Positions 1 through 64,000 of a stretch of 64,000 nucleotides of DNA are shown piece after piece (the stretch's first letter is position 1; the number at the start of each line of letters is the position of its first letter). The notes under the pieces were generated by a model. That model ran no database searches and was not told the origin of the DNA. It was given only the letters and a program-made list of their open reading frames with translations. The DNA comes from Meghimatium bilineatum. Its lineage: Eukaryota > Mollusca > Gastropoda > Stylommatophora > Philomycidae. The stretch covers positions 20,526,173 to 20,590,172 of the forward strand of contig CM067311.1 in the NCBI GenBank assembly GCA_034231615.1, written 5' to 3'. The position numbers and the translations under genes were made by a program.

Positions 1-599
1 CTACACCAGAATTTGTAGTCTGGACACACGCATTTGGTGTATTCCAGCTTAATACGTTAGAACTCGGTGTATTCTGGTATACTACTCACAAATTGGGTGT
101 ACTGCAGCTTACTACACCAGAAATTGTAGTCTGAACACACGAATTTGGTGTATTCCAGCTTACTACGTTAGAACTCGGTGTATTCTGGCATATTACTCAG
201 AAATTCATTGTACTGAAGCTTACAACACTAGAATTGAGTGTATTCTGGCCTATTACACATGACATCATTGTTTTGCAGCTTGAAACGTAAGAAAACTGGC
301 GTACTGCACACAAATTAGGTCTCTTGCTGTTTGGTACGTCAAAACTCAATGTTCTGTGGAATATTACTCACAAATTAGGTGTACTGCAGCTTACTACACC
401 AGAATGTGTAGTCTGGACACACGCATTTGGTGTATTCCAGCTTACTACGTTAGAACTCAGTGTTTTCTGACATATTACTCACAAATTCATTGTACTGAAG
501 CTTACAACACTAGAGTTGAGTGTATTCTGGCCTATTATACATGATTCTGTTGTATTGCAGCATAATTCGTCAGAATACTGGCGTATTACACACAAATTA

Positions 600-627
600 G
601 GTCTTGCTGTTTAGTATGTCAAAACTC
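600..627 (+). repeat. Exemplar short (28-bp) unit i with frameshift and stop
   Basis: The long unit i begins ggtctcttgctgttt (30 bp); the short form begins ggtcttgctgttt and is 28 bp. The 2-bp loss shifts the main reading frame, which then meets TAG (gctgtttagtatg) within the unit. In a sub-type (for example 2383, 9903, 12073, 13686) the TAG is replaced by tttattatg, and the frame runs on in the alternative phase. The short form is spread through the array and explains the many cassette lengths that are 2 bp below the expected value (280, 391, 502, 160). Confidence 0.92.
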
Positions 628-1432
628 AGTGTTTTCTGGCATATTACTCACGAATTTGGTTTACTGCAGCTTACTACAGCAGAATTTGTAGTCTGGACAC
701 ACGCATTTGGTGTATTCCAGCGTACTACGTTAGAAGTCGGTGTTTTCTGGCATATTACTCACAAATTCATTGTACTGAAGCTTACAACACTAGAATTGAG
801 TGTATTCTGGCCTATTACACATGACATCATTGTTTTGCAGCTTGAAACGTAAGAAAACTGGCGTACTGCACACAAATTAGGTCTCTTGCTGTGTGGTACG
901 TCAAAACTCAATGTTCTGTGGAATATTACTCACAAATTAGGTGTACTGCAGCTTACTACACCAGAATGTGTAGTCTGGACACACGCATTTGGTGTATTCA
1001 AGCTTAATACTTTAGAACTCGTTGTTTTCTGGCATATTACTCACAAATTGGGTGTACTGCAGCTTACTACACCAGAATTTGTAGTCTGGACACACGCATT
1101 TGGTGTATTCCAGCTTACTACGTTAGAACTCGGTGTTTTTTGGCATATTACTGACAAATTCATTGTACTGAAGCTTACTACACTAGAATTGATTGTATTC
1201 TGGCCTATTATATATGATTCTGTTGTATTGCAGCATAATACGTCAGAATACTGGCGTACTACACACAAATTAGGTCTTGCTGTTTAGTATGTCAAAACTC
1301 AGTGTTTTCTGGCATATTACTCACAAATTGGGTGTACTGCAGCTTACTACACCAGAATTTGTAGTCTGGACACACGCATTAGGTGTATTCAAGCTTAATA
1401 CGTAAGAACACTGGCGTATTGCACACAAATTA

Positions 1433-1818
1433 GGTCTCTTGCTGTTTAGTACGTCAAAACAGTGTTCTGTGGAATATTACAAATTGGGTGTACTGCAGCT
1501 TACTACACCAGAATTTGTAGTCTGGACACACACATTTGGTGTATTCCAGCTTACTACGTTAGAACTCGGTGTTTTCTGGCATATTACTCACAAATTGGGT
1601 GTACTGCAGCTTACTACACAGAATTTGTAGTCTGGACACACGCATTTGGTGTATTCCAGCTTACTACGTTAGAACTCGGTGTTTTCTGGCATATTACTCA
1701 CAAATGCATTGTACTGAAGCTTACAACACTAGAATTGAGTGTAATCTGGCATATTACACATGACTTCGTTGTTTTGCAGCTTAATACGTAAGAACACTGG
1801 CATAGTGCACACAAATTA
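1433..1818 (+). repeat. Exemplar 386-bp cassette (393 type with three small deletions)
   Basis: Length is 393 - 7. Three losses account for it: 2 bp at the i/j border (tcaaaacagtg in place of tcaaaactcagtg), 4 bp in j (atattacaaattg in place of atattactcacaaattg), and 1 bp in the second a (ctacacagaattt in place of ctacaccagaattt, about 1618-1620). The first two cancel in frame (-6), the third does not. A related 387-bp form without the last deletion is at 4617-5003 and 7732-8118, and a 276-bp form (282 - 6) at 6512-6787 and many other places. Copies of the 386-bp form follow a 160-bp cassette at 16194, 20794, 41337, 43611, 49434 and 52891. Confidence 0.9.
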
Positions 1819-2100
1819 GGTCTCTTGCTGTTTAGTACGTCAAAACTCAGTGTTCTGTGGTATATTACTCACAAATTTGGTGTACTGCAGCTTACTACAG
1901 CAGAATTTGTAGTCTGGACACACGCATTTGGTGTATTCCAGCGTACTACGTTAGAAGTCGGTGTTTTCTGGCATATTACTCACAAATTCATTGTACTGAA
2001 GCTTACTACACTAGAATTGATTGTATTCTGGCTTATTATACATGATTCTGTTGTATTGCAGCATAATACGTCAGAATACTGGCGTATTACACACAAATTA
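1819..2100 (+). repeat. Exemplar 282-bp cassette (i-j-a-b-c-d-e-f-g-h)
   Basis: This is the ten-unit cassette without an inserted extra 111-bp unit: i 30, j 30, a 30, b 21, c 30, d 30, e 30, f 30, g 30, h 21. It can be read as five Q-W pairs (60+51+60+60+51). In this copy a ends with a 'cagcagaattt' variant, c is the 'ccagcgtactacg' variant and g reads cataatacgtcag, which has no stop, so the frame stays open into the next cassette. Many other spacings of 280 or 282 bp in the window are this type; the 280-bp forms have the 28-bp version of unit i. Confidence 0.92.
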
Positions 2101-2410
2101 GGTCTCTTGCTGTTTGGTACGTCAAAACTCAGTGTTCTGTGGAATATTACTCACAAATTAGGTGTACTGCAGCTTACTACACCAGAATTTGTAGTCTGGA
2201 CACACACATTTGGTGTATTCCAGCTTACTACGTTAGAACTCGGTGTTTTCTGGCATATTACTCACAAATTGGGTGTACTGCAGCTTACTACACTAGAAGT
2301 GATTGTATTCTGGCCTATTATACATGATTCTGTTGTATTGCAGCATAATACGTCAGAATGCTGGCGTATTACACACAAATTAGGTCTTGCTGTTTATTAT
2401 GTCAAAACTC

Positions 2411-2416
2411 TTATTA
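2411..2416 (+). repeat. Unique 6-bp insertion at the i/j border
   Basis: The sequence after aaaactc is ttattatgtgttttttgg instead of agtgttttttgg, giving the single 508-bp cassette (502 + 6) at 2383-2890. The inserted bases resemble the nearby tttattatg of the same short i (2395-2403), so local slippage or template switching is a plausible source. It was not amplified within the window. Confidence 0.85.
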
Positions 2417-3672
2417 TGTGTTTTTTGGCATATTACTCACAAATTGGGTTTACTGCAGCTTACTACACCAGAATTTGTAGTCTGGACACACGCATTTGGT
2501 GTATTCCAGCTTACTACGTTAGAACTCGGTGTTATCTGGCATATTACTCACAAATTGGGTGTACTGCAGCTTACTACACCAGAATTTGTAGTCTGGACAC
2601 ACGCATTTGGTGTATTCCAGCTTAATACGTTAGAACTCGGTGTATTCTGGTATACTACTCACAAATTGGGTGTACTGCAGCTTACTACACCAGAAATTGT
2701 AGTCTGAACACACGAATTTGGTGTATTCCAGCTTACTACGTTAGAACTCGGTGTATTCTGGCATATTACTCAGAAATTCATTGTACTGAAGCTTACTACA
2801 CTAGAATTGATTGTATTCTGGCCTTTTACACATGACTTCGTTGTTTTGCAGATTGATACGTAAGAACACTGGCGAATTACACACAAATTAGGTCTTGCTG
2901 TTTAGTATGTCAAAAGTCAGTGTTTTCTGGCATATTACTCACAAATTGGGTGTACTGCAGCTTACTACACCAGAATTTGTTGTCTGGACACACGCATTTG
3001 GTGTATTCAAGCTTAATACGTTAGAACTCGGTGTTTTCTGGCATATTACTCACAAATTGGGTGTACTGCAGCTTACTACACCAGAATTTGTAGTCTGGAC
3101 ACACGCAATTGGTGTATTCCAGCTTACTACGTTAGAACTCGGTGTTTTCTGGCATATTACTCACAAATTCATTGTACTGAAGCTTACAACACTAGAATTG
3201 AGTGTATTCTGGCATATTACACATGACTTCGTTGTTTTGCAGCTTAATACGTAAGAACACTGGCGAATTGCTCACAAATTAGGTCTCTTGCTGTTTAGTA
3301 CGTCAAAACTCAGTGTTCTGTGAAATATTACTCACAAATTGGGTGTACTGCAGCTTACTACACCAGAATTTGTAGTCTGGACACGCATTTGGTGTATTCA
3401 AGCTTAATACTTTAGAACTCGGTGTTTTCTTGCATATTACTCAGAAATTGGGTGCACTGCAGCTTACTACACCAGAATTTGTAGTCTGGACACACGCATT
3501 TGGTGTATTCCAGCTTACTACGTTAGAACTCGGTGTTTTCTGGCATATTACTCACAAATTCATTGTACTGAAGCTTACAACACTAGAATTGAGTGTATTC
3601 TGGCATATTACACATGACTTCGTTGTTTTGCAGCTTAATACATAAGAACACTGGCGTATTGCACACAAATTA

Positions 3673-4065
3673 GGTCTCTTGCTGTTTAGTACGTCAAAAC
3701 TCAGTGTTCTGTGGAATATTACTCACAAATTGGGTGTACTGCAGCTTACTACACCAGAATTTGTAGTCTGGACACACGCATTTGGTGTATTCCAGCTTAC
3801 TACGTTAGAACTCGGTGTTTTCTGGCATATTACTCACAAATTGGGTGTACTGCAGCTTACTACACCAGAATTTGTAGTCTGGACACACGCATTTGGTGTA
3901 TTCCAGCTTACTACGTTAGAACTCTGTGTTTTCTGGCATATTACTGACAAATTCATTGTACTGAAGCTTACTACACTAGAATTGATTGTATTCTGGCCTA
4001 TTACACATGATTTCGTTGTTTTGCAGATTGATACGTAAGAACACTGGCGTATTACACACAAATTA
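3673..4065 (+). repeat. Exemplar 393-bp cassette (i-j, abcd, abcd, e-f-g-h)
   Basis: Order and positions: i 3673-3702, j 3703-3732, abcd 3733-3843, abcd 3844-3954, e 3955-3984 (core actgaagctt), f 3985-4014 (core ttctggcctatta), g 4015-4044 (ends near acgtaagaacac), h 4045-4065 (21 bp, tggcgtattacacac), then the next i at 4066. It equals the 282-bp cassette plus one 111-bp unit. Unit h matches the last 21 bases of d at 18 of 21 positions, so it is a W unit lacking its first 9 bp. Unit g in this copy contains an in-frame TAA (acgtaag), which closes the forward reading frame. Cassettes of 391 to 395 bp elsewhere are this type with small indels. Confidence 0.93.
3733..3843 (+). repeat. Exemplar 111-bp repeat unit (a-b-c-d, 30+21+30+30)
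   Basis: This is the cleanest copy of the commonest unit and is followed directly by a second copy at 3844-3954. Sub-units: a 3733-3762 (starts ggtgtactgcag), b 3763-3783 (gtagtctggacacac core, only 21 bp), c 3784-3813 (ggtgtattccag, ends gaactc), d 3814-3843 (ggtgttttctggcatatt, ends caaattg). Units a and c are Q type; b and d are W type, b being shortened by about 9 bp. Composition is 27 A, 24 C, 23 G, 37 T. Unit a carries a PstI site (ctgcag), so PstI should cut the array into a ladder with 111-bp steps. In the main frame the four units read as 10-, 7-, 10- and 10-residue peptides beginning GVLQ, VVWT, GVFQ and GVFW. Confidence 0.95.
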
Positions 4066-5283
4066 GGTCTTGCTGTTTAGTATGTCAAAAGCCAGTGTTC
4101 TATGGCATATTACTCACAAATTGGGTGTACTGCAGCTTACTACACCAGAATTTGTAGTCTGGACACACGCATTTGGTGTATTCAAGCTTAATACTTTAGA
4201 ACTCGTTGTTTTCTGGCATATTACTCACAAATTGGGTGTACTGCAGCTTACTACACCAGAATTTGTAGTCTGGACACACGCATTTGGTGTATTCCAGCTT
4301 ACTACGTTAGAACTCGGTGTTTTTTGGCATATTACTGACAAATTCATTGTACTGAAGCTTACTACACTAGAATTGATTGTATTCTGGCCTATTATATATG
4401 ATTCTGTTGTATTGCAGCATAATACGTCAGAATACTGGCGTACTACACACAAATTAGGTCTTGCTGTTTAGTATGTCAAAACTCAGTGTTTTCTGGCATA
4501 TTACTCACAAATTGGGTGTACTGCAGCTTACTACACCAGAATTTGTAGTCTGGACACACGCATTAGGTGTATTCAAGCTTAATACGTAAGAACACTGGCA
4601 TATTGCACACAAATTAGGTCTCTTGCTGTTTAGTACGTCAAAACAGTGTTCTGTGGAATATTACAAATTGGGTGTACTGCAGCTTACTACACCAGAATTT
4701 GTAGTCTGGACACACACATTTGGTGTATTCCAGCTTACTACGTTAGAACTCGGTGTTCTGTGGAATATTACTCACAAATTGGGTGTACTGCAGCTTACTA
4801 CACCAGAATGTGTAGTCTGGACACACGCATTTGGTGTATTCCAGCTTACTACGTTAGAACTCAGTGTTTTCTGACATATTACTCACAAATTCATTGTACT
4901 GAAGCTTACAACACTAGAGTTGAGTGTATTCTGGCCTATTATACATGATTCTGTTGTATTGCAGCATAATTCGTCAGAATACTGGCGTATTACACACAAA
5001 TTAGGTCTTGCTGTTTAGTATGTCAAAACTCAGTGTTTTCTGGCATATTACTCACGAATTTGGTTTACTGCAGCTTACTACAGCAGAATTTGTAGTCTGG
5101 ACACACGCATTTGGTGTATTCCAGCGTACTACGTTAGAAGTCGGTGTTTTCTGGCATATTACTCACAAATTCATTGTACTGAAGCTTACTACACTAGAAT
5201 TGATTGTATTCTGGCCTATTATACATGATTCTGTTGTATTGCAGCATAATACGTCAGAATACTGGCGTATTACACACAAATTA

Positions 5284-5787
5284 GGTCTCTTGCTGTTTGA
5301 TACGTCAAAACTCAGTGTTCTGTGGAATATTACTCACAAATTGGGTGTACTGCAGCTTACTACACCAGAATTTGTAGTCTGGACACACGCATTTGGTGTA
5401 TTCCAGCTTACTACGTTAGAACTCGGTGTTTTCTGGCATATTACTCACAAATTGGGTGTACTGCAGCTTACTACACCAGAATTTGTAGTCTGGACACACG
5501 CATTTGGTGTATTCCAGCTTAATACGTTAGAACTCGGTGTATTCTGGTATACTACTCACAAATTGGGTGTACTGCAGCTTACTACACCAGAAATTGTAGT
5601 CTGAACACACGAATTTGGTGTATTCCAGCTTACTACGTTAGAACTCGGTGTATTCTGGCATATTACTCAGAAATTCATTGTACTGAAGCTTACAACACTA
5701 GAATTGAGTGTATTCTGGCCTATTACACATGACATCATTGTTTTGCAGCTTGAAACGTAAGAAAACTGGCGTACTGCACACAAATTA
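5284..5787 (+). repeat. Exemplar 504-bp cassette (282 plus two 111-bp units)
   Basis: The anchor spacing of 504 bp equals 282 + 2 x 111. The last abcd unit is distinctive: its c is followed by a 'ggtatactac' variant of d, and its final b reads gtctgaacacacgaattt, changing the usual TGG codon to TGA and ending the forward frame. The gtctgaacac variant recurs once near the 3' part of almost every 502/504-bp cassette, so it is a good tag for that cassette type. The 502-bp form (short i) is found at, for example, 9903, 12073, 13686, 17251, 21900 and 60481. Confidence 0.9.
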
Positions 5788-6349
5788 GGTCTCTTGCTGT
5801 TTGGTACGTCAAAACTCAATGTTCTGTGGAATATTACTCACAAATTAGGTGTACTGCAGCTTACTACACCAGAATGTGTAGTCTGGACACACGCATTTGG
5901 TGTATTCCAGCTTACTACGTTAGAACTCAGTGTTTTCTGACATATTACTCACAAATTCATTGTACTGAAGCTTACAACACTAGAGTTGAGTGTATTCTGG
6001 CCTATTATACATGATTCTGTTGTATTGCAGCATAATTCGTCAGAATACTGGCGTATTACACACAAATTAGGTCTTGCTGTTTAGTATGTCAAAACTCAGT
6101 GTTTTCTGGCATATTACTCACGAATTTGGTTTACTGCAGCTTACTACAGCAGAATTTGTAGTCTGGACACACGCATTTAGTGTATTCCAGCGTACTACGT
6201 TAGAAGTCGGTGTTTTCTGGCATATTACTCACAAATTCATTGTACTGAAGCTTACTACACTAGAATTGATTGTATTCTGGCCTATTATACATGATTCTGT
6301 TGTATTGCAGCATAATACGTCAGAATACTGGCGTATTACACACAAATTA

Positions 6350-6511
6350 GGTCTCTTGCTGTTTGATACGTCAAAACTCAGTGTTCTGTGGAATATTACT
6401 CACAAATTGGGTGTACTGTAGCTTACTACACCAGAATTTGTAGTCTGGACACACGCATTTGGTGTATTCCAGCTTACTACGAAAGAACACTGGCGTATTG
6501 CACACAAATTA
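6350..6511 (+). repeat. Exemplar 162-bp cassette (deleted form, i-j-a-b-g-h)
   Basis: The spacing between anchors here is 162 bp, exactly 120 bp less than 282. Units c to f are gone, and a hybrid Q unit (start ggtgtattccag like c, end acgaaagaacac like g) runs straight into h. The simplest reading is an unequal exchange between homologous positions in c and g. The same form with small indels gives 160 bp (e.g. 1273-1432, 4457-4616) and 158 bp (36430-36587); with one or two added 111-bp units it gives 273 bp (e.g. 13137-13409) or 384 bp (56390-56773). This copy also has a unique change of ctgcag to ctgtag near 6417-6422. Confidence 0.9.
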
Positions 6512-6559
6512 GGTCTCTTGCTGTTTAGTACGTCAAAACAGTGTTCTGTGGAATATTAC

Positions 6560-9500
6560 AAATTGGGTGCACTGCAGCTTACTACACCAGAATTTGTAGT
6601 CTGGACACACGCATTTGGTGTATTCCAGCTTACTACGTTAGAACTCGGTGTTTTCTGGCATATTACTCACAAATTCATTGTACTGAAGCTTACAACACTA
6701 GAATTGAGTGTATTCTGGCATATTACACATGACTTCGTTGTTTTGCAGCTTAATACGTAAGAACACTGGCGTATTGCACACAAATTAGGTCTCTTGCTGT
6801 TTAGTACGTCAAAACTCAGTGTTCTGTGGAATATTACTCACAAATTGGGTGTACTGCAGCTTACTACACCAGAATTTGTAGTCTGGACACACGCATTTGG
6901 TGTATTCCAGCTTACTACGTTAGAACTCGGTGTTTTCTGGCATATTACTCACAAATTGGGTGTACTGCAGCTTACTACACCAGAATTTGTAGTCTGGACA
7001 CACGCATTTGGTGTATTCCAGCTTACTACGTTAGAACTCTGTGTTTTCTGGCATATTACTGACAAATTCATTGTACTGAAGCTTACTACACTAGAATTGA
7101 TTGTATTCTGGCCTATTACACATGATTTCGTTGTTTTGCAGATTGATACGTAAGAACACTGGCGTATTACACACAAATTAGGTCTTGCTGTTTAGTATGT
7201 CAAAAGCCAGTGTTCTATGGCATATTACTCACAAATTGGGTGTACTGCAGCTTACTACACCAGAATTTGTAGTCTGGACACACGCATTTGGTGTATTCAA
7301 GCTTAATACTTTAGAACTCGTTGTTTTCTGGCATATTACTCACAAATTGGGTGTACTGCAGCTTACTACACCAGAATTTGTAGTCTGGACACACGCATTT
7401 GGTGTATTCCAGCTTACTACGTTAGAACTCGGTGTTTTTTGGCATATTACTGACAAATTCATTGTACTGAAGCTTACTACACTAGAATTGATTGTATTCT
7501 GGCCTATTATATATGATTCTGTTGTATTGCAGCATAATACGTCAGAATACTGGCGTACTACACACAAATTAGGTCTTGCTGTTTAGTATGTCAAAACTCA
7601 GTGTTTTCTGGCATATTACTCACAAATTGGGTGTACTGCAGCTTACTACACCAGAATTTGTAGTCTGGACACACGCATTAGGTGTATTCAAGCTTAATAC
7701 GTAAGAACACTGGCATATTGCACACAAATTAGGTCTCTTGCTGTTTAGTACGTCAAAACAGTGTTCTGTGGAATATTACAAATTGGGTGTACTGCAGCTT
7801 ACTACACCAGAATTTGTAGTCTGGACACACACATTTGGTGTATTCCAGCTTACTACGTTAGAACTCGGTGTTCTGTGGAATATTACTCACAAATTGGGTG
7901 TACTGCAGCTTACTACACCAGAATGTGTAGTCTGGACACACGCATTTGGTGTATTCCAGCTTACTACGTTAGAACTCAGTGTTTTCTGACATATTACTCA
8001 CAAATTCATTGTACTGAAGCTTACAACACTAGAGTTGAGTGTATTCTGGCCTATTATACATGATTCTGTTGTATTGCAGCATAATTCGTCAGAATACTGG
8101 CGTATTACACACAAATTAGGTCTTGCTGTTTAGTATGTCAAAACTCAGTGTTTTCTGGCATATTACTCACGAATTTGGTTTACTGCAGCTTACTACAGCA
8201 GAATTTGTAGTCTGGACACACGCATTTGGTGTATTCCAGCGTACTACGTTAGAAGTCGGTGTTTTCTGGCATATTACTCACAAATTCATTGTACTGAAGC
8301 TTACTACACTAGAATTGATTGTATTCTGGCCTATTATACATGATTCTGTTGTATTGCAGCATAATACGTCAGAATACTGGCGTATTACACACAAATTAGG
8401 TCTCTTGCTGTTTGATACGTCAAAACTCAGTGTTCTGTGGAATATTACTCACAAATTGGGTGTACTGCAGCTTACTACACCAGAATTTGTAGTCTGGACA
8501 CACGCATTTGGTGTATTCCAGCTTACTACGTTAGAACTCGGTGTTTTCTGGCATATTACTCACAAATTGGGTGTACTGCAGCTTACTACACCAGAATTTG
8601 TAGTCTGGACACACGCATTTGGTGTATTCCAGCTTAATACGTTAGAACTCGGTGTATTCTGGTATACTACTCACAAATTGGGTGTACTGCAGCTTACTAC
8701 ACCAGAAATTGTAGTCTGAACACACGAATTTGGTGTATTCCAGCTTACTACGTTAGAACTCGGTGTATTCTGGCATATTACTCAGAAATTCATTGTACTG
8801 AAGCTTACAACACTAGAATTGAGTGTATTCTGGCCTATTACACATGACATCATTGTTTTGCAGCTTGAAACGTAAGAAAACTGGCGTACTGCACACAAAT
8901 TAGGTCTCTTGCTGTTTGGTACGTCAAAACTCAATGTTCTGTGGAATATTACTCACAAATTAGGTGTACTGCAGCTTACTACACCAGAATGTGTAGTCTG
9001 GACACACGCATTTGGTGTATTCCAGCTTACTACGTTAGAACTCAGTGTTTTCTGACATATTACTCACAAATTCATTGTACTGAAGCTTACAACACTAGAG
9101 TTGAGTGTATTCTGGCCTATTATACATGATTCTGTTGTATTGCAGCATAATTCGTCAGAATACTGGCGTATTACACACAAATTAGGTCTTGCTGTTTAGT
9201 ATGTCAAAACTCAGTGTTTTCTGGCATATTACTCACGAATTTGGTTTACTGCAGCTTACTACAGCAGAATTTGTAGTCTGGACACACGCATTTAGTGTAT
9301 TCCAGCGTACTACGTTAGAAGTTGGTGTTTTCTGGCATATTACTCACAAATTCATTGTACTGAAGCTTACTACACTAGAATTGATTGTATTCTGGCCTAT
9401 TATACATGATTCTGTTGTATTGCAGCATAATACGTCAGAATACTGGCGTATTACACACAAATTAGGTCTCTTGCTGTTTGATACGTCAAAACTCAGTGTT

Positions 9501-9674
9501 CTGTGGAATATTACTCACAAATTGGGTGTACTGCAGCTTACTACACCAGAATTTGTAGTCTGGACACACGCATTTGGTGTATTCCAGCTTACTACGAAAG
9601 AACACTGGCGTATTGCACACAAATTAGGTCTCTTGCTGTTTAGTACGTCAAAACAGTGTTCTGTGGAATATTAC
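6560..9674 (+). repeat. 3115-bp higher-order repeat, copy 2 of 2
   Basis: Same ten-cassette order as the preceding block, with anchors at 6788, 7181, 7572, 7732, 8119, 8399, 8903, 9185, 9465 and 9627. Similarity to the repeat register stops at about 9675, where ggtgt replaces the ggtgc that marks the start of each copy. The catttagtgtattcc variant of b/c appears once in each copy (6175 and 9290 region), confirming the pairing. The 9321 gttggtg change is a CpG to TpG transition private to this copy. Confidence 0.93.
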
Positions 9675-12600
9675 AAATTGGGTGTACTGCAGCTTACTAC
9701 ACCAGAATTTGTAGTCTGGACACACACATTTGGTGTATTCCAGCTTACTACGTTAGAACTCGGTGTTTTCTGGCATATTACTCACAAATTGGGTGTACTG
9801 CAGCTTACTACACTAGAAGTGATTGTATTCTGGCCTATTATACATGATTCTGTTGTATTGCAGCATAATACGTCAGAATGCTGGCGTATTACACACAAAT
9901 TAGGTCTTGCTGTTTATTATGTCAAAACTCAGTGTTTTTTGGCATATTACTCACAAATTGGGTTTACTGCAGCTTACTACACCAGAATTTGTAGTCTGGA
10001 CACACGCATTTGGTGTATTCCAGCTTACTACGTTAGAACTCGGTTTTTTCTGGCATATTACTCACAAATTGGGTGTACTGCAGCTTACTACACCAGAATT
10101 TGTAGTCTGGACACACGCATTTGGTGTATTCCAGCTTAATACGTTAGAACTCGGTGTATTCTGGTATACTACTCACAAATTGGGTGTACTGCAGCTTACT
10201 ACACCAGAAATTGTAGTCTGAACACACGAATTTGGTGTATTCCAGCTTACTACGTTAGAACTCGGTGTATTCTGGCATATTACTCAGAAATTCATTGTAC
10301 TGAAGCTTACAACACTAGAATTGAGTGTATTCTGGCCTATTACACATGACATCATTGTTTTGCAGCTTGAAACGTAAGAAAACTGGCGTACTGCACACAA
10401 ATTAGGTCTCTTGCTGTTTGGTACGTCAAAACTCAATGTTCTGTGGAATATTACTCACAAATTAGGTGTACTGCAGCTTACTACACCAGAATGTGTAGTC
10501 TGGACACACGCATTTGGTGTATTCCAGCTTACTACGTTAGAACTCAGTGTTTTCTGACATATTACTCACAAATTCATTGTACTGAAGCTTACAACACTAG
10601 AGTTGAGTGTATTCTGGCCTATTATACATGATTCTGTTGTATTGCAGCATAATTCGTCAGAATACTGGCGTATTACACACAAATTAGGTCTTGCTGTTTA
10701 GTATGTCAAAACTCAGTGTTTTCTGGCATATTACTCACGAATTTGGTTTACTGCAGCTTACTACAGCAGAATTTGTAGTCTGGACACACGCATTTGGTGT
10801 ATTCCAGCGTACTACGTTAGAAGTCGGTGTTTTCTGGCATATTACTCACAAATTCATTGTACTGAAGCTTACTACACTAGAATTGATTGTATTCTGGCCT
10901 ATTATACATGATTCTGTTGTATTGCAGCATAATACGTCAGAATACTGGCGTATTACACACAAATTAGGTCTCTTGCTGTTTGATACGTCAAAACAGTGTT
11001 CTGTGGAATATTACAAATTGGGTGTACTGCAGCTTACTACACCAGAATTTGTAGTCTGGACACACACATTTGGTGTATTCCAGCTTACTACGTTAGAACT
11101 CGGTGTTTTCTGGCATATTACTCACAAATTGGGTGTACTGCAGCTTACTACACAGAATTTGTAGTCTGGACACACGCATTTGGTGTATTCCAGCTTACTA
11201 CGTTAGAACTCGGTGTTTTCTGGCATATTACTCACAAATGCATTGTACTGAAGCTTACAACACTAGAATTGAGTGTATTCTGGCATATTACACATGACTT
11301 CGTTGTTTTGCAGCTTAATACGTAAGAACACTGGCATAGTGCACACAAATTAGGTCTCTTGCTGTTTAGTACGTCAAAACTCAGTGTTCTGTGGTATATT
11401 ACTCACAAATTTGGTGTACTGCAGCTTACTACAGCAGAATTTGTAGTCTGGACACACGCATTTGGTGTATTCCAGCGTACTACGTTAGAAGTCGGTGTTT
11501 TCTGGCATATTACTCACAAATTCATTGTACTGAAGCTTACTACACTAGAATTGATTGTATTCTGGCCTATTATACATGATTCTGTTGTATTGCAGCATAA
11601 TACGTCAGAATACTGGCGTATTACACACAAATTAGGTCTCTTGCTGTTTGGTACGTCAAAACTCAGTGTTCTGTGGAATATTACTCACAAATTAGGTGTA
11701 CTGCAGCTTACTACACCAGAAATTGTAGTCTGGACACACGCATTTGGTGTATTCCAGCTTACTACGAAAGAACACTGGCGTATTGCACACAAATTAGGTC
11801 TCTTGCTGTTTAGTACGTCAAAACAGTGTTCTGTGGAATATTACAAATTGGGTGTACTGCAGCTTACTACACCAGAATTTGTAGTCTGGACACACACATT
11901 TGGTGTATTCCAGCTTACTACGTTAGAACTCGGTGTTTTCTGGCATATTACTCACAAATTGGGTGTACTGCAGCTTACTACACTAGAAGTGATTGTATTC
12001 TGGCCTATTATACATGATTCTGTTGTATTGCAGCATAATACGTCAGAATGCTGGCGTATTACACACAAATTAGGTCTTGCTGTTTATTATGTCAAAACTC
12101 AGTGTTTTTTGGCATATTACTCACAAATTGGGTTTACTGCAGCTTACTACACCAGAATTTGTAGTCTGGACACACGCATTTGGTGTATTCCAGCTTACTA
12201 CGTTAGAACTCGGTGTTTTCTGGCATATTACTCACAAATTGGGTGTACTGCAGCTTACTACACCAGAATTTGTAGTCTGGACACACGCATTTGGTGTATT
12301 CCAGCTTAATACGTTAGAACTCGGTGTATTCTGGTATACTACTCACAAATTGGGTGTACTGCAGCTTACTACACCAGAAATTGTAGTCTGAACACACGAA
12401 TTTGGTGTATTCCAGCTTACTACGTTAGAACTCGGTGTATTCTGGCATATTACTCAGAAATTCATTGTACTGAAGCTTACAACACTAGAATTGAGTGTAT
12501 TCTGGCCTATTACACATGACATCATTGTTTTGCAGCTTGAAACGTAAGAAAACTGGCGTACTGCACACAAATTAGGTCTCTTGCTGTTTGGTACGTCAAA

Positions 12601-15600
12601 ACTCAATGTTCTGTGGAATATTACTCACAAATTAGGTGTACTGCAGCTTACTACACCAGAATGTGTAGTCTGGACACACGCATTTGGTGTATTCCAGCTT
12701 ACTACGTTAGAACTCAGTGTTTTCTGACATATTACTCACAAATTCATTGTACTGAAGCTTACAACACTAGAGTTGAGTGTATTCTGGCCTATTATACATG
12801 ATTCTGTTGTATTGCAGCATAATTCGTCAGAATACTGGCGTATTACACACAAATTAGGTCTTGCTGTTTAGTATGTCAAAACTCAGTGTTTTCTGGCATA
12901 TTACTCACGAATTTGGTTTACTGCAGCTTACTACAGCAGAATTTGTAGTCTGGACACACGCATTTGGTGTATTCCAGCGTACTACGTTAGAAGTCGGTGT
13001 TTTCTGGCATATTACTCACAAATTCATTGTACTGAAGCTTACTACACTAGAATTGATTGTATTCTGGCCTATTATACATGATTCTGTTGTATTGCAGCAT
13101 AATACGTCAGAATACTGGCGTATTACACACAAATTAGGTCTCTTGCTGTTTGATACGTCAAAACTCAGTGTTCTGTGGAATATTACTCACAAATTAGGTG
13201 TACTGCAGCTTACTACACCAGAATTTGTAGTCTGGACACACGCATTTGGTGTATTCCAGCTTAATACGTTAGAACTCGGTGTATTCTGGCATACTACTCA
13301 CAAATTGGGTGTACTGCAGCTTACTACACCAGAAATTGTAGTCTGGACACACGCATTTGGTGTATTCCAGCTTACTACGAAAGAACACTGGCGTATTGCA
13401 CACAAATTAGGTCTCTTGCTGTTTAGTACGTCAAAACAGTGTTCTGTGGAATATTACAAATTGGGTGTACTGCAGCTTACTACACCAGAATTTGTAGTCT
13501 GGACACACACATTTGGTGTATTCCAGCTTACTACGTTAGAACTCGGTGTTTTCTGGCATATTACTCACAAATTGGGTGTACTGCAGCTTACTACACTAGA
13601 AGTGATTGCATTCTGGCATATTATACATGATTCTGTTGTATTGCAGCATAATACGTCAGAATGCTGGCGTATTACACACAAATTAGGTCTTGCTGTTTAT
13701 TATGTCAAAACTCAGTGTTTTTTGGCATATTACTCACAAATTGGGTTTACTGCAGCTTACTACACCAGAATTTGTAGTCTGGACACACGCATTTGGTGTA
13801 TTCCAGCTTACTACGTTAGAACTCGGTGTTTTCTGGCATATTACTCACAAATTGGGTGTACTGCAGCTTACTACACCAGAATTTGTAGTCTGGACACACG
13901 CATTTGGTGTATTCCAGCTTAATACGTTAGAACTCGGTGTATTCTGGTATACTACTCACAAATTGGGTGTACTGCAGCTTACTACACCAGAAATTGTAGT
14001 CTGAACACACGAATTTGGTGTATTCCAGCTTACTACGTTAGAACTCGGTGTATTCTGGCATATTACTCAGAAATTCATTGTACTGAAGCTTACTACACTA
14101 GAATTGATTGTATTCTGGCCTATTACACATGACTTCGTTGTTTTGCAGATTGATACGTAAGAACACTGGCGTATTACACACAAATTAGGTCTTGCTGTTT
14201 AGTATGTCAAAAGTCAGTGTTTTCTGGCATATTACTCACAAATTGGGTGTACTGCAGCTTGCTACACCAGAATTTGTAGTCTGGACACACGCATTTGGTG
14301 TATTCAAGCTTAATACGTTAGAACTCGGTGTTTTCTGGCATATTACTCACAAATTGGGTGTACTGCAGCTTACTACACCAGAATTTGTAGTCTGGACACA
14401 CGCAATTGGTGTATTCCAGCTTACTACGTTAGAACTCGGTGTTTTCTGGCATATTACTCACAAATTCATTGTACTGAAGCTTACAACACTAGAATTGAGT
14501 GTATTCTGGCATATTACACATGACTTCGTTGTTTTGCAGCTTAATACGTAAGAACACTGGCGAATTGCTCACAAATTAGGTCTCTTGCTGTTTAGTACGT
14601 CAAAACTCAGTGTTCTGTGGAATATTACTCACAAATTGGGTGTACTGCAGCTTACTACACCAGAATTTGTAGTCTGGACACACGCATTTGGTGTATTCAA
14701 GCTTACTACGTTAGCACTCGGTGTTTTCTGGCATATTACTCACAAATTGGGTGTACTGCAGCTTACTACACTAGAATTGATTGTATTCTGGCCTATTACA
14801 CATGACTTCGTTGTTTTGCAGATTGATACGTAAGAACACTGGCGTATTACACACAAATTAGGTCTTGCTGTTTAGTATGTCAAAAGTCAGTGTTCTATGG
14901 CATATTACTCACAAATTGGGTGTACTGCAGCTTACTACACCAGAATTTGTAGTCTGGACACGCATTTGGTGTATTCAAGCTTAATACTTTAGAACTCGGT
15001 GTTTTCTTGCATATTACTCAGAAATTGGGTGCACTGCAGATTACTACACCAGAATTTGTAGTCTGGACACACGCATTTGGTGTATTCCAGCTTACTACGT
15101 TAGAACTCGGTGTTTTCTGGCATATTACTCACAAATTCATTGTACTGAAGCTTACAACACTAGAATTGAGTGTATTCTGGCATATTACACATGACTTCGT
15201 TGTTTTGCAGCTTAATACGTAAGAACACTGGCGTATTGCACACAAATTAGGTCTCTTGCTGTTTAGTACGTCAAAACTCAGTGTTCTGTGGAATATTACT
15301 CACAAATTGGGTGTACTGCAGCTTACTACACCAGAATTTGTAGTCTGGACACACGCATTTGGTGTATTCCAGCTTACTACGTTAGAACTCGGTGTTTTCT
15401 GGCATATTACTCACAAATTGGGTGTACTGCAGCTTACTACACCAGAATTTGTAGTCTGGACACACGCATTTGGTGTATTCCAGCTTACTACGTTAGAACT
15501 CGGTGTTTTCTGGCATATTACTGACAAATTCATTGTACTGAAGCTTACTACACTAGAATTGATTGTATTCTGGCCTATTACACATGATTTCGTTGTTTTG

Positions 15601-17487
15601 CAGATTGATACGTAAGAACACTGGCGTATTACACACAAATTAGGTCTTGCTGTTTAGTATGTCAAAAGCCAGTGTTCTATGGCATATTACTCACAAATTG
15701 GGTGTACTGCAGCTTACTACACCAGAATTTGTAGTCTGGACACACGCATTTGGTGTATTCAAGCTTAATACTTTAGAACTCGTTGTTTTCTGGCATATTA
15801 CTCACAAATTGGGTGTACTGCAGCTTACTACACCAGAATTTGTAGTCTGGACACACGCATTTGGTGTATTCCAGCTTACTACGTTAGAACTCGGTGTTTT
15901 TTGGCATATTACTGACAAATTCATTGTACTGAAGCTTACTACACTAGAATTGATTGTATTCTGGCCTATTATATATGATTCTGTTGTATTGCAGCATAAT
16001 ACGTCAGAATACTGGCGTACTACACACAAATTAGGTCTTGCTGTTTAGTATGTCAAAACTCAGTGTTTTCTGGCATATTACTCACAAATTGGGTGTACTG
16101 CAGCTTACTACACCAGAATTTGTAGTCTGGACACACGCATTAGGTGTATTCAAGCTTAATACGTAAGAACACTGGCGTATTGCACACAAATTAGGTCTCT
16201 TGCTGTTTAGTACGTCAAAACAGTGTTCTGTGGAGTATTACAAATTGGGTGTACTGCAGCTTACTACACCAGAATTTGTAGTCTGGACACACACATTTGG
16301 TGTATTCCAGCTTACTACGTTAGAACTCGGTGTTTTCTGGCATATTACTCACAAATTGGGTGTACTGCAGCTTACTACACAGAATTTGTAGTCTGGACAC
16401 ACGCATTTGGTGTATTCCAGCTTACTACGTTAGAACTCGGTGTTTTCTGGCATATTACTCACAAATGCATTGTACTGAAGCTTACAACACTAGAATTGAG
16501 TGTATTCTGGCATATTACACATGACTTCGTTGTTTTGCAGCTTAATACGTAAGAACACTGGCATAGTGCACACAAATTAGGTCTCTTGCTGTTTAGTACG
16601 TCAAAACTCAGTGTTCTGTGGTATATTACTCACAAATTTGGTGTACTGCAGCTTACTACAGCAGAATTTGTAGTCTGGACACACGCATTTGGTGTATTCC
16701 AGCGTACTACGTTAGAAGTCGGTGTTTTCTGGCATATTACTCACAAATTCATTGTACTGAAGCTTACTACACTAGAATTGATTGTATTCTGGCCTATTAT
16801 ACATGATTCTGTTGTATTGCTAATACGTCAGAATACTGGCGTATTACACACAAATTAGGTCTCTTGCTGTTTGGTACGTCAAAACTCAGTGTTCTGTGGA
16901 ATATTACTCACAAATTAGGTGTACTGTAGCTTACTACACCAGAATTTGTAGTCTGGACACACGCATTTGGTGTATTCCAGCTTAATACGTTAGAACTCGG
17001 TGTATTCTGGTATACTACTCACAAATTGGGTGTACTGCAGCTTATTACACCAGAATTTGTAGTCTGGACACACACATTTGGTGTATTCCAGCTTACTACG
17101 TTAGAACTCGGTGTTTTCTGGCATATTACTCACAAATTGGGTGTACTGCAGCTTACTACACTAGAAGTGATTGTATTCTGGCCTATTATACATGATTCTG
17201 TTGTATTGCAGCATAATACGTCAGAATGCTGGCGTATTACACACAAATTAGGTCTTGCTGTTTATTATGTCAAAACTCAGTGTTTTTTGGCATATTACTC
17301 ACAAATTGGGTTTACTGCAGCTTACTACACCAGAATTTGTAGTCTGGACACACGCATTTGGTGTATTCCAGCTTACTACGTTAGAACTCGGTGTTTTCTG
17401 GCATATTACTCACAAATTGGGTGTACTGCAGCTTACTACACCAGAATTTGTAGTCTGGACACACGCATTTGGTGTATTCCAGCTTAA
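9675..17487 (+). repeat. Mosaic cassette region with a 2170-bp offset repeat
   Basis: Anchors at 9903, 10405, 10687, 10967, 11353, 11635, 11797, 12073, 12575, 12857, 13137, 13410, 13686, 14188, 14579, 14861, 15250, 15643, 16034, 16194, 16580, 16858 and 17251. Bases from about 9560 to 10985 recur from about 11730 to 13155 at an offset of 2170, the sum of 276, 502, 282, 280, 386, 282 and 162. Bases 10983 to about 13547 match 20810 to 23374 (offset 9827), and roughly 15410 to 16800 match 20010 to 21400 (offset 4600). The run 276, 502, 391, 282, 389, 393, 391, 160, 386 from 13686 resembles the order after 50383, suggesting an older higher-order repeat. No non-satellite sequence is visible. Confidence 0.9.
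16811..16828 (+). repeat. Unique 4-bp deletion in unit g
   Basis: Reads gttgtattgctaatacg where the norm is gttgtattgcagcataatacg, shortening the cassette at 16580 from 282 to 278 bp. It breaks the forward frame that stays open here in sister copies (for example at 11353 and 21180). Confidence 0.88.
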
Positions 17488-18607
17488 TACGTTAGAACTC
17501 GGTGTATTCTGGTATACTACTCACAAATTGGGTGTACTGCAGCTTACTACACCAGAAATTGTAGTCTGAACACACGAATTTGGTGTATTCCAGCTTACTA
17601 CGTTAGAACTCGGTGTATTCTGGCATATTACTCAGAAATTCATTGTACTGAAGCTTACAACACTAGAATTGAGTGTATTCTGGCCTATTACACATGACAT
17701 CATTGTTTTGCAGCTTGAAACGTAAGAAAACTGGCGTACTGCACACAAATTAGGTCTCTTGCTGTTTGGTACGTCAAAACTCAGTGTTCTGTGGAATATT
17801 ACTCACAAATTAGGTGTACTGCAGCTTACTACACCAGAATTTGTAGTCTGGACACACGCATTTGGTGTATTCCAGCTTACTACGTTAGAACTCAGTGTTT
17901 TCTGACATATTACTCACAAATTCATTGTACTGAAGCTTACAACACTAGAGTTGAGTGTATTCTGGCCTATTATACATGATTCTGTTGTATTGCAGCATAA
18001 TTCGTCAGAATACTGGCGTATTACACACAAATTAGGTCTTGCTGTTTAGTATGTCAAAACTCAGTGTTCTGTGGAATATTACTCACAAATTGGGTGTACT
18101 GCAGCTTACTACACCAGAATTTGTAGTCTGGACACACGCATTTGGTGTATTCCAGCTTACTACGTTAGAAGTCGGTGTTTTCTGGCATATTACTCACAAA
18201 TTAATTGTACTGAAGAATTGTACACTAGAATTCTACACTAGAATTGATTGTATTCTGGCCTATTATATATGATTCTGTTGTATTGCAGCATAATACGTCA
18301 GAATACTGGCGTACTACACACAAATTAGGTCTTGCTGTTTGGTACGTCAAAACTCAGTGTTCTGTGGAATATTACTCACAAATTGGGTGTACTGCAGCTT
18401 ACTACACCAGAATTTGTAGTCTGGACACACGCATTTGGTGTATTCCAGCTTACTACGTTAGAACTCAGTGTTTTCTGACATATTACTCACAAATTCATTG
18501 TACTGAAGCTTACAACACTAGAATTGAGTGTATTCTGGCCTATTACACATGACATCATTGTTTTGCAGCTTGAAACGTAAGAAAACTGGCGTACTGCACA
18601 CAAATTA

Positions 18608-18883
18608 GGTCTCTTGCTGTTTGGTACGTCAAAACTCAGTGTTCTGTGGAATATTACTCACAAATTAGGTGTACTGCAGCTTACTACACCAGAATTTATA
18701 GTCTGGACACACGCATTTGGTGTATTCCAGCTTACTACGTTAGAACTCGGAGTTTTCTGGCATATTACTCACAAATACATTGTAATGAAGCTTACTACAC
18801 TAGAATTGAGTGTATTCTGGCCTATTACACAGTCCTTGTTGTGCAGCTTAATACGTAAGAACTGGCGTATTGCATACAAATTA
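18608..18883 (+). repeat. Exemplar 276-bp cassette with a 6-bp loss across units f and g
   Basis: This 276-bp spacing has a different cause from the 276-bp cassettes with a shortened j. Here the f/g border reads cacagtccttgttgtgcag and the end of g is cgtaagaactgg, together 6 bp shorter than the normal f+g (54 against 60). Unit d carries the variant acaaatacattgtaatgaag. It sits directly before the 295-bp cassette and recurs with it in the 5871-bp copies (24479, 30350) and, as a 274-bp short-i form, at 45612 and 62598. The pair of cassettes therefore travels as a block. Confidence 0.85.
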
Positions 18884-19178
18884 GGTCTCTTGCTGTTTAG
18901 TACGTCAAAACTCAGTGTTCTGTGGAATATTACTCACAAATTGGGTGTACTGCAGCTTACTACACCAGAATTTGTAGTCTGGACACACGCATTTGGTGTA
19001 TTCCAGCTTACTACGTTAGAAGTCGGTGTTTTCTGGCATATTACTCACAAATTAATTGTACTGAAGAATTGTACACTAGAATTCTACACTAGAATTGATT
19101 GTATTCTGGCCTATTATATATGATTCTGTTGTATTGCAGCATAATACGTCAGAATACTGGCGTACTACACACAAATTA
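18884..19178 (+). repeat. Exemplar 295-bp cassette with a 13-bp internal duplication in unit e
   Basis: Anchor spacing is 282 + 13. In unit e the usual gaagcttactacactag is replaced by gaagaattgtacactag followed by a second tacactagaatt, so 19072-19084 and 19085-19097 are direct repeats of 13 bases differing only at the last base. The duplication creates an EcoRI site (gaattc, 19079-19084). The same form is at 18221-18246, 24092-24117, 24943-24968, 29963-29988, 30814-30839, 46074-46099, 47041-47066 and 63060-63085. The short-i form is 293 bp (18035-18327), and one copy has an extra T (296 bp, 46852-47147). Confidence 0.9.
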
Positions 19179-22100
19179 GGTCTTGCTGTTTAGAATGTCA
19201 AAACTCAGTGTTTTCTGGCATATTACTCACAAATTGGGTGTACTGCAGCTTACTACACCAGAATTTGTAGTCTGGACACACGCATTTGGTGTATTCCAGC
19301 TTACTACGTTAGAACTCGGTGTTTTCTGGCATATTACTGACAAATTCATTGTACTGAAGCTTACTACACTAGAATTGATTGTATTCTGGCCTATTACACA
19401 TGACTTCGTTGTTTTGCAGATTGATACGTAAGAACACTGGCGTATTACACACAAATTAGGTCTTGCTGTTTAGTATGTCAAAAGTCAGTGTTTTCTGGCA
19501 TATTACTCACAAATTGGGTGTACTGCAGCTTACTACACCAGAATTTGTAGTCTGGACACACGCATTTGGTGTATTCAAGCTTAATACGTTAGAACTCGGT
19601 GTTTTCTGGCATATTACTCACAAATTGGGTGTACTGCAGCTTACTACACCAGAATTTGTAGTCTGGACACACGCAATTGGTGTATTCCAGCTTACTACGT
19701 TATAACTCGGTGTTTTCTGGCATATTACTCACAAATTCATTGTACTGAAGCTTACAACACTAGAATTGAGTGTATTCTGGCATATTACACATGACTTCGT
19801 TGTTTTGCAGCTTAATACGTAAGAACACTGGCGAATTGCTCACAAATTAGGTCTCTTGCTGTTTAGTACGTCAAAACTCAGTGTTCTGTGGAATATTACT
19901 CACAAATTGGGTGTACTGCAGCTTACTACACCAGAATTTGTAGTCTGGACACACGCATTTGGTGTATTCAAGCTTACTACGTTAGAACTCGGTGTTTTCT
20001 GGCATATTACTCACAAATTGGGTGTACTGCAGCTTACTACACCAGAATTTGTAGTCTGGACACACGCATTTGGTGTATTCCAGCTTACTACGTTAGAACT
20101 CGGTGTTTTCTGGCATATTACTGACAAATTCATTGTACTGAAGCTTACTACACTAGAATTGATTGTATTCTGGCCTATTACACATGATTTCGTTGTTTTG
20201 CAGATTGATACGTAAGAACACTGGCGTATTACACACAAATTAGGTCTTGCTGTTTAGTATGTCAAAAGCCAGTGTTCTATGGCATATTACTCACAAATTG
20301 GGTGTACTGCAGCTTACTACACCAGAATTTGTAGTCTGGACACACGCATTTGGTGTATTCAAGCTTAATACTTTAGAACTCGTTGTTTTCTCGCATATTA
20401 CTCACAAATTGGGTGTACTGCAGCTTACTACACCAGAATTTGTAGTCTGGACACACGCATTTGGTGTATTCCAGCTTACTACGTTAGAACTCGGTGTTTT
20501 TTGGCATATTACTGAAAAATTCATTGTACTGAAGCTTACTACACTAGAATTGATTGTATTCTGGCCTATTATATATGATTCTGTTGTATTGCAGCATAAT
20601 ACGTCAGAATACTGGCGTACTACACACAAATTAGGTCTTGCTGTTTAGTATGTCAAAACTCAGTGTTTTCTGGCATATTACTCACAAATTGGGTGTACTG
20701 CAGCTTACTACACCAGAATTTGTAGTCTGGACACACGCATTAGGTGTATTCAAGCTTAATACGTAAGAACACTGGCATATTGCACACAAATTAGGTCTCT
20801 TGCTGTTTAGTACGTCAAAACAGTGTTCTGTGGAATATTACAAATTGGGTGTACTGCAGCTTACTACACCAGAATTTGTAGTCTGGACACACACATTTGG
20901 TGTATTCCAGCTTACTACGTTAGAACTCGGTGTTTTCTGGCATATTACTCACAAATTGGGTGTACTGCAGCTTACTACACAGAATTTGTAGTCTGGACAC
21001 ACGCATTTGGTGTATTCCAGCTTACTACGTTAGAACTCGGTGTTTTCTGGCATATTACTCACAAATGCATTGTACTGAAGCTTACAACACTAGAATTGAG
21101 TGTATTCTGGCATATTACACATGACTTCGTTGTTTTGCAGCTTAATACGTAAGAACACTGGCATAGTGCACACAAATTAGGTCTCTTGCTGTTTAGTACG
21201 TCAAAACTCAGTGTTCTGTGGTATATTACTCACAAATTTGGTGTACTGCAGCTTACTACAGCAGAATTTGTAGTCTGGACACACACATTTGGTGTATTCC
21301 AGCGTACTACGTTAGAAGTCGGTGTTTTCTGGCATATTACTCACAAATTCATTGTACTGAAGCTTACTACACTAGAATTGATTGTATTCTGGCCTATTAT
21401 ACATGATTCTGTTGTATTGCAGCATAATACGTCAGAATACTGGCGTATTACACACAAATTAGGTCTCTTGCTGTTTGGTACGTCAAAACTCAGTGTTCTG
21501 TGGAATATTACTCACAAATTAGGTGTACTGCAGCTTACTACACCAGAAATTGTAGTCTGGACACACGCATTTGGTGTATTCCAGCTTACTACGAAAGAAC
21601 ACTGGCGTATTGCACACAAATTAGGTCTCTTGCTGTTTAGTACGTCAAAACAGTGTTCTGTGGAATATTACAAATTGGGTGTACTGCAGCTTACTACACC
21701 AGAATTTGTAGTCTGGACACACACATTTGGTGTATTCCAGCTTACTACGTTAGAACTCGGTGTTTTCTGGCATATTACTCACAAATTGGGTGTACTGCAG
21801 CTTACTACACTAGAAGTGATTGTATTCTGGCCTATTATACATGATTCTGTTGTATTGCAGCATAATACGTCAGAATGCTGGCGTATTACACACAAATTAG
21901 GTCTTGCTGTTTATTATGTCAAAACTCAGTGTTTTTTGGCATATTACTCACAAATTGGGTTTACTGCAGCTTACTACACCAGAATTTGTAGTCTGGACAC
22001 ACGCATTTGGTGTATTCCAGCTTACTACGTTAGAACTCGGTGTTTTCTGGCATATTACTCACAAATTGGGTGTACTGCAGCTTACTACACCAGAATTTGT

Positions 22101-23358
22101 AGTCTGGACACACGCATTTGGTGTATTCCAGCTTAATACGTTAGAACTCGGTGTATTCTGGTATACTACTCACAAATTGGGTGTACTGCAGCTTACTACA
22201 CCAGAAATTGTAGTCTGAACACACGAATTTGGTGTATTCCAGCTTACTACGTTAGAACTCGGTGTATTCTGGCATATTACTCAGAAATTCATTGTACTGA
22301 AGCTTACAACACTAGAATTGAGTGTATTCTGGCCTATTACACATGACATCATTGTTTTGCAGCTTGAAACGTAAGAAAACTGGCGTACTGCACACAAATT
22401 AGGTCTCTTGCTGTTTGGTACGTCAAAACTCAATGTTCTGTGGAATATTACTCACAAATTAGGTGTACTGCAGCTTACTACACCAGAATGTGTAGTCTGG
22501 ACACACGCATTTGGTGTATTCCAGCTTACTACGTTAGAACTCAGTGTTTTCTGACATATTACTCACAAATTCATTGTACTGAAGCTTACAACACTAGAGT
22601 TGAGTGTATTCTGGCCTATTATACATGATTCTGTTGTATTGCAGCATAATTCGTCAGAATACTGGCGTATTACACACAAATTAGGTCTTGCTGTTTAGTA
22701 TGTCAAAACTCAGTGTTTTCTGGCATATTACTCACGAATTTGGTTTACTGCAGCTTACTACAGCAGAATTTGTAGTCTGGACACACGCATTTGGTGTATT
22801 CCAGCGTACTACGTTAGAAGTCGGTGTTTTCTGGCATATTACTCACAAATTCATTGTACTGAAGCTTACTACACTAGAATTGATTGTATTCTGGCCTATT
22901 ATACATGATTCTGTTGTATTGCAGCATAATACGTCAGAATACTGGCGTATTACACACAAATTAGGTCTCTTGCTGTTTGATACGTCAAAACTCAGTGTTC
23001 TGTGGAATATTACTCACAAATTAGGTGTACTGCAGCTTACTACACCAGAATTTGTAGTCTGGACACACGCATTTGGTGTATTCCAGCTTAATACGTTAGA
23101 ACTCGGTGTATTCTGGCATACTACTCACAAATTGGGTGTACTGCAGCTTACGACACCAGAAATTGTAGTCTGGACACACGCATTTGGTGTATTCCAGCTT
23201 ACTACGAAAGAACACTGGCGTATTGCACACAAATTAGGTCTCTTGCTGTTTAGTACGTCAAAACAGTGTTCTGTGGAATATTACAAATTGGGTGTACTGC
23301 AGCTTACTACACCAGAATTTGTAGTCTGGACACACACATTTGGTGTATTCCAGCTTAC

Positions 23359-26300
23359 TACGTTAGAACTCGGTGTATTCTGGTATACTACTCACAAATT
23401 GGGTGTACTGCAGCTTACTACACCAGAAATTGTAGTCTGAACACACGAATTTGGTGTATTCCAGCTTACTACGTTAGAACTCGGTGTATTCTGGCATATT
23501 ACTCAGAAATTCATTGTACTGAAGCTTACAACACTAGAATTGAGTGTATTCTGGCCTATTACACATGACATCATTGTTTTGCAGCTTGAAACGTAAGAAA
23601 ACTGGCGTACTGCACACAAATTAGGTCTCTTGCTGTTTGGTACGTCAAAACTCAGTGTTCTGTGGAATATTACTCACAAATTAGGTGTACTGCAGCTTAC
23701 TACACCAGAATTTGTAGTCTGGACACACGCATTTGGTGTATTCCAGCTTACTACGTTAGAACTCAGTGTTTTCTGACATATTACTCACAAATTCATTGTA
23801 CTGAAGCTTACAACACTAGAGTTGAGTGTATTCTGGCCTATTATACATGATTCTGTTGTATTGCAGCATAATTCGTCAGAATACTGGCGTATTACACACA
23901 AATTAGGTCTTGCTGTTTAGTATGTCAAAACTCAGTGTTCTGTGGAATATTACTCACAAATTGGGTGTACTGCAGCTTACTACACCAGAATTTGTAGTCT
24001 GGACACACGCATTTGGTGTATTCCAGCTTACTACGTTAGAAGTCGGTGTTTTCTGGCATATTACTCACAAATTAATTGTACTGAAGAATTGTACACTAGA
24101 ATTCTACACTAGAATTGATTGTATTCTGGCCTATTATATATGATTCTGTTGTATTGCAGCATAATACGTCAGAATACTGGCGTACTACACACAAATTAGG
24201 TCTTGCTGTTTGGTACGTCAAAACTCAGTGTTCTGTGGAATATTACTCACAAATTGGGTGTACTGCAGCTTACTACACCAGAATTTGTAGTCTGGACACA
24301 CGCATTTGGTGTATTCCAGCTTACTACGTTAGAACTCAGTGTTTTCTGACATATTACTCACAAATTCATTGTACTGAAGCTTACAACACTAGAATTGAGT
24401 GTATTCTGGCCTATTACACATGACATCATTGTTTTGCAGCTTGAAACGTAAGAAAACTGGCGTACTGCACACAAATTAGGTCTCTTGCTGTTTGGTACGT
24501 CAAAACTCAGTGTTCTGTGGAATATTACTCACAAATTAGGTGTACTGCAGCTTACTACACCAGAATTTATAGTCTGGACACACGCATTTGGTGTATTCCA
24601 GCTTACTACGTTAGAACTCGGAGTTTTCTGGCATATTACTCACAAATACATTGTAATGAAGCTTACTACACTAGAATTGAGTGTATTCTGGCCTATTACA
24701 CAGTCCTTGTTGTGCAGCTTAATACGTAAGAACTGGCGTATTGCATACAAATTAGGTCTCTTGCTGTTTAGTACGTCAAAACTCAGTGTTCTGTGGAATA
24801 TTACTCACAAATTGGGTGTACTGCAGCTTACTACACCAGAATTTGTAGTCTGGACACACGCATTTGGTGTATTCCAGCTTACTACGTTAGAAGTCGGTGT
24901 TTTCTGGCATATTACTCACAAATTAATTGTACTGAAGAATTGTACACTAGAATTCTACACTAGAATTGATTGTATTCTGGCCTATTATATATGATTCTGT
25001 TGTATTGCAGCATAATACGTCAGAATACTGGCGTACTACACACAAATTAGGTCTTGCTGTTTAGAATGTCAAAACTCAGTGTTTTCTGGCATATTACTCA
25101 CAAATTGGGTGTACTGCAGCTTACTACACCAGAATTTGTAGTCTGGACACACGCATTTGGTGTATTCCAGCTTACTACGTTAGAACTCGGTGTTTTCTGG
25201 CATATTACTGACAAATTCATTGTACTGAAGCTTACTACACTAGAATTGATTGTATTCTGGCCTATTACACATGACTTCGTTGTTTTGCAGATTGATACGT
25301 AAGAACACTGGCGTATTACACACAAATTAGGTCTTGCTGTTTAGTATGTCAAAAGTCAGTGTTTTCTGGCATATTACTCACAAATTGGGTGTACTGCAGC
25401 TTACTACACCAGAATTTGTAGTCTGGACACACGCATTTGGTGTATTCAAGCTTAATACGTTAGAACTCGGTGTTTTCTGGCATATTACTCACAAATTGGG
25501 TGTACTGCAGCTTACTACACCAGAATTTGTAGTCTGGACACACGCAATTGGTGTATTCCAGCTTACTACGTTATAACTCGGTGTTTTCTGGCATATTACT
25601 CACAAATTCATTGTACTGAAGCTTACAACACTAGAATTGAGTGTATTCTGGCATATTACACATGACTTCGTTGTTTTGCAGCTTAATACGTAAGAACACT
25701 GGCGAATTGCTCACAAATTAGGTCTCTTGCTGTTTAGTACGTCAAAACTCAGTGTTCTGTGGAATATTACTCACAAATTGGGTGTACTGCAGCTTACTAC
25801 ACCAGAATTTGTAGTCTGGACACACGCATTTGGTGTATTCAAGCTTACTACGTTAGAACTCGGTGTTTTCTGGCATATTACTCACAAATTGGGTGTACTG
25901 CAGCTTACTACACCAGAATTTGTAGTCTGGACACACGCATTTGGTGTATTCCAGCTTACTACGTTAGAACTCGGTGTTTTCTGGCATATTACTGACAAAT
26001 TCATTGTACTGAAGCTTACTACACTAGAATTGATTGTATTCTGGCCTATTACACATGATTTCGTTGTTTTGCAGATTGATACGTAAGAACACTGGCGTAT
26101 TACACACAAATTAGGTCTTGCTGTTTAGTATGTCAAAAGCCAGTGTTCTATGGCATATTACTCACAAATTGGGTGTACTGCAGCTTACTACACCAGAATT
26201 TGTAGTCTGGACACACGCATTTGGTGTATTCAAGCTTAATACTTTAGAACTCGTTGTTTTCTCGCATATTACTCACAAATTGGGTGTACTGCAGCTTACT

Positions 26301-29229
26301 ACACCAGAATTTGTAGTCTGGACACACGCATTTGGTGTATTCCAGCTTACTACGTTAGAACTCGGTGTTTTTTGGCATATTACTGACAAATTCATTGTAC
26401 TGAAGCTTACTACACTAGAATTGATTGTATTCTGGCCTATTATATATGATTCTGTTGTATTGCAGCATAATACGTCAGAATACTGGCGTACTACACACAA
26501 ATTAGGTCTTGCTGTTTAGTATGTCAAAACTCAGTGTTTTCTGGCATATTACTCACAAATTGGGTGTACTGCAGCTTACTACACCAGAATTTGTAGTCTG
26601 GACACACGCATTAGGTGTATTCAAGCTTAATACGTAAGAACACTGGCATATTGCACACAAATTAGGTCTCTTGCTGTTTAGTACGTCAAAACAGTGTTCT
26701 GTGGAATATTACAAATTGGGTGTACTGCAGCTTACTACACCAGAATTTGTAGTCTGGACACACACATTTGGTGTATTCCAGCTTACTACGTTAGAACTCG
26801 GTGTTTTCTGGCATATTACTCACAAATTGGGTGTACTGCAGCTTACTACACAGAATTTGTAGTCTGGACACACGCATTTGGTGTATTCCAGCTTACTACG
26901 TTAGAACTCGGTGTTTTCTGGCATATTACTCACAAATGCATTGTACTGAAGCTTACAACACTAGAATTGAGTGTATTCTGGCATATTACACATGACTTCG
27001 TTGTTTTGCAGCTTAATACGTAAGAACACTGGCATAGTGCACACAAATTAGGTCTCTTGCTGTTTAGTACGTCAAAACTCAGTGTTCTGTGGTATATTAC
27101 TCACAAATTTGGTGTACTGCAGCTTACTACAGCAGAATTTGTAGTCTGGACACACACATTTGGTGTATTCCAGCGTACTACGTTAGAAGTCGGTGTTTTC
27201 TGGCATATTACTCACAAATTCATTGTACTGAAGCTTACTACACTAGAATTGATTGTATTCTGGCCTATTATACATGATTCTGTTGTATTGCAGCATAATA
27301 CGTCAGAATACTGGCGTATTACACACAAATTAGGTCTCTTGCTGTTTGGTACGTCAAAACTCAGTGTTCTGTGGAATATTACTCACAAATTAGGTGTACT
27401 GCAGCTTACTACACCAGAAATTGTAGTCTGGACACACGCATTTGGTGTATTCCAGCTTACTACGAAAGAACACTGGCGTATTGCACACAAATTAGGTCTC
27501 TTGCTGTTTAGTACGTCAAAACAGTGTTCTGTGGAATATTACAAATTGGGTGTACTGCAGCTTACTACACCAGAATTTGTAGTCTGGACACACACATTTG
27601 GTGTATTCCAGCTTACTACGTTAGAACTCGGTGTTTTCTGGCATATTACTCACAAATTGGGTGTACTGCAGCTTACTACACTAGAAGTGATTGTATTCTG
27701 GCCTATTATACATGATTCTGTTGTATTGCAGCATAATACGTCAGAATGCTGGCGTATTACACACAAATTAGGTCTTGCTGTTTATTATGTCAAAACTCAG
27801 TGTTTTTTGGCATATTACTCACAAATTGGGTTTACTGCAGCTTACTACACCAGAATTTGTAGTCTGGACACACGCATTTGGTGTATTCCAGCTTACTACG
27901 TTAGAACTCGGTGTTTTCTGGCATATTACTCACAAATTGGGTGTACTGCAGCTTACTACACCAGAATTTGTAGTCTGGACACACGCATTTGGTGTATTCC
28001 AGCTTAATACGTTAGAACTCGGTGTATTCTGGTATACTACTCACAAATTGGGTGTACTGCAGCTTACTACACCAGAAATTGTAGTCTGAACACACGAATT
28101 TGGTGTATTCCAGCTTACTACGTTAGAACTCGGTGTATTCTGGCATATTACTCAGAAATTCATTGTACTGAAGCTTACAACACTAGAATTGAGTGTATTC
28201 TGGCCTATTACACATGACATCATTGTTTTGCAGCTTGAAACGTAAGAAAACTGGCGTACTGCACACAAATTAGGTCTCTTGCTGTTTGGTACGTCAAAAC
28301 TCAATGTTCTGTGGAATATTACTCACAAATTAGGTGTACTGCAGCTTACTACACCAGAATGTGTAGTCTGGACACACGCATTTGGTGTATTCCAGCTTAC
28401 TACGTTAGAACTCAGTGTTTTCTGACATATTACTCACAAATTCATTGTACTGAAGCTTACAACACTAGAGTTGAGTGTATTCTGGCCTATTATACATGAT
28501 TCTGTTGTATTGCAGCATAATTCGTCAGAATACTGGCGTATTACACACAAATTAGGTCTTGCTGTTTAGTATGTCAAAACTCAGTGTTTTCTGGCATATT
28601 ACTCACGAATTTGGTTTACTGCAGCTTACTACAGCAGAATTTGTAGTCTGGACACACGCATTTGGTGTATTCCAGCGTACTACGTTAGAAGTCGGTGTTT
28701 TCTGGCATATTACTCACAAATTCATTGTACTGAAGCTTACTACACTAGAATTGATTGTATTCTGGCCTATTATACATGATTCTGTTGTATTGCAGCATAA
28801 TACGTCAGAATACTGGCGTATTACACACAAATTAGGTCTCTTGCTGTTTGATACGTCAAAACTCAGTGTTCTGTGGAATATTACTCACAAATTAGGTGTA
28901 CTGCAGCTTACTACACCAGAATTTGTAGTCTGGACACACGCATTTGGTGTATTCCAGCTTAATACGTTAGAACTCGGTGTATTCTGGCATACTACTCACA
29001 AATTGGGTGTACTGCAGCTTACGACACCAGAAATTGTAGTCTGGACACACGCATTTGGTGTATTCCAGCTTACTACGAAAGAACACTGGCGTATTGCACA
29101 CAAATTAGGTCTCTTGCTGTTTAGTACGTCAAAACAGTGTTCTGTGGAATATTACAAATTGGGTGTACTGCAGCTTACTACACCAGAATTTGTAGTCTGG
29201 ACACACACATTTGGTGTATTCCAGCTTAC
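23359..29229 (+). repeat. 5871-bp higher-order repeat, copy 2 of 3
   Basis: Same nineteen-cassette order, with every anchor displaced by exactly 5871 from copy 1 (23624, 23906, 24199, 24479 and so on to 29108). Rare variants that mark the copy, tctcgcatatt at about 26261 and cttacgacacc at about 29019, are conserved. I saw no difference from copy 3 by eye. The junction with copy 1 lies inside a c unit, so the exchange that made the tandem was in register with the 30-bp unit. Confidence 0.95.
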
Positions 29230-32200
29230 TACGTTAGAACTCGGTGTATTCTGGTATACTACTCACAAATTGGGTGTACTGCAGCTTACTACACCAGAAA
29301 TTGTAGTCTGAACACACGAATTTGGTGTATTCCAGCTTACTACGTTAGAACTCGGTGTATTCTGGCATATTACTCAGAAATTCATTGTACTGAAGCTTAC
29401 AACACTAGAATTGAGTGTATTCTGGCCTATTACACATGACATCATTGTTTTGCAGCTTGAAACGTAAGAAAACTGGCGTACTGCACACAAATTAGGTCTC
29501 TTGCTGTTTGGTACGTCAAAACTCAGTGTTCTGTGGAATATTACTCACAAATTAGGTGTACTGCAGCTTACTACACCAGAATTTGTAGTCTGGACACACG
29601 CATTTGGTGTATTCCAGCTTACTACGTTAGAACTCAGTGTTTTCTGACATATTACTCACAAATTCATTGTACTGAAGCTTACAACACTAGAGTTGAGTGT
29701 ATTCTGGCCTATTATACATGATTCTGTTGTATTGCAGCATAATTCGTCAGAATACTGGCGTATTACACACAAATTAGGTCTTGCTGTTTAGTATGTCAAA
29801 ACTCAGTGTTCTGTGGAATATTACTCACAAATTGGGTGTACTGCAGCTTACTACACCAGAATTTGTAGTCTGGACACACGCATTTGGTGTATTCCAGCTT
29901 ACTACGTTAGAAGTCGGTGTTTTCTGGCATATTACTCACAAATTAATTGTACTGAAGAATTGTACACTAGAATTCTACACTAGAATTGATTGTATTCTGG
30001 CCTATTATATATGATTCTGTTGTATTGCAGCATAATACGTCAGAATACTGGCGTACTACACACAAATTAGGTCTTGCTGTTTGGTACGTCAAAACTCAGT
30101 GTTCTGTGGAATATTACTCACAAATTGGGTGTACTGCAGCTTACTACACCAGAATTTGTAGTCTGGACACACGCATTTGGTGTATTCCAGCTTACTACGT
30201 TAGAACTCAGTGTTTTCTGACATATTACTCACAAATTCATTGTACTGAAGCTTACAACACTAGAATTGAGTGTATTCTGGCCTATTACACATGACATCAT
30301 TGTTTTGCAGCTTGAAACGTAAGAAAACTGGCGTACTGCACACAAATTAGGTCTCTTGCTGTTTGGTACGTCAAAACTCAGTGTTCTGTGGAATATTACT
30401 CACAAATTAGGTGTACTGCAGCTTACTACACCAGAATTTATAGTCTGGACACACGCATTTGGTGTATTCCAGCTTACTACGTTAGAACTCGGAGTTTTCT
30501 GGCATATTACTCACAAATACATTGTAATGAAGCTTACTACACTAGAATTGAGTGTATTCTGGCCTATTACACAGTCCTTGTTGTGCAGCTTAATACGTAA
30601 GAACTGGCGTATTGCATACAAATTAGGTCTCTTGCTGTTTAGTACGTCAAAACTCAGTGTTCTGTGGAATATTACTCACAAATTGGGTGTACTGCAGCTT
30701 ACTACACCAGAATTTGTAGTCTGGACACACGCATTTGGTGTATTCCAGCTTACTACGTTAGAAGTCGGTGTTTTCTGGCATATTACTCACAAATTAATTG
30801 TACTGAAGAATTGTACACTAGAATTCTACACTAGAATTGATTGTATTCTGGCCTATTATATATGATTCTGTTGTATTGCAGCATAATACGTCAGAATACT
30901 GGCGTACTACACACAAATTAGGTCTTGCTGTTTAGAATGTCAAAACTCAGTGTTTTCTGGCATATTACTCACAAATTGGGTGTACTGCAGCTTACTACAC
31001 CAGAATTTGTAGTCTGGACACACGCATTTGGTGTATTCCAGCTTACTACGTTAGAACTCGGTGTTTTCTGGCATATTACTGACAAATTCATTGTACTGAA
31101 GCTTACTACACTAGAATTGATTGTATTCTGGCCTATTACACATGACTTCGTTGTTTTGCAGATTGATACGTAAGAACACTGGCGTATTACACACAAATTA
31201 GGTCTTGCTGTTTAGTATGTCAAAAGTCAGTGTTTTCTGGCATATTACTCACAAATTGGGTGTACTGCAGCTTACTACACCAGAATTTGTAGTCTGGACA
31301 CACGCATTTGGTGTATTCAAGCTTAATACGTTAGAACTCGGTGTTTTCTGGCATATTACTCACAAATTGGGTGTACTGCAGCTTACTACACCAGAATTTG
31401 TAGTCTGGACACACGCAATTGGTGTATTCCAGCTTACTACGTTATAACTCGGTGTTTTCTGGCATATTACTCACAAATTCATTGTACTGAAGCTTACAAC
31501 ACTAGAATTGAGTGTATTCTGGCATATTACACATGACTTCGTTGTTTTGCAGCTTAATACGTAAGAACACTGGCGAATTGCTCACAAATTAGGTCTCTTG
31601 CTGTTTAGTACGTCAAAACTCAGTGTTCTGTGGAATATTACTCACAAATTGGGTGTACTGCAGCTTACTACACCAGAATTTGTAGTCTGGACACACGCAT
31701 TTGGTGTATTCAAGCTTACTACGTTAGAACTCGGTGTTTTCTGGCATATTACTCACAAATTGGGTGTACTGCAGCTTACTACACCAGAATTTGTAGTCTG
31801 GACACACGCATTTGGTGTATTCCAGCTTACTACGTTAGAACTCGGTGTTTTCTGGCATATTACTGACAAATTCATTGTACTGAAGCTTACTACACTAGAA
31901 TTGATTGTATTCTGGCCTATTACACATGATTTCGTTGTTTTGCAGATTGATACGTAAGAACACTGGCGTATTACACACAAATTAGGTCTTGCTGTTTAGT
32001 ATGTCAAAAGCCAGTGTTCTATGGCATATTACTCACAAATTGGGTGTACTGCAGCTTACTACACCAGAATTTGTAGTCTGGACACACGCATTTGGTGTAT
32101 TCAAGCTTAATACTTTAGAACTCGTTGTTTTCTCGCATATTACTCACAAATTGGGTGTACTGCAGCTTACTACACCAGAATTTGTAGTCTGGACACACGC

Positions 32201-35100
32201 ATTTGGTGTATTCCAGCTTACTACGTTAGAACTCGGTGTTTTTTGGCATATTACTGACAAATTCATTGTACTGAAGCTTACTACACTAGAATTGATTGTA
32301 TTCTGGCCTATTATATATGATTCTGTTGTATTGCAGCATAATACGTCAGAATACTGGCGTACTACACACAAATTAGGTCTTGCTGTTTAGTATGTCAAAA
32401 CTCAGTGTTTTCTGGCATATTACTCACAAATTGGGTGTACTGCAGCTTACTACACCAGAATTTGTAGTCTGGACACACGCATTAGGTGTATTCAAGCTTA
32501 ATACGTAAGAACACTGGCATATTGCACACAAATTAGGTCTCTTGCTGTTTAGTACGTCAAAACAGTGTTCTGTGGAATATTACAAATTGGGTGTACTGCA
32601 GCTTACTACACCAGAATTTGTAGTCTGGACACACACATTTGGTGTATTCCAGCTTACTACGTTAGAACTCGGTGTTTTCTGGCATATTACTCACAAATTG
32701 GGTGTACTGCAGCTTACTACACAGAATTTGTAGTCTGGACACACGCATTTGGTGTATTCCAGCTTACTACGTTAGAACTCGGTGTTTTCTGGCATATTAC
32801 TCACAAATGCATTGTACTGAAGCTTACAACACTAGAATTGAGTGTATTCTGGCATATTACACATGACTTCGTTGTTTTGCAGCTTAATACGTAAGAACAC
32901 TGGCATAGTGCACACAAATTAGGTCTCTTGCTGTTTAGTACGTCAAAACTCAGTGTTCTGTGGTATATTACTCACAAATTTGGTGTACTGCAGCTTACTA
33001 CAGCAGAATTTGTAGTCTGGACACACACATTTGGTGTATTCCAGCGTACTACGTTAGAAGTCGGTGTTTTCTGGCATATTACTCACAAATTCATTGTACT
33101 GAAGCTTACTACACTAGAATTGATTGTATTCTGGCCTATTATACATGATTCTGTTGTATTGCAGCATAATACGTCAGAATACTGGCGTATTACACACAAA
33201 TTAGGTCTCTTGCTGTTTGGTACGTCAAAACTCAGTGTTCTGTGGAATATTACTCACAAATTAGGTGTACTGCAGCTTACTACACCAGAAATTGTAGTCT
33301 GGACACACGCATTTGGTGTATTCCAGCTTACTACGAAAGAACACTGGCGTATTGCACACAAATTAGGTCTCTTGCTGTTTAGTACGTCAAAACAGTGTTC
33401 TGTGGAATATTACAAATTGGGTGTACTGCAGCTTACTACACCAGAATTTGTAGTCTGGACACACACATTTGGTGTATTCCAGCTTACTACGTTAGAACTC
33501 GGTGTTTTCTGGCATATTACTCACAAATTGGGTGTACTGCAGCTTACTACACTAGAAGTGATTGTATTCTGGCCTATTATACATGATTCTGTTGTATTGC
33601 AGCATAATACGTCAGAATGCTGGCGTATTACACACAAATTAGGTCTTGCTGTTTATTATGTCAAAACTCAGTGTTTTTTGGCATATTACTCACAAATTGG
33701 GTTTACTGCAGCTTACTACACCAGAATTTGTAGTCTGGACACACGCATTTGGTGTATTCCAGCTTACTACGTTAGAACTCGGTGTTTTCTGGCATATTAC
33801 TCACAAATTGGGTGTACTGCAGCTTACTACACCAGAATTTGTAGTCTGGACACACGCATTTGGTGTATTCCAGCTTAATACGTTAGAACTCGGTGTATTC
33901 TGGTATACTACTCACAAATTGGGTGTACTGCAGCTTACTACACCAGAAATTGTAGTCTGAACACACGAATTTGGTGTATTCCAGCTTACTACGTTAGAAC
34001 TCGGTGTATTCTGGCATATTACTCAGAAATTCATTGTACTGAAGCTTACAACACTAGAATTGAGTGTATTCTGGCCTATTACACATGACATCATTGTTTT
34101 GCAGCTTGAAACGTAAGAAAACTGGCGTACTGCACACAAATTAGGTCTCTTGCTGTTTGGTACGTCAAAACTCAATGTTCTGTGGAATATTACTCACAAA
34201 TTAGGTGTACTGCAGCTTACTACACCAGAATGTGTAGTCTGGACACACGCATTTGGTGTATTCCAGCTTACTACGTTAGAACTCAGTGTTTTCTGACATA
34301 TTACTCACAAATTCATTGTACTGAAGCTTACAACACTAGAGTTGAGTGTATTCTGGCCTATTATACATGATTCTGTTGTATTGCAGCATAATTCGTCAGA
34401 ATACTGGCGTATTACACACAAATTAGGTCTTGCTGTTTAGTATGTCAAAACTCAGTGTTTTCTGGCATATTACTCACGAATTTGGTTTACTGCAGCTTAC
34501 TACAGCAGAATTTGTAGTCTGGACACACGCATTTGGTGTATTCCAGCGTACTACGTTAGAAGTCGGTGTTTTCTGGCATATTACTCACAAATTCATTGTA
34601 CTGAAGCTTACTACACTAGAATTGATTGTATTCTGGCCTATTATACATGATTCTGTTGTATTGCAGCATAATACGTCAGAATACTGGCGTATTACACACA
34701 AATTAGGTCTCTTGCTGTTTGATACGTCAAAACTCAGTGTTCTGTGGAATATTACTCACAAATTAGGTGTACTGCAGCTTACTACACCAGAATTTGTAGT
34801 CTGGACACACGCATTTGGTGTATTCCAGCTTAATACGTTAGAACTCGGTGTATTCTGGCATACTACTCACAAATTGGGTGTACTGCAGCTTACGACACCA
34901 GAAATTGTAGTCTGGACACACGCATTTGGTGTATTCCAGCTTACTACGAAAGAACACTGGCGTATTGCACACAAATTAGGTCTCTTGCTGTTTAGTACGT
35001 CAAAACAGTGTTCTGTGGAATATTACAAATTGGGTGTACTGCAGCTTACTACACCAGAATTTGTAGTCTGGACACACACATTTGGTGTATTCCAGCTTAC
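29230..35100 (+). repeat. 5871-bp higher-order repeat, copy 3 of 3
   Basis: Anchors run from 29495 to 34979 with the same spacing. The copy ends where ctcggtgtattctgg of the repeat register is replaced by ctcggtgttttctgg (about 35108-35122); from there the array continues as a 276-bp then a 502-bp cassette instead of the 387-bp cassette of copies 1 and 2. Its last cassettes overlap the start of the 1609-bp duplication, so part of this copy was later duplicated again. Confidence 0.94.
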
Positions 35101-36530
35101 TACGTTAGAACTCGGTGTTTTCTGGCATATTACTCACAAATTGGGTGTACTGCAGCTTACTACACTAGAAGTGATTGTATTCTGGCCTATTATACATGAT
35201 TCTGTTGTATTGCAGCATAATACGTCAGAATGCTGGCGTATTACACACAAATTAGGTCTTGCTGTTTATTATGTCAAAACTCAGTGTTTTTTGGCATATT
35301 ACTCACAAATTGGGTTTACTGCAGCTTACTACACCAGAATTTGTAGTCTGGACACACGCATTTGGTGTATTCCAGCTTACTACGTTAGAACTCGGTGTTT
35401 TCTGGCATATTACTCACAAATTGGGTGTACTGCAGCTTACTACACCAGAATTTGTAGTCTGGACACACGCATTTGGTGTATTCCAGCTTAATACGTTAGA
35501 ACTCGGTGTATTCTGGTATACTACTCACAAATTGGGTGTACTGCAGCTTACTACACCAGAAATTGTAGTCTGAACACACGAATTTGGTGTATTCCAGCTT
35601 ACTACGTTAGAACTCGGTGTATTCTGGCATATTACTCAGAAATTCATTGTACTGAAGCTTACTACACTAGAATTGATTGTATTCTGGCCTATTACACATG
35701 ACTTCGTTGTTTTGCAGATTGATACGTAAGAACACTGGCGTATTACACACAAATTAGGTCTTGCTGTTTAGTATGTCAAAAGTCAGTGTTTTCTGGCATA
35801 TTACTCACAAATTGGGTGTACTTCAGCTTGCTACACCAGAATTTGTAGTCTGGACACACGAATTTGGTGTATTCAAGCTTAATACGTTAGAACTCGGTGT
35901 TTTCTGGCATATTACTCACAAATTGGGTGTACTGCAGCTTACTACACCAGAATTTGTAGTCTGGACACACGCAATTGGTGTATTCCAGCTTACTACGTTA
36001 GAACTCGGTGTTTTCTGGCATATTACTCACAAATTCATTGTACTGAAGCTTACAACACTAGAATTGAGTGTATTCTGGCATATTACACATGACTTCGTTG
36101 TTTTGCAGCTTAATACGTAAGAACACTGGCGAATTGCTCACAAATTAGGTCTCTTGCTGTTTAGTACGTCAAAACTCAGTGTTCTGTGGAATATTACTCA
36201 CAAATTGGGTGTACTGCAGCTTACTACACCAGAATTTGTAGTCTGGACACACGCATTTGGTGTATTCAAGCTTACTACGTTAGAACTCGGTGTTTTCTGG
36301 CATATTACTCACAAATTGGGTGTACTGCAGCTTACTACACTAGAATTGATTGTATTCTGGCCTATTACACATGACTTCGTTGTTTTGCAGATTGATACGT
36401 AAGAACACTGGCGTATTACACACAAATTAGGTCTTGCTGTTTAGTATGTCAAAAGTCAGTGTTCTATGGCATATTACTCACAAATTGGGTGTACTGCAGC
36501 TTACTACACCAGAATTTGTAGTCTGGACAC
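34922..36530 (+). repeat. 1609-bp higher-order repeat, copy 1 of 2
   Basis: From the anchor at 34979 the cassettes are 276, 502, 391, 282 and 158 bp, total 1609. The edge is within unit b: the copy begins at gcatttggtg, preceded by ggacacac here but by the 2-bp-shorter ggacac before copy 2. Differences from copy 2 seen by eye: gtacttcag at about 35828 (copy 2 gtactgcag, so a PstI site is lost here), acacgaatttgg at about 35866 (copy 2 acacgcatttgg), and ttagaactcgg at about 35888 (copy 2 ttagaattcgg). Confidence 0.92.
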
Positions 36531-38139
36531 GCATTTGGTGTATTCCAGCTTACTACGAAAGAACACTGGCGTATTGCACACAAATTAGGTCTCTTGCTGT
36601 TTAGTACGTCAAAACAGTGTTCTGTGGAATATTACAAATTGGGTGTACTGCAGCTTACTACACCAGAATTTGTAGTCTGGACACACACATTTGGTGTATT
36701 CCAGCTTACTACGTTAGAACTCGGTGTTTTCTGGCATATTACTCACAAATTGGGTGTACTGCAGCTTACTACACTAGAAGTGATTGTATTCTGGCCTATT
36801 ATACATGATTCTGTTGTATTGCAGCATAATACGTCAGAATGCTGGCGTATTACACACAAATTAGGTCTTGCTGTTTATTATGTCAAAACTCAGTGTTTTT
36901 TGGCATATTACTCACAAATTGGGTTTACTGCAGCTTACTACACCAGAATTTGTAGTCTGGACACACGCATTTGGTGTATTCCAGCTTACTACGTTAGAAC
37001 TCGGTGTTTTCTGGCATATTACTCACAAATTGGGTGTACTGCAGCTTACTACACCAGAATTTGTAGTCTGGACACACGCATTTGGTGTATTCCAGCTTAA
37101 TACGTTAGAACTCGGTGTATTCTGGTATACTACTCACAAATTGGGTGTACTGCAGCTTACTACACCAGAAATTGTAGTCTGAACACACGAATTTGGTGTA
37201 TTCCAGCTTACTACGTTAGAACTCGGTGTATTCTGGCATATTACTCAGAAATTCATTGTACTGAAGCTTACTACACTAGAATTGATTGTATTCTGGCCTA
37301 TTACACATGACTTCGTTGTTTTGCAGATTGATACGTAAGAACACTGGCGTATTACACACAAATTAGGTCTTGCTGTTTAGTATGTCAAAAGTCAGTGTTT
37401 TCTGGCATATTACTCACAAATTGGGTGTACTGCAGCTTGCTACACCAGAATTTGTAGTCTGGACACACGCATTTGGTGTATTCAAGCTTAATACGTTAGA
37501 ATTCGGTGTTTTCTGGCATATTACTCACAAATTGGGTGTACTGCAGCTTACTACACCAGAATTTGTAGTCTGGACACACGCAATTGGTGTATTCCAGCTT
37601 ACTACGTTAGAACTCGGTGTTTTCTGGCATATTACTCACAAATTCATTGTACTGAAGCTTACAACACTAGAATTGAGTGTATTCTGGCATATTACACATG
37701 ACTTCGTTGTTTTGCAGCTTAATACGTAAGAACACTGGCGAATTGCTCACAAATTAGGTCTCTTGCTGTTTAGTACGTCAAAACTCAGTGTTCTGTGGAA
37801 TATTACTCACAAATTGGGTGTACTGCAGCTTACTACACCAGAATTTGTAGTCTGGACACACGCATTTGGTGTATTCAAGCTTACTACGTTAGAACTCGGT
37901 GTTTTCTGGCATATTACTCACAAATTGGGTGTACTGCAGCTTACTACACTAGAATTGATTGTATTCTGGCCTATTACACATGACTTCGTTGTTTTGCAGA
38001 TTGATACGTAAGAACACTGGCGTATTACACACAAATTAGGTCTTGCTGTTTAGTATGTCAAAAGTCAGTGTTCTATGGCATATTACTCACAAATTGGGTG
38101 TACTGCAGCTTACTACACCAGAATTTGTAGTCTGGACAC
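36531..38139 (+). repeat. 1609-bp higher-order repeat, copy 2 of 2
   Basis: Anchors at 36588, 36864, 37366, 37757 and 38039 repeat the preceding block at +1609. The copy ends at the next ggacacgcattt, after which gtattcaag replaces gtattccag. The private ttagaattcgg change creates an EcoRI site (37499-37504), which is also found at 39460 because this stretch was duplicated again with a 1961-bp period. The order of events is therefore 1609-bp duplication, then the mutation, then the 1961-bp duplication. Confidence 0.92.
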
Positions 38140-38894
38140 GCATTTGGTGTATTCAAGCTTAATACTTTAGAACTCGGTGTTTTCTTGCATATTACTCAGA
38201 AATTGGGTGCACTGCAGCTTACTACACCAGAATTTGTAGTCTGGACACACGCATTTGGTGTATTCCAGCTTACTACGTTAGAACTCGGTGTTTTCTGGCA
38301 TATTACTCACAAATTCATTGTACTGAAGCTTACAACACTAGAATTGAGTGTATTCTGGCATATTACACATGACTTCGTTGTTTTGCAGCTTAATACGTAA
38401 GAACACTGGCATATTGCACACAAATTAGGTCTCTCGCTGTTTAGTACGTCAAAACTCAGTGTTCTGTGGAATATTACTCACAAATTGGGTGTACTGCAGC
38501 TTACTACACCAGAATTTGTAGTCTGGACACACGCATTTGGTGTATTCCAGCTTACTACGTTAGAACTCGGTGTTTTCTGGCATATTACTCACAAATTGGG
38601 TGTACTGCAGCTTACTACACCAGAATTTGTAGTCTGGACACACGCATTTGGTGTATTCCAGCTTACTACGTTAGAACTCGGTGTTTTCTGGCATATTACT
38701 GACAAATTCATTGTACTGAAGCTTACTACACTAGAATTGATTGTATTCTGGCCTATTACACATGATTTCGTTGTTTTGCAGATTGATACGTAAGAACACT
38801 GGCGTATTACACACAAATTAGGTCTTGCTGTTTAGTATGTCAAAAGCCAGTGTTCTATGGCATATTACTCACAAATTGGGTGTACTGCAGCTTA
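36934..38894 (+). repeat. 1961-bp higher-order repeat, copy 1 of 2 (overlaps the 1609-bp block)
   Basis: The block is defined by a +1961 match to 38895-40855. Register anchors 37366, 37757, 38039, 38428 and 38821 give 391, 282, 389, 393 and then 506 bp, sum 1961. Its right edge coincides with a 4-bp insertion (gcagcttacttactac, 38888-38903), a scar not found in ordinary a units. One difference seen by eye is actggcatattgcac near 38405 (copy 2 actggcgtattgcac near 40366). Both copies share ctctcgctg in unit i in place of ctcttgctg. Confidence 0.92.
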
Positions 38895-38903
38895 CTTACT
38901 ACA
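38888..38903 (+). repeat. 4-bp insertion scar in unit a (first of three)
   Basis: Reads gcagcttacttactac where the norm is gcagcttactac, a duplication of 4 bases (ctta/ttac, ambiguous). The same scar is at about 40849-40864 and 43123-43138, at offsets of exactly 1961 and 2274, so one event was copied by the two larger duplications. It lies at the edge of both 1961-bp copies. It shifts the forward reading frame. Confidence 0.93.
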
Positions 38904-40855
38904 CCAGAATTTGTAGTCTGGACACACGCATTTGGTGTATTCCAGCTTACTACGTTAGAACTCGGTGTTTTCTGGCATATTACTCACAAATTGGGTGTAC
39001 TGCAGCTTACTACACCAGAATTTGTAGTCTGGACACACGCATTTGGTGTATTCCAGCTTAATACGTTAGAACTCGGTGTATTCTGGTATACTACTCACAA
39101 ATTGGGTGTACTGCAGCTTACTACACCAGAAATTGTAGTCTGAACACACGAATTTGGTGTATTCCAGCTTACTACGTTAGAACTCGGTGTATTCTGGCAT
39201 ATTACTCAGAAATTCATTGTACTGAAGCTTACTACACTAGAATTGATTGTATTCTGGCCTATTACACATGACTTCGTTGTTTTGCAGATTGATACGTAAG
39301 AACACTGGCGTATTACACACAAATTAGGTCTTGCTGTTTAGTATGTCAAAAGTCAGTGTTTTCTGGCATATTACTCACAAATTGGGTGTACTGCAGCTTG
39401 CTACACCAGAATTTGTAGTCTGGACACACGCATTTGGTGTATTCAAGCTTAATACGTTAGAATTCGGTGTTTTCTGGCATATTACTCACAAATTGGGTGT
39501 ACTGCAGCTTACTACACCAGAATTTGTAGTCTGGACACACGCAATTGGTGTATTCCAGCTTACTACGTTAGAACTCGGTGTTTTCTGGCATATTACTCAC
39601 AAATTCATTGTACTGAAGCTTACAACACTAGAATTGAGTGTATTCTGGCATATTACACATGACTTCGTTGTTTTGCAGCTTAATACGTAAGAACACTGGC
39701 GAATTGCTCACAAATTAGGTCTCTTGCTGTTTAGTACGTCAAAACTCAGTGTTCTGTGGAATATTACTCACAAATTGGGTGTACTGCAGCTTACTACACC
39801 AGAATTTGTAGTCTGGACACACGCATTTGGTGTATTCAAGCTTACTACGTTAGAACTCGGTGTTTTCTGGCATATTACTCACAAATTGGGTGTACTGCAG
39901 CTTACTACACTAGAATTGATTGTATTCTGGCCTATTACACATGACTTCGTTGTTTTGCAGATTGATACGTAAGAACACTGGCGTATTACACACAAATTAG
40001 GTCTTGCTGTTTAGTATGTCAAAAGTCAGTGTTCTATGGCATATTACTCACAAATTGGGTGTACTGCAGCTTACTACACCAGAATTTGTAGTCTGGACAC
40101 GCATTTGGTGTATTCAAGCTTAATACTTTAGAACTCGGTGTTTTCTTGCATATTACTCAGAAATTGGGTGCACTGCAGCTTACTACACCAGAATTTGTAG
40201 TCTGGACACACGCATTTGGTGTATTCCAGCTTACTACGTTAGAACTCGGTGTTTTCTGGCATATTACTCACAAATTCATTGTACTGAAGCTTACAACACT
40301 AGAATTGAGTGTATTCTGGCATATTACACATGACTTCGTTGTTTTGCAGCTTAATACGTAAGAACACTGGCGTATTGCACACAAATTAGGTCTCTCGCTG
40401 TTTAGTACGTCAAAACTCAGTGTTCTGTGGAATATTACTCACAAATTGGGTGTACTGCAGCTTACTACACCAGAATTTGTAGTCTGGACACACGCATTTG
40501 GTGTATTCCAGCTTACTACGTTAGAACTCGGTGTTTTCTGGCATATTACTCACAAATTGGGTGTACTGCAGCTTACTACACCAGAATTTGTAGTCTGGAC
40601 ACACGCATTTGGTGTATTCCAGCTTACTACGTTAGAACTCGGTGTTTTCTGGCATATTACTGACAAATTCATTGTACTGAAGCTTACTACACTAGAATTG
40701 ATTGTATTCTGGCCTATTACACATGATTTCGTTGTTTTGCAGATTGATACGTAAGAACACTGGCGTATTACACACAAATTAGGTCTTGCTGTTTAGTATG
40801 TCAAAAGCCAGTGTTCTATGGCATATTACTCACAAATTGGGTGTACTGCAGCTTA
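38895..40855 (+). repeat. 1961-bp higher-order repeat, copy 2 of 2
   Basis: Anchors at 39327, 39718, 40000, 40389 and 40782. It begins directly after the first cttacttactac scar and ends at the second (starting 40852). The EcoRI-creating variant ttagaattcgg recurs at about 39457. After 40855 the array continues with gtattcaagcttaatac, as in the 393-391-160 cassette series. Its last ~250 bp also form the start of the 2274-bp duplication. Confidence 0.92.
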
Positions 40856-42880
40856 CTTACTACACCAGAATTTGTAGTCTGGACACACGCATTTGGTGTA
40901 TTCAAGCTTAATACTTTAGAACTCGTTGTTTTCTGGCATATTACTCACAAATTGGGTGTACTGCAGCTTACTACACCATAATTTGTAGTCTGGACACACG
41001 CATTTGGTGTATTCCAGCTTACTACGTTAGAACTCGGTGTTTTTTGGCATATTACTGACAAATTCATTGTACTGAAGCTTACTACACTAGAATTGATTGT
41101 ATTCTGGCCTATTATATATGATTCTGTTGTATTGCAGCATAATACGTCAGAATACTGGCGTACTACACACAAATTAGGTCTTGCTGTTTAGTATGTCAAA
41201 ACTCAGTGTTTTCTGGCATATTACTCACAAATTGGGTGTACTGCAGCTTACTACACCAGAATTTGTAGTCTGGACACACGCATTAGGTGTATTCAAGCTT
41301 AATACGTAAGAACACTGGCGTATTGCACAAAAATTAGGTCTCTTGCTGTTTAGTACGTCAAAACAGTGTTCTGTGGAATATTACAAATTGGGTGTACTGC
41401 AGCTTACTACACCAGAATTTGTAGTCTGGACACACACATTTGGTGTATTCCAGCTTACTACGTTAGAACTCGGTGTTTTCTGGCATATTACTCACAAATT
41501 GGGTGTACTGCAGCTTACTACACAGAATTTGTAGTCTGGACACACGCATTTGGTGTATTCCAGCTTACTACGTTAGAACTCGGTGTTTTCTGGCATATTA
41601 CTCACAAATGCATTGTACTGAAGCTTACAACACTAGAATTGAGTGTATTCTGGCATATTACACATGACTTCGTTGTTTTGCAGCTTAATACGTAAGAACA
41701 CTGGCATAGTGCACACAAATTAGGTCTCTTGCTGTTTAGTACGTCAAAACTCAGTGTTCTGTGGTATATTACTCACAAATTTGGTGTACTGCAGCTTACT
41801 ACAGCAGAATTTGTAGTCTGGACACACGCATTTGGTGTATTCCAGCGTACTACGTTAGAAGTCGGTGTTTTCTGGCATATTACTCACAAATTCATTGTAC
41901 TGAAGCTTACTACACTAGAATTGATTGTATTCTGGCCTATTATACATGATTCTGTTGTATTGCAGCATAATACGTCAGAATACTGGCGTATTACACACAA
42001 ATTAGGTCTCTTGCTGTTTGGTACGTCAAAACTCAGTGTTCTGTGGAATATTACTCACAAATTAGGTGTACTGCAGCTTACTACACCAGAATTTGTAGTC
42101 TGGACACACGCATTTGGTGTATTCCAGCTTAATACGTTAGAACTCGGTGTATTCTGGCATACTACTCACAAATTGGGTGTACTGCAGCTTACTACACCAG
42201 AAATTGTAGTCTGGACACACGCATTTGGTGTATTCCAGCTTACTACGAAAGAACACTGGCGTATTGCACACAAATTAGGTCTCTTGCTGTTTAGTACGTC
42301 AAAACAGTGTTCTGTGGAATATTACAAATTGGGTGTACTGCAGCTTACTACACCAGAATTTGTAGTCTGGACACACACATTTGGTGTATTCCAGCTTACT
42401 ACGTTAGAACTCGGTGTTTTCTGGCATATTACTCACAAATTGGGTGTACTGCAGCTTACTACACTAGAAGTGATTGTATTCTGGCCTATTATACATGATT
42501 CTGTTGTATTGCAGCATAATAAGTCAGAATGCTGGCGTATTACACACAAATTAGGTCTTGCTGTTTATTATGTCAAAACTCAGTGTTTTTTGGCATATTA
42601 CTCACAAATTGGGTTTACTGCAGCGTACTACACCAGAATTTGTAGTCTGGACACACGCATTTGGTGTATTCCAGCTTACTACGTTAGAACTCGGTGTTTT
42701 CTGGCATATTACTCACAAATTGGGTGTACTGCAGCTTACTACACCAGAATTTGTAGTCTGGACACACGCATTTGGTGTATTCCAGCTTAATACGTTAGAA
42801 CTCGGTGTATTCTGGTATACTACTCACAAATTGGGTGTACTGCAGCTTACTACACCAGAAATTGTAGTCTGAATACACGA
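40607..42880 (+). repeat. 2274-bp higher-order repeat, copy 1 of 2
   Basis: From the anchor at 40782 the cassettes are 395, 160, 386, 282, 273, 276 and 502 bp, sum 2274. The 395-bp cassette is a 391-bp type enlarged by the cttacttactac scar. About seven substitutions separate it from copy 2, including caccataatttg at about 40975, aataagtcag at about 42518 and gcagcgtac at about 42622 in this copy. It is more diverged than the 5871-bp copies, so this duplication is probably older, unless conversion has been uneven. Confidence 0.92.
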
Positions 42881-45154
42881 ATTTGGTGTATTCCAGCTTA
42901 CTACGTTAGAACTCGGTGTTTTCTGGCATATTACTGACAAATTCATTGTACTGAAGCTTACTACACTAGCATTGATTGTATTCTGGCCTATTACACATGA
43001 TTTCGTTGTTTTGCAGATTGATACGTAAGAACACTGGCGTATTACACACAAATTAGGTCTTGCTGTTTAGTATGTCAAAAGCCAGTGTTCTATGGCATAT
43101 TACTCACAAATTGGGTGTACTGCAGCTTACTTACTACACCAGAATTTGTAGTCTGGACACACGCATTTGGTGTATTCAAGCTTAATACTTTAGAACTCGT
43201 TGTTTTCTGGCATATTACTCACAAATTGGGTGTACTGCAGCTTACTACACCAGAATTTGTAGTCTGGACACACGCATTTGGTGTATTCCAGCTTACTACG
43301 TTAGAACTCGGTGTTTTTTGTCATATTACTGACAAATTCATTGTACTGAAGCTTACTACACTAGAATTGATTGTATTCTGGCCTATTATATATGATTCTG
43401 TTGTATTGCAGCATAATACGTCAGAATACTGGCGTACTACACACAAATTAGGTCTTGCTGTTTAGTATGTCAAAACTCAGTGTTTTCTGGCATATTACTC
43501 ACAAATTGGGTGTACTGCAGCTTACTACACCAGAATTTGTAGTCTGGACACACGCATTAGGTGTATTCAAGCTTAATACGTAAGAACACTGGCGTATTGC
43601 ACAAAAATTAGGTCTCTTGCTGTTTAGTACGTCAAAACAGTGTTCTGTGGAATATTACAAATTGGGTGTACTGCAGCTTACTACACCAGAATTTGTAGTC
43701 TGGACACACACATTTGGTGTATTCCAGCTTACTACGTTAGAACTCGGTGTTTTCTGGCATATTACTCACAAATTGGGTGTACTGCAGCTTACTACACAGA
43801 ATTTGTAGTCTGGACACACGCATTTGGTGTATTCCAGCTTACTACGTTAGAACTCGGTGTTTTCTGGCATATTACTCACAAATGCATTGTACTGAAGCTT
43901 ACAACACTAGAATTGAGTGTATTCTGGCATATTACACATGACTTCGTTGTTTTGCAGCTTAATACGTAAGAACACTGGCATAGTGCACACAAATTAGGTC
44001 TCTTGCTGTTTAGTACGTCAAAACTCAGTGTTCTGTGGTATATTACTCACAAATTTGGTGTACTGCAGCTTACTACAGCAGAATTTGTAGTCTGGACACA
44101 CGCATTTGGTGTATTCCAGCGTACTACGTTAGAAGTCGGTGTTTTCTGGCATATTACTCACAAATTCATTGTACTGAAGCTTACTACACTAGAATTGATT
44201 GTATTCTGGCCTATTATACATGATTCTGTTGTATTGCAGCATAATACGTCAGAATACTGGCGTATTACACACAAATTAGGTCTCTTGCTGTTTCGTACGT
44301 CAAAACTCAGTGTTCTGTGGAATATTACTCACAAATTAGGTGTACTGCAGCTTACTACACCAGAATTTGTAGTCTGGACACACGCATTTGGTGTATTCCA
44401 GCTTAATACGTTAGAACTCGGTGTATTCTGGCATACTACTCACAAATTGGGTGTACTGCAGCTTACTACACCAGAAATTGTAGTCTGGACACACGCATTT
44501 GGTGTATTCCAGCTTACTACGAAAGAACACTGGCGTATTGCACACAAATTAGGTCTCTTGCTGTTTAGTACGTCAAAACAGTGTTCTGTGGAATATTACA
44601 AATTGGGTGTACTGCAGCTTACTACACCAGAATTTGTAGTCTGGACACACACATTTGGTGTATTCCAGCTTACTACGTTAGAACTCGGTGTTTTCTGGCA
44701 TATTACTCACAAATTGGGTGTACTGCAGCTTACTACACTAGAAGTGATTGTATTCTGGCCTATTATACATGATTCTGTTGTATTGCAGCATAATACGTCA
44801 GAATGCTGGCGTATTACACACAAATTAGGTCTTGCTGTTTATTATGTCAAAACTCAGTGTTTTTTGGCATATTACTCACAAATTGGGTTTACTGCAGCTT
44901 ACTACACCAGAATTTGTAGTCTGGACACACGCATTTGGTGTATTCCAGCTTACTACGTTAGAACTCGGTGTTTTCTGGCATATTACTCACAAATTGGGTG
45001 TACTGCAGCTTACTACACCAGAATTTGTAGTCTGGACACACGCATTTGGTGTATTCCAGCTTAATACGTTAGAACTCGGTGTATTCTGGTATACTACTCA
45101 CAAATTGGGTGTACTGCAGCTTACTACACCAGAAATTGTAGTCTGAACACACGA
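42881..45154 (+). repeat. 2274-bp higher-order repeat, copy 2 of 2
   Basis: Anchors at 43056, 43451, 43611, 43997, 44279, 44552 and 44828. The third copy of the 4-bp scar is at 43126-43137, exactly 2274 after the second. Private variants: ctagcattg at about 42966, gttttttgtcat at about 43312 and tttcgtacgtc at about 44291. The junction is in a b unit (gtctgaatacacgaattt, 42868-42884). Bases from about 43822 onward resemble 60808 onward at an offset of 16986. Confidence 0.92.
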
Positions 45155-45944
45155 ATTTGGTGTATTCCAGCTTACTACGTTAGAACTCGGTGTATTCTGG
45201 CATATTACTCAGAAATTCATTGTACTGAAGCTTACAACACTAGAATTGAGTGTATTCTGGCCTATTACACATGACATCATTGTTTTGCAGCTTGAAACGT
45301 AAGAAAACTGGCGTACTGCACACAAATTAGGTCTCTTGCTGTTTGGTACGTCAAAACTCAGTGTTCTGTGGAATATTACTCACAAATTAGGTGTACTGCA
45401 GCTTACTACACCAGAATTTGTAGTCTGGACACACGCATTTGGTGTATTCCAGCTTACTACGTTAGAACTCAGTGTTTTCTGACATATTACTCACAAATTC
45501 ATTGTACTGAAGCTTACAACACTAGAGTTGAGTGTATTCTGGCCTATTATACATGATTCTGTTGTATTGCAGCATAATTCGTCAGAATACTGGCGTATTA
45601 CACACAAATTAGGTCTTGCTGTTTAGTATGTCAAAACTCAGTGTTTTCTGGCATATTACTCACGAATTTGGTTTACTGCAGCTTACTACACCAGAATTTG
45701 TATTCTGGACACACGCATTTGGTGTATTCCAGCTTACTACGTTAGAACTCGGAGTTTTCTGGCATATTACTCACAAATACATTGTAATGAAGCTTACTAC
45801 ACTAGAATTGAGTGTATTCTGGCCTATTACACAGTCCTTGTTGTGCAGCTTAATACGTAAGAACTGGCGTATTGCACACAAATTAGGTCTCTTGCTGTTT
45901 AGTACGTCAAAACTCAGTGTTCTGTGGAATATTACTCACAAATT
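45155..45944 (+). repeat. Cassettes between the 2274-bp and 967-bp blocks
   Basis: Anchors at 45330, 45612 and 45886 give 282- and 274-bp cassettes. The order 502, 282, 274, 295, 280 is repeated at 61814-63447 (offset 16986), so this stretch is part of a ~2.6-kb segment present twice, about 17 kb apart. The 274-bp cassette combines the short i with the 6-bp f/g loss. It carries the variant tttgtattctgg (about 45697) in b, also seen at about 62684. Confidence 0.88.
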
Positions 45945-46911
45945 GGGTGTACTGCAGCTTACTACACCAGAATTTGTAGTCTGGACACACGCATTTGGTG
46001 TATTCCAGCTTACTACGTTAGAAGTCGGTGTTTTCTGGCATATTACTCACAAATTAATTGTACTGAAGAATTGTACACTAGAATTCTACACTAGAATTGA
46101 TTGTATTCTGGCCTATTATATATGATTCTGTTGTATTGCAGCATAATACGTCAGAATACTGGCGTACTACACACAAATTAGGTCTTGCTGTTTAGTATGT
46201 CAAAACTCAGTGTTTTCTGGCATATTACTCACAAATTGGGTGTACTGCAGCTTACTACACCAGAATTTGTAGTCTGGACACACGCATTTGGTGTATTCCA
46301 GCTTACTACGTTAGAACTCGGTGTTTTCTGGCATATTACTGACAAATTCATTGTACTGAAGCTTACTACACTAGAATTGATTGTATTCTGGCCTATTACA
46401 CATGACTTCGTTGTTTTGCAGATTGATACGTAAGAACACTGGCGTATTACACACAAATTAGGTCTTGCTGTTTAGTATGTCAAAAGTCAGTGTTTTCTGG
46501 CATATTACTCACAAATTGGGTGTACTGCAGCTTACTACACCAGAATTTGTAGTCTGGACACACGCATTTGGTGTATTCAAGCTTAATACGTTAGAACTCG
46601 GTGTTTTCTGGCATATTACTCACAAATTGGGTGTACTGCAGCTTACTACACCAGAATTTGTAGTCTGGACACACGCAATTGGTGTATTCCAGCTTACTAC
46701 GTTATAACTCGGTGTTTTCTGGCATATTACTCACAAATTCATTGTACTGAAGCTTACAACACTAGAATTGAGTGTATTCTGGCATATTACACATGACTTC
46801 GTTGTTTTGCAGCTTAATACGTAAGAACACTGGCGAATTGCTCACAAATTAGGTCTCTTGCTGTTTAGTACGTCAAAACTCAGTGTTCTGTGGAATATTA
46901 CTCACAAATTT
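45945..46911 (+). repeat. 967-bp higher-order repeat, copy 1 of 2
   Basis: Anchors 46181, 46461 and 46852 give cassettes of 280, 391 and then 296 bp, sum 967. The copy ends in a one-base scar, acaaatttggg where the norm is acaaattggg (46909-46911). The a and b units either side are otherwise canonical. The block contains a 13-bp duplication (46074-46099) and a stop-bearing c variant (acgttataactcgg, about 46700). Confidence 0.9.
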
Positions 46912-46914
46912 GGG
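46901..46914 (+). repeat. 1-bp insertion at the junction of the 967-bp duplication
   Basis: Reads ctcacaaatttggg, one T more than the canonical ctcacaaattggg at the j/a border. It is the only copy of this j/a variant I saw, and it sits exactly where the second 967-bp copy begins. An alternative is that the T came from a ctcacaaatttggtg variant (as at 1869) during the exchange. Confidence 0.85.
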
Positions 46915-47878
46915 TGTACTGCAGCTTACTACACCAGAATTTGTAGTCTGGACACACGCATTTGGTGTATTCCAGCTTACTACGTTAGAAGTCGGTGTTT
47001 TCTGGCATATTACTCACAAATTAATTGTACTGAAGAATTGTACACTAGAATTCTACACTAGAATTGATTGTATTCTGGCCTATTATATATGATTCTGTTG
47101 TATTGCAGCATAATACGTCAGAATACTGGCGTACTACACACAAATTAGGTCTTGCTGTTTAGTATGTCAAAACTCAGTGTTTTCTGGCATATTACTCACA
47201 AATTGGGTGTACTGCAGCTTACTACACCAGAATTTGTAGTCTGGACACACGCATTTGGTGTATTCCAGCTTACTACGTTAGAACTCGGTGTTTTCTGGCA
47301 TATTACTGACAAATTCATTGTACTGAAGCTTACTACACTAGAATTGATTGTATTCTGGCCTATTACACATGACTTCGTTGTTTTGCAGATTGATACGTAA
47401 GAACACTGGCGTATTACACACAAATTAGGTCTTGCTGTTTAGTATGTCAAAAGTCAGTGTTTTCTGGCATATTACTCACAAATTGGGTGTACTGCAGCTT
47501 ACTACACCAGAATTTGTAGTCTGGACACACGCATTTGGTGTATTCAAGCTTAATACGTTAGAACTCGGTGTTTTCTGGCATATTACTCACAAATTGGGTG
47601 TACTGCAGCTTACTACACCAGAATTTGTAGTCTGGACACACGCAATTGGTGTATTCCAGCTTACTACGTTATAACTCGGTGTTTTCTGGCATATTACTCA
47701 CAAATTCATTGTACTGAAGCTTACAACACTAGAATTGAGTGTATTCTGGCATATTACACATGACTTCGTTGTTTTGCAGCTTAATACGTAAGAACACTGG
47801 CGAATTGCTCACAAATTAGGTCTCTTGCTGTTTAGTACGTCAAAACTCAGTGTTCTGTGGAATATTACTCACAAATTG
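46912..47878 (+). repeat. 967-bp higher-order repeat, copy 2 of 2
   Basis: Anchors at 47148, 47428 and 47819. I saw no substitutions against copy 1 apart from the junction T. It repeats the 13-bp duplication (47041-47066) and acgttataactcgg (about 47667). The near identity makes this one of the youngest duplications in the window. The next block overlaps its end. Confidence 0.9.
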
Positions 47879-50766
47879 GGTGTACTGCAGCTTACTACAC
47901 CAGAATTTGTAGTCTGGACACACGCATTTGGTGTATTCAAGCTTACTACGTTAGAACTCGGTGTTTTCTGGCATATTACTCACAAATTGGGTGTACTGCA
48001 GCTTACTACACTAGAATTGATTGTATTCTGGCCTATTACACATGACTTCGTTGTTTTGCAGATTGATACGTAAGAACACTGGCGTATTACACACAAATTA
48101 GGTCTTGCTGTTTAGTATGTCAAAAGTCAGTGTTCTATGGCATATTACTCACAAATTGGGTGTACTGCAGCTTACTACACCAGAATTTGTAGTCTGGACA
48201 CGCATTTGGTGTATTCAAGCTTAATACTTTAGAACTCGGTGTTTTCTTGCATATTACTCAGAAATTGGGTGCACTGCAGCTTACTACACCAGAATTTGTA
48301 GTCTGGACACACGCATTTGGTGTATTCCAGCTTACTACGTTAGAACTCGGTGTTTTCTGGCATATTACTCACAAATTCATTGTACTGAAGCTTACAACAC
48401 TAGAATTGAGTGTATTCTGGCATATTACACATGACTTCGTTGTTTTGCAGCTTAATACGTAAGAACACTGGCGAATTGCTCACAAATTAGGTCTCTTGCT
48501 GTTTAGTACGTCAAAACTCAGTGTTCTGTGGAATATTACTCACAAATTGGGTGTACTGCAGCTTACTACACCAGAATTTGTAGTCTGGACACACGCATTT
48601 GGTGTATTCAAGCTTACTACGTTAGAACTCGGTGTTTTCTGGCATATTACTCACAAATTGGGTGTACTGCAGCTTACTACACCAGAATTTGTAGTCTGGA
48701 CACACGCATTTGGTGTATTCCAGCTTACTACGTTAGAACTCGGTGTTTTCTGGCATATTACTGACAAATTCATTGTACTGAAGCTTACTACACTAGAATT
48801 GATTGTATTCTGGCCTATTACACATGATTTCTTTGTTTTGCAGATTGATACGTAAGAACACTGGCGTATTACACACAAATTAGGTCTTGCTGTTTAGTAT
48901 GTCAAAAGCCAGTGTTCTATGGCATATTACTCACAAATTGGGTGTACTGCAGCTTACTACACCAGAATTTGTAGTCTGGACACACGCATTTGGTGTATTC
49001 AAGCTTAATACTTTAGAACTCGTTGTTTTCTGGCATATTACTCACAAATTGGGTGTACTGCAGCTTACTACACCAGAATTTGTAGTCTGGACACACGCAT
49101 TTGGTGTATTCCAGCTTACTACGTTAGAACTCGGTGTTTTTTGGCATATTACTGACAAATTCATTGTACTGAAGCTTACTACACTAGAATTGATTGTATT
49201 CTGGCCTATTATATATGATTCTGTTGTATTGCAGCATAATACGTCAGAATACTGGCGTACTACACACAAATTAGGTCTTGCTGTTTAGTATGTCAAAACT
49301 CAGTGTTTTCTGGCATATTACTCACAAATTGGGTGTACTGCAGCTTACTACACCAGAATTTGTAGTCTGGACACACGCATTAGGTGTATTCAAGCTTAAT
49401 ACGTAAGAACACTGGCGTATTGCACACAAATTAGGTCTCTTGCTGTTTAGTACGTCAAAACAGTGTTCTGTGGAATATTACAAATTGGGTGTACTGCAGC
49501 TTACTACACCAGAATTTGTAGTCTGGACACACACATTTGGTGTATTCCAGCTTACTACGTTAGAACTCGGTGTTTTCTGGCATATTACTCACAAATTGGG
49601 TGTACTGCAGCTTACTACACAGAATTTGTAGTCTGGACACACGCATTTGGTGTATTCCAACTTACTACGTTAGAACTCGGTGTTTTCTGGCATATTACTC
49701 ACAAATGCATTGTACTGAAGCTTACAACACTAGAATTGAGTGTAATCTGGCATATTACACATGACTTCGTTGTTTTGCAGCTTAATACGTAAGAACACTG
49801 GCATAGTGCACACAAATTAGGTCTCTTGCTGTTTAGTACGTCAAAACTCAGTGTTCTGTGGTATATTACTCACAAATTCGTGTACTGCAGCTTACTACAG
49901 CAGAATTTGTAGTCTGGACACACGCATTTGGTGTATTCCAGCGTACTACGTTAGAAGTCGGTGTTTTCTGGCATATTACTCACAAATTCATTGTACTGAA
50001 GCTTACTACACTAGAATTGATTGTATTCTGGCCTATTATACATGATTCTGTTGTATTGCAGCATAATACGTCAGAATACTGGCGTATTACACACAAATTA
50101 GGTCTCTTGCTGTTTGGTACGTCAAAACTCAGTGTTCTGTGGAATATTACTCACACATTAGGTGTACTGCAGCTTACTACACCAGAATTTATAGTCTGGA
50201 CACACACATTTGGTGTATTCCAGCTTACTACGTTAGAACTCGGTGTTTTCTGGCATATTACTCACAAATTGGGTGTACTGCAGCTTACTACACTAGAAGT
50301 GATTGTATTCTGGCCTATTATACATGATTCTGTTGTATTGCAGCATAATACGTCAGAATGCTGGCGTATTACACACAAATTAGGTCTTGCTGTTTATTAT
50401 GTCAAAACTCAGTGTTTTTTGGCATATTACTCACAAATTGGGTTTACTGCAGCTTACTACACCAGAATTTGTAGTCTGGACACACGCATTTGGTGTATTC
50501 CAGCTTACTACGTTAGAACTCGGTGTTTTCTGGCATATTACTCACAAATTGGGTGTACTGCAGCTTACTACACCAGAATTTGTAGTCTGGACACACGCAT
50601 TTGGTGTATTCCAGCTTAATACGTTAGAACTCGGTGTATTCTGGTATACTACTCACAAATTGGGTGTACTGCAGCTTACTACACCAGAAATTGTAGTCTG
50701 AACACACGAATTTGGTGTATTCCAGCTTACTACGTTAGAACTCGGTGTATTCTGGCATATTACTCA
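47310..50766 (+). repeat. 3457-bp higher-order repeat, copy 1
   Basis: Anchors 47428, 47819, 48101, 48490, 48883, 49274, 49434 and 49820 reappear at +3457 (50885, 51276, 51558, 51947, 52340, 52731, 52891, 53277). Cassettes are 391, 282, 389, 393, 391, 160, 386, 281, 282 and 502 bp. Substitutions between the copies are numerous for such a short span, for example catgatttctttg at about 48824, taatactttag at about 49005 and acacattaggtg at about 50153 here. The pair is therefore older than the 5871- and 967-bp pairs. Edges are approximate. Confidence 0.85.
49870..49890 (+). repeat. Unique 1-bp deletion at the j/a border
   Basis: Reads cacaaattcgtgtactg where sister cassettes have cacaaatttggtgtactg, giving a 281-bp cassette at 49820-50100. 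The change is one lost base plus one substitution. It is absent from the partner position in the second 3457-bp copy (about 53330), so it arose after that duplication or was corrected there. Confidence 0.85.
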
Positions 50767-53640
50767 GAAATTCATTGTACTGAAGCTTACTACACTAGAA
50801 TTGATTGTATTCTGGCCTATTACACATGACTTCGTTGTTTTGCAGATTGATACGTAAGAACACTGGCGAATTACACACAAATTAGGTCTTGCTGTTTAGT
50901 ATGTCAAAATTCAGTGTTTTCTGGCATATTACTCACAAATTTGGTGTACTGCAGCTTAATACATCAGAATTTGTAGTCTGGACACACGCATTTGGTGTAT
51001 TCAAGCTTAATACGTTAGAACTCGGTGTTTTCTGGCATATTACTCACAAATTGGGTGTACTGCAGCTTACTACACCAGAATTTGTAGTCTGGACACACGC
51101 AATTGGTGTATTCCAGCTTACTACGTTAGAACTCGGTGTTTTCTGGCATATTACTCACAAATTCATTGTACTGAAGCTTACAACACTAGAATTGAGTGTA
51201 TTCTGGCATATTACACATGACTTCGTTGTTTTGCAGCTTAATACGTAAGAACACTGGCGAATTGCTCACAAATTAGGTCTCTTGCTGTTTAGTACGTCAA
51301 AACTCAGTGTTCTGTGGAATATTACTCACAAATTGGGTGTACTGCAGCTTACTACACCAGAATTTGTAGTCTGGACACACGCATTTGGTGTATTCAAGCT
51401 TACTACGTTAGAACTCGGTGTTTTCTGGCATATTGCTCACAAATTGGGTGTACTGCAGCTTACTACACTAGAATTGATTGTATTCTGGCCTATTACACAT
51501 GACTTCGTTGTTTTGCAGATTGATACGTAAGAACACTGACGTATTACACACAAATTAGGTCTTGCTGTTTAGTATGTCAAAAGTCAGTGTTCTATGGCAT
51601 ATTACTCACAAATTGGGTGTACTGCAGCTTACTACACCAGAATTTGTAGTCTGGACACGCATTTGGTGTATTCAAGCTTAATACTTTAGAACTCGGTGTT
51701 TTCTTGCATATTACTCAGAAATTGGGTGCACTGCAGCTTACTACACCAGAATTTGTAGTCTGGACACACGCATTTGGTGTATTCCAGCTTACTACGTTAG
51801 AACTCGGTGTTTTCTGGCATATTACTCACAAATTCATTGTACTGAAGCTTACAACACTAGAATTGAGTGTATTCTGGCATATTACACATGACTTCGTTGT
51901 TTTGCAGCTTAATACGTAAGAACACTGGCGTATTGCACACAAATTAGGTCTCTTGCTGTTTAGTACGTCAAAACTCAGTGTTCTGTGGAATATTACTCAC
52001 AAATTGGGTGTACTGCAGCTTACTACACCAGAATTTGTAGTCTGGACACACGCATTTGGTGTATTCCAGCTTACTACGTTAGAACTCGGTGTTTTCTGGC
52101 ATATTACTCACAAATTGGGTGTACTGCAGCTTACTACACCAGAATTTGTAGTCTGGACACACGCATTTGGTGTATTCCAGCTTACTACGTTAGAACTCGG
52201 TGTTTTCTGGCATATTACTGACAAATTCATTGTACTGAAGCTTACTACACTAGAATTGATTGTATTCTGGCCTATTACACATGATTTCGTTGTTTTGCAG
52301 ATTGATACGTAAGAACACTGGCGTATTACACACAAATTAGGTCTTGCTGTTTAGTATGTCAAAAGCCAGTGTTCTATGGCATATTACTCACAAATTGGGT
52401 GTACTGCAGCTTACTACACCAGAATTTGTAGTCTGGACACACGCATTTGGTGTATTCAAGCTTAATACGTTAGAACTCGTTGTTTTCTGGCATATTACTC
52501 ACAAATTGGGTGTACTGCAGCTTACTACACCAGAATTTGTAGTCTGGACACACGCATTTGGTGTATTCCAGCTTACTACGTTAGAACTCGGTGTTTTTTG
52601 GCATATTACTGACAAATTCATTGTACTGAAGCTTACTACACTAGAATTGATTGTATTCTGGCCTATTATATATGATTCTGTTGTATTGCAGCATAATACG
52701 TCAGAATACTGGCGTACTACACACAAATTAGGTCTTGCTGTTTAGTATGTCAAAACTCAGTGTTTTCTGGCATATTACTCACAAATTGGGTGTACTGCAG
52801 CTTACTAAACCAGAATTTGTAGTCTGGACACACGCATTAGGTGTATTCAAGCTTAATACGTAAGAACACTGGCGTATTGCACACAAATTAGGTCTCTTGC
52901 TGTTTAGTACGTCAAAACAGTGTTCTGTGGAATATTACAAATTGGGTGTACTGCAGCTTACTACACCAGAATTTGTAGTCTGGACACACACATTTGGTGT
53001 ATTCCAGCTTACTACGTTAGAACTCGGTGTTTTCTGGCATATTACTCACAAATTGGGTGTACTGCAGCTTACTACACAGAATTTGTAGTCTGGACACACG
53101 CATTTGGTGTATTCCAGCTTACTACGTTAGAACTCGGTGTTTTCTGGCATATTACTCACAAATGCATTGTACTGAAGCTTACAACACTAGAATTGAGTGT
53201 ATTCTGGCATATTACACATGACTTCGTTGTTTTGCAGCTTAATACGTAAGAACACTGGCATAGTGCACACAAATTAGGTCTCTTGCTGTTTAGTACGTCA
53301 AAACTCAGTGTTCTGTGGTATATTACTCACAAATTTGGTGTACTGCAGCTTACTACAGCAGAATTTGTAGTCTGGACACACGCATTTGGTGTATTCCAGC
53401 GTACTACGTTAGAAGTCGGTGTTTTCTGGCATATTACTCACAAATTCATTGTACTGAAGCTTACTACACTAGAATTGATTGTATTCTGGCCTATTATACA
53501 TGATTCTGTTGTATTGCAGCATAATACGTCAGAATACTGGCGTATTACACACAAATTAGGTCTCTTGCTGTTTGGTACGTCAAAACTCAGTGTTCTGTGG
53601 AATATTACTCACAAATTAGGTGTACTGCAGCTTACTACAC
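50767..53640 (+). repeat. 3457-bp higher-order repeat, copy 2 (incomplete, about 2.9 kb)
   Basis: It follows the order of the preceding block until about 53640, where a 162-bp cassette replaces the 282- and 502-bp cassettes expected. Private variants include tcaaaattcag at about 50903, gcagcttaatacatcag at about 50951, tattgctcac at about 51432, aacactgacg at about 51533 and cttactaaacc at about 52801. The first cassette (50885) is the most unusual in the block, with three changes clustered in j and a. Confidence 0.83.
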
Positions 53641-54475
53641 CAGAAATTGTAGTCTGGACACACGCATTTGGTGTATTCCAGCTTACTACGAAAGAACACT
53701 GGCGTATTGCACACAAATTAGGTCTCTTGCTGTTTAGTACGTCAAAACAGTGTTCTGTGGAATATTACAAATTGGGTGTACTGCAGCTTACTACACCAGA
53801 ATTTGTAGTCTGGACACACACATTTGGTGTATTCCAGCTTACTACGTTAGAACTCGGTGTTTTCTGGCATATTACTCACAAATTGGGTGTACTGCAGCTT
53901 ACTACACTAGAAGTGATTGTATTCTGGCCTATTATACATGATTCTGTTGTATTGCAGCATAATACGTCAGAATGCTGGCGTATTACACACAAATTAGGTC
54001 TTGCTGTTTAGTATGTCAAAACTCAGTGTTTTCTGGCATATTACTCACGAATTTGGTTTACTGCAGCTTACTACAGCAGAATTTGTAGTCTGGACACACG
54101 CATTTGGTGTATTCCAGCGTACTACGTTAGAAGTCGGTGTTTTCTGGCATATTACTCACAAATTCATTGTACTGAAGCTTACTACACTAGAAGTGATTGT
54201 ATTCTGGCCTATTATACATGATTCTGTTGTATTGCAGCATAATACGTCAGAATACTGGCGTATTACACACAAATTAGGTCTCTTGCTGTTTGATACGTCA
54301 AAACTCAGTGTTCTGTGGAATATTACTCACAAATTAGGTGTACTGCAGCTTACTACACCAGAATTTGTAGTCTGGACACACGCATTTGGTGTATTCCAGC
54401 TTAATACGTTAGAACTCGGTGTATTCTGGCATACTACTCACAAATTGGGTGTACTGCAGCTTACTACACCAGAAA
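53641..54475 (+). repeat. Cassettes between the 3457-bp and 2490-bp blocks
   Basis: Anchors 53721, 53997 and 54277 give cassettes of 276, 280 and 273 bp. The 276-280 join is unusual: the short i at 53997 carries the TAG form (tttagtatg) where this position in comparable strings has the tttattatg form leading into a 502-bp cassette. The stretch looks like a fusion of the 162-276 string with the 280-273 string of the 5871-bp type. Confidence 0.85.
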
Positions 54476-56965
54476 TTGTAGTCTGGACACACGCATTTGG
54501 TGTATTCCAGCTTACTACGAAAGAACACTGGCGTATTGCACACAAATTAGGTCTCTTGCTGTTTAGTACGTCAAAACAGTGTTCTGTGGAATATTACAAA
54601 TTGGATGTACTGCAGCTTACTACACCAGAATTTGTAGTCTGGACACACACATTTGGTGTATTCCAGCTTACTACGTTAGAACTCGGTGTTTTCTGGCATA
54701 TTACTCACAAATTGGGTGTACTGCAGCTTACTACACTAGAAGTGATTGTATTCTGGCCTATTATACATGATTCTGTTGTATTGCAGCATAATACGTCAGA
54801 ATGCTGGCGTATTACACACAAATTAGGTCTTGCTGTTTATTATGTCAAAACTCAGTGTTTTTTGGCATATTACTCACAAATTGGGTTTACTGCAGCTTAC
54901 TACACCAGAATTTGTAGTCTGGACACACGCATTTGGTGTATTCCAGCTTACTACGTTAGAACTCGGTGTTTTCTGGCATATTACTCACAAATTGGGTGTA
55001 CTGCAGCTTACTACACCAGAATTTGTAGTCTGGACACACGCATTTGGTGTATTCCAGCTTAATACGTTAGAACTCGGTGTATTCTGGTATACTACTCACA
55101 AATTGGGTGTACTGCAGCTTACTACACCAGAAATTGTAGTCTGAACACACGAATTTGGTGTATTCCAGCTTACTACGTTAGAACTCGGTGTATTCTGGCA
55201 TATTACTCAGAAATTCATTGTACTGAAGCTTACTACACTAGAATTGATTGTATTCTGGCCTATTACACATGACTTCGTTGTTTTGCAGATTGATACGTAA
55301 GAACACTGGCGTATTACACACAAATTAGGTCTTGCTGTTTAGTATGTCAAAAGTCAGTGTTTTCTGGCATATTACTCACAAATTGGGTGTACTGCAGCTT
55401 ACTACACCAGAATTTGTAGTCTGGACACACGCATTTGGTGTATTCAAGCTTAATACGTTAGAACTCGGTGTTTTCTGGCATATTACTCACAAATTGGGTG
55501 TACTGCAGCTTACTACACCAGAATTTGTAGTCTGGACACACGCAATTGGTGTATTCCAGCTTACTACGTTAGAACTCGGTGTTTTCTGGCATATTACTCA
55601 CAAATTCATTGTACTGAAGCTTACAACACTAGAATTGAGTGTATTCTGGCATATTACACATGACTTCGTTGTTTTGCAGCTTAATACGTAAGAACACTGG
55701 CGAATTGCTCACAAATTAGGTCTCTTGCTGTTTAGTACGTCAAAACTCAGTGTTCTGTGGAATATTACTCACAAATTGGGTGTACTGCAGCTTACTACAC
55801 CAGAATTTGTAGTCTGGACACACGCATTTGGTGTATTCAAGCTTACTACGTTAGAACTCGGTGTTTTCTGGCATATTACTCACAAATTGGGTGTACTGCA
55901 GCTTACTACACTAGAATTGATTGTATTCTGGCCTATTACACATGACTTCGTTGTTTTGCAGATTGATACGTAAGAACACTGGCGTATTACACACAAATTA
56001 GGTCTTGCTGTTTAGTATGTCAAAAGTCAGTGTTCTATGGCATATTACTCACAAATTGGGTGTACTGCAGCTTACTACACCAGAATTTGTAGTCTGGACA
56101 CGCATTTGGTGTATTCAAGCTTAATACTTTAGAACTCGGTGTTTTCTTGCATATTACTCAGAAATTGGGTGCACTGCAGCTTACTACACCAGAATTTGTA
56201 GTCTGGACACACGCATTTGGTGTATTCCAGCTTACTACGTTAGAACTCGGTGTTTTCTGGCATATTACTCACAAATTCATTGTACTGAAGCTTACAACAC
56301 TAGAATTGAGTGTATTCTGGCATATTACACATGACTTCGTTGTTTTGCAGCTTAATACGTAAGAACACTGGCGTATAGCACACAAATTAGGTCTCTTGCT
56401 GTTTAGTACGTCAAAACTCAGTGTTCTGTGGAATATTACTCACAAATTGGGTGTACTGCAGCTTACTACACCAGAATTTGTAGTCTGGACACACGCATTT
56501 GGTGTATTCCAGCTTACTACGTTAGAACTCGGTGTTTTCTGGCATATTACTCACAAATTGGGTGTACTGCAGCTTACTACACCAGAATTTGTAGTCTGGA
56601 CACACGCATTTGGTGTATTCAAGCTTAATACTTTAGAACTCGTTGTTTTCTGGCATATTACTCACAAATTGGGTGTACTGCAGCTTACTACACCAGAATT
56701 TGTAGTCTGGACACACGCATTAGGTGTATTCAAGATTAATACGTAAGAACACTGGCGTATTGCACACAAATTAGGTCTCTTGCTGTTTAGTACGTCAAAA
56801 CAGTGTTCTGTGGAATATTACAAATTGAGTGTACTGCAGCTTACTACACCAGAATTTGTAGTCTGGACACACACATTTGGTGTATTCCAGCTTACTACGT
56901 TAGAACTCGGTGTTTTCTGGCATATTACTCACAAATTGGGTGTACTGCAGCTTACTACACAGAAT
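54476..56965 (+). repeat. 2490-bp higher-order repeat, copy 1 of 2
   Basis: From the anchor at 54550 the cassettes are 276, 502, 391, 282, 389, 384 and 266 bp, sum 2490. Both copies share the variant aaattggatgtactg (54598 and 57088) and gcgtatagcac (about 56371 and 58861). The 384-bp cassette is the 162-bp form plus two 111-bp units; the 266-bp cassette is a 273-bp form with the 6-bp loss in i/j and the 1-bp loss in a, and it spans the junction. Confidence 0.92.
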
Positions 56966-59455
56966 TTGTAGTCTGGACACACGCATTTGGTGTATTCCAG
57001 CTTACTACGAAAGAACACTGGCGTATTGCACACAAATTAGGTCTCTTGCTGTTTAGTACGTCAAAACAGTGTTCTGTGGAATATTACAAATTGGATGTAC
57101 TGCAGCTTACTACACCAGAATTTGTAGTCTGGACACACACATTTGGTGTATTCCAGCTTACTACGTTAGAACTCGGTGTTTTCTGGCATATTACTCACAA
57201 ATTGGGTGTACTGCAGCTTACTACACTAGAAGTGATTGTATTCTGGCCTATTATACATGATTCTGTTGTATTGCAGCATAATACGTCAGAATGCTGGCGT
57301 ATTACACACAAATTAGGTCTTGCTGTTTATTATGTCAAAACTCAGTGTTTTTTGGCATATTACTCACAAATTGGGTTTACTGCAGCTTACTACACCAGAA
57401 TTTGTAGTCTGGACACACGCATTTGGTGTATTCCAGCTTACTACGTTAGAACTCGGTGTTTTCTGGCATATTACTCACAAATTGGGTGTACTGCAGCTTA
57501 CTACACCAGAATTTGTAGTCTGGACACACGCATTTGGTGTATTCCAGCTTAATACGTTAGAACTCGGTGTATTCTGGTATACTACTCACAAATTGGGTGT
57601 ACTGCAGCTTACTACACCAGAAATTGTAGTCTGAACACACGAATTTGGTGTATTCCAGCTTACTACGTTAGAACTCGGTGTATTCTGGCATATTACTCAG
57701 AAATTCATTGTACTGAAGCTTACTACACTAGAATTGATTGTATTCTGGCCTATTACACATGACTTCGTTGTTTTGCAGATTGATACGTAAGAACACTGGC
57801 GTATTACACACAAATTAGGTCTTGCTGTTTAGTATGTCAAAAGTCAGTGTTTTCTGGCATATTACTCACAAATTGGGTGTACTGCAGCTTACTACACCAG
57901 AATTTGTAGTCTGGACACACGCATTTGGTGTATTCAAGCTTAATACGTTAGAACTCGGTGTTTTCTGGCATATTACTCACAAATTGGGTGTACTGCAGCT
58001 TACTACACCAGAATTTGTAGTCTGGACACACGCAATTGGTGTATTCCAGCTTACTACGTTAGAACTCGGTGTTTTCTGGCATATTACTCACAAATTCATT
58101 GTACTGAAGCTTACAACACTAGAATTGAGTGTATTCTGGCATATTACACATGACTTCGTTGTTTTGCAGCTTAATACGTAAGAACACTGGCGAATTGCTC
58201 ACAAATTAGGTCTCTTGCTGTTTAGTACGTCAAAACTCAGTGTTCTGTGGAATATTACTCACAAATTGGGTGTACTGCAGCTTACTACACCAGAATTTGT
58301 AGTCTGGACACACGCATTTGGTGTATTCAAGCTTACTACGTTAGAACTCGGTGTTTTCTGGCATATTACTCACAAATTGGGTGTACTGCAGCTTACTACA
58401 CTAGAATTGATTGTATTCTGGCCTATTACACATGACTTCGTTGTTTTGCAGATTGATACGTAAGAACACTGGCGTATTACACACAAATTAGGTCTTGCTG
58501 TTTAGTATGTCAAAAGTCAGTGTTCTATGGCATATTACTCACAAATTGGGTGTACTGCAGCTTACTACACCAGAATTTGTAGTCTGGACACGCATTTGGT
58601 GTATTCAAGCTTAATACTTTAGAACTCGGTGTTTTCTTGCATATTACTCAGAAATTGGGTGCACTGCAGCTTACTACACCAGAATTTGTAGTCTGGACAC
58701 ACGCATTTGGTGTATTCCAGCTTACTACGTTAGAACTCGGTGTTTTCTGGCATATTACTCACAAATTCATTGTACTGAAGCTTACAACACTAGAATTGAG
58801 TGTATTCTGGCATATTACACATGACTTCGTTGTTTTGCAGCTTAATACGTAAGAACACTGGCGTATAGCACACAAATTAGGTCTCTTGCTGTTTAGTACG
58901 TCAAAACTCAGTGTTCTGTGGAATATTACTCACAAATTGGGTGTACTGCAGCTTACTACACCAGAATTTGTAGTCTGGACACACGCATTTGGTGTATTCC
59001 AGCTTACTACGTTAGAACTCGGTGTTTTCTGGCATATTACTCACAAATTGGGTGTACTGCAGCTTACTACACCAGAATTTGTAGTCTGGACACACGCATT
59101 TGGTGTATTCAAGCTAAATACTTTAGAACTCGTTGTTTTCTGGCATATTACTCACAAATTGGGTGTACTGCAGCTTACTACACCAGAATTTGTAGTCTGG
59201 ACACACGCATTAGGTGTATTCAAGATTAATACGTAAGAACACTGGCGTATTGCACACAAATTAGGTCTCTTGCTGTTTAGTACGTCAAAACAGTGTTCTG
59301 TGGAATATTACAAATTGAGTGTACTGCAGCTTACTACACCAGAATTTGTAGTCTGGACACACACATTTGGTGTATTCCAGCTTACTACGTTAGAACTCGG
59401 TGTTTTCTGGCATATTACTCACAAATTGGGTGTACTGCAGCTTACTACACAGAAT
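56966..59455 (+). repeat. 2490-bp higher-order repeat, copy 2 of 2
   Basis: Anchors at 57040, 57316, 57818, 58209, 58491, 58880 and 59264. One difference from copy 1 was seen by eye: caagctaaatac at about 59110 (copy 1 caagcttaatac), which removes a HindIII site. The copy ends in an a unit at ctacacagaat, after which the series continues with cgttagaac instead of cgaaagaac. Confidence 0.92.
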
Positions 59456-59474
59456 TTGTAGTCTGGATACACGC

Positions 59475-60807
59475 ATTTGGTGTATTCCAGCTTACTACGT
59501 TAGAACTCGGTGTTTTCTGGCATATTACTCACAAATGTATTGTACTGAAGCTTACAACACTAGAATTGAGTGTATTCTGGCATATTACACATGACTTCGT
59601 TGTTTTGCAGCTTAATACGTAAGAACACTGGCATAGTGCACACAAATTAGGTCTCTTGCTGTTTAGTACGTCAAAACTCAGTGTTCTGTGGTATATTACA
59701 CACAAATTTGGTGTACTGCAGCTTACTACAGCAGAATTTGTAGTCTGGACACACGCATTTGGTGTATTCCAGCGTACTACGTTAGAAGTCGGTGTTTTCT
59801 GGCATATTACTCACAAATTCATTGTACTGAAGCTTACTACACTAGAATTGATTGTATTCTGGCCTATTATACATGATTCTGTTGTATTGCAGCATAATAC
59901 GTCAGAATACTGGCGTATTACACACAAATTAGGTCTCTTGCTGTTTGGTACGTCAAAACTCAGTGTTCTGTGGAATATTACTCACAAATTAGGTGTACTG
60001 CAGCTTACTACACCAGAATTTGTAGTCTGGACACACGCATTTGGTGTATTCCAGCTTAATACGTTAGAACTCGGTGTATTCTGGCATACTACTCACAAAT
60101 TGGGTGTACTGCAGCTTACTACACCAGAAATTGTAGTCTGGACACACGCATTTGGTGTATTCCAGCTTACTAGGAAAGAACACTGGCGTATTGCACACAA
60201 ATTAGGTCTCTTGCTGTTTAGTACGTCAAAACAGTGTTCTGTGGAATATTACAAATTGGGTGTACTGCAGCTTACTACACCAGAATTTGTAGTCTGGACA
60301 CACACATTTGGTGTATTCCAGCTTACTACGTTAGAACTCGGTGTTTTCTGGCATATTACTCACAAATTGGGTGTACTGCAGCTTACTACACTAGAAGTGA
60401 TTGTATTCTGGCCTATTATACATGATTCTGTTGTATTGCAGCATAATACGTCAGAATGCTGGCGTATTACACACAAATTAGGTCTTGCTGTTTATTATGT
60501 CAAAACTCAGTGTTTTTTGGCATATTACTCACAAATTGGGTTTACTGCAGCTTACTACACCAGAATTTGTAGTCTGGACACACGCATTTGGTGTATTCCA
60601 GCTTACTACGTTAGAACTCGGTGTTTTCTGGCATATTACTCACAAATTGGGTGTACTGCAGCTTACTACACCAGAATTTGTAGTCTGGACACACGCATTT
60701 GGTGTATTCCAGCTTAATACGTTAGAACTCGGTGTATTCTGGTATACTACTCACAAATTGGGTGTACTGCAGCTTACTACACCAGAAATTGTAGTCTGAA
60801 CACACGA
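59475..60807 (+). repeat. 1333-bp higher-order repeat, copy 1 of 2
   Basis: From the anchor at 59650 the cassettes are 282, 273, 276 and 502 bp, sum 1333. Variants shared by both copies and not seen elsewhere in the window: acaaatgtattg (59531 and 60864), tatattacacacaaatttgg (59691 and 61024) and cttactaggaaag (60166 and 61499). They arose before the duplication and tag it clearly. Confidence 0.93.
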
Positions 60808-62140
60808 ATTTGGTGTATTCCAGCTTACTACGTTAGAACTCGGTGTTTTCTGGCATATTACTCACAAATGTATTGTACTGAAGCTTACAACACTAGAATT
60901 GAGTGTATTCTGGCATATTACACATGACTTCGTTGTTTTGCAGCTTAATACGTAAGAACACTGGCATAGTGCACACAAATTAGGTCTCTTGCTGTTTAGT
61001 ACGTCAAAACTCAGTGTTCTGTGGTATATTACACACAAATTTGGTGTACTGCAGCTTACTACAGCAGAATTTGTAGTCTGGACACACGCATTTGGTGTAT
61101 TCCAGCGTACTACGTTAGAAGTCGGTGTTTTCTGGCATATTACTCACAAATTCATTGTACTGAAGCTTACTACACTAGAATTGATTGTATTCTGGCCTAT
61201 TATACATGATTCTGTTGTATTGCAGCATAATACGTCAGAATACTGGCGTATTACACACAAATTAGGTCTCTTGCTGTTTGGTACGTCAAAACTCAGTGTT
61301 CTGTGGAATATTACTCACAAATTAGGTGTACTGCAGCTTACTACACCAGAATTTGTAGTCTGGACACACGCATTTGGTGTATTCCAGCTTAATACGTTAG
61401 AACTCGGTGTATTCTGGCATACTACTCACAAATTGGGTGTACTGCAGCTTACTACACCAGAAATTGTAGTCTGGACACACGCATTTGGTGTATTCCAGCT
61501 TACTAGGAAAGAACACTGGCGTATTGCACACAAATTAGGTCTCTTGCTGTTTAGTACGTCAAAACAGTGTTCTGTGGAATATTACAAATTGGGTGTACTG
61601 CAGCTTACTACACCAGAATTTGTAGTCTGGACACACACATTTGGTGTATTCCAGCTTACTACGTTAGAACTCGGTGTTTTCTGGCATATTACTCACAAAT
61701 TGGGTGTACTGCAGCTTACTACACTAGAAGTGATTGTATTCTGGCCTATTATACATGATTCTGTTGTATTGCAGCATAATACTTCAGAATGCTGGCGTAT
61801 TACACACAAATTAGGTCTTGCTGTTTATTATGTCAAAACTCAGTGTTTTTTGGCATATTACTCACAAATTGGGTTTACTGCAGCTTACTACACCAGAATT
61901 TGTAGTCTGGACACACGCATTTGGTGTATTCCAGCTTACTACGTTAGAACTCGGTGTTTTCTGGCATATTACTCACAAATTGGGTGTACTGCAGCTTACT
62001 ACACCAGAATTTGTAGTCTGGACACACGCATTTGGTGTATTCCAGCTTAATACGTTAGAACTCGGTGTATTCTGGTATACTACTCACAAATTGGGTGTAC
62101 TGCAGCTTACTACACCAGAAATTGTAGTCTGAACACACGA
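60808..62140 (+). repeat. 1333-bp higher-order repeat, copy 2 of 2
   Basis: Anchors at 60983, 61265, 61538 and 61814. The only difference from copy 1 that I saw is aatacttcag at about 61780 (copy 1 aatacgtcag). The junction is within b (acacgaattt, about 60802-60811). After about 62140 the register changes to ctcggtgtattctgg, as in ordinary 502-bp cassettes. Confidence 0.93.
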
Positions 62141-63446
62141 ATTTGGTGTATTCCAGCTTACTACGTTAGAACTCGGTGTATTCTGGCATATTACTCAGAA
62201 ATTCATTGTACTGAAGCTTACAACACTAGAATTGAGTGTATTCTGGCCTATTACACATGACATCATTGTTTTGCAGCTTGAAACGTAAGAAAACTGGCGT
62301 ACTGCACACAAATTAGGTCTCTTGCTGTTTGGTACGTCAAAACTCAGTGTTCTGTGGAATATTACTCACAAATTAGGTGTACTGCAGCTTACTACACCAG
62401 AATTTGTAGTCTGGACACACGCATTTGGTGTATTCCAGCTTACTACGTTAGAACTCAGTGTTTTCTGACATATTACTCACAAATTCATTGTACTGAAGCT
62501 TACAACACTAGAGTTGAGTGTATTCTGGCCTATTATACATGATTCTGTTGTATTGCAGCATAATTCGTCAGAATACTGGCGTATTACACACAAATTCGGT
62601 CTTGCTGTTTAGTATGTCAAAACTCAGTGTTTTCTGGCATATTACTCACGAATTTGGTTTACTGCAGCTTACTACACCAGAATTTGTATTCTGGACACAC
62701 GCATTTGGTGTATTCCAGCTTACTACGTTAGAACTCGGAGTTTTCTGGCATATTACTCACAAATACATTGTAATGAAGCTTACTACACTAGAATTGAGTG
62801 TATTCTGGCCTATTACACAGTCCTTGTTGTGCAGCTTAATACGTAAGAACTGGCGTATTGCACACAAATTAGGTCTCTTGCTGTTTAGTACTTCAAAACT
62901 CAGTGTTCTGTGGAATATTACTCACAAATTGGGTGTACTGCAGCTTACTACACCAGAATTTGTAGTCTGGACACACGCATTTGGTGTATTCCAGCTTACT
63001 ACGTTAGAAGTCGGTGTTTTCTGGCATATTACTCACAAATTAATTGTACTGAAGAATTGTACACTAGAATTCTACACTAGAATTGATTGTATTCTGGCCT
63101 ATTATATATGATTCTGTTGTATTGCAGCATAATACGTCAGAATACTGGCGTACTACACACAAATTAGGTCTTGCTGTTTAGTATGTCAAAACTCAGTGTT
63201 TTCTGGCATATTACTCACAAATTGGGTGTACTGCAGCTTACTACACCAGAATTTGTAGTCTGGACACACGCATTTGGTGTATTCCAGCTTACTACGTTAG
63301 AACTCGGTGTTTTCTGGCATATTACTGACAAATTCATTGTACTGAAGCTTACTACACTAGAATTGATTGTATTCTGGCCTATTACACATGACTTCGTTGT
63401 TTTGCAGCTTGATACGTAAGAACACTGGCGTATTGCACACAAATTA
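62141..63446 (+). repeat. Cassettes duplicated from, or to, 45155-46460
   Basis: Anchors 62316, 62598, 62872 and 63167 give cassettes of 282, 274, 295 and 280 bp, the same order as 45330-46461 (offset 16986). Together with the second 1333-bp copy the shared segment runs from about 60808 to 63411. Private changes here: acacaaattcggtc at about 62591 and tttagtacttcaaaac at about 62884. Similarity ends near 63412, where ttgcagcttgatacg replaces ttgcagattgatacg. Confidence 0.88.
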
Positions 63447-64000
63447 GGTCTCTTGCTGTTTGGTACGTCAAAACTCAGTGTTCTGTGGAATATTACTCAC
63501 AAATTAGGTGTATTGCAGCTTACTACACCAGAATTTGTAGTCTGGACACACGCATTTGGTGTATTCCAGCTTACTACGTTAGAACTCGGTGTTTTCTGGC
63601 ATATTACTCACAAATTGGGTGTACTGCAGCTTACTACACCAGATTTTGTAGTCTGGACACACGCATTTGGTGTATTCAAGCTTAATACGTAAGAACACTG
63701 GCGTATTGCACACAAATTAGGTCTCTTGCTGTTTAGTACGTCAAAACAGTGTTCTGTGGAATATTACTCACAAATTGGGTGTACTGTAGCTTACTACACC
63801 AGAATTTGTAGTCTGGACACACGCATTTGGTGTATTCCAGCTTACTACGTTAGAACTCGGTGTGTTCTGGCATATTACTCACAAATTGGGTGTACTGCAG
63901 CTTACTACACCAGAATTTGTAGTCTGGACACACTCATTTGGTGTATTCCAGCTTACTACGTTAGAACTCGGTGTTTTCTGGCATATTACTCACAAATTGG
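63447..64000 (+). repeat. Right-hand end of window: 273-bp cassette and start of a 111-bp run
   Basis: The anchor at 63447 opens a 273-bp cassette and the one at 63720 an incomplete cassette that runs off the window with at least two abcd units. Changes not seen elsewhere include ggtgtattgcagctt at about 63510, ccagattttgtag at about 63639, ggtgtgttctgg at about 63860 and acactcatttgg at about 63931. The density of private variants is higher here than in the young blocks. The array continues beyond the window. Confidence 0.85.
63720..63779 (+). repeat. Intermediate i/j form with only the 2-bp deletion
   Basis: The i/j border has the 2-bp loss (tcaaaacagtg), but j keeps the full atattactcacaaattg. 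Every other tcaaaacagtg cassette in the window also has the 4-bp loss in j. The unit is either a step in the history of the shortened form or a recombinant between shortened and full cassettes. The forward frame is broken here. Confidence 0.85.

Follow-up and report, generated by a model that had tools for sequence, protein, structure and literature searches.

A megabase satellite array of Meghimatium bilineatum with higher-order repeats of 171-bp and 111-bp modules, and the probable order of its growth

In a stretch of 64,000 bp from the genome of the gastropod Meghimatium bilineatum, repeats of several sizes are nested within each other, which raises the question of what the levels of this array are and in which order they arose. 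The stretch, called the window in the following, comprises positions 20526173-20590172 of contig C14 (68.08 Mb), which belongs to a genome of 1.61 Gb in 32 contigs. A first-pass annotation had located a nested satellite at positions 3673-4065. The satellite is real, but this interval is far too narrow, being an arbitrary 393-bp slice of the array: the rows of Tandem Repeats Finder (TRF) and a decomposition into units both span positions 1-64000, i.e. the whole window is one satellite. The periods found by TRF include 30, 60, 111, 156, 171, 280/282, and 391 bp; the 63977 24-mer positions are occupied by 3835 distinct 24-mers, the most frequent of which occurs 239 times. Samples on either side of the window contain the same satellite, and probes placed every 10-200 kb give array limits on C14 of about 19.793 and 20.969 Mb (about 1.17 Mb), an extent that was read at the probes and inferred between them. 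Long head-to-tail rows of diverged monomers lie within larger and more homogeneous repeats; the array is a satellite with higher-order repeat structure. The coordinates of its features are compiled in Table 1. No RNA family at the gathering score and no tRNA was found in the window; a 2-kb query (distant mode) retrieved no similar DNA from plasmids and phages, and an exact 25-mer had no match in viral contigs and prokaryote genome contigs. A search of the open literature by title and start of abstract found no publication describing this satellite. As to the ends of C14, 2500 of the first 5 kb (C14:1-5000) are N, and the last 600 bases of the far end contain no obvious telomere repeat.

Table 1. 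Features of the satellite array. Positions refer to the window unless a contig is named; W and Q units are given with their lengths in bp.
Feature	Position	Strand	Basis
Satellite array over the entire window, composed of 2305 W/Q units (about 30 bp each), with 475 complete modules, of which 279 are A, 164 are B, and 32 are C	1..64000	+	TRF, decomposition; single orientation
Interval of the first-pass annotation: tail of one B, two A, most of the next B; out-of-phase slice of B A A B	3673..4065	+	decomposition, module parse
B module, 171 bp, W30 Q30 W30 Q21 W30 Q30; monomer type also in both flanks	3541..3711	+	
A module, 111 bp; most readily explained as derived from the 171-mer by deletions of 3, 6, and 51 bp	3712..3822	+	
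Units of this A module	W30 3712-3741; Q27 3742-3768; W24 3769-3792; Q30 3793-3822	+	
Second A module, 111 bp	3823..3933	+	module parse
B module, 169-bp subtype (W28); Q21 unit at 4024-4044	3934..4102	+	
C module (example), 160 bp: A front W30 Q27 W23, B rear Q22 W30 Q28	4494..4653	+	
Tandem segment of recent origin with a period of 3115 bp; identity of 99.1% over 3309 bp	3427..9850	+	
5871-bp segment in about three tandem copies; identity of 99.74% between copies one step apart and of 99.49% between those two steps apart	17396..35187	+	
Rearranged Q variant, 13-bp motif AATTGTACACTAG in about 3.4 copies, first of nine	18206..18255 (motif 18203-18246)	+	TRF, decomposition
Rarer exact-probe positions (Mb)	C2 44.33-45.92; C4 16.99; C7 23.36-23.39; C8 27.25, 27.93; C11 23.27-23.31; C12 27.32; C14 20.81; C15 34.47; C17 15.37-15.77; C20 54.04; C22 54.81; C23 40.47-40.51		

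The lowest level of the array was analysed by the unit decomposition, in which each unit was free to take either of two 30-bp templates, Q and W. A strict alternation of the two had been proposed, and it proved to be near-strict: the 2305 units of the window, which represent 172 distinct sequences, alternate in 2291 of 2304 neighbour pairs. Among the 13 exceptions, four (at two places) look like one-base boundary artefacts, and nine are due to one recurring rearranged variant. Outside the window, alternation was found in 6029 of 6064 pairs when 17 additional samples of 10 kb each (L050-L066) were taken from the array; this sum excludes L049 and L068 at the edges as well as L067, a mixed edge piece in which 244 of 360 pairs alternate. 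The expected separation into two classes was recovered in a FastTree analysis of 105 units (58 Q, 47 W), which placed Q apart from W with a support of 0.991 and no misplaced unit, on alignment columns that derive from the template fit and thus favour such a split. The input combined 12 consensus units from the flanks with 93 window units, namely those occurring at least three times. On this tree the Q/W label changes once, whereas trees with shuffled labels (200 runs) required 34.6 changes on average and never fewer than 27. The W and Q consensus units of the left flank have a mean identity of 16.5/30 in register, whereas 5000 shuffles gave a mean of 8.1 and a maximum of 11.8, and other rotations reach at most 11.8. 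Since Q and W are alike only in this register, the idea of a single 30-bp ancestor, which later split into the two classes separated by the tree, is supported.

The larger periods nested above this unit are supported as well. Within positions 3673-4065, the autocorrelation was 0.77 at lag 111, 0.626 at lag 222, 0.55 at lag 282, 0.474 at lag 30, 0.45 at lag 60, and 0.392 at lag 51; for 50 first-order Markov resamples of this interval, the mean was 0.264 and the mean of the maximum 0.382. The predicted peaks at 30, 60, 111, and 282 bp are thus above the control, including the basic 30-bp lag, on which the whole scheme depended. Lag 51 barely exceeds the mean of the maximum in this interval and is clear over the whole window (0.393 versus 0.282, 5 resamples), whereas the predicted peak at 393 (0.386) is exceeded by the one at 391 (0.435).

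Nearly all modules of the window open with a W-Q pair and then go on in one of three ways. Module A (W30 Q27 W24 Q30) occurs 279 times, mostly with 111 bp, and module B (W30 Q30 W30 Q21 W28/30 Q30) 164 times, mostly with 169 or 171 bp; module C combines the front of A with the rear of B (32 cases, 29 of them with 160 bp). The 171-bp monomer, i.e. B, equals three Q/W dimers minus 9 bp, and the 282-bp unit is composed of a 111-bp A and a 171-bp B. B directly after B or C was found in no case, whereas 2000 shuffles gave 67.2 such pairs on average and never fewer than 51; the array is consequently assembled from AB, AAB, AAAB, and C joints. These compositions differ from those assumed before. A decomposition of 282 bp into 111+60+111 is not homologous, as A aligned with the contiguous last 111 bp of B scores only 88.0 (78 identical positions), and the supposed shortening of W to 21 bp is in reality a pair of separate 9-bp losses: A lacks 3 bp in Q and 6 bp in W, whereas B lacks 9 bp in its second Q. 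The first Q unit of B contains the motif AAGCTT, which says nothing on kinship to the bivalve satellites HindIII (about 170 bp) and BIV160.

Above the modules lie tandem duplications of kilobase size. In addition to the 5871-bp segment, periods of 3115, 2490, 2274, 2170, and 1961 bp were found in the window, with identities of 98.4-99.1%; these duplications presumably constitute the youngest level of the array. The AATTGTACACTAG variant, which is the sole break of the Q/W alternation not resembling a boundary artefact, recurs at eight other places (19054, 24074, 24925, 29945, 30796, 46056, 47023, and 63042). It was apparently spread by the kilobase duplications, for which it may be a tracing marker.

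Exact probes also match elsewhere in the genome. A 27-base marker of A has 8601 matches genome-wide, 8228 of them on one strand and the remaining 373 on the opposite one. The listing comprises 100 of these matches, which without exception fall on C8 (24.869-24.904 Mb); neighbouring matches are spaced by exactly 111 bp in 41 of 99 cases, and 98 of the spacings are within 4 bp of sums of 111s and 171s, which is a weak test for the longer ones. If these matches are listed in contig order, as those of the other probes are, the contigs before C8 are without the exact marker and the A core would not be present on every chromosome. Taken together, the exact probes match at least 12 of the 32 contigs, each in a single interval of at most 3.1 Mb, the widest being C8 24.87-27.93 Mb; some contigs have a single match, and for C15 and C22 the finding is based on one place only. 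For the remaining 20 contigs there is no exact match among those listed, and a 120-base probe across the Q3/W1 joint had no exact match genome-wide. As a separate observation, the region around C2:121989805-121990428 is a nuclear mitochondrial copy, with COX1 identified by search and ND4- and ND2-like parts by eye. This COX1 copy contains five TGA codons, and the neighbouring mitochondrial reading has AGA for Ser, which indicates the invertebrate mitochondrial code.

Megabase size, a nucleosome-scale period, and one interval per matched contig make the array a likely candidate for centromeric or pericentromeric chromatin, the main evidence being the one interval on each of 12 contigs. Neutral unequal exchange can account for the structural features, and the array might accordingly be a heterochromatic block that grew by recombination alone and lacks centromere function, the centromere of C14 lying elsewhere. 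We consider this possible but doubtful, as such single intervals, of which two rest on one place, are expected of centromeres, and as 171 bp is the scale of a nucleosome. The window has no exact match to the CENP-B box, whose consensus we take to be TTCGNNNNANNCGGG, and in this respect does not correspond to primate alpha satellite. Sites with one mismatch number 16 in the window, on the minus strand (e.g. 6469-6483), compared with a mean of 1.58 and a largest value of 7 in shuffles. All 16 represent the same repeated sequence, which on visual inspection is the second Q unit of the C modules.

The likely order of growth can be read from a comparison of core and flanks. The 171-bp monomer B is common to the sampled core and both flanks. 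Units of both the A and the B type are present in the samples between 19.85 and 20.70 Mb. In the right flank, the samples at 20.76, 20.83, and 20.90 Mb consist mainly of 171-mers, with zero W24 and zero Q27, and the left edge is composed mostly of 171-mers, together with a 156-bp form and some modules of 100-111 bp. The 171-bp consensus sequences of the left flank (59 copies) and the right flank (170 copies) are identical at 167 of 171 positions and differ from the B171 consensus of the core at 12 and 13 positions. From about 20.953 Mb on, the satellite is inverted and broken into islands by non-satellite stretches; among the stretches sampled, an inversion occurs only at this right edge. The diverged inverted islands between about 20.953 and 20.969 Mb are set apart by two similar-looking non-satellite stretches of about 2.5 kb, and the sequence that follows the outermost island is found again at 21.10 Mb and, in reverse orientation, at 21.30 Mb (78-95%, longest matches). 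The left end of the array adjoins sequence that, read by eye from the letters, is reverse-transcriptase-like.

An alignment of A with the whole 171-bp consensus of the left flank has gaps of 3, 6, and 51 bp, a score of 132.6, and 96 of 111 identical positions; the fit of A to the first 111 bp of B is nearly equal (score 123.0, 87 identical). The three gaps predict a form of 162 bp, and a form of this type, termed P, occurs in the inverted islands of the right edge. It comprises nine modules, which are not nine independent finds as those of different islands resemble copies of one another: six measure 162 bp and show a 3-bp gap and a 6-bp gap relative to the 171-bp consensus, and the other three, of 160-161 bp, have minor additional changes. 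Aligned with A, the consensus of the 162-bp modules has a single 51-bp gap and is identical at 104 of 111 positions. Some edge modules, e.g. pieces of about 138 bp with an identity of 0.65-0.69, fit none of the three module types well. The best-supported reading is that A would be a deletion product of the 171-mer, which arose in the order 171, 162, 111. The direction rests on parsimony and position, and location at the edge is no clean clock for age, because the right flank was itself homogenised on its own: at 20.760-20.770 Mb, six 171-mers together form a separate higher-order period of local extent (1026 bp, autocorrelation 0.944).

The reverse order, in which a 60-bp dimer gave rise to the four-unit 111-bp form and then to the 282-bp cassette, with the 171-bp module as a secondary enlargement, had been proposed in the first-pass annotation. 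It is in line with the sums (30+30+30+21+30+30 = 60+111), with the occurrence of A-like 111-bp modules at the outermost left edge as well as in the islands, and with the good fit of A to the first 111 bp of B (123.0, compared with 132.6 for the whole 171-mer). We regard it as improbable, as its 111+60+111 register reaches a score of 88.0 as against 132.6, as the 162-bp form lies exactly between 171 and 111 bp, and as 171-mers fill sampled domains free of W24 and Q27, whereas no A-only domain occurs among the samples. The right flank contains a 111-bp unit of different origin. All 15 of its 282-bp intervals (14 distinct; intervals of 393 and 231 bp were left out) have one clean 60-bp gap when compared with two 171-mers; judging from this gap, the unit arose by loss of one 60-bp dimer, independently of A. 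Two routes thus lead to the same periods of 111 and 282 bp, and period arithmetic alone, on which the annotation relied, cannot give the history. The 162-bp form, the second origin of 111 bp, and the kilobase level were out of reach of the first-pass annotation. Its view that a full growth history is legible holds insofar as the likely order can be read from forms kept at the edges; the order it gave is probably wrong.

According to the order from 171 to 111 bp, B would have lost 3+6 bp to give P, P would have lost 51 bp to give A, and A would then have been amplified jointly with B in the core. Unequal exchange, break-induced replication, or both, between misaligned sister arrays may have brought this about; if the misaligned partners pair at 30/60-bp homology, the phase is kept. 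Such exchange would renew the core, while other forms survive at the edges. The explanation as a whole, i.e. the core of a megabase array, most likely (peri)centromeric, with the succession B, P, A and a subsequent amplification of A and B, appears probable to us.

A property that might have favoured A is its folding. Modules were folded as single-stranded DNA and compared with dinucleotide shuffles by means of z-scores. The A modules are fold-prone, with a mean z of -1.94 for all 52 distinct 111-bp modules and of -2.09 in a sample of 25; the effect is moderate, as a fraction of 0.48 has z < -2. For the C modules the mean was -1.98 (15 of 15). The B modules of the core are not fold-prone (-0.25 for 19 of 19, -0.24 for 22 of 22), nor are the 171-mers of the flanks (-0.50 for 25 of 28, +0.36 for 25 of 101); the 162-bp form of the islands is intermediate (-1.34, 9 modules), and the 156-bp consensus, a single sequence, has a z of -1.12. 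The 111-bp unit of the right flank shows no fold excess (z +0.14, 8 distinct of 15). A separate folding tool agrees, giving -2.72 and -2.15 for two A modules and +0.99 and +1.46 for two B pieces. A contains the dyads GGTGTA...TACACC and ACTACA...TGTAGT, and dyads are described at many centromeres in part of a review (PMC8997354). A could have taken over the core because its gained dyads made it a better centromeric or fork-stalling substrate, a conjecture that we rate as unlikely; the property would then have arisen on the way from the 171-mer through the 162-bp form to A. The unit of the right flank that lost a dimer, which does not fold and stayed a minority in the samples, would in this case be a natural control, and the array would represent a datable gain of centromere competence with the predecessors still alongside.

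A protein-coding tandem repeat in the TGG.../CAG... frame, of the kind known from Balbiani rings, was rejected as extremely improbable: the plus-strand frame is open over long stretches (listed ORFs of up to 353 aa; up to 364 codons), length changes are in many cases divisible by 3, and the 95 listed ORFs of at least 100 aa lie without exception on the plus strand, but one-step unit differences follow a neutral pattern without purifying selection on the frame (17 synonymous, 57 nonsynonymous, and 2 stop, n = 76, versus 18.6, 52.9, and 4.5 expected; 29, 24, and 23 at the three codon positions), every plus frame has 649-762 stops across the window, and the 169-bp B modules shift the frame. The minus frames have 1315-1560 stops each. 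The ORF bias of the plus strand, for which selection was not detected, likely comes from repeats whose lengths are often divisible by 3. A Pfam scan of two ORFs gave nothing over the cut-offs (weak names at E 0.014-0.079, all below them, were disregarded), and a PDB search with part of one ORF gave no match.

Human alpha satellite has a 171-bp monomer and forms megabase arrays. The closest described analogue found for the layered array is that of human centromere 8, for which part of a review (PMC8997354, citing Logsdon et al. 2021) describes layered higher-order repeats of alpha satellite. Besides belonging to another group of organisms, the array analysed here differs in that its monomer has a clear internal ancestry of 30/60 bp, that its higher-order repeat mixes the full monomer with a shorter 111-bp form, and that the window is without an exact CENP-B box. 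In Adamussium colbecki, the satellite Ac4p1 likewise has monomers made of short diverged subrepeats (a repeat of about 33 bp built from subrepeats of about 11 bp), and unequal crossing-over into higher-order units is proposed in the passages on it (PMC5874043); this likeness is drawn from the description, not from the sequence. The clones have 726 and 237 bp, and these same passages mention no ordered-domain array of megabase size. The major and minor satellites of Tribolium madens, which according to passages of PMC13081366 derive from one element of about 110 bp, likewise represent two related modules that are interspersed with each other in regions of megabase size and probably (peri)centromeric location, and dyad structure is discussed there as well; those macro-dyads are, however, inverted arrays over tens of kilobases, whereas short dyads inside the 111-bp module are found here.

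The satellite itself is thus of a known kind; what is unusual is the completeness of the series of forms, for which the corrected growth order is probable. Homogenisation usually hides the beginnings of a satellite. Here, one assembled array holds 30-bp units, Q/W dimers, forms of 171, 162, and 111 bp, kilobase copies, and a second route to 111 bp. As these forms coexist and the same length was reached twice, the array is a good test case for the question of whether the module that takes over the core of an array is determined by recombination alone or by selection for DNA structure.
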